Shown here piece after piece: positions 1-44,684 of a stretch of DNA of 44,684 nt (position 1 is the first letter of the stretch; every line of letters begins with the position of its first letter). Below the pieces are notes generated by a model. That model did not search any database, was not told the origin of the DNA, and was given only the letters and a program-made list of their open reading frames with translations. The stretch is from Prolixibacteraceae bacterium. GTDB lineage: Bacteria; Bacteroidota; Bacteroidia; Bacteroidales; Prolixibacteraceae. The position numbers were made by a program, and so were the translations under genes. The stretch lies in assembly GCA_028683385.1 (NCBI GenBank), contig JAQUIJ010000025.1, positions 1-44,684 of the forward strand, in the 5' to 3' direction.

Positions 1-126
1 GTTCAGATCAGCATAAGCGTCTGCAACTTTTCCACCTTTTACCAAAGAAAGTTCTTCAGCAGTTAAAACGTCGAAAGAGAAAGAATCAAAATTTTTTGTT
101 TCGTTGTTCGCAAATAAAGTTTTCAT
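1..126 (-). CDS. Double-glycine leader peptide, copy 1 (cut at window edge)
   Basis: The reverse strand encodes 42 residues starting at the ATG at 126-124. The peptide begins MKTLFANNETKNFDSFSF and continues DVLTAEELSLVKGG, then a 10-residue tail KVADAYADLN. The stop codon lies just outside the window, but the identical copy at 2330-2458 stops directly after this Asn. An acidic or hydrophobic LTAEELSLVKGG segment ending in Gly-Gly is typical of bacteriocin/natural-product precursor leaders, which peptidase-containing ABC transporters cleave after GG. That would leave only a decapeptide, so the product is more like a signal than a pore-former. The 126 coding bases are identical to copy 2. No SD-like site is visible, which is usual in Bacteroidota. 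No transporter or maturation enzyme is present in this window. The coding call is firm because of the GG motif and perfect duplication; the function is inferred. Confidence 0.75.
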   Translation of the reverse strand, partial: MKTLFANNETKNFDSFSFDVLTAEELSLVKGGKVADAYADLN

Positions 127-227
127 TTTTTTGAGTTTTAATGATTAATACTGGTTCCTTAATTATTCTTGTTCGATGGTTTATCCCTGAATCAGGTAAA
201 AGGTAACCCCAGTATTTAGAAAAAAAA
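1..227. repeat. Direct duplication, arm A (peptide gene plus upstream region)
   Basis: Bases 1-227 match 2333-2559 without gaps. The 126 coding bases are identical, and about seven substitutions are confined to the region upstream of the peptide start. The match ends in a run of A after which the two sequences diverge. The arm may extend left of the window. Both arms point the same way, and the 509-aa membrane protein gene lies between them. Confidence 0.95.
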
Positions 228-610
228 TGAAAAAATATTATTTTATTTATTTAAGTTGTTGATATTAAGCTTGTTATTTATTAGAATTATTTTTACAGAT
301 TCTAATAGACACGTAAAGCCCGATAAAAATCGAGCTTATTATGCGGGTTATATGTGATTCAATTAACTTTTAAAACCGGGATGGTTTCGAGCAAGTACCT
401 GGTTTGAACATGAACAATTAAGGAACAAGTACTAATCGAAGGCCTAAGCCGGGCGAACAACATTAAATATTTTTAAGAACTATTAAAAACTGGTTGGGTT
501 TTCGGAAATACCTGGTTTGAACATGAACAATTAAGGAACAAGTATTAATTGAAGACCCGAACAACAATAAGATTTTAAGAACAATTGATAATTAAAGAAC
601 CTGTATTAAT
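144..610. repeat. Cluster of 21-bp motif AATTAARGAACMWGTAYTAAT
   Basis: The 21-base pattern AATTAA(G/A)GAAC followed by (A/C)(A/T)GTA(T/C)TAAT occurs on the forward strand at 416-436, 529-549 and 590-610. It occurs on the reverse strand at 144-164, directly upstream of peptide copy 1, and again at 2476-2496 upstream of peptide copy 2. The two first forward copies sit inside a longer direct repeat (396-444 and 509-557, 49 bases, three mismatches). No ORF follows the forward copies. The motif holds GGAAC, the classical -35 core of ECF sigma promoters, so it may be a binding or promoter element for the sigma factor at 5549-6133; that is inference. This 531-bp gap (127-657) otherwise shows only AT-rich sequence. 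Confidence 0.7.
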
Positions 611-657
611 CATTAAAACATATAAGGAACAAGATTGCGAACGAACTAAGAATATTA

Positions 658-2187
658 TTATTCTGAATATTTTATTTTTCCAAGGATTGATTGAGCTTTT
701 TGCTGGTAAAATCCTTCGTTTTTAGCTATCTTCTTAAATTGTTTGTATGCTTTTTTGTTTTCATTGGTTTGCAGGTAACAAAGTCCGATATACCACTCGG
801 CCTGTTCAGTAAAAAGGTTGTCTTTGTCAATAATTACAGTTTCGTATTCTTTGATTGCATTTTGGTATTTGCCAGTTTCCTGAAGCAAGATACCTGTGTA
901 AAAATGCCCAACCATATTGTTTTGATCTTTGCTTATCACTTCGCTGAAAAGATCCAGGGCTGCATTATAGTCTTGATTTTCAAATTTTTGCAATGCTTTT
1001 GTAAGCGTCTGGTTTGTAGTTAAGTTTGCAGAACGAACGATGCCGGTAGCTTCATATTTGTTGTAGAATTTCTGATAGATATCTTCCTGAGAAGACTGTT
1101 TGGACAAAATTCCGGTAATACCTAATAAAAGTATGATAGATGCAGCAACTGTTGATACGAGGATACGTTTAGCTTTGAATTTTCCAGTAAATGATCGTTC
1201 TGTTTGCTTGCTTGCTGCTATTTCACCTGCAATGTTTTGAAGATTGTTTCTCAACTGCATAACATCAGTTTCCGATAGAGCCAGATCGATATTTTTGATT
1301 AATTCGATCTCATCCATCAATTTCTGATTCGATGTTAATTCAGCTTCAAAAGAAGCAAGTTCTTCGTTGGAAAGCTCACTGTGAATATAGCTTTCGAGTT
1401 CTTCTATGTTTGCAGATGGCTGGAATTCAGATCTTTGTATTTTATTTAAAGAAGCCCTCAGGTTGATGATGTCGCTTTCAGCTCCTGCAAGGTCAATTTC
1501 CCTGATTAGACGTACTTCGCTGGCCAGATCAGAATTGATTGCCAATTCTTCTTCAAATTGAATTTTAAGCTTCGAATCCATCTGGTTATAGATGTAGTCT
1601 TCGACCTCTTCAACTGAATATTGGTGAGCCGGGATGCTTTGAGCAACCTGCATTAAATTAGCCCTTAAATCGAATATATCGTTTTCTTCCAGAGCATTCT
1701 GGATGTCAGCGAACAGTTCTTCTTCGAATGGACTAAATCCTGATTCTTCGTTACTTACAGAATTAGTGTCGAATTGTTCTTTATAGAACTGATGGATATT
1801 TTCCTTTCCGGCAATCTGGTGTTGATAAAGATGAATTTTAGGGAAAGAATGTCCGAAGTTGAAAATATCATCCGGATTGAATGGAGCATTGCTGCTCTTT
1901 TGTGATGAAAATTCTTCAGTTAATCCAAAGCTGAAAGAATCAAAAACGCTAATATTTTCAATAGATGCACTTTCAGTTTGATTTTGAACGATTTGGTTCA
2001 GCGTGTGACGAAGACTGATAATGTCTTGCTCGCACATAGCCTGTTCCACATCCAGATGAAGATTTACTTCTTCATTCAAGTCCGAATCGATCTCCAGTTG
2101 GATTTCAAATTCTTTTAACTCCGGTAGCGTTAATTCCGAGTTAAGGTACTTGTCTGTCTGTTCAAAATATTCTGATTTGCGTATCAT
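658..2187 (-). CDS. Membrane protein with three anti-sigma-like repeats and TPRs
   Basis: 509 aa. I see three related segments of about 60 residues (7-65, 190-250, 260-320) with the pattern Y-hydrophobic-x-x-E-L...F-E-x-x-L...L-x-E-V/I...D-hydrophobic-x-x-L-R. A partial fourth lies at about 160-183. The pattern resembles the N-terminal helical unit of Bacteroidota anti-sigma/zf-HC2-like proteins without Cys or His ligands. One membrane helix follows at about 341-361, preceded by a basic stretch (KFKAKR), so the repeats should be cytoplasmic and the C-terminal TPRs (about 395-490) periplasmic. Residues 82-87 read FDSFSF and are followed by GLTEEFS, a degenerate copy of the neighbouring GG-peptide leader without its Gly-Gly. 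The gene sits between the two peptide copies on the same strand. Likely role: membrane anti-sigma factor for the nearby sigma factor. The fold assignment is moderate and the role is inferred. Confidence 0.8.
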   Translation of the reverse strand: MIRKSEYFEQTDKYLNSELTLPELKEFEIQLEIDSDLNEEVNLHLDVEQAMCEQDIISLRHTLNQIVQNQTESASIENISVFDSFSFGLTEEFSSQKSSNAPFNPDDIFNFGHSFPKIHLYQHQIAGKENIHQFYKEQFDTNSVSNEESGFSPFEEELFADIQNALEENDIFDLRANLMQVAQSIPAHQYSVEEVEDYIYNQMDSKLKIQFEEELAINSDLASEVRLIREIDLAGAESDIINLRASLNKIQRSEFQPSANIEELESYIHSELSNEELASFEAELTSNQKLMDEIELIKNIDLALSETDVMQLRNNLQNIAGEIAASKQTERSFTGKFKAKRILVSTVAASIILLLGITGILSKQSSQEDIYQKFYNKYEATGIVRSANLTTNQTLTKALQKFENQDYNAALDLFSEVISKDQNNMVGHFYTGILLQETGKYQNAIKEYETVIIDKDNLFTEQAEWYIGLCYLQTNENKKAYKQFKKIAKNEGFYQQKAQSILGKIKYSE

Positions 2188-2329
2188 TTTGTTGTTTCTT
2201 AGAGTATTATAAGGCCTGAAATGGCGTTATAAAAGTGTTCAGTCTCCTGCTGTTTTGATCCAAAAGAAAAATTTGGACAACAAGCAATTGAATGATAATA
2301 AAAGAATGAATGATTTTATCTGGAAGAAA

Positions 2330-2458
2330 TTAGTTCAGATCAGCATAAGCGTCTGCAACTTTTCCACCTTTTACCAAAGAAAGTTCTTCAGCAGTTAAAA
2401 CGTCGAAAGAGAAAGAATCAAAATTTTTTGTTTCGTTGTTCGCAAATAAAGTTTTCAT
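2330..2458 (-). CDS. Double-glycine leader peptide, copy 2 (complete)
   Basis: A complete 42-codon ORF plus TAA, identical in protein and DNA to the copy at 1-126. The leader has FDSFSFDVLTAEELSLVKGG at residues 13-32 and a tail of ten residues, KVADAYADLN. It reads away from the TPR-CHAT gene starting at 2623, so 2459-2622 is a shared divergent control region. It lies upstream of, and on the same strand as, the 509-aa membrane protein, 142 bp before its start, with a weak hairpin (2259-2277) between. The GG motif fits a secreted peptide precursor, for example the GG natural-product precursor families known from Bacteroidales. The processing enzyme is not evident here. Confidence 0.82.
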   Translation of the reverse strand: MKTLFANNETKNFDSFSFDVLTAEELSLVKGGKVADAYADLN

Positions 2459-2559
2459 TACTTTTGATTTTAATGATTAATACTGGTTCCTTAATTATTC
2501 TTGTTCGATGGTTTATCCCTGAATCAAGTAAAAGGTAACCCCAGTAATTAGAAAAAAAA
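2333..2559. repeat. Direct duplication, arm B
   Basis: This is the ungapped counterpart of bases 1-227, at a constant offset of 2332. It covers all but the stop codon of peptide copy 2 and about 100 bases upstream of it, including one copy of the 21-bp motif at 2476-2496. Divergence begins after the A-run near 2559. Confidence 0.95.
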
Positions 2560-2622
2560 CTTACAAATTAGAATCGAACTCTTTTTTCAGTAATAATTAT
2601 TTGTAGATAAATCAATGTGAAC

Positions 2623-5487
2623 ATGAAGAAAATATTTTTTATGATCCTTATTTATATATTTTCTTCTTCGGTCTTTGCCTTGAATAAAAGACCTATTGAT
2701 CAGGATAGCCTATTGTCTCTTAAGCTTCAAAAAGATGGGATTGCTGCGGGCAGACTTGGTGATTTTGAGTTAGCACTTGATAATTTCGAGAAATTATATC
2801 GACTACGGCAGAAAATGTATGGACAGAATAGTGTTCGCTTGGCTCCTCCACTTGTTAATATCGGTATTCAGTATAAAAACCTTGGTAATTTTGATAAAGC
2901 AATAGAGTATTATAAACGGGCAGAGACATTGTGCATAAACACTATTGACGGTGATAACTTTTTACTTGGGACTGTTTATGTTAATTTAGGCAATATCTTT
3001 CGATTAGATGGCGATTATAATCAAGCATTAGAGTATCAGAAAAGCGCCTATCGTATTTTGAAAACTGATAGCGTGAAATACTATTCGAGTTTTCAAAAAT
3101 CAAAATATAATATTGCGGAAATTCAATTGAAACTTGGATTTAATAAGGAAGCTATCACGTTTGCTCAATCGAATTTACAAACAATATCTCCAGATTTGAG
3201 ACCACGCTTATTTGATTTAATTGCCCTGTCATATCGTAATGAAGGAGAATATAAATTCTCTGAACAAAACTATTTGAATGCAATTAATAGCTGGATTAAA
3301 TTATATGGTGATGATAACATTGAATTGATATCTGAATATCTCGCTTATTCATCATTACTAATGTCCCAAAAAGAATACGAAAGGGCTCTGCTCTATTCGA
3401 CTAAGGCAAAATCAATTGTTTTAAAGTTTTATGGTGAAAAAAGCACAACATATGCTGAAGTACAATCAAATTTTGGCGATTACTACTATTTGAAAAATTC
3501 TGAAGCTGGACAAATTGATGATTTTCGTACGCAAAGGAAGAAATACTTAAATGAGGCAATTCAATATTATCAAAATTCAGTTGTTTCACTTGTTGATTCT
3601 TTTCAAATCAAAGATCCCTTTGTTGAACCTCCTTTGAAAAATGTAATTTCAGATATCCAATTGGTAGAAGTGTTTAAGAAAAAAGCTCTGTCAATGGAGA
3701 AACTTGCTGATATCTATTTATCGGAGTTCGATTATAAAAATTCGATTAAATATTATAACGCAAGTTTAAACTCACTCTCGAATGCAATAGATCTGATACA
3801 CCGCCTGCAGATTGGATTTGAAAATGAGGACAGTAAATTCTTTTTGTCTCAGAATCAGGAATCAACTTTTTTAGAGGCAATAAATATTTCCTATAAATTG
3901 TATAGTCAGACTAAAAGGTTTGAGTTTATTGAGAAGGCTTTTGAATTTTCTGAAAGAAGTAAGTCCTCCAATTTACTTGCATCAGTTAAAGATGTTAAGG
4001 CTAAAGAATTTGGAGGAATTCCAGATTCATTGATGAAAAAGGAGAACATTTTAAAAGGTAATATCGCGAGTTATAACTCTTTGTTATTTGAGGAGAATCA
4101 TTCTGAAAAGCCAGATTCTCAAAAGGTTAATTTGTATTCGGCAAAAATATTTAAGTATAATGAAGAATATAATCGATTGATCGATTCGTTTGAGAAGTTA
4201 TTTCCCCAGTATTATGCGCTAAAATATGAAAATAAAGTTGTTGGCATTAAGGAGATACAATCTAAAATAAGTAACCGTCAATCATTTTTGGAATACTTTG
4301 TTAATGAGCCGGAAAGTAAAACCGGTAAAGGAGAAATTTATCGCTTTTTAATCACGAAGGATTCAGTAAATTTTTCAAAGGAGAGTATCGATTATTCGTT
4401 TGTAAATAACATTCAGTCAATTCATGATTTCCTGGTTAATCCCAATTACCTTTATACCAAGAAGAAGGATTTTGTGGAATATTCGGTTGCTGCTTATGGA
4501 TTGTATGAAAAACTAATAAAACCTGTTGCAAAAAAGTTGAATGGTACAAGTCTGACTATTATCCCACACGATAAACTTTCATACATTCCATTTGATGCAT
4601 TATTAACGCAGTTGCCTGATACAAGTGTAATGAACTTTAGAAATTTGAATTATTTGGTTCGTGATTATGCGATTAACTATAGCTATTCGGCAACTCTCTT
4701 GTATGATTATTTTGATCAGAAAAAAAGAAGTTCAAAAAGCCTTCTGGTATTTTCTCCGAAATATGATTCGCAGGAATCAAGAATCGATCCGGAGACTGCG
4801 GTTTCTTACTTTCTGAGCCCTTTGCCAGGCGCCAAAGACGAAGTAAAAGGAATATCAAAGTTTGTTTCATCAGTTTCATTTGTTGATGAGCAAGCACAGG
4901 AAAATACCTTCAAAGAAAAAGCTTCAGAATTTGATATTTTGCATTTGGCCATGCATACGATCATCAATGATAGTGTGCCGATGCTATCGAAATTGGTTTT
5001 TTCGAAACCGGATCAAAAGTCAACGGACGATGGGTATTTGAATGCCTACGAAATTTATAATATGAAACTCAATGCTCGTTTGGCTGTTTTGAGCGCGTGC
5101 GAAACTGGCACTGGTAAACTTCAAAGAGGTGAAGGAGTTATGAGTATGGCTCGCGGGTTTATTTATGCTGGATGTCCTTCTATAGTAATGACTCTATGGC
5201 AAGTTGAAGATAAATCGGGAGTGAAGATAATGGAGGACTTTTATAAATATTTGTCGAAGGGGAAACGAAAAGATGTTGCGCTTCGGATGGCAAAACTAAA
5301 TCATCTGAATAACTCTGATCCTTTAACTGCCCATCCTCATTTTTGGCTCGGATATGTTAATATTGGCAATCCGGAACCTTTATATACAAGTAAGGATGTT
5401 TATTTTGTAATTTTTCTTTTTGTCACTCTTCTCTTGCTCTTGGCTGATTGGCAATTTCGAAGGAGAAGACTAAAGCGAAGAAATTAG
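2623..5487 (+). CDS. Secreted TPR-CHAT protein (caspase-like protease candidate)
   Basis: 954 aa from the ATG at 2623; a GTG two codons upstream at 2617 would also be in frame, but the ATG gives a standard MKK signal peptide (hydrophobic to about residue 20, then Ala). TPR-like helical repeats fill roughly residues 25-450. The C-terminal third is a CHAT domain (about 620-915): LHLAMH supplies the catalytic His (778) and LSACETG the catalytic Cys (826), followed by the usual GEGVMSMARGFIYAGC stretch. Both catalytic residues are present. A hydrophobic helix (about 926-944) and a basic tail (RRRRLKRRN) end the protein, so TPR and CHAT should face the periplasm, anchored at the C-terminus. CHAT is a clan CD fold; many members are proteases. 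The sigma-factor gene converges 61 bp downstream. The substrate is unknown; the neighbouring membrane TPR protein is an obvious candidate. Confidence 0.92.
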   Translation: MKKIFFMILIYIFSSSVFALNKRPIDQDSLLSLKLQKDGIAAGRLGDFELALDNFEKLYRLRQKMYGQNSVRLAPPLVNIGIQYKNLGNFDKAIEYYKRAETLCINTIDGDNFLLGTVYVNLGNIFRLDGDYNQALEYQKSAYRILKTDSVKYYSSFQKSKYNIAEIQLKLGFNKEAITFAQSNLQTISPDLRPRLFDLIALSYRNEGEYKFSEQNYLNAINSWIKLYGDDNIELISEYLAYSSLLMSQKEYERALLYSTKAKSIVLKFYGEKSTTYAEVQSNFGDYYYLKNSEAGQIDDFRTQRKKYLNEAIQYYQNSVVSLVDSFQIKDPFVEPPLKNVISDIQLVEVFKKKALSMEKLADIYLSEFDYKNSIKYYNASLNSLSNAIDLIHRLQIGFENEDSKFFLSQNQESTFLEAINISYKLYSQTKRFEFIEKAFEFSERSKSSNLLASVKDVKAKEFGGIPDSLMKKENILKGNIASYNSLLFEENHSEKPDSQKVNLYSAKIFKYNEEYNRLIDSFEKLFPQYYALKYENKVVGIKEIQSKISNRQSFLEYFVNEPESKTGKGEIYRFLITKDSVNFSKESIDYSFVNNIQSIHDFLVNPNYLYTKKKDFVEYSVAAYGLYEKLIKPVAKKLNGTSLTIIPHDKLSYIPFDALLTQLPDTSVMNFRNLNYLVRDYAINYSYSATLLYDYFDQKKRSSKSLLVFSPKYDSQESRIDPETAVSYFLSPLPGAKDEVKGISKFVSSVSFVDEQAQENTFKEKASEFDILHLAMHTIINDSVPMLSKLVFSKPDQKSTDDGYLNAYEIYNMKLNARLAVLSACETGTGKLQRGEGVMSMARGFIYAGCPSIVMTLWQVEDKSGVKIMEDFYKYLSKGKRKDVALRMAKLNHLNNSDPLTAHPHFWLGYVNIGNPEPLYTSKDVYFVIFLFVTLLLLLADWQFRRRRLKRRN

Positions 5488-5548
5488 GTCTTTTGATGTA
5501 ATTCTGTGTATTTAAATTTGATCAATGTACTTAGCTGGCAAGATCTAA

Positions 5549-6133
5549 TTAATTATCTCCACTTAAAATTTTATTGTATTCAAGGTCTTGCTTAATGCTT
5601 TTAATTAAGTATTCTTTACATTTAAACTTACGTTTCTTTGCATATTTCTCACTCTTGAATCCCATAATTTGAGCAATATTCTTGAGTGGAACTTTGTCGA
5701 AATACAACTGCAATATTTTCTGGCAATCTTTTCCTAAATTAATAAAATGCTTTTGGTATAATCTGTAGCGTTCGTTTAGATCAGCCACTTTTTCTAACCC
5801 GTCGTCATATAAATCTTCATGGTATTCATGATTGTCTTTAATCTTTTCTTTTTCAATTTTTCTTTTCTCTAGTTGTTTAAGCCAAAGGAAACGACAAACT
5901 GAGTATAGATAAGTTTCAAAAGTGCAATCCAAAACCAACTCATTGGCTTTTAGTTTTCGGAAAATAATAATAATTGCTTCTTGAAATATATCATTAGCAT
6001 CATCATCATCTCCACTGTTTTTTTTGATGAAAAAATTAATCTTGGAATAGAAATTCTTATAGATATATTGTAACACAATAGTATCATTTCTTCGAATCCC
6101 ATTTAACAGGTCAAGGTTTGAATAATCGATCAT
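5549..6133 (-). CDS. ECF-type RNA polymerase sigma-70 factor
   Basis: 194 aa. Region 2 spans about residues 18-90, with an acidic DDDDANDIFQEAIIIIFRKL core and the TYLYSVCRFLWLKQLEKRK helix that contacts the -10 element. A charged linker (about 90-120) follows. Region 4 (about 125-180) has the helix-turn-helix LKNIAQIMGFKSEKYAKKRK. There is no region 1 or 3, as in ECF factors. The arrangement with a TPR-CHAT gene and a membrane protein with anti-sigma-like repeats suggests that this factor is their output. It converges with the CHAT gene and has its own upstream region (6134-6300). Its targets are unknown; the 21-bp motif containing GGAAC upstream of both peptide genes is a candidate site. 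Confidence 0.9.
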   Translation of the reverse strand: MIDYSNLDLLNGIRRNDTIVLQYIYKNFYSKINFFIKKNSGDDDDANDIFQEAIIIIFRKLKANELVLDCTFETYLYSVCRFLWLKQLEKRKIEKEKIKDNHEYHEDLYDDGLEKVADLNERYRLYQKHFINLGKDCQKILQLYFDKVPLKNIAQIMGFKSEKYAKKRKFKCKEYLIKSIKQDLEYNKILSGDN

Positions 6134-6515
6134 CGCAAAAGATTAAATTATTTAAAATGATTCAGACAGCAGAATAACTGTAAATTCATTCCGGTTTAAA
6201 AATCACTATAAAATGTTGAAAATGCAAATGTTTTTAATCGATTTTCCTTCGTAATATCTACAAATAAGGCACTTCCTATTGATTTGTTGAAATTTAGGTC
6301 CTCTCCCTATGAATCTTTTTAACAAAATTCCGATTAATTGAAGTTTGACGAAATCTTATATTTAAATATGATTAGTTGTAAGTTGTTGTAAATCAGTTGT
6401 TGTGTGGTGTTTTTTCGAAAAGGGCATTATTGGTTACTCTTTGAAATAGGAGGGATTTGAGGAAGAATTGATTTTTCAATGAAGGTATTCTTTGAAGGGA
6501 AATTTTTTAAAAACA

Positions 6516-6607
6516 AAAAGGTAGAACCTCTGTCCTACCTTTTCTCTCTTAAACTAACTAACCTAACTAAACCTAAACTTATGAAAAAAAATGTATTACA
6601 AATGTAG
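6516..6607 (+). promoter_or_regulatory. Leader-like hairpin followed by an 8-residue ORF
   Basis: A perfect 9-bp stem (AAAAGGTAG at 6516-6524, CTACCTTTT at 6535-6543) with a 10-nt loop runs into TCTCTC. A pyrimidine/ACTAACT-rich leader then leads to an ATG at 6581 that opens MKKNVLQM and stops at 6605-6607. This is what the 5' end of a Bacteroidota mRNA looks like, yet no gene follows on this strand; the next gene (6684-7415) is on the other strand. It could be a terminator, a decayed gene start or a small RNA. The rest of the 550-bp gap (6134-6683) shows only AT-rich sequence. Confidence 0.4.
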
Positions 6608-6683
6608 GGGTTGGCATTCAAAAATTATGAAAATAATTGTTAAATGATGTTAAAGTTATTGTGTTCTATACATTAGTCAAGTA

Positions 6684-7415
6684 TTACTGAGCCACAAACC
6701 GGTAGGTTATTGTTCCTCGTTGTACCGATGGCGCTTTTTGATCTGAATTAAATACAGTACGTTCAGCCGCCTGAGTCGCATATACAGGCAACATGGGATC
6801 TTTTAAATTATTCGATGTCCTAGCTTCAGCTTTAATTACGTTTCCTGCCCGATCAACCTGTATGTCAACTGTAATTGAACCTCCGCTTTTGGCTAAAAAT
6901 ACTGGTATTGGAAGGCGGACATGAAAGCGGTTTTCAAGAAAATAGTGAATATTGCTTTTCCCCGAGTATACTGTATTTTTTATTGAATCAGGGTTTTGTC
7001 CTTCGGTAACGGCCTCAGGCATCTCAAATTTCTTAGTTTGAGGTATTTTTTTTGAAAGTTGTTTATTCACATTACTAACCATTTTTTCGGCTTCTTCAAT
7101 GTCGTGTTTGTAGCTGGCATCAAAGAATTTATCTTTTTTCATGGCGTCATTTACCGCACGGTTGCTTCCCATATTCTGATCATACGTATTTTTCTGATCA
7201 GTGCTATTCTTATTGCCTTGCGTCTTTTCTGGTTCGGGAACATCAACCTTTTCAGGAGGTAAAACAAAATCAAGCAAAATAGTTTCTTCTTTTTCGGTTT
7301 TTATTTTGAAATGTAACTCTTCTATCCAAAAGCCTGTCATCAACAAGATATGAAAGATCAGGGTTCCCATAACCCCGTACATGTTTCTTCTATATAATTC
7401 TTTTATATTCAGCAT
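6684..7415 (-). CDS. TonB-like energy-transducer-family protein
   Basis: 243 aa. A short cytoplasmic N-terminus, one membrane helix (about 13-31), a charged linker rich in Pro, Glu and Lys (about 45-140) and a C-terminal domain (about 175-243) with GGSITVDIQVDRAGNVIKA, typical of the TonB C-terminal fold. The architecture fits proteins that couple proton-motive force to outer-membrane receptors, or periplasmic TonB-domain proteins of unknown partner. No ExbB/ExbD genes are adjacent. The reverse-strand sequence TAAATTTG at 7433-7440 matches the Bacteroidota -7 pattern TAnnTTTG just upstream of the start, but I see no convincing -33 partner. It diverges from the outer-membrane protein gene at 7529. 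Confidence 0.75.
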   Translation of the reverse strand: MLNIKELYRRNMYGVMGTLIFHILLMTGFWIEELHFKIKTEKEETILLDFVLPPEKVDVPEPEKTQGNKNSTDQKNTYDQNMGSNRAVNDAMKKDKFFDASYKHDIEEAEKMVSNVNKQLSKKIPQTKKFEMPEAVTEGQNPDSIKNTVYSGKSNIHYFLENRFHVRLPIPVFLAKSGGSITVDIQVDRAGNVIKAEARTSNNLKDPMLPVYATQAAERTVFNSDQKAPSVQRGTITYRFVAQ

Positions 7416-7528
7416 TTCGTCGCAAATTTAATAAAATCGACTATTACTGAATCATGAATTTCTAGGTTGGCAAAGCTTTTTATAAATAAAAAGATAATTT
7501 TAGAATTTGGAATAGAATACATGAAAGC

Positions 7529-9367
7529 ATGAAGATTGCATTGTTTACATTAGTTCTCCTCTCTTCGTTAACCCTTGTCGGTAAGGATATTCCTATTCAA
7601 AAAAATGACTCTTTAGACATTGCTTCATCGCATAAGGACCATAAATTATTCTACGATAGTTTGCAAATTAGAGCTTCCCGACATCGGGTAACCAGATGGC
7701 TCTATGGCACAATGATTCGTTCGGCCAGAGATTCAGGAAGTGTTAATTTTCAATCATACGAATACTATAAAAGTTTCCAGAAAAAGACTATCGGTACAAT
7801 TTCAATTCGGTCGCTCAAAATATTTGGGCCTAATTTTGATGATACATTGAGGACCACCAACATTTGGATAGAAAAAGCTGCCAATACGTTACATTCTCAA
7901 TCCAACTTGTATGTTATCCGGAAGAATTTATGGATTAGAGAAGGTCAACCGCTTGATCCTGACCTGATGATGGATAATGAACGACTTCTTCGAAGTTTAC
8001 CTTACCTGAAAGATGTTCGGATCATCATTACCCCAAGACCGTTAAATAATGATTTGGTTGATGTTTTGATTCTTACTCAGGATGTTTTTTCGTTTGGTGT
8101 TACGGGAGGCATTGGAAGTGTAAACAAGGGAGAAGTTGGTATCTATGATAAAAATATTTTGGGTGTCGGGCATGAGGCTGGTGTTACTATTGTTGCCCAT
8201 ACAGACAAAGCTCCTCACATCGGGTTTGAGTCTTATTACTCTGTAAATAATATCATGGGAAATTTCATTAATTTCTCCACCGGATATGCAAACACTTATC
8301 TGCATCAGGAATTATTTATTTCTCTTCAACGTGATTTCTTGCGCCCACAATCGGTTTATGCTGGAGGGCTTATGGCAATGCGAAGTTTCAGGACAGATCG
8401 ATTATATTTGAATAGCAATGTGATTAGCACAGATCCCCTGAATTATATTTATCTGGATGGGTGGTATGGCAGGCGATTAAAATTGGGAATCAGACCCAAT
8501 GATAGTCGTTTTCAGATGACCCTATCGGGCCGTATCAGATATACCCATTTTTATGACCGGCCACTGCCTGATAGCAATAATAACCAGTATTTCGCCAATA
8601 GTAAATTTTATCTTGGAAGTTTAAGTTTCTCGCAACGGTCGTATGTTCGCGATTATTTGGTTTACAGCTATGGAATTACTGAAGATATACCGAAAGGTTA
8701 TTTGTGCGAATTGGTTTTCGGTTACGATCACAATGAGTTTAATGATCGGTGGTATTCACATGTATTTCTGTCTACTGGTAATTTATTTAAAAATAAACCT
8801 TTTTATTTATACACATCTCTTGGGGTAGGAAGCTTTTTCAATCAATCGCGTACCGAGCAGGGAATGGCTGATTTGAAGTTCGATTTTATTTCGCCTCTTT
8901 TTCAGGTTTGGAATGTTCAGGCTCGGCAATTCATCAAATTGAACTACACTATTGGCTTTAATAGGTTCGATATTGAAAATTTGTTGTTGCAGAACGACAA
9001 TGGCATCAGGGGGTTTGGAAGCCTCATTGGTAAAGGAAAGCAACGTTTGACTTTAAATGTTGAAAATGTATTCTTTCAGAAAAAAACGGTGCTTAACTTT
9101 AAGTCAGCTTTGTTTTCGTTTTTCGATGTCGGAATTGTTGGGCCATCTGAACAATCCATATTCAAGCAAAGCTATTACGCCGGTTTGGGCGTTGGCCTCC
9201 GAATCCGAAATGAAAACCTGGTCTTCAAAACGATTCAGATTCGATTAGCTTATTACCCAAATCATCCAAGCGATGTGAACTCCATCGGTTTTATTCTGGA
9301 TGGAGTTTCTAAAACCCGTTTTTATAATTTTCAGCCACGTGGCCCTGAACCGCTACGCTTCGAATAA
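7529..9367 (+). CDS. POTRA/beta-barrel outer-membrane protein (Omp85-like), function unknown
   Basis: 612 aa with an N-terminal signal peptide (cleavage near residue 18). Residues about 85-180 resemble a POTRA unit: a strand-helix segment with WIREGQPLDPDLMMDNERLL and RSLPYLKDVRIIITP. The remainder (about 190-605) is rich in alternating aromatic strands and ends with a FYNFQPRGPEPLRFE tail, consistent with a barrel of the bacterial surface antigen (D15/BamA-like) type. Length is shorter than BamA because only one POTRA-like unit is visible. The start at 7529 is preferred because the ATG at 7521 terminates after two codons. It ends eight bases before the convergent peptidase gene. The exact role (lipid or protein export) cannot be read from sequence. 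Confidence 0.72.
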   Translation: MKIALFTLVLLSSLTLVGKDIPIQKNDSLDIASSHKDHKLFYDSLQIRASRHRVTRWLYGTMIRSARDSGSVNFQSYEYYKSFQKKTIGTISIRSLKIFGPNFDDTLRTTNIWIEKAANTLHSQSNLYVIRKNLWIREGQPLDPDLMMDNERLLRSLPYLKDVRIIITPRPLNNDLVDVLILTQDVFSFGVTGGIGSVNKGEVGIYDKNILGVGHEAGVTIVAHTDKAPHIGFESYYSVNNIMGNFINFSTGYANTYLHQELFISLQRDFLRPQSVYAGGLMAMRSFRTDRLYLNSNVISTDPLNYIYLDGWYGRRLKLGIRPNDSRFQMTLSGRIRYTHFYDRPLPDSNNNQYFANSKFYLGSLSFSQRSYVRDYLVYSYGITEDIPKGYLCELVFGYDHNEFNDRWYSHVFLSTGNLFKNKPFYLYTSLGVGSFFNQSRTEQGMADLKFDFISPLFQVWNVQARQFIKLNYTIGFNRFDIENLLLQNDNGIRGFGSLIGKGKQRLTLNVENVFFQKKTVLNFKSALFSFFDVGIVGPSEQSIFKQSYYAGLGVGLRIRNENLVFKTIQIRLAYYPNHPSDVNSIGFILDGVSKTRFYNFQPRGPEPLRFE

Positions 9368-9375
9368 TTCCTGAT

Positions 9376-11508
9376 TTAGAGATTCTCCAGAAAATAAGTA
9401 CTGATCTTTTCCATTAAGTGAATCCGATCTATTCCACGGACATTGTGTTCATGTGTTGGGTAGACAAAAAAGTCAACCTGCTTGTCTAAATCGATGCATT
9501 TCTTTAGAAATTGCATACTTTGTTGCATCACTACTGTTGGATCCTGGGCTCCGTGTATGATCATCAACTTTCCACTTAGTTTGTCCACATAATTCAGCAT
9601 ATTTGCATTTTTGTATCCTTCCGGATTTTCCTGTGGCGTGTCCATGTAGCGTTCTCCGTACATCACTTCATACATGCTCCAGTCGACAACGGGACCACCG
9701 GCAACAGCAACTTTAAATGTTTCAGGATATTTAAGTTTCAGGTTTAAAGTCATAAATCCGCCATAGCTCCAGCCATGCACTCCAATGCGGTTGACATCAA
9801 CATAAGGGAGCGATTTCAGATAATCAATTCCTTTCATTTGGTCGGCAGTTTCAATAACTCCCAATTGACGGTGGATGACATTCTCGAATGATTTGCCTCG
9901 GTTTTCCGAACCCCTGCTATCTACTGTAAAGGCAATGTAGCCTTTCGAAGCCATGTAATATTGCCACCAACGGGCATCGTTTTGCCAGGTTTTATTTACC
10001 AGTTGAGCATGTGGACCGCCATAAACGTAAACAATTACCGGGTATTTTTTCGCCGGATCGAAGTTATTGGGTTTAATCATTCGGCAGTACAGGTCGGTTA
10101 CGCCGTCTGCGGCTTTGATCGTAAAAACAGTATTTTCTCCCAGATCGAAATCTTTCAGTGTGTTTTCTGCCTGAAAAAGGGTTTGTTTGCTGTTCTTCTT
10201 TACCGAGATTAAATCGAGTTGTCCCGGATTATTTGTGCTTGTCCAGCGATCGAGAATGTTTTGCTGATCAGGAGATAGAATATCCGAATGAGTGCCCGCA
10301 TCGGCAGTTAGTCTATCGGTTTTTCCTGAACGAAGATTAATTCGGTAAAAGTGGCGCTCTATCGGGCTTTCTTTGGTGGCCTCGAAAAACATATTTTCTT
10401 CTTTGGTATCAAATCCTGACAATTCGGTTACTTCCCAATCACCTTTCGTTATTTGCCCAACAATTCCGCCTTTTACAGTGCACTGGTACACATGATTCCA
10501 GCCATTCCTCCGGCTTTGATAATAAAATTTTTCCGGGTCAATCTTCGAAAAGAGAATCGGATGTACTGGCTCAACGTATTTGTCGTCAGTTTCTTCCAGG
10601 ATTGTCTTGATAAATTCACCAGTAGCCGCATCGTATTGGTTCAGTTTCATGTGGTTTTGCTCGCGGTTCAGTTCCTGAATGAAAATACTTTTTTCATCCG
10701 GGCTCCAGCAAATGTTGGTCAGGTAATGATCGAGTGGTTCTCCGGTTTTCAGGAAAACGGTTTGTTTGGTTTTCAGATCGTAAATTCCCAATTTGACCTG
10801 ATGGCTGGTCATTCCGGCCATTGGATATTTGATGTTTACCAATTCAGCTTCGCGAGTCATGTAATCAACCAAGGGATAGTCGCCAACCATGGTTTCATCC
10901 ATGTGATAAAAAGCGAGTTTCGTTCCTGCCGGCGACCAGAATGTACCTTTATCAATCCCGAATTCGTTGCGGTGAACCGACTTTCCGTTGATGATGTGTT
11001 GGTTTTTATCGTTTGTAATTTGCTGTATTCCTGAAGTTCCAGTCGTAAAAAGATTGTTGTTTATGGTGTAGGCAAGCGTTGAGTTTGTTGTACAAAAATC
11101 TAAATTCTCAGCATCTTCTGGATATTCAATATTTTGAATGACCTTTTTGGTGTCAAGATTTAGAATCACGATTTGAGTAGCCGAACGAAACCAGATTTGG
11201 GCTGAATTGATGAACGAAAATCTTGGAAAGGTTTTGACTGCTTTCTGTCCGCTTGCTTTTAAGACAGTATTCAATTCCGAGAGCGATAGAATCTTTGTCT
11301 GATCTTTCTTCTGAATTTCCTGCTGAAGTAGCATGCTGTCTTTAACCATTACAAACCGATTTGCATCGCGCCATTTGATTTGTTCAGGCATTTGAGGTTT
11401 CAGGTTACTACTGGCGCCCAGAATTGCATCTTTCAGGCTCAATGTCTTTTGGGCACTTACACCCGAAACGATAAAAAAAAGAATCAGAAGAAATGTAAAC
11501 TGCTTCAT
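9376..11508 (-). CDS. S9 family peptidase, dipeptidyl peptidase IV type
   Basis: 710 aa, exported (signal peptide MKQFTFLLILFFIVSGVSAQ). An eight-bladed propeller domain (about 25-460) precedes an alpha/beta hydrolase domain. The nucleophile is Ser581 in GWSYGG; the acid is Asp656 in HGAQDPTV; the His is in YPTHEHNVRG (688, or 686). The paired Glu residues expected for DPP IV N-terminal amine recognition are compatible with YHMDETMVGDYP (about 201-212) but were not aligned. The enzyme would remove X-Pro or X-Ala dipeptides from periplasmic or surface peptides. It is a single-gene unit, with a palindromic repeat beyond its start at 11550-11617. Confidence 0.93.
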   Translation of the reverse strand: MKQFTFLLILFFIVSGVSAQKTLSLKDAILGASSNLKPQMPEQIKWRDANRFVMVKDSMLLQQEIQKKDQTKILSLSELNTVLKASGQKAVKTFPRFSFINSAQIWFRSATQIVILNLDTKKVIQNIEYPEDAENLDFCTTNSTLAYTINNNLFTTGTSGIQQITNDKNQHIINGKSVHRNEFGIDKGTFWSPAGTKLAFYHMDETMVGDYPLVDYMTREAELVNIKYPMAGMTSHQVKLGIYDLKTKQTVFLKTGEPLDHYLTNICWSPDEKSIFIQELNREQNHMKLNQYDAATGEFIKTILEETDDKYVEPVHPILFSKIDPEKFYYQSRRNGWNHVYQCTVKGGIVGQITKGDWEVTELSGFDTKEENMFFEATKESPIERHFYRINLRSGKTDRLTADAGTHSDILSPDQQNILDRWTSTNNPGQLDLISVKKNSKQTLFQAENTLKDFDLGENTVFTIKAADGVTDLYCRMIKPNNFDPAKKYPVIVYVYGGPHAQLVNKTWQNDARWWQYYMASKGYIAFTVDSRGSENRGKSFENVIHRQLGVIETADQMKGIDYLKSLPYVDVNRIGVHGWSYGGFMTLNLKLKYPETFKVAVAGGPVVDWSMYEVMYGERYMDTPQENPEGYKNANMLNYVDKLSGKLMIIHGAQDPTVVMQQSMQFLKKCIDLDKQVDFFVYPTHEHNVRGIDRIHLMEKISTYFLENL

Positions 11509-11549
11509 TGTGTTTTTTTTTGAAAAATAAGAATCAACAAAATAGACCA

Positions 11550-11617
11550 GTCATCCTGAACTTGTTTCAGGATATCAATGAATTGTATGTTAGATCCCGA
11601 AATAAATTCGGGATGAC
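11550..11617. repeat. Dispersed palindromic repeat (GTCATCC...GGATGAC)
   Basis: The element is bounded by inverted GTCATCC (11550-11556) and GGATGAC (11611-11617). It contains two internal hairpins, ATCCTGAA/TTTCAGGAT and ATCCCGAA/TTCGGGAT. A related element at 18338-18433 shares TGTTAGATCC and the same outer ends. Such elements are commonly scattered through Bacteroidota intergenic DNA. It may also act as a bidirectional terminator between the SNF2 gene and the peptidase gene. Confidence 0.7.
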
Positions 11618-11693
11618 CGGAATGTCTATTGTTTTGACTATTTACTTGATATGTTGCAAATGTAAATTGAAAATCTGTTCGGAAAACAGTTAT

Positions 11694-14615
11694 TTAACTG
11701 AATAAACTCATGATTTCTTCTTCATTAATTCCGTCGATCGGATTATTCGAGCTGATGAACTTTTCGGCCAGTGCTGATTTCCTGGATTTCAAAATCTGGA
11801 TTTTTTCTTCGATCGAATCTTCAGTAATAAACCGGTAAACAAATACTTTTTTATCCTGTCCGATGCGATGGGCGCGATTAATGGCCTGATTTTCGGCTGC
11901 CGGATTCCACCACGGATCGATGATGAAAACATAGTCGGCAGATGTGAGGTTCAGTCCGACGCCACCGGCTTTTAGCGAAATCAGGAAAATATGGTTGTCC
12001 GGGTCTTCCTGAAACTGGCGGATTACTTCCTGGCGGTTCATGGTTTTCCCGGTCAGCATCGAATATTTCCAGTTTTTCGATTCAATTTTGGCCTGAAGCA
12101 ATTCGAGGTGTTTTACAAACGAAGAGAATATCAGTACCTTATGGTTTTCGGCCAACAGGTTTTTCAGGTTTCTGTATATTTCGTTGAATTTACCCGATTC
12201 CATCTCGTTTTCTTTGGAGACTAGCGATGGATGATTGGCCAATTGTCGAAGTTTGGTCAACCCCTGAAGAACCACCAATGCCGACTTTTTGAGCCCGTTC
12301 GATTCAATATTTTTCAGAATGGCATTCCGGATGGCCGATTTTTCAGTATCGTAAATTTCCTTTTGATCCTCAGTCATTTCGCAATACCTGATTTGCTCGG
12401 TCATGGCCGGCAAGTCTTTGGCAACTTCCTCTTTTTTGCGCCTCAATACAAATGGATGAATCAGTTTTTGCAGTTTTTTCTGCTGTTCTTCGTCATTCTT
12501 TTTCTCAATCGGGGTTATAAATTCACGCTTGAAGTAGGGCAAACTTCCGAGCAATCCCTTGTTCAGGAAATTGAGTTGCGACCACAAGTCGGACAGCGAG
12601 TTTTCAATTGGAGTTCCCGTAATCACCAGTTTGTGTTTTGACTTTATTTCAAGGATACTTTTATAGGTTTTCGACGACGAATTTTTGATGTTCTGGCTCT
12701 CGTCCAAAATCAAGTACCAGAAATCGAACGAACGAAGCATTTCGGCATCGTTTCTCATCGTTCCGTAAGTGGTTAGGATGACGTCGTAATAGCCAATGGT
12801 TTGCGCCATTTTGTTCGATTTATTCCGGAGGCCGCCAACATGTTTATAAACCTTGAGCGAAGGGGCAAATTTCCGGATTTCATTTTCCCAATTGTGAATC
12901 AGCGAAGTTGGCATAACAATCAACGAGGCAGGTTGCAATGAAGCGCCTGTTTCAGGCTGATCGAAAAGCGAAAATTGCAATTGGTTGCCTTTCTCCGGAA
13001 CAACGATCTGCGATTTGGCTTTCTTGATTTTAAGCAGAAGGGTCAACGCCTGCAAAGTTTTTCCCAAACCCATATCATCGGCCAGACAGCCGCCCAATTG
13101 GTTTTCGTACAAATGGTACATCCACGAAAAACCTTCTTTCTGGTAGTTTCTCAGCTCGGCTTTTAAGTCATTCGGAAGTTCCACCGGATTGCCGAAGCTC
13201 GTAGTTATTTCTTCCAGTTTGTCGAAGTAATTCCGGTCAATTCCTTTTACGTTATCCTGAAGAAGCTGAAAATGATGCTTCTTGAGTTTCAGAATATTGC
13301 CATCGGTTTTGGCAAATGGGAATATTTCGCGATACGACGAAAACCATTCGAGTGGCAAAACTGCAATTTCACCCGATGGAAGTTCAAATTCGCGAATGCC
13401 ATTTAAAATGTGTTTCCGTAACCTGATAAACGGGATTTGGAACGAACCAAATTTAACGATGGCATAAATGTCGAACCAGTCTTCGTCGCTTTTAATTTGA
13501 ATATCGAGGATTTGAGTACCGGTATAATATTTTTTACTGAGTTTGTTTTGCTGAATCAGAAACCCTTGTTTTTCCAGTGTTTCCCGGTTTTTCGATAACC
13601 ACAACACGGGGCTGTAATAATTATCGGTTTCATCATCATCTTTTGGGTTCCAAAAACCATTTTTGTATTTCAAATCCAGTTTCTTCAGGAATCCAAGCTG
13701 CTCTTCCTCCCATTCATGGTTACGCACAAATTTTCGGAAGGAATAGTTGTCATGTTTCATTTCAAGGCTGACAAATACATCTGATACGGCATCGGCCAGA
13801 TATAAACTATTGTCGTATCTGAATTTAACGATGATGGTTGGTCGCAAGGCCAAATCCTGCTCAAGCGAAAGAATGGTTTTTCGTGGCGGACTGCTTTCGA
13901 TAATTTCAAAACCGGTAGCTTTTACTTCCGATTCCTTGATGGTATTCAGCACAAATGACTGGTAATACTTGTCTTCGGCTTGCCGTGGAATCCAAACCGA
14001 TTCTTTCGTCAGAAAAGGAACGATCTTTTTTCCTGAAAGCTTATTGAAAATATAGAGTTTGTTCAGGTACACAAAGCAGCAGGGTAGGGTAGTGACCATT
14101 CGGAGCGTTTTGTGAAAAATCTCCACCGGATTGCCTTCATGACTGATTTTTAGTCGGTATCTCGTACCATTTTCATTTCTGTAAAAATGAAACACACTTT
14201 CCGAAAAACTCTGATTGATTTGGATAACATCTTCGTCGTATAGGCTCGAATATTTGGCCTGCTTGGAAAACAGTCTGGTTTTGCCTTTCATCAACAGCAA
14301 GATACAACGGTACATGTATTTGTCGATGAAAGGACTGATGTGGTTCTGAAACAGATCAGTATCCAGGTTCTGGAAAAAGTTTGGCTCTTTCTTTTTCGAG
14401 AATTTCTTTACCAGGTTTTCATCGCTATAATTTTCAATCAACTTGAGCAGTTCCAGTTCCGATTCATTTAATTCGACTTCACCACTTTTATAGTCGCGCA
14501 ACTTAACTGTCTTTTTTACAGTGAAGTACGAACGTTCTTCTTCAATTAGCATGGGAACAAAAATGTTCCCAACTGCACGATGTTCGGTCAAAGCGATAAT
14601 AAATTCCTGAGCCAA
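11694..14615 (-). CDS. SNF2-family DEAD/DEAH-box helicase
   Basis: 973 aa. The N-terminal half (1-480) is family-specific and not recognised in detail. The ATPase core follows: Walker A DDMGLGKT at about 513-520, the Walker B equivalent LILDESQN (DESQ at 638-641), motif III VITGTPIENSLSDLWSQLNF (about 664-683), and the C-terminal helicase lobe with SLKAGGVGLNLTSADYVFI and the arginine-finger motif RAHRIGQ (914-920). All Swi2/Snf2 motifs appear intact. These enzymes translocate on double-stranded DNA and remodel nucleoprotein complexes. Nothing nearby links it to a defence system or a methylase, so it is probably a free-standing chromosomal gene. Confidence 0.92.
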   Translation of the reverse strand: MAQEFIIALTEHRAVGNIFVPMLIEEERSYFTVKKTVKLRDYKSGEVELNESELELLKLIENYSDENLVKKFSKKKEPNFFQNLDTDLFQNHISPFIDKYMYRCILLLMKGKTRLFSKQAKYSSLYDEDVIQINQSFSESVFHFYRNENGTRYRLKISHEGNPVEIFHKTLRMVTTLPCCFVYLNKLYIFNKLSGKKIVPFLTKESVWIPRQAEDKYYQSFVLNTIKESEVKATGFEIIESSPPRKTILSLEQDLALRPTIIVKFRYDNSLYLADAVSDVFVSLEMKHDNYSFRKFVRNHEWEEEQLGFLKKLDLKYKNGFWNPKDDDETDNYYSPVLWLSKNRETLEKQGFLIQQNKLSKKYYTGTQILDIQIKSDEDWFDIYAIVKFGSFQIPFIRLRKHILNGIREFELPSGEIAVLPLEWFSSYREIFPFAKTDGNILKLKKHHFQLLQDNVKGIDRNYFDKLEEITTSFGNPVELPNDLKAELRNYQKEGFSWMYHLYENQLGGCLADDMGLGKTLQALTLLLKIKKAKSQIVVPEKGNQLQFSLFDQPETGASLQPASLIVMPTSLIHNWENEIRKFAPSLKVYKHVGGLRNKSNKMAQTIGYYDVILTTYGTMRNDAEMLRSFDFWYLILDESQNIKNSSSKTYKSILEIKSKHKLVITGTPIENSLSDLWSQLNFLNKGLLGSLPYFKREFITPIEKKNDEEQQKKLQKLIHPFVLRRKKEEVAKDLPAMTEQIRYCEMTEDQKEIYDTEKSAIRNAILKNIESNGLKKSALVVLQGLTKLRQLANHPSLVSKENEMESGKFNEIYRNLKNLLAENHKVLIFSSFVKHLELLQAKIESKNWKYSMLTGKTMNRQEVIRQFQEDPDNHIFLISLKAGGVGLNLTSADYVFIIDPWWNPAAENQAINRAHRIGQDKKVFVYRFITEDSIEEKIQILKSRKSALAEKFISSNNPIDGINEEEIMSLFS

Positions 14616-14837
14616 TTTGATTTAAGTTATTGATTATGAAACTTCCTGAATCACTTTCAAAAGTTAACTTTCAGGGATAAACAAAAGGTTAAAGGTACGA
14701 CATTCCGGTTTTATAACGAACATTTATTTTCTCTGGAAGACGAGTATTTAACTTTGCTACACAAGAATGGGTCGTTTCTTAACAGTTATTTAAGATTGCG
14801 GATTAATTGAGTTAACCTTCCAAAAAAGAATACCTTT

Positions 14838-14870
14838 TTGGAAAATATTCTTTGCACATTGCTATTTTTG
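14838..14870 (+). promoter_or_regulatory. Candidate Bacteroidota sigma-ABfr promoter for nfnAB
   Basis: TATTTTTG at 14863-14870 matches the -7 consensus TAnnTTTG. A TTG at 14838-14840 lies 22 bases upstream, slightly longer than the usual spacing. A start near 14877 would leave a 5' leader of about 30 nt before the ATG at 14907. The rest of 14616-14837 shows no gene. Confidence 0.45.
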
Positions 14871-14906
14871 GTGCACATTTCAAAAATCTAATTAAAAACT
14901 AATTCA

Positions 14907-15722
14907 ATGAACCAGATAGTAGAGAAGGTTCTTTTTTCAGAAAAAGTAGCCAAGTTTGTTGTTGATGCTCCGCGAATAGCCAAGTCGCGTAAGCCTGGTC
15001 ATTTTGTGATCTTGCGTGTTGATGAAAAGGGGGAGAGGATTCCACTGACCATTGCTGGTGCTGATCCGGTAAAAGGAACAATTGTACTGGTGGTTCAGAA
15101 AATGGGTGTTAGTTCGGCCAAGCTTTTTGAGCTTGAGGTTGGAGATTCTATTCTCGATTTAGTTGGTCCTTTGGGTAAAGCAACTCATATTCATCAGGCG
15201 GGCACTGTCCTTGCCTGTGGTGGTGGTGTAGGCGTTGCACCGATGCTCCCGATTGTTGAAGGTTTCAAAAAAGCTGGGAATCGGGTGATCTCCATAATCG
15301 CTGCACGTAATAAAGACCTGATTATTTTGGAAGACGAAATCCGTCAATGGTCAGACGAAACAATCGTGATGACTGATGATGGATCGTATGGAACTAAAGG
15401 ACTTGTAACTGCCGGAGCCGAGATGATTATTCAGCGCGAAAAAGTGAACGAATGCATTGCCATTGGCCCTGCTGTGATGATGAAATTTACTTCGTTGTTG
15501 ACCAAAAAGTATGAAATTCCAACTCAGGCCAGTTTAAATGCCATTATGGTCGACGGAACCGGAATGTGTGGCGCATGTCGCGTAAGCGTTGGCGGAAATA
15601 CCTACTTTACTTGTATCGACGGACCTGAATTTGATGCTCACCAGATTGATTTTGATGAGTTGATCATGCGTCTGGGTGGATATTCCAACGAAGAAAAACT
15701 TGCTTACGAGCGGTATGTATAA
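14907..15722 (+). CDS. nfnA: NfnA-type FAD/NAD-binding subunit (sulfide/dihydroorotate dehydrogenase-like)
   Basis: 271 aa. A ferredoxin-reductase-like FAD domain (residues 1-95, with the PLTIAGADP flavin stretch) precedes an NAD-binding domain with ACGGGVGVAPMLP (about 103-115). The C-terminal [2Fe-2S] site is formed by Cys221, Cys224 and Cys236 in GMCGACRV...FTC, with Asp216 upstream. A three-Cys plus Asp site is known for NfnA of Thermotoga. The product should pair with the next gene, 20 bp downstream, as NADH-dependent ferredoxin:NADP oxidoreductase, a flavin-based electron-bifurcating transhydrogenase. Alternatively it could be named sulfide dehydrogenase subunit B; the paired context favours Nfn. 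Confidence 0.88.
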   Translation: MNQIVEKVLFSEKVAKFVVDAPRIAKSRKPGHFVILRVDEKGERIPLTIAGADPVKGTIVLVVQKMGVSSAKLFELEVGDSILDLVGPLGKATHIHQAGTVLACGGGVGVAPMLPIVEGFKKAGNRVISIIAARNKDLIILEDEIRQWSDETIVMTDDGSYGTKGLVTAGAEMIIQREKVNECIAIGPAVMMKFTSLLTKKYEIPTQASLNAIMVDGTGMCGACRVSVGGNTYFTCIDGPEFDAHQIDFDELIMRLGGYSNEEKLAYERYV

Positions 15723-15742
15723 CCTAAATTAAACTTAACGAA

Positions 15743-17230
15743 ATGTCAACAAACAAAGAATATATTCAGATCGAACGAGAAAAAGAGTGGCGCGTCGAAC
15801 TGAGAAAAACCATTGCCAATAAAGAGCGTACCGCTAAGGAGAGGGTTCGCATGCCTGAGATGGATCCGCAGGAACGCATCAAATACCAGGATCGGGAAGT
15901 GAATATCGGTCTGTCGGCCGATCAGGCTCAGGGAGAAGCTACCAGATGTCTGGATTGTGCGAATCCAACTTGTATCGAAGGTTGCCCGGTGAGCATTAAC
16001 ATTCCAAAATTTGTCAAATATATTGAAGCTGGAAAATTTCTGGATGCCGCCAAGACATTAAAAGAAACTTCGGCACTCCCGGCAGTTTGCGGTCGCGTTT
16101 GTCCTCAGGAAAAACAGTGCGAAGCCAGTTGTTTCTATACCCAGAAAATGAAAAAAGATCCGGTAGCTATCGGTCATTTGGAACGTTTTGCTGCCGATTA
16201 CGAACGCGAAAGCGGTTTTATGTCGGTTCCTGAAGTTGCACCTGCAAATGGCATTAAAATAGCTGCAATTGGTTCAGGTCCGGCCTCGCTCTCTTTTGCC
16301 GGCGACATGATTAAATTGGGTTACGATGTGACTGTTTTTGAAGCGCTGCACGAAATTGGCGGTGTATTAAAATATGGTATTCCTGAATTCCGTCTTCCAA
16401 ACAAAATTGTGGACGTTGAATTGGATAACCTGCAGAAAATGGGAGTGAAGTTTGTTCGCAACTTTATTGTTGGGAAAACGGCCAGCTTCGACGATTTAAA
16501 AGAAGAAGGTTTTGAAGCCTTTTTCGTGGCCAGTGGTGCAGGTCTTCCTCGTTTCATGAATATTCCGGGAGAAAATTACAACGGAATTCTTTCGTCGAAC
16601 GAATACCTGACTCGCGTAAACCTGATGAATGCAGCCAAAGATGAATTTGACACTCCGGTTATTAAAGGAAAAACGGTTGCCGTAATTGGTGGCGGAAATA
16701 CTGCCATGGATTCGGTTCGTACGGCCAAACGCTTAGGCGCCGAACGGGCAATCATTGTTTATCGTCGTTCGCGTGCTGAAATGCCTGCCCGTGTTGAAGA
16801 AGTTCATCACGCCGAAGAAGAAGGCATCGAATTTATCAACCTGGCTAACCCAATTGAATATTTCGCCGACGAAAAAGGAAAAGTGAACCGGATGCGTGTT
16901 CAGCGCATGGGACTTGGTGAACCTGATGCTTCAGGCCGTCGTCGTCCGATTGTTTTGGAAGGCTCGGAATATGATATTCCTGTCGATTTGGTAGTAGTTG
17001 CAGTTGGTGTATCACCAAACCCGCTGATTCCTTCCGAAGTAAAAGAACTGAAAGTGAGCAAATGGGGAACCATTGAAGTGACTGAAGAAACGATGCAGAG
17101 CTCGATTCCTGAAATGTTTGCCGGTGGCGACATTGTTCGTGGTGGTGCAACTGTAATTCTGGCAATGGGCGATGGCCGCAAGGCTGCTGCCAATATGGAT
17201 GAATACCTTCAGAAAAAATTAAAAAAATGA
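15743..17230 (+). CDS. nfnB: NfnB-type subunit / NADPH-dependent glutamate synthase beta-like
   Basis: 495 aa. The N-terminal iron-sulfur region (about 60-135) has eight cysteines in RCLDCANPTCIEGCP (69, 72, 77, 81) and VCGRVCPQEKQCEASC (116, 120, 126, 130), as in GltD/NfnB proteins that hold two [4Fe-4S] clusters. A first dinucleotide-binding site IAAIGSGPASLS (about 172) is the FAD fold; a second, VAVIGGGNTAMD (about 311), binds NADPH. The C-terminus carries the FAD-closing motif EMFAGGDIVRGGATVILAMG. It lies in a two-gene unit with nfnA, which separates it from a true glutamate synthase small subunit; no large GltB gene is near. Confidence 0.9.
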   Translation: MSTNKEYIQIEREKEWRVELRKTIANKERTAKERVRMPEMDPQERIKYQDREVNIGLSADQAQGEATRCLDCANPTCIEGCPVSINIPKFVKYIEAGKFLDAAKTLKETSALPAVCGRVCPQEKQCEASCFYTQKMKKDPVAIGHLERFAADYERESGFMSVPEVAPANGIKIAAIGSGPASLSFAGDMIKLGYDVTVFEALHEIGGVLKYGIPEFRLPNKIVDVELDNLQKMGVKFVRNFIVGKTASFDDLKEEGFEAFFVASGAGLPRFMNIPGENYNGILSSNEYLTRVNLMNAAKDEFDTPVIKGKTVAVIGGGNTAMDSVRTAKRLGAERAIIVYRRSRAEMPARVEEVHHAEEEGIEFINLANPIEYFADEKGKVNRMRVQRMGLGEPDASGRRRPIVLEGSEYDIPVDLVVVAVGVSPNPLIPSEVKELKVSKWGTIEVTEETMQSSIPEMFAGGDIVRGGATVILAMGDGRKAAANMDEYLQKKLKK

Positions 17231-17249
17231 TTAAAGATTGATGATTAGA

Positions 17250-17311
17250 GATTAACGATTGAAGATTTTAATTCACCTACTTCGTTAATCCAAAATCGTT
17301 GATCGTTAATC
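17250..17311. repeat. Inverted repeat between nfnB and the DHOD-like gene
   Basis: The left arm at 17250-17269 begins GATTAACGAT and ends GATTTT; the right arm at 17292-17311 is its complement except for four central bases. It lies 20 bp after the nfnB stop and could be a weak bidirectional terminator or a REP-like palindrome. There is no T-run. Confidence 0.5.
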
Positions 17312-17349
17312 TACATTCTTTTTTAACTTTACTATTAAAACTCATTGTT

Positions 17350-18336
17350 ATGGCTGATATATCAACCCGATTCTTCGGGCTCAAACTAAAAAGCCCGGTA
17401 ATTGCAGCAAGCAGCAGCATGACCGGTCACGCAGAACAAGTTATTAAACTGGCTGAGGCAGGTGCCGGAGCCATTGTTTTAAAATCAATATTCGAGGAAG
17501 AGATCTTTCAGGAATTGCAGGAAGAACTTAGTCTTCGGACTCCATTAAATTCCGATCCTGAGTATTTGGATTACTTTGATTATGTGATCAAAGAAGAAAC
17601 GATCCGGAAATATCTTCATTTAATTTCTGAAGTAAAAGCAAAAACTTCGGTACCAATCGTTGCCAGCATTAATTGTGTTAGCTCAAGTGATTGGACCTTG
17701 TTCGCCCGCAAAATTGAAGAAGCTGGAGCAAATGCTTTGGAATTAAATATGTTTATAGCACCTTCGGATATTTCAAAAACAGCAGAAAACCACGAGCAGT
17801 TTTATTTCGAAACCATTCAGAAAGTACTTCAGGCTGTTCAAATACCGGTTACTATTAAAATTAGTCACTATTTTTCTAACCTCTCCGGATTGGTTAAGAA
17901 ATTGGCAGGTACGGGTATTGCCGGAATCACCATTTTTAACCGCTTTTATAATCCTGATATTGATATTCATGAAGAAGCTGTCACTGTTGCCGATGTTTTA
18001 AGTACATCTCACGATTATTTGCTTCCGCTAAAATGGACAGGTATTTTGTCCGGACAGGTAAAAATTGATTTATCAGCAACGTCAGGAATTCATTCTGCCG
18101 AAACTGCTGTGAAATTCTTATTGTCAGGCGCTTCTGCGGTACAGATTGCTTCTGTTATTTATCACGAAGGGCCTTCAGCGATCACCCGTATGAATCAGGG
18201 AATTTCGGACTGGATGGACCAGAAAGGTTACAAGACGATTATTGATTTTCAAGGTTCGTTAAGTCAGGCTGCGACTTCGGCTCAGGCCTGGGAACGGACA
18301 CAATTCATGAAATATTTTGGCGAAAAAGCGTACTAG
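17350..18336 (+). CDS. Dihydroorotate dehydrogenase-like flavoprotein
   Basis: 328 aa when started at the ATG at 17350, which gives the conserved MADISTRFFGLKLKSPVIAAS opening. An in-frame TTG at 17299 would add 17 residues but reads through an inverted repeat. It is a TIM-barrel FMN protein: SSSMTGHAEQVIKLAEAGAGAIVLKSIFEEE near the N-terminus, PIVASINCVSSSDW and ANALELNMF in the middle, and a phosphate-binding end with LLSGASAVQIASVIY. The usual class 1 N-x-S-x-P-N signature is replaced by ELNMFIAPSD, so the substrate may not be dihydroorotate. It follows nfnAB on the same strand by 119 bp, so coupling to that electron carrier pair is possible but not shown. Confidence 0.8.
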   Translation: MADISTRFFGLKLKSPVIAASSSMTGHAEQVIKLAEAGAGAIVLKSIFEEEIFQELQEELSLRTPLNSDPEYLDYFDYVIKEETIRKYLHLISEVKAKTSVPIVASINCVSSSDWTLFARKIEEAGANALELNMFIAPSDISKTAENHEQFYFETIQKVLQAVQIPVTIKISHYFSNLSGLVKKLAGTGIAGITIFNRFYNPDIDIHEEAVTVADVLSTSHDYLLPLKWTGILSGQVKIDLSATSGIHSAETAVKFLLSGASAVQIASVIYHEGPSAITRMNQGISDWMDQKGYKTIIDFQGSLSQAATSAQAWERTQFMKYFGEKAY

Positions 18337-18337
18337 T

Positions 18338-18433
18338 GTCATGCCTTCCAGAGACTTCGGGATCGGCATCACTTTATATGTTAGATCCTGAAACCCCGCC
18401 TGACAAGCGAGCGGGCATGAAGTTCAGGATGAC
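18338..18433. repeat. Dispersed palindromic repeat, second member
   Basis: The element starts with GTCATGCC and ends with GGATGAC, and shares TGTTAGATCC and TTCAGGATGAC with the element at 11550-11617. The centre is different (CCCCGCCTGACAAGCGAGCGGG), so the two are related composites rather than exact copies. It begins two bases after the DHOD-like stop codon. Confidence 0.6.
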
Positions 18434-18460
18434 CTACTCTGGACAATATAAATAAAATGA

Positions 18461-18503
18461 AAATGCCAGTACCTGCCCATTTGGGAAGTACTGGCATTTG
18501 TTT
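18461..18503 (+). terminator. Rho-independent terminator
   Basis: A perfect 12-bp stem, AAATGCCAGTAC at 18461-18472 and GTACTGGCATTT at 18488-18499, with an inner CCCA/TGGG pairing in the loop, followed by GTTTTACTTTTG. It would end transcripts of the nfnAB/DHOD-like unit before the LysM gene. Confidence 0.85.
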
Positions 18504-18536
18504 TACTTTTGACTCCTGTTATCTATCGTCAGAACC

Positions 18537-20699
18537 ATGAAGCTACTTGGTATAATTTGTTTGTTTGTTTTAATTTTTTCGATTCCCAATCCTTGTTTTT
18601 CGCAGAAACAGGTTGAAATTTCAGGAGTAAAGTACATCCTTCATACTGTAACCAAAAGCGAGTCGATCTTTAGTCTTTGCCAGAAGTATAAGGTTAGCCA
18701 GAAAGACATTATGCAGGCTAATCCTGGTTTATCTGCAGTTCCGAAAGCCGGTACAGCAGTTAAAATTCCGGTTGCTACGGTATCTCAGGAACCGAAAAAC
18801 CCAGAGCCGGTTGAACAAACAAAACCGGCAATCGAAGAGGAATTTTATTACCACAAGGTTGCTCCAAAGCAAACTTTATTTTCAATTGCGAAACAGTACG
18901 GTATTACAGCCAACGATTTAATCCGGAACAATCCGGAGCTGACCAATGGAATTGTTCCCGGGCAGGTTTTAAAGATTCCAGTCAGCATAACCAATGTTGA
19001 AGCACAAAAGGCCAACGATATAGCATCCAGCCAGATTGATGTTTCAGAATATTCGGTGCATCCGGTGGTTTCAGGCGAAACTTTGTATAGTCTGGAACAG
19101 CGCTACGACGTTTCGCACGATGACATGATGAAATTTAACCCTGCGCTTCAGAACGGACTTAAAGCCGGAATGAAACTTAAAATTCCTGCAAAGAAGGCTG
19201 TTGCATCGGTTGAACCAGTTTCTGTAACTGGAAATGTTATTCAGAGCAAGTATAAGGTTGAAAAAGGAGAAACACTTTTTTCATTAGCTGCCCGCTTTGG
19301 TGTGGATGTGAGCGAAATTAAGAAGGCAAATCCTTCACTCTTTTCGCGCAGTCTGGAGACCGGTGAGACTATTCTGATTCCGCAACAATCTTCAGGTAAA
19401 AATCAGAATTCAGGAAAAACCGAACCCTCTCAAACGGTAAGTATAATGGAGATCAATTCTGTGCCGCCACAGGATTGCGATCCGATCAATTCGAAAAATC
19501 AAAAATTCAAAGCCGCACTTTTACTACCTCTATATCTCGCCGGAAACGATAATCCGGAGCCGACAAGTATCGATAAAGCTCTTTTGCTAAGTAAAATCAG
19601 CATAACAAAACCGGCAGTTGTTAACCCTGCTGATACAGCCGTTGTTCTTAATGGCGCAAACATCGATCAAAGAGCATTGGGATTTCTGGAATTTTATGAA
19701 GGTGCGTTACTTGCTTTGGATAGTGTTAAGCGCAAAGGCATGAATGTTGAATTGTATGTGTTTGATTCGAGTAATCAGAAAATGATTAATGCTTTGCTTC
19801 AGTTGGACGAATTTAGGGATTTGAACCTGATCATCGGTCCGGTATATCCCGAAATTCAGGAAACAGTAGCTTCCTTTGCTGCGAAGAACCGCATCCCGAT
19901 GATATCGCCACTGGCTTCCGCCGGAAATCTGGAGCAAAATAATTCGTGGTACTTTAAAGTCAATCCGAGTCGGGAATACCAGATTGAGCAAACAGCTTTG
20001 TATGCAGCCGAGAACCTGCGCAACAAGAATTTTATTCTGCTCCAGTTGAGCGGAAATTCAACTTCGGCAGATGCACAACTTGCCCAGTTGTGCAAGGAGA
20101 AACTGGCAGTCACTTTGAAGAAAAGTTTGTTTCATGAGTACAACATTCAACAGCAGGGGATTAATTCGTTAAAACCGCTTTTGGCCGATAGTGCAGAGAA
20201 TATCTTTATCATCCCAACCGATAATGAAGCTCAGGTGAGTGTTGCAGTTACCAATCTGACAGCTTTGGCCGAGCATTACAACATTGTATTGTTGGGAACA
20301 CAGGCGCTTCCGAAGTTGAAAAGTATTCAGACTGAAAACTATCATCGGGTACGGTTGCGCTATTTGTCACCTTATTTAATCGATTATAGCCGGCATCTGG
20401 TGCGTCGGTTTGTGGGTCAGTACCGCCAAATGTATTCAGCCGAACCTACGCAATTCAGTTTCCAGGGATTCGACGTGACCTATTATTTTCTAAGCGCACT
20501 TTATCGCTATGGTAAAGATTTCAGAAATTGCCTGTCAAATTACCCCATGGAGTTAACCCAAATGGATTTTAGTTTCGAAAAGGTGGCACCTATGAGTGGA
20601 TTTGTTAATCGTAGTTTGTTTGTTACAGGTTACGAGCGCAACTTTGATGTGCTTAATCTGGGAACTTTTGGCGGCCATTCGTTGAATCCGAACAAGTAA
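18537..20699 (+). CDS. LysM-repeat protein with periplasmic-binding (type 1) fold
   Basis: 720 aa with a signal peptide (about 1-22). Four LysM-like units lie at about 29-78, 102-152, 172-222 and 236-285, each with the ETLFSLA..Y.V....I...NP..........L.IP pattern. The C-terminal part (about 320-700) reads as a type 1 periplasmic-binding fold related to branched-chain amino-acid receptors: ALLLPLYLAG, FYEGALLALDSVKRKGMNVE, LNLIIGPVYPEIQETVASFA and MISPLASAGN. LysM units bind peptidoglycan; the receptor-like domain probably serves as a cell-wall cofactor, as in LpoA-type activators, rather than as an ABC transporter receptor. This is the predicted sense only; no peptidoglycan synthase gene is adjacent. 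Confidence 0.82.
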   Translation: MKLLGIICLFVLIFSIPNPCFSQKQVEISGVKYILHTVTKSESIFSLCQKYKVSQKDIMQANPGLSAVPKAGTAVKIPVATVSQEPKNPEPVEQTKPAIEEEFYYHKVAPKQTLFSIAKQYGITANDLIRNNPELTNGIVPGQVLKIPVSITNVEAQKANDIASSQIDVSEYSVHPVVSGETLYSLEQRYDVSHDDMMKFNPALQNGLKAGMKLKIPAKKAVASVEPVSVTGNVIQSKYKVEKGETLFSLAARFGVDVSEIKKANPSLFSRSLETGETILIPQQSSGKNQNSGKTEPSQTVSIMEINSVPPQDCDPINSKNQKFKAALLLPLYLAGNDNPEPTSIDKALLLSKISITKPAVVNPADTAVVLNGANIDQRALGFLEFYEGALLALDSVKRKGMNVELYVFDSSNQKMINALLQLDEFRDLNLIIGPVYPEIQETVASFAAKNRIPMISPLASAGNLEQNNSWYFKVNPSREYQIEQTALYAAENLRNKNFILLQLSGNSTSADAQLAQLCKEKLAVTLKKSLFHEYNIQQQGINSLKPLLADSAENIFIIPTDNEAQVSVAVTNLTALAEHYNIVLLGTQALPKLKSIQTENYHRVRLRYLSPYLIDYSRHLVRRFVGQYRQMYSAEPTQFSFQGFDVTYYFLSALYRYGKDFRNCLSNYPMELTQMDFSFEKVAPMSGFVNRSLFVTGYERNFDVLNLGTFGGHSLNPNK

Positions 20700-20801
20700 A
20701 ATCCGATTCGAAATTCTTCAACGGGTTCCTTAATCTGAATGATTTTCTAGAATTCAGCAAAAAGATTGTAAATTCGTTCCCGACTGAAAATCTGTCTGAT
20801 T

Positions 20802-23800
20802 ATGGTGGCTAATCGAAATTTGACATGGACTATCTTAACTGCTTTCAAAGGAAAAGTTTGGATTCTGTTATTTTGCCTGATATTGACTTCAAAGGCATCC
20901 ATGTCGGAGGGAATTGAAGCTGTAAATAACCTGAACTTTGATTTTTATTCGCAGGAACATGGCCTTTCCAGCAACCAGATTCACAGTATTCTTCAGGATA
21001 AAAAAGGATGGATGTGGTTCGGAACATCTCAGGGCGCCTGCCGTTTCGATGGTTACAAGTTTACCGTTTTCAAAAACGATGCTGAAGATTCAACTAGCCT
21101 GAAAGGAAACCTGGTTAGAGCAATCTTTGAAGATCGGAAAGGCCAGTTGTGGATTGGTACTGAAAACGGAGGACTTAATAAATTCAACCGTGAAAAGGAA
21201 AATTTTCAGCATCTGTTCAGTTCCGGAACACAAACCGAATTAAAAGATGCTTCAGTTACTTCCATTCACGAGGATAAGACCGGTAATCTTTGGGTTGGTA
21301 CCGAATCGCGTTTATACCTGATTAAAAACGAAACTGCCATTTCAGAAATAAGGCCGTCTAATTTATCCGAATTCACTGATTATTTTCGTGTTTTGCTTTC
21401 CGATCAATCCGGAAGGATTTGGTTGGGTACAAATCATGGTCTGATTGTCTACAATCCGAAAACCAATACTTCAGAAAAAATAAATCTGGCACTAAGCTTA
21501 TCGGCAAACGAAGAGATTTGGGATATTGTGATGGATGACGATGGTACGATTTGGGTCGGAACCTATGCCAATGGTATGTTTTCAGTTAATCAGGCAACAC
21601 TTGAAGCCAAACAGATAATCATCGATCGGAATAATGAAAGAAGTAATACGGTCAGGTCGATTTCGAAAGACAAAAATGGAAAATACTGGATTGGTACCCG
21701 TGGCGGATTGTACATTTACGAAAAGAATAAAGGTGTTACGGCTTACTATTATCATGAAGAAAGGGAACCTAAAAGTTTAGTCAATAATTCCATTCAGTGT
21801 ATTGCCCATGATTTGAAGGGCGATGTTTGGATTGGTACACGAAATGGAATAAACTTTTTAATTGAAGAACGGCAAAATATTCATGGCTATAAATCGATGC
21901 CTGGTGACGATCGATATTTGAACAGCAGTGAGATTTATGCTTTTTGGATCGATCCCAAAGGCGATATCTGGGCCGGTACTGAAAGCGGTGGAATAAACAT
22001 TCTGAACCGAAAGACAGGTCGTTTCAGATATCTTGTACCTCAAAAGGGCAATCCAAATTCCTTGTCGCGCAATTGCATCAAATCCTTAATGGACGATGGC
22101 CGAAATAACCTGTGGATTGGTACTTTCCTGGGTGGTTTAGATGTCCTTAATCTTCGGACTGAATCATTTAAGCATTATCGGAATGATCCCGCGAATCCTG
22201 CAAGTTTGTCTGATAATCGGGTCTGGGCATTTTTGAAGGACAGCAATAACGATATTTGGGTAGGGACTACTGCCGGACTTGATAAATATAATCCGACAAC
22301 AGACAATTTTGTGCATTATCCGAATCTGAGTCAAGGTCAGGTCAATTGGTTGGCCGAAGACGATGAACATTGCTTGTGGATTGGTTCCGATATTTTGGTT
22401 GTTTATAATCCAAAGAATCAAGATATTGTTCGAATCAATCAAACGACAAGGTACATGCTTCAGGATTCGAAAAAGCGATTTTGGCTGGCCACAAATAATC
22501 AGGGTGTTGCACTTTACTCCAAAGAAAAGGGAATTGTCAGGTATTTCACTGAAAAAAACGGACTGGCCAACAACCAGACACTGGCTATTTTGGAAGATAA
22601 TGACCATTTTTTGTGGATTAGTACGACCAATGGCCTTTCAAAATTTGACCCGGAAAAAGAACGTTTTCATAATTTTTCACTCAAAAACGGGTTCCAGAAC
22701 AACCAGTTTACTTACGGTGCTGCATACAAAACAAAAAACGGAGAGTTGCTTTTTGGCGGAATTTCAGGTTTTAATGTGTTCGATCCGGCGAAGATTAAAT
22801 CCGGCGAATACTTTGCCCCTATTGTTTTAACCGACCTGAAGATATTCAATAAATCAGTCAAAATTGGTGAAAGCAAGAAGGATGTTCTCCGAAAAAGTAT
22901 TTCAGAAACCGGGAAGATACAGTTGAAATATGAGCAGAATTCGATTACACTCGATTTCGCATCCTTCGATTATGCCAATAACATTGGTATTCAATACTCA
23001 TATTATCTCGAAAATTTTGATAAAGACTGGACTGAGCCTTCGGTTGGCCGATCGGCAACCTATACCAATTTAGATCCGGGAGAATATACGTTTCGGGTAA
23101 AAACAGTTTCTATCGATAGGCAGGAAAGTAATACCGGACCTGCGCTCACCATCGTAGTTCTTCCACCTTACTGGCAGACCTGGTGGTTTCGGGTTATCTT
23201 GTTTGCCGCAATTTCAGGCTTATTTTATATGCTGATTGCTTTTTTGGTGAATAAAGAAAAGCTCAAAAACGATTTGGTGCTTGAACGCATGAAAGCCAAA
23301 GAATTGCATGAGCTTGATATGATGAAATTGAGGTTTTATACCAATATCTCGCACGAAATCCGTACTCCGCTTACCTTGATTCTTGGTCCGCTCGAAAAAA
23401 TGAAAAACAACATGCTTCCATCGTCGGAAATTAAAGGGCATGTTGAAGTAATGTACCGAAATGCGACTCAATTACATCAATTAATCAATCAGTTACTCGA
23501 TTTCAGAAAGTTGGAATCAGGCAATATAAAGCTCATTTTAACAAGTGGTGATCTGGTTTCGTATATTTCTGAAATTGTTAGTTCGTTCGATAAATTTGCT
23601 GAGGAGAAGGAGATTGAACTGAAATTTAATTCATTGAAAAAAAGGATTATAACGAATTTTGATACCGATAAGGTTGCCAAAATCATGAATAACCTGTTGT
23701 CGAATGCCTTTAAATTTACAGGAAAGGGAGGAAAAATATCGGTCAATCTTTCGCTGGTGTTTGACGATTCGACTGAAAACGATTCGCTTGAAAATTCAGA

Positions 23801-24905
23801 AGAGAACCGGTTGATTGAAATTACGGTGAAAGATAATGGAATTGGAATTTCGGAGTCGAACCTGGAGAAAATATTTACACGCTTTTTTCAGGTTGGAGAA
23901 GGTGCAACACAGACTGGAACTGGCATTGGCCTTGCTTTGACCAAGGAACTTGTCAAATTACACAACGGTAAATTATTTGTTACCAGCAAACCGGGCAAAG
24001 GATCGAAGTTCACCGTTCAGCTTCCTTACGAAGATCTTAATGGTTCCGAATCGGCTGAACTCGTCCATTCTTTTACTCAAAAAGAACAAGAATCGGTTGC
24101 GACTGCTTCGGACGAACATATAAGCGATCAGGTTGTATCCGGACAAAAAATTATGCTTTTAGTCGACGACAATGCTGATGTTCGTTACTTCATTAAATCT
24201 CATTTCTCATCAGGTTACAATGTTCTGGAAGCCGGCAATGGCATTGAAGGTTGGGACATCGCGCTTAAAACCATTCCCGATATTATTATTAGTGATGTGA
24301 TGATGCCTGATATGGACGGGTTTGAATTTTGCCGGAAGATTCGAAAAGATGAGCGTACCTCTCATATTCCGATATTGTTGCTTACTGCATTAGGTTCACG
24401 GGAACATGAAATAGAAGGACTGAGCTATGGCGCTGATGATTACATTACCAAACCTTTCGATTTGGTCATTCTACAAACCAAGGTTGAAAATATCCTTTCG
24501 GTAAGGCAATCCCTGAAACAAAAATACACCGGTGAGATGCTGCTACAGCCAAGGAATGTGATCCTGAGTTCGCCCGACGAACGCTTCCTTCAAAAAGCGA
24601 TTACAGTTGTTGAAGATAACATTGATGATCCTGATCTTGATATCGAGAAATTTGCCTCCGAAATTGGAGTAAGCCGTATGCAATTATACCGCAAATTGAA
24701 TGCACTGACTGAGATGACCGTCAAGGAATTTGTTCGCAGCATTCGCCTGAAACGGGCAGCTCAATTGCTGGTACAGAAAAAGCTAAACATTTCGGAAGTT
24801 GCTTATGCTGTTGGGTTCCGTGATCTGTCTCATTTCCGAAAATGTTTTAAACAGGAGTTTGGAATGAGTGCCAGCGAATATGTGGACAAACACGGAATGG
24901 AATAA
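20802..24905 (+). CDS. Hybrid two-component system sensor kinase/AraC regulator (HTCS)
   Basis: 1367 aa. After an N-terminal signal anchor (about 20-35) come 14 W-[IVL]-G-T type Reg_prop blades (about 50-660), as expected for two seven-bladed propellers. A Y_Y_Y immunoglobulin-like domain (about 715-785) and a membrane helix (about 796-820) follow. The cytoplasmic part has HisKA with phospho-acceptor His851 in NISHEIRTPLTL, HATPase_c with DNGIGIS (about 1011) and GTGIGLALTKEL, a receiver domain from about 1117 with Asp1165 in IISDVMMPDMDG, and a C-terminal AraC HTH (about 1262-1364). All catalytic residues are present. In Bacteroidota such proteins sense oligosaccharide in the periplasm and switch on an adjacent polysaccharide locus; here that is the pectin locus starting 950 bp downstream. 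Confidence 0.96.
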   Translation: MVANRNLTWTILTAFKGKVWILLFCLILTSKASMSEGIEAVNNLNFDFYSQEHGLSSNQIHSILQDKKGWMWFGTSQGACRFDGYKFTVFKNDAEDSTSLKGNLVRAIFEDRKGQLWIGTENGGLNKFNREKENFQHLFSSGTQTELKDASVTSIHEDKTGNLWVGTESRLYLIKNETAISEIRPSNLSEFTDYFRVLLSDQSGRIWLGTNHGLIVYNPKTNTSEKINLALSLSANEEIWDIVMDDDGTIWVGTYANGMFSVNQATLEAKQIIIDRNNERSNTVRSISKDKNGKYWIGTRGGLYIYEKNKGVTAYYYHEEREPKSLVNNSIQCIAHDLKGDVWIGTRNGINFLIEERQNIHGYKSMPGDDRYLNSSEIYAFWIDPKGDIWAGTESGGINILNRKTGRFRYLVPQKGNPNSLSRNCIKSLMDDGRNNLWIGTFLGGLDVLNLRTESFKHYRNDPANPASLSDNRVWAFLKDSNNDIWVGTTAGLDKYNPTTDNFVHYPNLSQGQVNWLAEDDEHCLWIGSDILVVYNPKNQDIVRINQTTRYMLQDSKKRFWLATNNQGVALYSKEKGIVRYFTEKNGLANNQTLAILEDNDHFLWISTTNGLSKFDPEKERFHNFSLKNGFQNNQFTYGAAYKTKNGELLFGGISGFNVFDPAKIKSGEYFAPIVLTDLKIFNKSVKIGESKKDVLRKSISETGKIQLKYEQNSITLDFASFDYANNIGIQYSYYLENFDKDWTEPSVGRSATYTNLDPGEYTFRVKTVSIDRQESNTGPALTIVVLPPYWQTWWFRVILFAAISGLFYMLIAFLVNKEKLKNDLVLERMKAKELHELDMMKLRFYTNISHEIRTPLTLILGPLEKMKNNMLPSSEIKGHVEVMYRNATQLHQLINQLLDFRKLESGNIKLILTSGDLVSYISEIVSSFDKFAEEKEIELKFNSLKKRIITNFDTDKVAKIMNNLLSNAFKFTGKGGKISVNLSLVFDDSTENDSLENSEENRLIEITVKDNGIGISESNLEKIFTRFFQVGEGATQTGTGIGLALTKELVKLHNGKLFVTSKPGKGSKFTVQLPYEDLNGSESAELVHSFTQKEQESVATASDEHISDQVVSGQKIMLLVDDNADVRYFIKSHFSSGYNVLEAGNGIEGWDIALKTIPDIIISDVMMPDMDGFEFCRKIRKDERTSHIPILLLTALGSREHEIEGLSYGADDYITKPFDLVILQTKVENILSVRQSLKQKYTGEMLLQPRNVILSSPDERFLQKAITVVEDNIDDPDLDIEKFASEIGVSRMQLYRKLNALTEMTVKEFVRSIRLKRAAQLLVQKKLNISEVAYAVGFRDLSHFRKCFKQEFGMSASEYVDKHGME

Positions 24906-25092
24906 ATTTACCACTCGCCTTATCTGTCACTTTATTTTCATGTCTTTCTTTAAACTAATTTGATGGGCAATTCAATTAACGATTTTTGTAGTCCGAAATC
25001 GATACTTCAACTGTTTGACTTGTCATTTTTCAGGCAAATTCAGAAACTGTTTGAAATTTGAAACGATACCCAAAATCAAAATAAATACCCCT

Positions 25093-25346
25093 ACCCTTAA
25101 AGGGTGATTTTTCCCTGCCCGACGTCAGGCAGGGGTTTTTCGGGCTCCCTTCAGGACAATATCATAACGTTAAGCCCGAAGGGCTTGAATTTGAATAACC
25201 TCCGGTGTAAACCGGAGGGAGAAAGCACCCGGAATTCAAGAACCCTGAAAGGGTTCAACCCTTACAGTGTTGCGTTTCCCCTCTCTTCTTTCCGTGGGTT
25301 TTCACCCACGGTTATTCAAATTATATCCCTGCCTGCGGCCGGCAGG
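25093..25346. repeat. Mosaic of short palindromes
   Basis: Seven different hairpins follow each other: ACCCTTAAAGGGT (25093-25105), CCCTGCC/GGCAGGG (25113-25134), AAGCCC/GGGCTT (25172-25186), CCTCCGGT/ACCGGAGG (25199-25218), AACCC/GGGTT (25241-25255), CCGTGGGT/ACCCACGG (25292-25311) and CCTGCC/GGCAGG (25328-25346). ORFs read through this stretch but have no protein-like composition. The pattern looks like a compound REP-type intergenic element. The second hairpin, followed by GTTTTT, may end the HTCS transcript. The rest of the gap 24906-25705 contains a TTGTTTTTG direct repeat (25555-25572) and GGGAATTATTTCCC (25598-25611). Confidence 0.75.
25113..25140 (+). terminator. Possible terminator of the HTCS gene
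   Basis: A 7-bp stem, CCCTGCC (25113-25119) and GGCAGGG (25128-25134), then GTTTTT. It lies 208 bp after the HTCS stop codon and inside the palindrome mosaic, so it may equally be part of that repeat. Confidence 0.45.
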
Positions 25347-25554
25347 CTTTCAGGATATTAAAACCATGAACTTTTCTTTATATATGACATTGCCCTTCAG
25401 GGTTCGGGATAATCCGAAAAACCAAAATGAACTAAATTTAAACAGTTTCTCCCTCTCCGGAGCTTCTTAAATAATTTACAATTTATTAACAATCTATTTA
25501 CATGCTTAGTGACGTGCTGTTGTATGTTAATTTGCACTAATTCAGTATTTTACG

Positions 25555-25611
25555 TTGTTTTTGTTGTTTTTGTAATGGATGATTTCACCCGCTTTTTGGG
25601 AATTATTTCCC
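25555..25611. promoter_or_regulatory. Candidate HTCS operator region upstream of the pectin locus
   Basis: Two abutting copies of TTGTTTTTG (25555-25563 and 25564-25572) are followed by the inverted repeat GGGAA-TTAT-TTCCC (25598-25611). AraC-type outputs usually bind paired direct or inverted half sites upstream of susC operons. Position and repeat structure are seen; regulator binding is inference. Confidence 0.35.
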
Positions 25612-25705
25612 GCTGATGGTACGTTGAGCCTCCTTCCTTGATATGACTTTATAGGCTTCCTGAGTGGCTGTATTGTAGTTTTACATCCAGACTTAATCAA
25701 AACTG

Positions 25706-25810
25706 ATGGAAGAAATAATCAAAAAACAGAAAAGGGTTTCTTTGATCATTGTCTTAACAACGATCATTCTGGCAATAATCCTTTTAATCTTAATTCTTAC
25801 CATTTTTTGA
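25706..25810 (+). CDS. Small single-pass membrane protein, 34 aa
   Basis: ATG at 25706 to TGA at 25808-25810. The peptide opens MEEIIKKQKRVS, a charged cytoplasmic start with net positive charge, then about 22 hydrophobic residues made almost entirely of Leu, Ile, Val, Ala and Thr to the end. This is a clean inside-positive membrane helix. It lies 43 bp before the GH88/GH105 gene and reads in the same direction, so it could be the first product of the pectin transcript. There is no SD-like site and I do not recognise a family. Composition by chance is possible in AT-rich DNA. Confidence 0.45.
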   Translation: MEEIIKKQKRVSLIIVLTTIILAIILLILILTIF

Positions 25811-25853
25811 GCAATCGATTGTATTTAGTAAATAACAAACTTAACGCTAACTA

Positions 25854-27044
25854 ATGAAGAAGATCTGGATCCTACCTGTGGCTTTTTTGATGGTATTTCA
25901 GTCGTGTTCTGACCAGCCTAAAAAGAAAGAGATAAATGGTTTGGAGATGGCTGTGAAAATGGCCGATTCGGAAATTAAACAATTTCCTGAGCCATGGACT
26001 GTCGATTTCAACCCTCAACCAGTCTGGAATTATACCCAGGGTTTGATCGCCTATTCCATGATTAACGTATGGAAGGCCAACGGCAATGAAACGTATTATA
26101 ATTATGCCAAAACGTATGCTGATAAATTTATCGATCAGGATGGAGTTATCAGTCAGTATAAATTGGAGGATTATAATATTGATGCAGTAAACTCCGGAAA
26201 GTTTCTTTTCGATCTGTACGAAAAAACAAAAGACGAAAGGTATCTGAAAGCAATCAATCAATTGCGTGATCAGCTCAAAACACATCCACGAACTTCGGAA
26301 GGTGGTTTCTGGCACAAAAAACGTTACCCCAGTCAAATGTGGCTAGATGGATTGTACATGGGCGCTCCATTTTATGCACAGTATGCTGTACATTTCAACC
26401 AACCTGATCTTCTTGACGATGTGGTTAAACAGTTTGTTCTAATCCATAAATATACCTACAATCCCCAAACAGGGCTAAATTACCACGGCTGGGACGAAAG
26501 CAAAGAGCAAAAGTGGGCCGATCCAAAAACTGGCTGTTCTCCTAATTATTGGGGTAGGGCCGAAGGTTGGTATGCAATGGCATTGGTTGATGTGCTCGAT
26601 TATCTTCCTCAGGATTATTCCGGACGTGTTCAAATTCTTGAAATTCTGAATCAGGTGGTTGCAGGCATCAAAAAATATCAGGATCCAAAAACTGGCTTAT
26701 GGTATCAGGTTTTGGATCAAGGCAATCGCGAAGGAAATTACCTCGAAGCTACAGGTTCTTCCATGTTCGCTTATGCTTTGCTGAAAGCTACCCGGAAAGG
26801 CTACATCAGTAATGATTACAAGGCTGTAGCGTTGAAAGCCTACTCAGGAATATTGGAAAACCTGATCAAAAATAACAATGATGGAACGATTAGTCTGACC
26901 AAATGCTGCTCGGTGGCAGGTTTGGGTGGAAACCCATACCGCGATGGTTCTTACGAATACTACATTAAAGAACCAGTGCGCGATAACGACCCCAAAGGAG
27001 TAGGGCCGTTTATTTTGGCTTCGCTTGAATTCAGTATGAAATAG
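25854..27044 (+). CDS. GH88/GH105 unsaturated uronyl hydrolase, lipoprotein
   Basis: 396 aa with a lipoprotein signal (Cys18 in FQSCSD). The family fold is a six-helix double barrel. WLDGLYMGAPFYAQY (from 163) contains the likely catalytic Asp165, and WGRAEGWYAMALVDVLDYLP (from 233) is the other hallmark of unsaturated rhamnogalacturonyl hydrolases such as YteR. The C-terminal GNPYRDGSYEYYIKEP.R segment is typical too. It removes the delta-4,5-unsaturated uronic acid that lyases leave at the non-reducing end of pectin oligosaccharides. It precedes susC by 159 bp and is probably co-regulated by the HTCS at 20802-24905. Confidence 0.93.
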   Translation: MKKIWILPVAFLMVFQSCSDQPKKKEINGLEMAVKMADSEIKQFPEPWTVDFNPQPVWNYTQGLIAYSMINVWKANGNETYYNYAKTYADKFIDQDGVISQYKLEDYNIDAVNSGKFLFDLYEKTKDERYLKAINQLRDQLKTHPRTSEGGFWHKKRYPSQMWLDGLYMGAPFYAQYAVHFNQPDLLDDVVKQFVLIHKYTYNPQTGLNYHGWDESKEQKWADPKTGCSPNYWGRAEGWYAMALVDVLDYLPQDYSGRVQILEILNQVVAGIKKYQDPKTGLWYQVLDQGNREGNYLEATGSSMFAYALLKATRKGYISNDYKAVALKAYSGILENLIKNNNDGTISLTKCCSVAGLGGNPYRDGSYEYYIKEPVRDNDPKGVGPFILASLEFSMK

Positions 27045-27203
27045 CCATTTCAGATTTGAAATTAAACACAAATAATATCGGACTATTCCATTCGCCGGAA
27101 TTTTATATCAGGAACAAAAACAGATTCGACACTTGAAGAACCCTAAATTGGGTATGAATTAAATGAAATAAGTAAAAGCAATACACAAACTTAACAATTA
27201 TCT

Positions 27204-30200
27204 ATGATGAAAATGAAGCAAAGTTTTCTTGGTAAAGTTTGCCTGTTAGCACTGTTCGTAATTTTCACAAGCGCACAATTGTACGCTCAGAAAGTTAGCG
27301 GTGTGGTGGTTGATGAAACAAACACTCCATTACCAGGCGTAAATGTTGTAGTTAAAGGAACTACAAATGGTGTGATAACCGATTTTGATGGAAAGTACTC
27401 CATCAATCCAGCTAACATCCAAAAGGACATTCTCTCTTTCTCTTTTATTGGTATGGAAACCAAAGAAATTAGTATCAATGGACAGAAAGAGATTAATGTG
27501 CAAATGAAAAGCAACACACTTGAATTGGATGAGGTTGTTGCTGTTGGTTACGGGACAGTTAAAAAGCGCGACCTGACCGGCTCGGTTTCTTCAGTAAAAT
27601 CGGAAGAGATTACAAAAACTAGCAGCAGCAACGCGATGCAGGCCATGCAGGCTCGGGTTCCGGGACTTGACATTCAGCAGTCAAGCGGACAGGCAGGTGC
27701 AGGCATAAGCATAAATCTGCGCGGTAATCGTTCAATCTCGGCCTCAAATAGCCCTTTAATCTTGGTTGATGGGATCGAATATGGTTCAACTCTTGATGTT
27801 AACCCATCCGATATTGAATCTATGGAAGTTTTAAAAGATGCTTCTTCCACAGCAATTTATGGTACACGCGGTGCCAATGGTGTTATCATCATTACTACAA
27901 AACGCGGGAAATCGGGTTCAACGAAAGTTAATTTCAATGCTTATGTATCGTCGAACTCTCCAACCAACGTACCACAAGTTATGTACGGCGATAAAGAAGT
28001 ACAACGTTTGATCGACAAAGCCAACTATCAGGCTGATGCTGCTTCAGGTAATTGGGGAACCAGTAACCTTACTCCTCAGCAGGTTTTAACTGAAAGCTTG
28101 GAAGATTTTACTGAAATCGGGATTTATCAGGATAAATCGTACACCAACTGGGCTGATAATATCCTCCAGAACGGATTGACTAAAAATTATGAACTTTCAG
28201 TTTCAGGAGGAAATGAGAAAACGACCTTCAATCTTTCGTTAGGAACCATGTTTGATGAAGGTTTGATGAAAGATGATAAACAGAGCCGCTACAATGTAAG
28301 AACCAATTTAGATCATAAAATCAGCAATGTTTTCAAGGCTGGAACCAGTTTAATGTTTACTTATAAGGATAACGATTCCCGCAATGCAAGTGTATTTAGC
28401 CAGGCTCTTAAAATGACATCCATTACACATCCTTACACTGCGGAAGGTGTCTTGATTGCAACGCCTAACCCACGTTATGCTGCACACTGTAATCCATTAC
28501 TCGATGAGATTGATGGTGCCTACAAAAACAATGTTGAATCTACTCGTTTCTTTGGTAATACATACCTTGAAGTTTCTCCTATGAAAAACATGAACTTCAA
28601 GACTATATTTGCACTCGACCGCTCAAATACTCGTTCAGGCATCTATCAGGATTACCAAAGCGTTAGTCGTTACCAATCTCCCGGAACCAGTTTTATTTCT
28701 TCGGAATATGAAAATAAAACGGGTTTAACCTGGGAAAATACATTGAATTACAATACAAACTTTGGCGGAACAAAACATGAGATTACTGCTTTGTTGGGAC
28801 AAAGTATGAAACAGAGCGTTTACGAAGAATCGATTACCTCTGGTGATGCCGGACGTGAGCATTATTACACCAGTTTATTTTACGATTTGTCGAAAATTGC
28901 ATCAGCAACAACAACCAGTCAATTTATTAAATCGTCGATGTTGTCGTATTTTGGTCGTTTGAACTATAAGTACAATGAGAAATACTTACTTACAGCATCT
29001 GTACGTGCCGATGGATCTTCAACATTGGCCAAAGGTCACCAATGGGGCTATTTCCCATCTGTAGCTTTAGCATGGAGAGTTAACGAAGAATCATTTCTGA
29101 AAGATACAGATTGGCTAAGTAACTTAAAGGTTCGCACATCGTGGGGTATTTCGGGTAATGCTGCCGTTGGCGCATATAGTACTTTAACATCACTAAGTAC
29201 AACTCCTGTTTATTATTATTTAGGAGCAACCAGTATTGCCGGTAATATTCCAAGTACATTAGGAAACAAAGACCTTACCTGGGAAAAGACTGCATCTTAT
29301 AACTTTGGTCTTGATTTTGGGATAATTGATAACCGTGTTTCTGGTACAATTGACTATTTTATTAGTAATACTTCGGATTTGCTTTATCGTAAAAGTGCTC
29401 CGCCTTCATCAGTATATCCAAGCGTTTTGGCAAATATTGGCGAAACTAAGGGTCATGGTCTTGAAGTTTCGTTGAATACTTTGGTTGCAAAAACAAAAGA
29501 TTTCTCGTGGGATATAAACTGGACTTATACCACCTACAAAGATGAGATTACTAAATTGTCGGAAGGTGTGACAACAAATATCAGTGGAACTACAGGTCAG
29601 ATTGTAGGTCAGGCCGTTTCGATTTATTACGATTTTGAAGCGAACGGCAACTGGAATGTTGGTGAATATGCAACCTATAAAGCCGATTGGGAAGCCCGTC
29701 ATCCTGGAGAGACTATTGGTTATGTAACGGCTTACGGAGCTCCGGGAACAATGAAAATAGTTGATCGTAACGATGACGGCATGTTAACTGATGATGACAA
29801 GATTGTTTATAACCGCTCGCCTAAGCATATTTTTGGTATGAATAATTCAATGTCCTACAAAAATTTCTCATTGTCGGTACTTGTTTATGCCCGTATTGGA
29901 GGTTATATCTCGTACGACATGAATTCACAATTGAACTATGAATCGGCAAACTGGGGAAATCTTGATTATTGGACACCAACCAACGTTAATGCGAAATTTC
30001 CGAGCCCGGGAGCTCCAAGTACAACATTTGGAAGCTACGGTTCTGCTTTGAAATATGAAAAGGCCGATTACCTGAAAATTAAAGACATAACCCTTGGTTA
30101 TAACTTGCCAAAAAGTGCGATCAGCCATATTGGACTTAGCAACGTGAAAGTTTATGGATCGATGAAGAATTATTTTACATTCAGTAAAATTGATAATTAC

Positions 30201-30275
30201 GATCCTGAGCGTGGTGGAGCTATTTCCTTCCCATTGTCAAAACAGTTAGTTGTAGGTGTTAATGTTGAATTCTAA
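27204..30275 (+). CDS. SusC/RagA-family TonB-linked outer-membrane transporter
   Basis: 1023 aa. Signal peptide to about residue 28 (LYAQ). A carboxypeptidase-D regulatory-like beta-sandwich (about 30-115) has VSGVVVDETNTPLPGVNVVV. The plug follows with VGYGTVKKRDLTGSVSSV, RVPGLDIQ, GNRSISASNSPLILVDG and DASSTAIYGTRGANGVIIIT (to about 235). The rest is the 22-strand barrel, ending in VGVNVEF with a terminal Phe as expected. It has no N-terminal STN domain, so it is not a transducer type. Together with the SusD lipoprotein 19 bp downstream it imports oligosaccharides, here predicted to be pectin fragments. Confidence 0.97.
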   Translation: MMKMKQSFLGKVCLLALFVIFTSAQLYAQKVSGVVVDETNTPLPGVNVVVKGTTNGVITDFDGKYSINPANIQKDILSFSFIGMETKEISINGQKEINVQMKSNTLELDEVVAVGYGTVKKRDLTGSVSSVKSEEITKTSSSNAMQAMQARVPGLDIQQSSGQAGAGISINLRGNRSISASNSPLILVDGIEYGSTLDVNPSDIESMEVLKDASSTAIYGTRGANGVIIITTKRGKSGSTKVNFNAYVSSNSPTNVPQVMYGDKEVQRLIDKANYQADAASGNWGTSNLTPQQVLTESLEDFTEIGIYQDKSYTNWADNILQNGLTKNYELSVSGGNEKTTFNLSLGTMFDEGLMKDDKQSRYNVRTNLDHKISNVFKAGTSLMFTYKDNDSRNASVFSQALKMTSITHPYTAEGVLIATPNPRYAAHCNPLLDEIDGAYKNNVESTRFFGNTYLEVSPMKNMNFKTIFALDRSNTRSGIYQDYQSVSRYQSPGTSFISSEYENKTGLTWENTLNYNTNFGGTKHEITALLGQSMKQSVYEESITSGDAGREHYYTSLFYDLSKIASATTTSQFIKSSMLSYFGRLNYKYNEKYLLTASVRADGSSTLAKGHQWGYFPSVALAWRVNEESFLKDTDWLSNLKVRTSWGISGNAAVGAYSTLTSLSTTPVYYYLGATSIAGNIPSTLGNKDLTWEKTASYNFGLDFGIIDNRVSGTIDYFISNTSDLLYRKSAPPSSVYPSVLANIGETKGHGLEVSLNTLVAKTKDFSWDINWTYTTYKDEITKLSEGVTTNISGTTGQIVGQAVSIYYDFEANGNWNVGEYATYKADWEARHPGETIGYVTAYGAPGTMKIVDRNDDGMLTDDDKIVYNRSPKHIFGMNNSMSYKNFSLSVLVYARIGGYISYDMNSQLNYESANWGNLDYWTPTNVNAKFPSPGAPSTTFGSYGSALKYEKADYLKIKDITLGYNLPKSAISHIGLSNVKVYGSMKNYFTFSKIDNYDPERGGAISFPLSKQLVVGVNVEF

Positions 30276-30294
30276 TTACTAATAAGAAATAACG

Positions 30295-32310
30295 ATGAAA
30301 AAGAAAATATATATCCTAATAGCTGCCATGGCGCTCATGCTTGGTACGCCCTCCTGCTCAGATTATCTGGATGAAGATAATAAGGTAGGTGCAACAGCCG
30401 ATCTTACTTATTCTACAGCGACGGGTATTCAGGGGCTGGTCTCTTCTTGTTACAGTTTTTCCAGAGGCTGGTATGGTAAAGAAGCTGGTCTTGGCCTGTC
30501 GGAAATGGGTACAGACTTATTCAATTACGGTTACGATAATAAACAAAAATCACTAAACTCATATAACCTTACAGCCGTAAGTTTGGATGACAATTCAAGT
30601 GATAATGCTTGTCTGGATCAATATTGGGAATTATTCTATTGTGCTGTTGATGTTTGCAATACAGCGTTGAAATACGTTCCGTTAAATACTGTTATTAATG
30701 AAACGTTACGCAGTCAGTACATGGGAGAGGCATATTTTATGCGTGCTTTTTACTACCTGCACATGGTTAATATTTGGGGCGCAATTCCATATAACTCAGA
30801 ACCACCAAGCTCAGTTGTGACTGATGCAACCCGTGTTCCTGAAGAAGTTATTTACAGCAATATTCTTTCTGATCTCGACAAATCAATTGCTGATTTTAAA
30901 ACGGCCAATTATATGACTAAAGCTGATGGTCGCGCCAGTTATTGGGCTGCCCGTGCGCTGAAAGCTCGTACCTTGCTCTATGCCGCATCATGGTTAGGAA
31001 AAAATAGTATCGTAACAAATCCTGACTATAATGGTAAAGATTTGTATGCTCTTGCAAAGGCTGAATCAGAAGCAGTTATTGGAAGTGGAATAGCTTCCTT
31101 TTACGATAATTATGCCGACACATGGTCGATGAAAAATGAAGATGCTTCAAAAAACAAAGAATCGATTTTTGGTGTGACTTATTCTCCTGATTTATCAACT
31201 AATGTAAACTGCATCCCTTATCGTTATCGTACAAATGCAAGTGGCTCCGCATTGTCGTACAATGGGTTAATTACCCGTACCGGATACAGTCGCGGTGGTA
31301 ACGCTATGCTGCTAATGTTTGTAGGTATGTGGAACAATGGCGCTTCTGACCTTGGAAACAACGGGAAAGAAACTTTCGTTCGTGCTTTAGGTGAGTCAAC
31401 CTATTATATTACAAATATTGTTACTGGCGAGAAAGTTTATGTAGCCGAAAAATATTCACCATATGGCCGCGGATTTACCCGCTACCTTCCATCTGTTTAT
31501 CTTTGGAAATTGCTTGACAAATACCGTGCAACCGACCAGCGAACTAATGCAACTATACAGGAAGCTTATACGATTGCTCCAGGATTGGAAAAAAGTTCTA
31601 AAAACTATCCTTCCATTCAGGATACGGCCATCTATTATTGTCCGCTCGACGGTAATTCGGCTGCCGGTAAAGCTAAACAAGCTTGGGCTAAAGGTCGTTA
31701 CCGCATACAGTTCTTGGCAAATGGCGACATTCCAGTCTTCACATCAACCGACCCAGCAACTGCAAAACCAACAGAGGCTGCAAAAGCAAAATCTGATGTT
31801 TATGGCGATGCCCGTTACAATTCGTACAAAATTGGTGGATGGTGCTCTTATCCAACTATTAAGAAATTTCAAGACGATGTGTTTGATCCGGCTTATCCAA
31901 CCAACGACATTTCTAGTCGCGATGCGATTGTATTACGTTTGTCCGAAATGTATCTGGTTAAAGCTGAGGCTGAATTGGGTACCGGATCAAATGGTGCGGC
32001 TCTTGCTACATTGAATGAATTGCGTGCAAAACGTGCTATTGCCGGAAAAGATAATTCATTGTCAGGAACTGTTGACATCAATACAATTCTTGATGAACGC
32101 GCAATCGAATTATGTGGAGAACAACAACGTTGGTTCGACCTTAAACGTACAAAAACTCTTGTTAGTCGTGTGAAAGCATACAATGCCCAGGGAGCTGCAA
32201 GTATTAAGGATATTCACTATTACCGTCCGATTCCTCAGGCTCAGTTAGATGCTGTTACGAATAAAAGTACAACTGCTGGTTCAGGTTTCTGGCAGAATGA
32301 TGGGTATTAA
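30295..32310 (+). CDS. SusD/RagB-family surface glycan-binding lipoprotein
   Basis: 671 aa. Lipoprotein signal with Cys21 in GTPSCSDYLDE. The SusD fold is a TPR-like helical platform: ARALKARTLLYAASW and YMGEAYFMRAFYYLHMVNIWG are characteristic, and the C-terminal region holds ELRAKRA and ELCGEQQRWFDLKRTKTL near the end. It forms the lid on the SusC barrel. It is co-transcribed with susC. Two hairpins follow the stop (32321-32351, 32395-32450), so the downstream enzymes are likely made from less, or separately initiated, transcript. Confidence 0.96.
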   Translation: MKKKIYILIAAMALMLGTPSCSDYLDEDNKVGATADLTYSTATGIQGLVSSCYSFSRGWYGKEAGLGLSEMGTDLFNYGYDNKQKSLNSYNLTAVSLDDNSSDNACLDQYWELFYCAVDVCNTALKYVPLNTVINETLRSQYMGEAYFMRAFYYLHMVNIWGAIPYNSEPPSSVVTDATRVPEEVIYSNILSDLDKSIADFKTANYMTKADGRASYWAARALKARTLLYAASWLGKNSIVTNPDYNGKDLYALAKAESEAVIGSGIASFYDNYADTWSMKNEDASKNKESIFGVTYSPDLSTNVNCIPYRYRTNASGSALSYNGLITRTGYSRGGNAMLLMFVGMWNNGASDLGNNGKETFVRALGESTYYITNIVTGEKVYVAEKYSPYGRGFTRYLPSVYLWKLLDKYRATDQRTNATIQEAYTIAPGLEKSSKNYPSIQDTAIYYCPLDGNSAAGKAKQAWAKGRYRIQFLANGDIPVFTSTDPATAKPTEAAKAKSDVYGDARYNSYKIGGWCSYPTIKKFQDDVFDPAYPTNDISSRDAIVLRLSEMYLVKAEAELGTGSNGAALATLNELRAKRAIAGKDNSLSGTVDINTILDERAIELCGEQQRWFDLKRTKTLVSRVKAYNAQGAASIKDIHYYRPIPQAQLDAVTNKSTTAGSGFWQNDGY

Positions 32311-32320
32311 ACTTATAAAT

Positions 32321-32351
32321 GCTAGCTTCTTTTAAAAGTAAGCTAGCTTTT
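32321..32351 (+). terminator. Terminator after susD, hairpin 1
   Basis: An 8-bp stem GCTAGCTT (32321-32328) and AAGCTAGC (32340-32347), followed by TTTTATT. It lies 10 bp after the susD stop codon. Confidence 0.75.
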
Positions 32352-32394
32352 ATTGTTCCTTGAAAATACGAAATTATACCCTGTACTAATTAAG

Positions 32395-32450
32395 GGCACT
32401 GGAAGCTTTTGTGGAAAAAACAGAAGCGTCCCAGTGCCTTTATTTGGTTT
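32395..32450 (+). terminator. Terminator or processing hairpin after susD, hairpin 2
   Basis: GGCACTGG at 32395-32402 pairs with CCAGTGCC at 32431-32438, and an inner GCTTTTGT/ACAGAAGC pairing extends the stem with one mismatch. TTTATTTGG follows. Tandem hairpins after susCD often reduce read-through into enzyme genes. Confidence 0.7.
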
Positions 32451-32501
32451 TAAGCCTATAATAAAATTTTGTGTCATAATATGTTTGATTAATTTAGAGG
32501 C

Positions 32502-33314
32502 ATGAAGATAAAGTGTTGTGCTTATTTTAGTTATTGGGGTCGTAGAAAACTGTTGATGAGTTTTCTCTTTGTTTTTCTATGCAGTGTTTCTTTTGCTCAA
32601 TTGTCACCTGTGCACCCGGGAGTGTACCGATGGGCTGATCGCTCTGTAAAGGTCGATGGAGACAGAGAGTCTGGAGTTTTCCTTGAAGGGACAGCTCCGG
32701 GTTTAGAGTATTTGAGAATTCATGCAACGACCCAGTATAAAGGCGCAAAACCTAGTCCTGCCCACGCCAATAAGGAACGGGAAGAATTGGTAATTGTAAA
32801 AGAGGGCACAATGAAAGCCACTGTTGATGGTAAGACTAAAATTCTTGGTGCTGGTAGTGTAGTTTTGATCATGCCACAGCAAATGCAGTCTTTCGAGAAT
32901 ATTGGAGATGGATCGCTTACTTATTATGTGATGCAGTACAAATCGACGAACCCGGTAAATTTTGACCGTGGTTTGACTGGAGGAGGATTGGTGATGCTAA
33001 ACGCCGACTCACTGGTATTCAAACCAAGCGAAAAAGGTGGAGGTCGTGCCTATTTCGACAGAGCCACCGCTATGTGCGAACGATTGGAAATGCACGTTAC
33101 CCAACTAAATAAAAAGGGACCGAGCCATGCACCTCATTCTCATGCAGAAACGGAGATTATTCTGATTATCTCCGGAGAAACTGAAATGACCATCGACGGC
33201 AAGGAATACAAAGCTGATGCTGGTGATTTTTATTTTATGAATTCTGAATTATTGCACGGAATGCGCAATGCGAGCGATACGCCATGTTCTTATTTTGCCT
33301 TTAAATGGAAATGA
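32502..33314 (+). CDS. Exported bicupin protein (KdgF-like candidate)
   Basis: 270 aa, exported (hydrophobic stretch about 17-31 ending SFAQ; the ATG at 32556 is an alternative start). Two cupin barrels: the first (about 65-150) has EELVIVKEGTMKATVDG with weak metal ligands; the second (about 195-265) has HAPHSHAETEIILIISGETE and ELLHG, giving a complete His-x-His...Glu...His metal site. Single-cupin KdgF linearises unsaturated uronates in pectin and alginate pathways; bicupins of the ureidoglycine aminohydrolase family look similar. The setting between susD and pectinase genes favours a uronate role, perhaps in the periplasm on GH88/GH105 products. The specific reaction is inferred. Confidence 0.8.
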   Translation: MKIKCCAYFSYWGRRKLLMSFLFVFLCSVSFAQLSPVHPGVYRWADRSVKVDGDRESGVFLEGTAPGLEYLRIHATTQYKGAKPSPAHANKEREELVIVKEGTMKATVDGKTKILGAGSVVLIMPQQMQSFENIGDGSLTYYVMQYKSTNPVNFDRGLTGGGLVMLNADSLVFKPSEKGGGRAYFDRATAMCERLEMHVTQLNKKGPSHAPHSHAETEIILIISGETEMTIDGKEYKADAGDFYFMNSELLHGMRNASDTPCSYFAFKWK

Positions 33315-33363
33315 TCTTAAAACTGATAATTGAGTATTACGCTAAATAGATTAATTGTATTCG

Positions 33364-34764
33364 ATGATGAAAAAATTTGTTCCAGTAATTTTCCTGACAT
33401 TTTTTGTGTTTCATGCTTTTGCACAGGACGCTGCAACTGCATGGCGTGAAGTTTATCCCCAAATTCTAAAAAATATCAGCGACCCGGTTTTTAAAAATCA
33501 GGATTACAATATTCGTGATTTTGGAGCCGTGGCAAACGATTCGACCGTACTTAATAACGAATCAATCGATCGGGCAATTGCCACCTGTAGTCTAAATGGA
33601 GGTGGCAGAGTGATCGTTCCGGAAGGTGTTTGGCACACGGCACCCATCAGGCTTAAAAGCGATGTAAACTTATATCTGAGCGAAGGAGCTGTACTTTTAT
33701 TTACTACCGATGCCGACTATTTCCCGACTGTTTTAACTCGATGGGAAGGGCTCGATTGTTACAACTTACAACCCCTGATTTATGCTTATGGCGAGAAAAA
33801 TATAGCCATCACCGGGAAAGGAACAATTGATGGAGCTGCAAAGAATGTAAACTGGTGGAAAAAATGCGGTGCACCATACTTTGGTTGGAAAACTGGCGAT
33901 ATTTCGCAACGGGTTGGTCGCCCAAAATTACTGCTTTGGGCTGTCGACAAAGTTCCGGTTTCGAAGCGGATACTGACAAAGGAAGATGGCATGAGGCCGC
34001 AATTGATCAATTTGTATCTGTGTAAAAACGTATTGATTGAAGGTGTTAAAATGCTGCGTTCGCCTTTTTGGGTCATACACCCGCTTTTGTGCGATAATGT
34101 GACTGTGCGTGGCGTACATATCGAAAATGATGGTCCGAATGGTGACGGCTGCGACCCTGAATCGTGCACCAATGTATTGATTGAAAATTGTTTTTTTCAT
34201 ACAGGCGACGATTGTATAGCTATCAAATCTGGGCGAAATAACGATGGACGTTTGTGGTCGAAACCAAGCGAAAATATCATTGTCCGGAATTGTGAAATGA
34301 AAAATGGTCATGGCGGTGTTGTGGTAGGTAGTGAAATCACAGGTGGTTACAAGAATCTCTTTGTCGAAAATTGCAAAATGGATAGTCCTTTATTGGAACG
34401 TGTAATCCGAATAAAAACGAACACCATTCGTGGTGGTGTGATTGAGAATATTTATGTTCGGAAAGTTGAGGTTGGTCAATGTAAAGAAGCCGTTCTTCAT
34501 ATCAATTTACTTTACGAACCCAATGAAATCGGTGAAAGGGGATTTCTTCCAACCGTACGAAATATTTATATGGAAGATGTTAACTGCCAAAAAAGCAGGT
34601 ATGGAATTTTTATCGATGCCTTGAAAGAACAAACCAATGTGTATAATATCAATGTCAGTAATTGCAACTTTAATGGTGTAACTAATGGCAATTCAATAGA
34701 AGGTCAGACGAAAGATATTCATTACAATAACCTTTTAATAAACGGACAGAAGTACAATCAATAA
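33364..34764 (+). CDS. GH28 polygalacturonase family enzyme
   Basis: 466 aa from the ATG at 33364; the in-frame TTG at 33355 is less likely and the ATG at 33367 is equally good. Signal peptide to about residue 20 (AFAQ). Right-handed beta-helix with the full GH28 catalytic set: NGDGCD (Asp261 and Asp264), HTGDD (Asp282, Asp283), NGHGGVVVGSE (His316) and RIKT (Arg349, Lys351). GH28 enzymes invert and hydrolyse alpha-1,4-galacturonan or rhamnogalacturonan bonds. Exo or endo action cannot be decided here. Part of the enzyme run that extends to 39886. Confidence 0.95.
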   Translation: MMKKFVPVIFLTFFVFHAFAQDAATAWREVYPQILKNISDPVFKNQDYNIRDFGAVANDSTVLNNESIDRAIATCSLNGGGRVIVPEGVWHTAPIRLKSDVNLYLSEGAVLLFTTDADYFPTVLTRWEGLDCYNLQPLIYAYGEKNIAITGKGTIDGAAKNVNWWKKCGAPYFGWKTGDISQRVGRPKLLLWAVDKVPVSKRILTKEDGMRPQLINLYLCKNVLIEGVKMLRSPFWVIHPLLCDNVTVRGVHIENDGPNGDGCDPESCTNVLIENCFFHTGDDCIAIKSGRNNDGRLWSKPSENIIVRNCEMKNGHGGVVVGSEITGGYKNLFVENCKMDSPLLERVIRIKTNTIRGGVIENIYVRKVEVGQCKEAVLHINLLYEPNEIGERGFLPTVRNIYMEDVNCQKSRYGIFIDALKEQTNVYNINVSNCNFNGVTNGNSIEGQTKDIHYNNLLINGQKYNQ

Positions 34765-34804
34765 AGTCTTAAATATTCATTCATAACCAACAATTTGTAC
34801 AGAA

Positions 34805-36238
34805 ATGACTGCTAATAAAAGCGATTTTTTATCTCCCCCGCTTTTGGAGGGGATTTGGGGGAGGCTTATTTGCCTGTTTATTGCTTTGTTTGTGGCTGGT
34901 ATCGTTTCAGCCCAAACCGTTGAAGAAAACTATCGGAAACCGTTGAAAGATGTGCTGACTCAGGTTGAAACCCGTTTTCATGTCAAGCTCAATTTTGACG
35001 AAAAGCTGGTTGCCGGCCGCTCGGTCAATTATGCGCAATGGCGCTTTAAAGACGATGTCGAGTCTACTTTGCAGGCTATTTTAGGGCCTTTAGATTTGGT
35101 TTGGTCAAAAAGTGGAGATGGCATTTATCAGATTGGGGATTTTCAGTATCACCGCCGGACACCAGAAGAAGGACAGAAACACCTGAATCGGTTGCTTTCA
35201 TTGTACCCAAAACTTCCGGATTGGTGGAAACGCAAAGCCGAATTGCAGCAATGTCTTTTGACAACACTGGGTTTATCTCCGCTACCCGAAAAGGTAAATT
35301 CGGCTCCGATTTATGCCAATAAACGCCAGTTAGACGGATATACCGCAGAAAACGTTGCCATCGAAAGTCTTCCCGGAGTATTTGTCAGCGGAACTTTATA
35401 CCGACCGCTCAAAGGTAAAGGACCTTTTCCAGCGGTGATGGTGGCACAGGGACATGGCGAAATTCAGCATTACGGCGAAAGCTCGCAACTGTTGAGCGCT
35501 ACGTTGGCACGCATGGGTGCGGTAGTTTTTAGCTACGACATGTTTGCCAAAGGAGAAGAAAGTCTCCAGTTTGCATTTGACGACCATCGTACCATTTTGG
35601 CGCCAACCATGCAGACCTTGAACAGCATCCGAATACTCGATTTCCTGAGTTCGTTGCCATATGTCGATACCAAACGAATTGGCATGACAGGAGCTTCCGG
35701 CGGCGGAACGCAAACATTTCTGATGACCGCGCTCGATCCACGAATTACGGTGAGCGTTCCAGTGGTGATGGTTTCGTCGTGGTTTTTTGGTGGCTGTCCT
35801 TGCGAGAGCGGAATGCCAATTCATTGGTGTGGCGAGTGGGGCACCAACAATGTGGAAATCGCCGCTATGGCCGCACCACGCCCGATGTTGGTTGTTTCCG
35901 ACGGAGGGGACTGGACGGCCAATGTTCCTGAAATCGAATTTCCTTACCTGAAAAAAGTTTATTCCTTGTTTGGAAAGCCTGAATTGGTTGAAAACGTCCA
36001 TCTGGTAAAAGAAGGGCATGATTACGGCCCATCCAAACGTCAGGCTGTGTATGAGTTTTTAGCCAGACAATTTAGTTTGAATATCGATGCAGTAAAAACA
36101 GCATCTGGTGAAGTTGATGAATCGAAATCGACAGTTGAACCCAAATCGGCCATGCTTGTATTTGGAGAAAATGGTGAACGTTTGCCCGCAAATGCCATTC
36201 ATGGGATCGAGGCTTTAAAATTGCTACTCAAAAAATAA
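34805..36238 (+). CDS. Alpha/beta-hydrolase esterase with N-terminal STN-like domain
   Basis: 477 aa. A signal peptide with an odd, repeat-derived start (first 16 residues) is followed by an STN-like module at about 45-112: LKDVLTQVETRFHVKLNFDE, WRFKDDVESTLQAILGP and a GDGIYQI end. The C-terminal hydrolase (about 170-435) resembles acetylxylan-esterase or pectin acetylesterase-like Bacteroidota proteins, with Ser298 in MTGASGGGTQT, Asp366 in VVSDGGDW and His405 in KEGHDYG. A CPCESGMPIHWCGEWG stretch is conserved-looking. The setting between GH28 and CE8 suggests deacetylation of pectin; the CAZy class cannot be fixed. STN domains usually sit in TonB receptors, secretins or FecR systems, so this fusion is uncommon. 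Stop and next gene are four bases apart. Confidence 0.85.
   Translation: MTANKSDFLSPPLLEGIWGRLICLFIALFVAGIVSAQTVEENYRKPLKDVLTQVETRFHVKLNFDEKLVAGRSVNYAQWRFKDDVESTLQAILGPLDLVWSKSGDGIYQIGDFQYHRRTPEEGQKHLNRLLSLYPKLPDWWKRKAELQQCLLTTLGLSPLPEKVNSAPIYANKRQLDGYTAENVAIESLPGVFVSGTLYRPLKGKGPFPAVMVAQGHGEIQHYGESSQLLSATLARMGAVVFSYDMFAKGEESLQFAFDDHRTILAPTMQTLNSIRILDFLSSLPYVDTKRIGMTGASGGGTQTFLMTALDPRITVSVPVVMVSSWFFGGCPCESGMPIHWCGEWGTNNVEIAAMAAPRPMLVVSDGGDWTANVPEIEFPYLKKVYSLFGKPELVENVHLVKEGHDYGPSKRQAVYEFLARQFSLNIDAVKTASGEVDESKSTVEPKSAMLVFGENGERLPANAIHGIEALKLLLKK
34833..34863. repeat. C/G-rich intergenic-type repeat inside a coding start
   Basis: CTCCCCCGCTTTTGGAGGGG continues into ATTTGGGGGAG, an imperfect palindrome. 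Similar C-run/GGAGGGG elements are common in Bacteroidota intergenic DNA. Here it falls in codons 10-20 of the esterase, just before its signal-peptide core. Confidence 0.6.
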
Positions 36239-36242
36239 ATAC

Positions 36243-37220
36243 ATGAAAATTTTAAAATTAACTGTTGCTTGTCTGCTGCTTTCGGTCTTGTCTTTCTCAG
36301 CCGAAAAGTACGATTATGTGGTTGCCCTAGATGGAAGTGGAGATTTTACTTCCATTCAGAAAGCGCTTGATGCCTGCAAAATTTTCCCCGACCAACGCAT
36401 AACCATTCATGTAAAAAACGGAATTTATACTGAAAAGGTAGCTGTTCTGTCGGGTAATACGCAAATCTCGATTATTGGCGAAGGCGCCGATAAAACCATC
36501 ATTACTTTTGGTGATTACTTTGATAAGATAAACCGAGGTCGGAACAGTACTTTCTACACTTCTACATTGAAGGTTGATGCCAGCGATTTTGTGTTGGAAA
36601 ATATGACCGTTGAAAATTCGGCAGGTCCGGTAGGGCAAGCGCTTGCATTGCATGTTGAGGGCGATCGCTGTGTATTTCGCAATTGCCGTTTTCTGGGGAA
36701 TCAGGACACGGTTTATGCTGCCGGAAAGTATAGCCGTCAGTATTTTTACAATTGTTACATCGAAGGAACTACCGATTTTATTTTCGGAGAGGCAACTGCT
36801 GTTTTTGAGCAATGTTCACTTCATGCCAAAGCGAATTCGTTTTTAACCGCAGCCAGCACTACCGAGGGGAAACCTTTCGGATTTGTATACCTGAATTGCA
36901 AAATTACAGCCGCTTCAGGAGTTGATAAGGTATTTTTGGGTCGGCCTTGGCGAAGTTTTGCAAAAGTTGCTTTTCTGAATTGCGAAATGGGCTCTTTTAT
37001 TCTGCCCGAGGGTTGGGACAATTGGTCGAAAGCAGAGAATGAGATAACCACCCAATTTGCTGAATATAAAAATTCAGGAGCCGGCTCAAATACCAGCAAA
37101 CGTGTAGATTGGTCGGTGAAATTAAGCGATCAACAGGCTTTAAAGTTTAACAAAGAGAATATATTTGCGCCCCTTGGCTGGGAAATTTCATCAGGCAAAA
37201 AGTGGTATAACATGGATTAG
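36243..37220 (+). CDS. Pectinesterase, CE8 family
   Basis: 325 aa with signal peptide (to about residue 20). Parallel beta-helix enzyme with all CE8 motifs: GDGSGDFTSIQ-like opening (DGSGDFTSIQKALDAC), GQALAL (Gln132), GNQDTVYA (Asp155), TDFIFGEA (Asp178) and LGRPWR (Arg234). Removes methyl esters from homogalacturonan, exposing it to GH28 hydrolases. It starts four bases after the esterase stop, so translational coupling is likely. Confidence 0.95.
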   Translation: MKILKLTVACLLLSVLSFSAEKYDYVVALDGSGDFTSIQKALDACKIFPDQRITIHVKNGIYTEKVAVLSGNTQISIIGEGADKTIITFGDYFDKINRGRNSTFYTSTLKVDASDFVLENMTVENSAGPVGQALALHVEGDRCVFRNCRFLGNQDTVYAAGKYSRQYFYNCYIEGTTDFIFGEATAVFEQCSLHAKANSFLTAASTTEGKPFGFVYLNCKITAASGVDKVFLGRPWRSFAKVAFLNCEMGSFILPEGWDNWSKAENEITTQFAEYKNSGAGSNTSKRVDWSVKLSDQQALKFNKENIFAPLGWEISSGKKWYNMD

Positions 37221-37269
37221 TAATGAAAGGTATGAAGCTTTACATTTAGTGATCAGCAAAACATGTTCC

Positions 37270-37297
37270 GAGTTACGGGTTATAGAACCCGCAACTC
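37270..37297. repeat. Hairpin upstream of the second GH28 gene
   Basis: GAGTTACGGGTT (37270-37281) pairs with AACCCGCAACTC (37286-37297), with one mismatch and a 4-nt loop. It lies 50 bp after the CE8 stop and 46 bp before the GH28 start at 37344. The lack of a T-run argues for a mobile palindrome or mRNA processing element rather than a terminator. Confidence 0.6.
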
Positions 37298-37343
37298 AGT
37301 ATCTCACAATCCGCAACGATTAAGAAGTAATAAATCAAATAAT

Positions 37344-39035
37344 ATGAATGTACTAAAAACAACAATCACGCTGGTTGCTACGACTTTTTTTGCAGTTTTT
37401 GCTGCTTCGCAACCTGTTAAAACTACCCAACAGCCCGATTTGTATGCAGGGATTGAGTTTGAAATGCCTCGTGTTCAGGAGCCGGTTATCCCGGCAAATT
37501 CGGTTTTAATTACCGATTTTGGCGCCAAAAGTGGTGGTCAGGAGCTTTGCACTCAGGCTATTCGTGATGCTATAAATGCCGTTGCAAAAAAAGGTGGTGG
37601 TAAAGTGATTTTTCCGCGTGGAATGTGGTTGACAGGCCCTATTATCCTGAAAAGTAACATTGAATTATACACTGAATCAGGTGCTTTGGTTGTTTTCAGT
37701 ACAGATAAAAGTTTATACCCTTTGGTTGAAACTAATTTCGAAGGCTTTAACACTTTCCGATGCATGTCGCCCATCAATGGACGTAATTTGGAGAATATCG
37801 CTTTAACTGGTAACGGAATTTTCGATGGTTCAGGAGAGGCTTGGCGCGCTGTTAAAAAAGAAAAACTGACTGAAAATCAATGGAAAACTCTAGTGTTATC
37901 AGGTGGTGTTGTAAGCGAAAACGGCAAGACATGGTATCCGTCTCAGCAGTTTCGCGATGGTGAAAAGCAGGCCGAGATGAATGTTCCTCGAAACCTGAAA
38001 ACCAAAGCTGAATTTGAAAATATTCGTGATTTTCTGCGTCCGGTTATGGTTAGCCTGATCTCGTGCAAAAAAGTATTGATTGATGGGCCAACTTTTCAGA
38101 ATTCACCGGCTTGGTGCCTACATCCTTTGATGTGCGAGGATTTTACCTTGAGAAACACTGCAGTTCGCAACCCTTGGTATTCGCAAAATGGCGATGGAAT
38201 TGATATCGAATCGTGCAAAAACAGCATTATTCACGATTGTACTTTTGATGTTGGCGACGATGGCATCTGCATCAAATCGGGCAAGGATAAAGAAGGTCGT
38301 GACCGTAAAATGCCAAACGAAAACCTGATCGTAAAGAACTGCATTGTTTTTCATGGTCATGGTGGCGTTACTGTTGGTAGTGAAATGTCAAGTGGCGTAA
38401 AAAATCTACACGTTTCAAACTGTACTTTTATTGGAACCGATGTTGGTTTGCGCTTCAAGAGCAATCGCGGAAGGGGAGGAGTGGTCGAGAATATTTACAT
38501 ATCGAATGTTGAAATGATGAATATCCCAACTCAGGCAATTTCATTCAACCTTTATTACTCCGGAAGGTCGGCTTCTGAAGATTTGGAAGCTGGTACTGGT
38601 GGTCAACCTCTGGTTTTATTACCTGTTACTGAAGAGACTCCACAATTCAAGAATATTTTTATACGCGACGTGAATTGCAAGGGCGCAATGACTGGAATAT
38701 TTCTTCAGGGCTTACCCGAAATGAACCTTGAAAATGTTCAGCTCGAAAACATTAACATGGAAGCTGACTATGGGTTGATTTGTAGCGATGCTACAGAGGT
38801 GAAGATCAAAAATCTGACACTAATAACTAAGAAATCGCCGGTAGTTGACCTAAAAAATAGTAAAGATGTTGTTATTGAGGACTTGAATACCCAATCTGTT
38901 AATTTTCCTGTTATTAAAGTGGCTGGTTCGATGACCGAAAACATTGTTTTGAAGAATTTGAGCATAACTGACGCTGACAAGCAAATACTGATCGGAAAAG
39001 ATGTGCCGAAAGATGCGGTTAATTTGGAGAAATAG
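37344..39035 (+). CDS. GH28 polygalacturonase family enzyme, second copy
   Basis: 563 aa from the ATG at 37344, which begins a proper signal peptide (MNVLKTTITLVATTFFAVFA). An upstream in-frame ATG at 37263 would add 27 residues encoded by a hairpin, so I reject it. Catalytic motifs are complete: NGDGID (Asp284, Asp287), VGDDG (Asp305, Asp306), FHGHGGVTVGSEMSSGV and RFKSN. It is about 100 residues longer than the GH28 at 33364, with an insert before the catalytic core and a C-terminal extension of the beta-helix, which suggests a different chain specificity such as rhamnogalacturonan hydrolase. Same-strand neighbour genes complete the pectin set. Confidence 0.94.
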   Translation: MNVLKTTITLVATTFFAVFAASQPVKTTQQPDLYAGIEFEMPRVQEPVIPANSVLITDFGAKSGGQELCTQAIRDAINAVAKKGGGKVIFPRGMWLTGPIILKSNIELYTESGALVVFSTDKSLYPLVETNFEGFNTFRCMSPINGRNLENIALTGNGIFDGSGEAWRAVKKEKLTENQWKTLVLSGGVVSENGKTWYPSQQFRDGEKQAEMNVPRNLKTKAEFENIRDFLRPVMVSLISCKKVLIDGPTFQNSPAWCLHPLMCEDFTLRNTAVRNPWYSQNGDGIDIESCKNSIIHDCTFDVGDDGICIKSGKDKEGRDRKMPNENLIVKNCIVFHGHGGVTVGSEMSSGVKNLHVSNCTFIGTDVGLRFKSNRGRGGVVENIYISNVEMMNIPTQAISFNLYYSGRSASEDLEAGTGGQPLVLLPVTEETPQFKNIFIRDVNCKGAMTGIFLQGLPEMNLENVQLENINMEADYGLICSDATEVKIKNLTLITKKSPVVDLKNSKDVVIEDLNTQSVNFPVIKVAGSMTENIVLKNLSITDADKQILIGKDVPKDAVNLEK

Positions 39036-39077
39036 ACGGAAGACCGGAGTCAGAAGACGGAAGTCAGAAGTCAGAGT
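39035..39077. repeat. Short degenerate tandem repeat (GAAGWCnGAAGTC type)
   Basis: Directly after the GH28 stop, units of GGAAGACCGGAGTCAGAAGA and CGGAAGTCAGAAGTCAGAG follow one another. Such purine-rich units are frequent intergenic filler in Bacteroidota. No function visible. Confidence 0.5.
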
Positions 39078-39109
39078 TCCATTGTTGTCATTTATAAAAG
39101 GTTAATGGT

Positions 39110-39886
39110 ATGTACATTCAAAAAATCAAATTAATAATAGTAGTTCTGGTTTTTTTGTTCTTGTCGTTTGAAACGACTAAAGCACAACAGGCAGTTCCCG
39201 AAAATTCAGGTAAAATCATCACGGTTTTTACAATTGGCGATTCGACTATGGCCAATAAAAAGGCCGAAGTTGCTCCTGAAACAGGTTGGTGTCAGGTATT
39301 TCAGACATTTGTTGAGCCAACTGTGTTAATTAAGAACCGGGCAGTGAATGGCCGTAGTACTAAAAGTTTTATCGCTGAAGGTCGATGGAAATCTGTACTC
39401 GACTCGCTTCAAGCTGGTGATTATGTGTTCATCCAGTTTGGGCACAACGATGAGAAAATTCAGGATTCAACTCGCTATACAGAACCGTTTACCAGTTACC
39501 GCAAGAATTTGGAGCGGTTTGTGCATGAAACACGTGAAAAAGGAGCAACTCCAATTCTGTTTACATCCATTGTCCGTCGCAAATTTTTGAATGGCTTTTT
39601 AACAGATACTCATGGCAATTATCCTGCAGTGGTGAGGCAAGTAGCTGCTGAAATGAATGTTCCGATGATCGATTTACAACTGCTGACTGCAGGAGCTGTA
39701 ACTGCTCTTGGTGATGAAGCATCAAAAAATATTTACCTCTGGACACCACCAACTGATAAGTTTCCGGAAGGGCGCAAAGACGATACACATTTAAAAGTTG
39801 AAGGTGCAACCCTGGTAGCTAAACTGGCTGCACAACAGTTGATTTTACTGAATAATTCGCTGGCAACAAGGATAAAAGTCAAATAG
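39110..39886 (+). CDS. Rhamnogalacturonan acetylesterase, CE12-like SGNH hydrolase
   Basis: 258 aa with signal peptide (to about residue 26). SGNH motifs are in order: block I GDSTMANK with the nucleophile Ser, block II NRAVNGRSTKSF with the oxyanion Gly, block III FGHNDEK with Asn, and block V DDTHLKVEGA with Asp and His. The GDSTMA opening and the DDTHL end are typical for CE12 enzymes such as YxiM/RhgT. It would remove acetyl groups from rhamnogalacturonan. Last gene of the pectin run; 180 bp of AT-rich DNA follow without a clear terminator. Confidence 0.94.
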   Translation: MYIQKIKLIIVVLVFLFLSFETTKAQQAVPENSGKIITVFTIGDSTMANKKAEVAPETGWCQVFQTFVEPTVLIKNRAVNGRSTKSFIAEGRWKSVLDSLQAGDYVFIQFGHNDEKIQDSTRYTEPFTSYRKNLERFVHETREKGATPILFTSIVRRKFLNGFLTDTHGNYPAVVRQVAAEMNVPMIDLQLLTAGAVTALGDEASKNIYLWTPPTDKFPEGRKDDTHLKVEGATLVAKLAAQQLILLNNSLATRIKVK

Positions 39887-40066
39887 TAGAATCTATTCCA
39901 AAATCTAAAATTTAATTTGTTGTTTTATTTCCTGCATTTTTTGAGTTTCGAAAATATTCTGGATTTATTTATCCTTATATTAATTGAACGTGATTTAACT
40001 ATATACGAAATTTCGAATATATGATATTTATATATATTTTAGGACACTTTTAAGAAATCAGGAATA

Positions 40067-42562
40067 ATGGAAAAGAAATCAACCAAAGGGAATAAATATC
40101 AAGCAAAAATTCAAAAAGAAGCACCATTGAATTTTATGTATAGCATTGTCTTGCTTGCCTATGGATATGTAACTGTTTTAACTCCCAATCTGGATACTTT
40201 TGATTCTAATGGCCCTAAATTTTTATCTATTGCTTTACTTAATCTGGTTGTATTTGCCTATTTGTTTACCCGAAATGAAATTAAACAGAATCCTTCCATA
40301 TCGTTAGGCTTTTTTAAGAGTGCAGCAGGTATTTTTTATACACTGCTAATGGTTGTTTCTCTACTTTCCTTTTTTAAAGCCATCAACGTTAACGAATCTA
40401 TCTTACATTTTTGTAAAATATTTACTGTTTTTTCGGCGGCATATCTGGTCTCTGTTGTGGTTTCCAAGGATAAACGTTATTTGGAGCATTTGGCAATTGG
40501 AATGACTGCCTTGCTAATTTTTGATAGTTTTTCGGTTTACTACAACATTCATAAATACATTAAAGGCGAATTGGCTGATATCGTCTTGATTAAGACCATT
40601 TATTCCAATAAAAATATTTTGGCTGCATCCATTTTTGTGAAGATCCCATTTGCCTTATGGCTATTTACATTTCATAAAGGTTGGAAACAAAAATTTGGCT
40701 TTTTGGGAGGAGCAACGGGTTTGCTTGCGGTATTGTTTATGAGTTCAAGAGCCTTTTATTTGGGGACTTTCTTCATAACTTTCGCGTATTTGGCCTATTT
40801 GTTAGTTGTTTACCTGCAGCAGAAACAAAAGGCTTATATTCGGAGAATAGTTGTTTTTGTTGGAGTATTATTAATAACTATTTTTATTTTTTCAGGTGTT
40901 CAGCAAATTTTCTATCCTAATCATTCAGGGGGATTAAATGTTGGGATTGAAGAGCGTTTATCGACGATATCCACTTCAGATGAATCTGCTGGAAAACGAT
41001 TGGATGCGTGGAAACGATCTTTCCATGTGATTAAGCATGATCCACTTTTGGGATGTGGAGTTGGTAACTGGAAAGTAGTGACACTAAAAGAGGAAAATGA
41101 AACCAGCCCAGATTACATTTATCAATATAAAGCGCACAACGATTTTATTGAGACTACTGCTGAGGTTGGTATTTTTGGAGGACTTTTTTTTGCTGGTATT
41201 TTTGTTGTTATACTTTTTTATTTTTTGAAAGCGCTTTTAAAGAAAGAAGGCGAGGATAGAATATCTTTTTTATTTCTGGCTGCATTCGGATTAATGTCCT
41301 ACTTCTTTGATGCATTTTTCAATTTTCCACAAGATCGTCCCGAGATTCAGGCTTTGTTCGCGTTATTTGCCGGAGCCGGTATTGCGCTAACTCAAATGAA
41401 TAATACAAAGGGCTATTCTAAGGAAAGTTCGTCGGATGATAATTCTTTAGTCAATGCAAGTAGGCTGACAAAGTTGTCTGGAAATTATCTGCGGATTTTG
41501 GAGCAAAATGGAAATCTCATTTCGAAAAGCTGGATGGTAAAGTTGCTGGTACTCCTGATTCTTTCGGCATATATTCTGACCTTAAATTTTCAATCGCTCA
41601 AACTTCAGCGCATCATTAAAGACGAAATGAATACAGGTAAACTTACAAAGTCGTCTGATATGTTTTTGAATGGATTTCCGTGGATCCCAGACATCAATGT
41701 TGTTGGAGAGCCGATTGCTGCTCAGAAAGCCAGATATCTGATCAATGAGAAGAAATACGATAAAGCGATTGCTTTGTTGAAAAAGGATCATTCGAGCCCT
41801 TACGATACACGTCCGGAGTATTTTATTGCCATGTCTTATTTTAACCAGGGTAAACTGGATAGTGCCTATCTTTATAATCAGAAGGTCTATGCAATAAAAC
41901 CGAATATGTTTGAAAATCTGTCAATGATATGTGGGATTTTTGAACGGATTGGGAGGACGAAAGAAGCAATACCTATTCTTGAAAAGTATTTGGTGAATAC
42001 TAAAAATAACAGTAAAGCCTGGATGTTAAATACCCAATTCCTGAATAATACCGGGGATTTGAAAAAAGCGTATGCATGTATTGATTCGGCTTATAGATAT
42101 TTGCCTTCAGATACAACAATCATTAAACAACGAGATGCCCTTAAGGCAAGGATATTAATTATTCCTTATGCAGATCTATACAATCGGGCTTTGAAAAGCT
42201 ATCAGTCGCAAAAATATGATGAATCGGCTCAGCTGTTCTCCGAATTCATTAGCAAAGAACCTAATTTGCCACAAGTATATGAATATAGAGCATTTAGTTA
42301 TTTTTTCACCAAGCAGTATCAGGCAAGTAACAACGATATTGATAAACTATTCTCCTTTGGTATTAAGCGCGCTAATTTGCTGAATTTAAAAGGTGTCAAT
42401 TTGCAGAGTATGGGGAACAAGGATGAAGCCTGTAACTTTTATAAGGCTGCAATGGAGGCAGGTAATAAAGATGGAGCAACCAATTACCGACTGTTTTGTG
42501 GTGGAGGACAACCCGTTCAACAAACAGTAAACAATCCACTGCTTAGAAAGAGAAAGAAATAA
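40067..42562 (+). CDS. O-antigen ligase/polymerase-family membrane protein with TPRs
   Basis: 831 aa. About ten to twelve hydrophobic segments fill residues 20-430. The Wzy_C region (about 210-370) has the periplasmic loop RLDAWKRSFHVIKHDPLLGCGVGNWK followed by AHNDFIETTAEVGIFGGLFF, a signature of WaaL/Wzy-type enzymes. After another helix (about 490-505) the C-terminus (about 540-820) holds TPR-like units (KYDKAIALLKKD, YDESAQLFSEFISKEPNL). Bacteroidota fusions of this kind join O-antigen ligation or polymerisation to a periplasmic TPR region, possibly for partner contact. The start is supported by GGAATA just upstream. It opens the polysaccharide region and is unlikely to belong to the pectin locus. 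CGAAATTTCG at 40006-40015 is a perfect palindrome in its leader. Confidence 0.85.
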   Translation: MEKKSTKGNKYQAKIQKEAPLNFMYSIVLLAYGYVTVLTPNLDTFDSNGPKFLSIALLNLVVFAYLFTRNEIKQNPSISLGFFKSAAGIFYTLLMVVSLLSFFKAINVNESILHFCKIFTVFSAAYLVSVVVSKDKRYLEHLAIGMTALLIFDSFSVYYNIHKYIKGELADIVLIKTIYSNKNILAASIFVKIPFALWLFTFHKGWKQKFGFLGGATGLLAVLFMSSRAFYLGTFFITFAYLAYLLVVYLQQKQKAYIRRIVVFVGVLLITIFIFSGVQQIFYPNHSGGLNVGIEERLSTISTSDESAGKRLDAWKRSFHVIKHDPLLGCGVGNWKVVTLKEENETSPDYIYQYKAHNDFIETTAEVGIFGGLFFAGIFVVILFYFLKALLKKEGEDRISFLFLAAFGLMSYFFDAFFNFPQDRPEIQALFALFAGAGIALTQMNNTKGYSKESSSDDNSLVNASRLTKLSGNYLRILEQNGNLISKSWMVKLLVLLILSAYILTLNFQSLKLQRIIKDEMNTGKLTKSSDMFLNGFPWIPDINVVGEPIAAQKARYLINEKKYDKAIALLKKDHSSPYDTRPEYFIAMSYFNQGKLDSAYLYNQKVYAIKPNMFENLSMICGIFERIGRTKEAIPILEKYLVNTKNNSKAWMLNTQFLNNTGDLKKAYACIDSAYRYLPSDTTIIKQRDALKARILIIPYADLYNRALKSYQSQKYDESAQLFSEFISKEPNLPQVYEYRAFSYFFTKQYQASNNDIDKLFSFGIKRANLLNLKGVNLQSMGNKDEACNFYKAAMEAGNKDGATNYRLFCGGGQPVQQTVNNPLLRKRKK

Positions 42563-42618
42563 GATAGAATTGATTTTTATCTGCTCAGCAAATGTGAAAT
42601 AGAATTGACTGATTAGAA

Positions 42619-43395
42619 ATGAAATTTACAACCAGAAAGATACCAATAACTGAATTGTTTAAAAAAGGGTTTAAATTTATTTTGCTTCTACCTCAATTGA
42701 GAATAGTGAAATATCCTTTGGCTGCACTTAAATATTATATTCAAGGAATTTCACCTGAGTTTGTAGAATTAAAGGGGAAAACAAAAATTTTATTTTCTTC
42801 GCACCCACACGATATGATTACTTTTTTTGTGGTCTTTTTGAAAAGAGAGTATGGAAGGATTAAGGCAGATAGTGTTGTAATTGATATTGGGGCTAATATT
42901 GGCGTTTTTTCTTTGTATGCGGCTTTGTCCGGAGCAAAAAAAGTATATGCATTTGAGCCATCAAAGGAAGCGTTTGAAATTCTTTGTAAGAACATAAGTT
43001 TAAATAATTTTTCGGATATAATCATTCCAATCAATAAAGCAGTAAGTAATGTTGATGACCTTATTCTACAATTTCCTTATTCTTCCAGTCCATATAATAG
43101 TATTGGAAGTTGTGATAGCGATAATAATATGAACTACTGCGAAATCTCAACAATTACAATCAATACTTTTATAGAAAGAAATGATGCTATTGATAAGATT
43201 GATTTGTTAAAATTGGATTGTGAAGGAGCTGAGTTTGACATATTACCTTCATTAAACGAATTTGTATTTGGAAAAATAAATGCAATAAGGATGGAGTGTC
43301 ACGGAGAACCGAATGGATTGATAGAGTTATTAAGTCTGAGGTCTTTTTTCGTGGATTTCATTAGAGGTAATATTGTCTGGCTAAAAAAGCGTTGA
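42619..43395 (+). CDS. FkbM family methyltransferase
   Basis: 258 aa. S-adenosyl-methionine-binding Rossmann fold: VVIDIGANIGVFSLYAALSG (about 90-109), then KVYAFEPSKEAFEILCKNIS, and later IDLLKLDCEGAEFDIL (about 193-208). FkbM enzymes O-methylate sugars or polyketides; in this setting a glycan methyltransferase is likely. The gene lies 56 bp after the O-antigen ligase-like gene and is probably co-transcribed. It converges with the WecA-like gene, 38 bp away. Confidence 0.92.
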   Translation: MKFTTRKIPITELFKKGFKFILLLPQLRIVKYPLAALKYYIQGISPEFVELKGKTKILFSSHPHDMITFFVVFLKREYGRIKADSVVIDIGANIGVFSLYAALSGAKKVYAFEPSKEAFEILCKNISLNNFSDIIIPINKAVSNVDDLILQFPYSSSPYNSIGSCDSDNNMNYCEISTITINTFIERNDAIDKIDLLKLDCEGAEFDILPSLNEFVFGKINAIRMECHGEPNGLIELLSLRSFFVDFIRGNIVWLKKR

Positions 43396-43433
43396 CCCCT
43401 AAATAATTTCAATATGCTTTCAACTCCTTAAAT

Positions 43434-44486
43434 TCACTGAATAGCTTTCCTTTTATAAAAGAAATCAGGTAATTGTAGTAATAAAAAGATTACAGCGATT
43501 AGTAGCATCATTAATACATGTTTGTTTAGGAATCGAAAGGCAAAAGCCAAAGTGATAATGAATCCATTGGTCAGAACTATGATGATGGTACTGTTAAAAT
43601 GCGAAAATCCAAGCCGAAGAAGCCGGTGATGAATATGTCCCAAATCTGGTGCAAATGGCGATTTTCCATTAATAATTCGAATAGCAAAAACTCTGATCAT
43701 ATCGGCAAGAGGAGTGGCTAAAATGGCTAGCGAAAAAATAGGGGAGAACGCTGCTTCCTGTGGTGTTGTTGCGAGTGCAAATTCGTTGTATTGAATAACC
43801 TGAATGGCAATAAGAAGTCCTAGTATTAACGAACCAGTATCTCCTAAAAAAATTTTGTAAGTTGTGCCGTATACATTGTACCATAAAAAGGAAAGTAAGC
43901 TTCCAATCATGGCGAAAGAAAGAATAGCATAATCCTCATGTGAGGTAATCAGAAATTTCGCACCAAAAATGACTGAAGAAAAAATTCCGACAGATGCAGC
44001 CAATCCATCAATTCCATCAATCAGGTTAATGGCATTTATAATGGAAACGATGGCCAGTAGTGTAATAAAAGCTCCCAATACATAGTTTATCTCATCCAAA
44101 CCCAATATTCCATGTAAATTGGTAAAACGTATTCCTCCTGGAATGATCAGTATTAAGGCACAAATGATTTGAGCTATGAATTTCTTACGAGCCGAAATAA
44201 TCAGAATATCATCTTTTATCCCGATAAAAAACAAAATAATCAGGGATGCCTGAATATACCTGAATTCTATGAATTTTAGTTGATGCAGGCTGAGAAGGGT
44301 TGCAATTGAAACTCCAATAAAAATGGCGACTCCTCCGAGGTTGGGAATCACTATTTTATTAATTCTTCGTTCATTAGGTTCATCGTATAAATGCTTTTCG
44401 TTTGATATCCTTACGATAACAGGAACGGAAATATAAACTAGAATTAATCCAATCAGAAAGGCAGAAATGAGCTGTAGAGTAGGCAT
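43434..44486 (-). CDS. WecA/MraY-type undecaprenyl-phosphate sugar-1-phosphate transferase
   Basis: 350 aa, about eleven hydrophobic segments. Conserved family motifs are present: GIKDDILIISARKKFIAQI (the DD pair near 91-92), INAINLIDGIDGLAASVG (about 149-166), FLGDTGSLILGLL and the HIHHRLLRLGFSH loop, the basic motif of the WecA/TagO subgroup rather than MraY. It loads a HexNAc-1-phosphate on undecaprenyl phosphate to start surface glycan synthesis. Its promoter should lie within 44487-44580. The start at 44486 gives MPTLQLISAFLIGLILVY. Confidence 0.92.
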   Translation of the reverse strand: MPTLQLISAFLIGLILVYISVPVIVRISNEKHLYDEPNERRINKIVIPNLGGVAIFIGVSIATLLSLHQLKFIEFRYIQASLIILFFIGIKDDILIISARKKFIAQIICALILIIPGGIRFTNLHGILGLDEINYVLGAFITLLAIVSIINAINLIDGIDGLAASVGIFSSVIFGAKFLITSHEDYAILSFAMIGSLLSFLWYNVYGTTYKIFLGDTGSLILGLLIAIQVIQYNEFALATTPQEAAFSPIFSLAILATPLADMIRVFAIRIINGKSPFAPDLGHIHHRLLRLGFSHFNSTIIIVLTNGFIITLAFAFRFLNKHVLMMLLIAVIFLLLQLPDFFYKRKAIQ

Positions 44487-44587
44487 GAGCTTGGTGAATA
44501 GAATTGAGCAAATGTAAGGGTTTCGAAAAATAAATGTATCGAATTTATGTAATTAATATGTAATATTCGGTCAAACTGACCACCCTG

Positions 44588-44630
44588 TGCCGATTTAAAT
44601 TGACCATGTGTTGCCGATTTAAATTGACCA
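44588..44630. mobile_element. End of an IS21-like element (two 19-bp repeats)
   Basis: TGCCGATTTAAATTGACCA occurs at 44588-44606 and again at 44612-44630, a 24-bp period, ending near the window edge. Tandem copies of a GGTCAATTTAAATCGGCA unit at the terminus are characteristic of IS21-type multiple terminal repeats. No transposase is visible in the remaining 54 bp; the reverse strand reads a short tail NINYDIEKR then stop at 44650-44652, possibly the end of a transposition helper gene. Confidence 0.5.
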
Positions 44631-44684
44631 CCTAAAAATGCCCTCTAAAAACTACCTTTTTTCAATGTCGTAATTGATATTCAA

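Follow-up and report, generated by a model that had tools for sequence, protein, structure and literature searches.

We describe here a gene module at the start of a Prolixibacteraceae contig that we propose, with slightly better than even confidence, to be a switch composed of an ECF sigma factor and a transmembrane anti-sigma factor, controlled from the periplasm by a TPR-CHAT protein and using an exported double-glycine (GG) peptide as feedback signal. The window, meaning the whole stretch of 44,684 nucleotides that was analyzed, is the start of its contig, and the named close relatives of the genome are Prolixibacteraceae. Two GG peptides, the second incomplete, a 509-aa membrane protein, a TPR-CHAT protein and an ECF sigma factor all lie within its first 6.1 kb. 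The initial annotation had placed these four component types together at positions 1-6133, and each was found there. Its reading of them, in which the CHAT protein would sense a surface state, act on the membrane protein through a shared TPR face and free the sigma factor while the peptide feeds back, is partly supported, namely for the parts, their predicted topology and linkage, the anti-sigma-like repeats, the likeness to Csx29 and the peptide feedback. The features are as follows.

1-126, minus strand: GG peptide, second copy, which opens the next tandem unit and is cut off by the contig start before its stop codon
181-209, minus strand: ECF-type promoter element of the second unit (pattern match)
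418-440, 531-553 and 592-614, plus strand: 23-nt leader element of the peptide mRNA (TTAAGGAACCAGTATTAATCATT), in three inverted copies downstream of the membrane-protein gene (located by script)
658-2187, minus strand: membrane anti-sigma-like protein, 509 aa
673-1020, minus strand: C-terminal TPR domain of that protein (residues ~390-505), predicted periplasmic
1123-1179, minus strand: its single transmembrane helix (residues 337-355), with basic residues N-terminal of the helix (hydropathy scan)
1222-1404, minus strand: anti-sigma-type repeat 3 (residues 262-322; profile-profile comparison)
1423-1611, minus strand: anti-sigma-type repeat 2 (residues 193-255; profile-profile comparison)
1612-1740, minus strand: half repeat (residues ~150-192; profile-profile comparison)
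1984-2187, minus strand: anti-sigma-type repeat 1 (residues 1-68; profile-profile comparison)
2330-2458, minus strand: GG peptide, first copy; the leader ends ...VKGG, followed by KVADAYADLN
2513-2541, minus strand: ECF-type promoter element GGGTTACCTTTT-N11-GGATAA upstream of the peptide and membrane-protein genes
2617-5487, plus strand: TPR-CHAT protein (caspase-like), 956 aa from GTG, 954 aa from the likely start ATG at 2623
4279-5382, plus strand: CHAT domain with margins (residues 555-922)
4954-4956 and 5098-5100, plus strand: codons of His780 and Cys828 in GTG numbering (Cys828 is C826 counted from ATG)
5395-5451, plus strand: C-terminal transmembrane helix (residues 927-945), basic tail after it (hydropathy scan)
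5549-6133, minus strand: ECF sigma factor, 194 aa (NCBIfam sigma70-ECF, E 4.5e-13, residues 21-176)

Further along the window lie a SNF2-family helicase gene (11694-14615, minus strand), whose PADLOC matches to DpdE and ZorD fall in the helicase part and look generic, and a set of pectin utilization genes (25854-39032, plus strand) encoding GH88, pectinesterase and GH28 proteins.

The sigma, CHAT and membrane proteins were searched for in 61 genomes, comprising the genome itself and those of its genus, family and order. By hand count, both CHAT and sigma genes are present in 31 of the 37 family genomes searched; in 25 of these 31 they lie at most 3 kb apart on a single contig, and in the other six they are on separate contigs. 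Because the genome itself contains a single match to the window CHAT protein at E <= 1e-5, a close pair in 25 of 31 family genomes places the linkage above chance. Additionally, named genomes were scanned with the sigma alignment, the best 80 of 495 matches being kept, and a sigma gene was recovered in 77 of these 80. Among these 77 loci from the best 80 of 495 matches, the membrane protein was present in 54 and CHAT in 55, and the membrane protein lay directly 3' of sigma in 43, a pair that is split in the window. Both partners were found in 28 of the 36 sigma loci from the same best 80 of 495 that have at least 6.5 kb on each side, which bears out the suggested co-occurrence across Bacteroidota and speaks against the genes being unlinked elsewhere. 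Loci with all three genes include those of Marinifilum, Lentimicrobium, a Saprospiraceae bacterium, Spirosoma and Roseivirga. The membrane-protein gene stands behind the peptide rather than sigma in the genus of the window and in two further genomes (G024, G036). The module is thus common to many Bacteroidota and has been kept well beyond the genus. No description of it was found in the open full-text literature searched; a large ECF classification outside that literature could include this sigma group. The literature searched contained no paper that brings together the CHAT domain and double-glycine.

The sigma family profile matches SigW, SigH and SigE over residues ~3-181, which is most of the length of the protein. 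The window CHAT protein matches the Pfam CHAT family at E 2e-59. H780 and C828 are invariant in 25 of 25 aligned CHAT sequences, confirming the intact Cys-His dyad noted earlier with Cys826 correctly given in ATG numbering. Of 58 CHAT homologues, 53 show the dyad pattern, and four of the remaining five are truncated by contig ends. A hydropathy scan places a hydrophobic N-terminus at residues 5-23, and among 19 CHAT sequences scanned a hydrophobic stretch is C-terminal in all 19 and N-terminal in 16. The predicted location of the CHAT protein is the periplasm, with its C-terminal helix as anchor. The top solved matches of the CHAT model are Csx29 (the best), separase and the anti-sigma factor DdvA, so that the proposed resemblance to Csx29 stands as a likeness. 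The TPR half of the model is also like the Rap and NprR pheromone receptors, TPR repeats of this kind scoring high against many TPR proteins. A search of solved structures with the CHAT domain as a single sequence gave no match, and a profile search gave DdvA at E 1.1. Judged by modelled fold and His-Cys dyad, the window protein belongs with the CHAT proteases (clan CD), and proteolysis is its predicted activity.

The second partner is a candidate sigma inhibitor. Blocks of alignment A2 were compared by profile: the three full repeats of the membrane protein matched each other, and the repeat at the N-terminus of 21 short relatives, with probabilities of 99.4-99.8%, and the half repeat gave 97%. 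Since the short relatives match the repeats, the basic plan of these proteins appears to be one anti-sigma-type domain, one transmembrane helix and TPRs. The basic residues on the N-terminal side of the helix predict cytoplasmic repeats and periplasmic TPRs, and the single-pass topology of the initial annotation is in agreement with this prediction from hydropathy and basic residues. The likeness of the repeats to anti-sigma domains, also claimed there, is borne out at the level of comparison. NCBIfam NF052375 matches the membrane protein at E 1.4e-5, under the cut-off of that model, zf-HC2 matches 2 of 31 relatives, and homology to described anti-sigma families is weak. A sequence search of the cytoplasmic part against solved structures returned five matches (best E 0.42), none of them informative, and a fold search with the inhibitor model, in which the repeat part is weakly modelled, returned almost solely TPR and designed repeat proteins and no solved anti-sigma domain. 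Overall the repeats look anti-sigma-like, and the protein that carries them looks like a sigma inhibitor. Another locus of the same genome (L139, 1-1112), read by eye, has a further ECF-like sigma gene together with a protein that begins with two similar anti-sigma-type repeats; given this locus, inhibitors of this kind may have duplicated repeats outside the module as well. We also considered mimicry of the membrane protein's FDSFSFGLTEEF segment by the GG leader and rejected it, as the z values from local alignment, with 300 shuffled peptides for comparison, ranged from -0.9 to 2.4 in nine species.

The two GG peptides of the window had been described as identical. They do share an identical 42 residues, and the second copy is incomplete, running off the start of the window and contig. 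Positions 1-236 match 2333-2568 at 95%, revealing a tandem unit of peptide and membrane protein with a period of 2332 bp. In a one-contig genome (G012) this unit is present twice, with 1530 of 1530 bases of the membrane-protein gene identical, and two further genomes (G013, G014) have the same arrangement with copies also identical at 1530 of 1530 bases. The identity of these proteins to the window membrane protein is 96% (G012), 58% (G013) and 62% (G014). Five other assemblies (G003, G004, G009, G015, G019) have, like the window, a contig that begins with a fragment of the membrane-protein gene. Copies identical within species and divergent between species suggest that the tandem units are kept alike by gene conversion or repeated recent duplication. 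Two or three inverted copies of the leader were seen in six of the nine species examined (beyond the window G012, G014, G006, G010 and G020) and were not found in L023, L026 and L027; pairing between the 5' and 3' parts of the transcript, or decay of inverted leaders, is a possible explanation.

Of 57 CHAT loci, 29 have an ORF with a GG-leader pattern in the 900 bp upstream of the CHAT gene; once near-identical loci are removed, the count is 28 of 55. The same rule found such an ORF at 10 of 446 control genes, which were not de-duplicated. A looser search, run on module loci alone and outside these counts, found GG peptides in four loci more. The predicted mature peptides are mostly short (~10-35 aa), acidic and polar, as in KVADAYADLN, KSEDVYADLN and ISRDMDLYVEDLE; those of L061-L063 are not acidic. 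The window peptide scores 14.2 against a cut-off of 15.7 for TIGR01847, and 2 of 10 relatives scanned score above the cut-off. A C39 peptidase exporter is present in 35 of 37 family genomes, and the sole C39 gene of the genome itself lies away from the module on contig C23. C39 and/or HlyD genes adjoin module genes in seven loci (L035, L037, L039, L080, L092, L109 and, with HlyD only, L112). L039 has the peptide first, then the C39 exporter and then HlyD; L035 and L037 have the C39/HlyD genes behind sigma and membrane protein, and no CHAT gene was seen there in the stretch read. Several loci that lack a GG peptide have a gene for a secreted ~400-aa protein before CHAT, and other loci have neither. 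Three of these ~400-aa proteins were tested, and all have a Por_Secre_tail (type IX sorting) domain together with a CarboxypepD_reg-like match below cut-off. In L087 (7368-8603), L097 (7436-8644) and L089 (6250-7467), where such a sorting-domain protein takes the place of the GG peptide next to CHAT, the -35 box before sigma is GTATTACC.

Peptides and sigma factor appear to be connected by a promoter element. In the upstream regions listed, a shared element, GGGTTACCTTTT-N11-GGAATAA with ~11 spacer bases, precedes the peptides and also the sigma operon where the gene order is sigma-inhibitor. With a limit of 260 nt, its -35 half was found before 19 of 21 GG peptides and 17 of 521 other genes; with a limit of 150 nt, it was found before 27 of 76 sigma genes, and 49 of the 76 lack it. 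For these counts the element was read by eye from upstream regions, the -35 regex was post hoc for some loci counted and the peptide starts were set by hand. When sought unguided, the best 26-mer shared by sigma and peptide upstream regions exceeded six shuffles in only 2 of 13 loci. When the -35 variants GGGTWACC, GTATTACC and GGGTAACG are mapped onto a tree of 39 sigma sequences, 3 changes suffice, a number that none of 200 shuffles (mean 13.4) reached. Few changes are expected if this sigma factor reads the element; the clustering is not independent proof, as common descent alone also clusters such labels. One row of this tree, L090, is a fused frame with a very long branch and is the source of one variant change. 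The shared promoter element fits a peptide that is part of the sigma factor's regulon, and the feedback by the peptide that was envisaged earlier gains support from the sigma-type promoter before it.

The element pattern has four matches in the 5.9-Mb genome (reversed pattern, 0): two in the window, one before a gene for a 73-aa protein and one before a GH108 lysozyme gene. A slightly looser pattern gave 140 matches in the 61 genomes (control, 8); it occurs in 34 of the 37 family genomes and in 1 of the 24 genomes outside the family. Two genomes, G021 (99% complete) and G017 (84%), have promoter matches and no module genes in the assembly apart from a weak sigma match in G017, and G029 has the module and no promoter match. 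Among 84 element matches examined, the downstream families have 12 (73-aa protein), 9 (secreted ~180-aa protein), 6 (GH108) and 4 members, plus five pairs, and 43 of the 84 are without a shared downstream gene family. The 73-aa protein is the most constant target, the -35 half being present in 20 of 21 rows with at least 40% identity and in 0 of 8 rows below this value. A Pfam match for this protein was looked for and none was found. Its gene in the genome itself lies on contig C2 (L136, 5307-5528), and most copies read by eye end in FHESQ. The secreted ~180-aa protein, with a CarboxypepD_reg match below cut-off, stands behind the element in nine genomes (L138, 894-1433; L183, L194, L201, L202, L206, L209, L240 and L241).

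The GH108 gene (L137, 4389-4925, on contig C37; PF05838, E 1.3e-21) has the element ~70 nt upstream, and the element is at a similar place in seven other genomes, making eight in total. The gene after it in the genome itself (L137, 3807-4301) has a sub-threshold GTA_holin_3TM match (E 0.055), and a gene of similar size follows GH108 in five of the other genomes read. No prophage genes were seen by eye in the 9 kb read around the L137 lysozyme. As a core target GH108 was rejected, with the element in 8 of 20 rows of at least 75% identity, a set in which one gene is split over two rows.

Sequence comparison brings out the module, the place of sigma beside an anti-sigma-like protein, the common promoter element and the association with exporters, and from these a mechanism may be proposed. 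The 509-aa protein would keep the sigma factor at the membrane through its cytoplasmic anti-sigma-type repeats, with the CHAT protein in the periplasm, held by its C-terminal helix; the topology of both proteins is predicted. The cue for the TPR superhelix of CHAT would most likely be the matured peptide exported by a C39 transporter. Once the cue is met, CHAT would cut or displace the periplasmic TPR domain of the inhibitor, intramembrane proteolysis of the inhibitor would follow and the sigma factor would be freed. Free sigma would read the GGGTTACCTTTT-N11-GGAATAA element before the peptide and inhibitor unit (or its own operon), before the 73-aa gene and, in some species, before the lysozyme gene. 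Such a loop would be positive via the peptide and self-limiting via the inhibitor encoded in the same unit. Binding of sigma by the repeats, cleavage by CHAT, the peptide as ligand and the direction of the signal are steps that we infer. Several observations count against the mechanism: a recognizable GG peptide in only 28 of 55 CHAT loci, the missing -35 half at 49 of 76 sigma genes, the genomes in which promoter matches and module genes do not coincide (G021, G017, G029), the 43 of 84 element matches that share no downstream family, the distant C39 gene of the genome itself, and the C39 loci L035 and L037, where CHAT was not seen in the stretch read.

Several other explanations bear on single parts of this mechanism. 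CHAT might be a non-cleaving structural sensor that binds the TPR domain of the inhibitor and reshapes it, as a split equivalent of DdvA. The structural likeness to DdvA favors such a sensor, as does the prediction that the TPRs of both inhibitor and CHAT are periplasmic. It is set against a His-Cys dyad kept in 53 of 58 homologues, with four of five misses cut by contig ends, and retention of the dyad argues for catalysis by CHAT; we regard a purely structural role as possible and on the unlikely side. The peptide, in turn, could be a bacteriocin-like effector and no signal at all, the sigma factor and CHAT setting the timing of its production. A leader that matches bacteriocin models (TIGR01847, above cut-off in 2 of 10 relatives) and a sigma-type promoter before the gene would both be in keeping with an effector, but the mature parts are mostly short, acidic and polar (those of L061-L063 are not acidic) and the gene is positioned 5' of CHAT, and an effector role receives from us limited and tentative credence.

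CHAT could also be a protease that matures exported peptides or type IX surface proteins, in which case co-regulation alone would connect it with the sigma factor. Its neighbor is indeed a GG peptide in some loci and a secreted protein in others, with Por_Secre_tail in the three tested. However, in L072 and L079 CHAT stands beside sigma and membrane protein, and neither a GG peptide nor a secreted neighbor was found, and DdvA couples the same fold to an anti-sigma factor; maturation as the sole role is unlikely. We find it quite improbable that the module is a defense or altruistic-lysis circuit like DdvS/DdvA or type III-E CRISPR, in which sensed damage would lead to production of lysozyme, perhaps holin, and lysis. 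The element 5' of the GH108 gene in eight genomes and the sub-threshold holin match beside it in the genome itself, with a similar-sized gene in five others, would suit a circuit of this type. Nevertheless, the element is present in only 8 of 20 close GH108 rows, the holin match is under its cut-off, and no defense family was found beside the module among the proteins scanned, apart from the SNF2 protein (11694-14615), whose helicase matches are generic.

The sigma/anti-sigma switch with periplasmic control by CHAT, which we prefer, places a caspase/separase-type protein in a non-CRISPR signaling module whose partners, candidate ligand, promoter and targets can all be named, and turns the role of periplasmic CHAT proteins in Bacteroidota into a directly testable question. 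If the peptide is the ligand, the module would represent a new type of Gram-negative peptide signaling and might connect DdvA, Csx29 and split sigma switches in evolution. A fuller, more speculative version, to which we attach rather low confidence, is a Gram-negative autoinducing peptide circuit in which the exported peptide is a pheromone read in the periplasm by a caspase-like TPR protease, the transmembrane anti-sigma factor is cut and the sigma factor amplifies the peptide and inhibitor along with, in some species, lysozyme and perhaps holin. Bacterial cells would in that case receive a signal from one another through a caspase-like protease.

RRNPP pheromone receptors are cytoplasmic proteins of Firmicutes. 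The module shares with Rap and NprR a likeness of TPR fold, whereas its TPRs are joined to CHAT and predicted to be periplasmic. A parallel with proteolyzed anti-sigma factors of the RseA/DegS type is drawn in PMC10028731. Like RseA/DegS, the module has a single-pass anti-sigma-like protein and a candidate protease outside the cytoplasm; unlike RseA/DegS, this candidate protease is a CHAT protein encoded next door and its cleavage is putative. In type III-E CRISPR, according to PMC10028731, Csx30 inhibits CASP-sigma and Csx29 cuts Csx30. The module has in common with this system (Craspase) a TPR-CHAT protein, a putative sigma-binding inhibitor and an ECF sigma factor, and Csx29 is the best solved match of the CHAT model. 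However, Craspase is RNA-guided with Cas7-11, whereas the module CHAT is predicted to be membrane-anchored and its inhibitor has a transmembrane helix. A PADLOC scan of the three module proteins, four window neighbors and six of the eight left neighbors in G012 gave only chance-level Cas2 matches (E 0.03-0.06, to the membrane protein), in accord with the earlier claim of the same parts without CRISPR. A type III-E system was rejected, as no Cas7-11 or Csx30 lies by the protease among the neighbors scanned.

DdvA unites an anti-sigma domain, a transmembrane segment, TPRs and a CHAT-like part in a single chain. DdvS/DdvA of Myxococcus (PDB 8rot, 8rw5) pairs an ECF sigma factor with a transmembrane anti-sigma factor, which the CHAT model resembles. 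In contrast to the one chain of DdvA, the anti-sigma-like protein and the TPR-CHAT protein are here encoded separately; the inhibitor carries several repeats as well as TPRs of its own, and the GG peptide and shared promoter are additional. Sequence likeness to DdvA is marginal (E 1.1), and with the functions split over two proteins an orthologue of DdvA is ruled out. By analogy, DdvA may nevertheless be a closer parallel than Csx29/Csx30, and we read the module as a DdvA-like sigma switch divided over two proteins, with peptide feedback.
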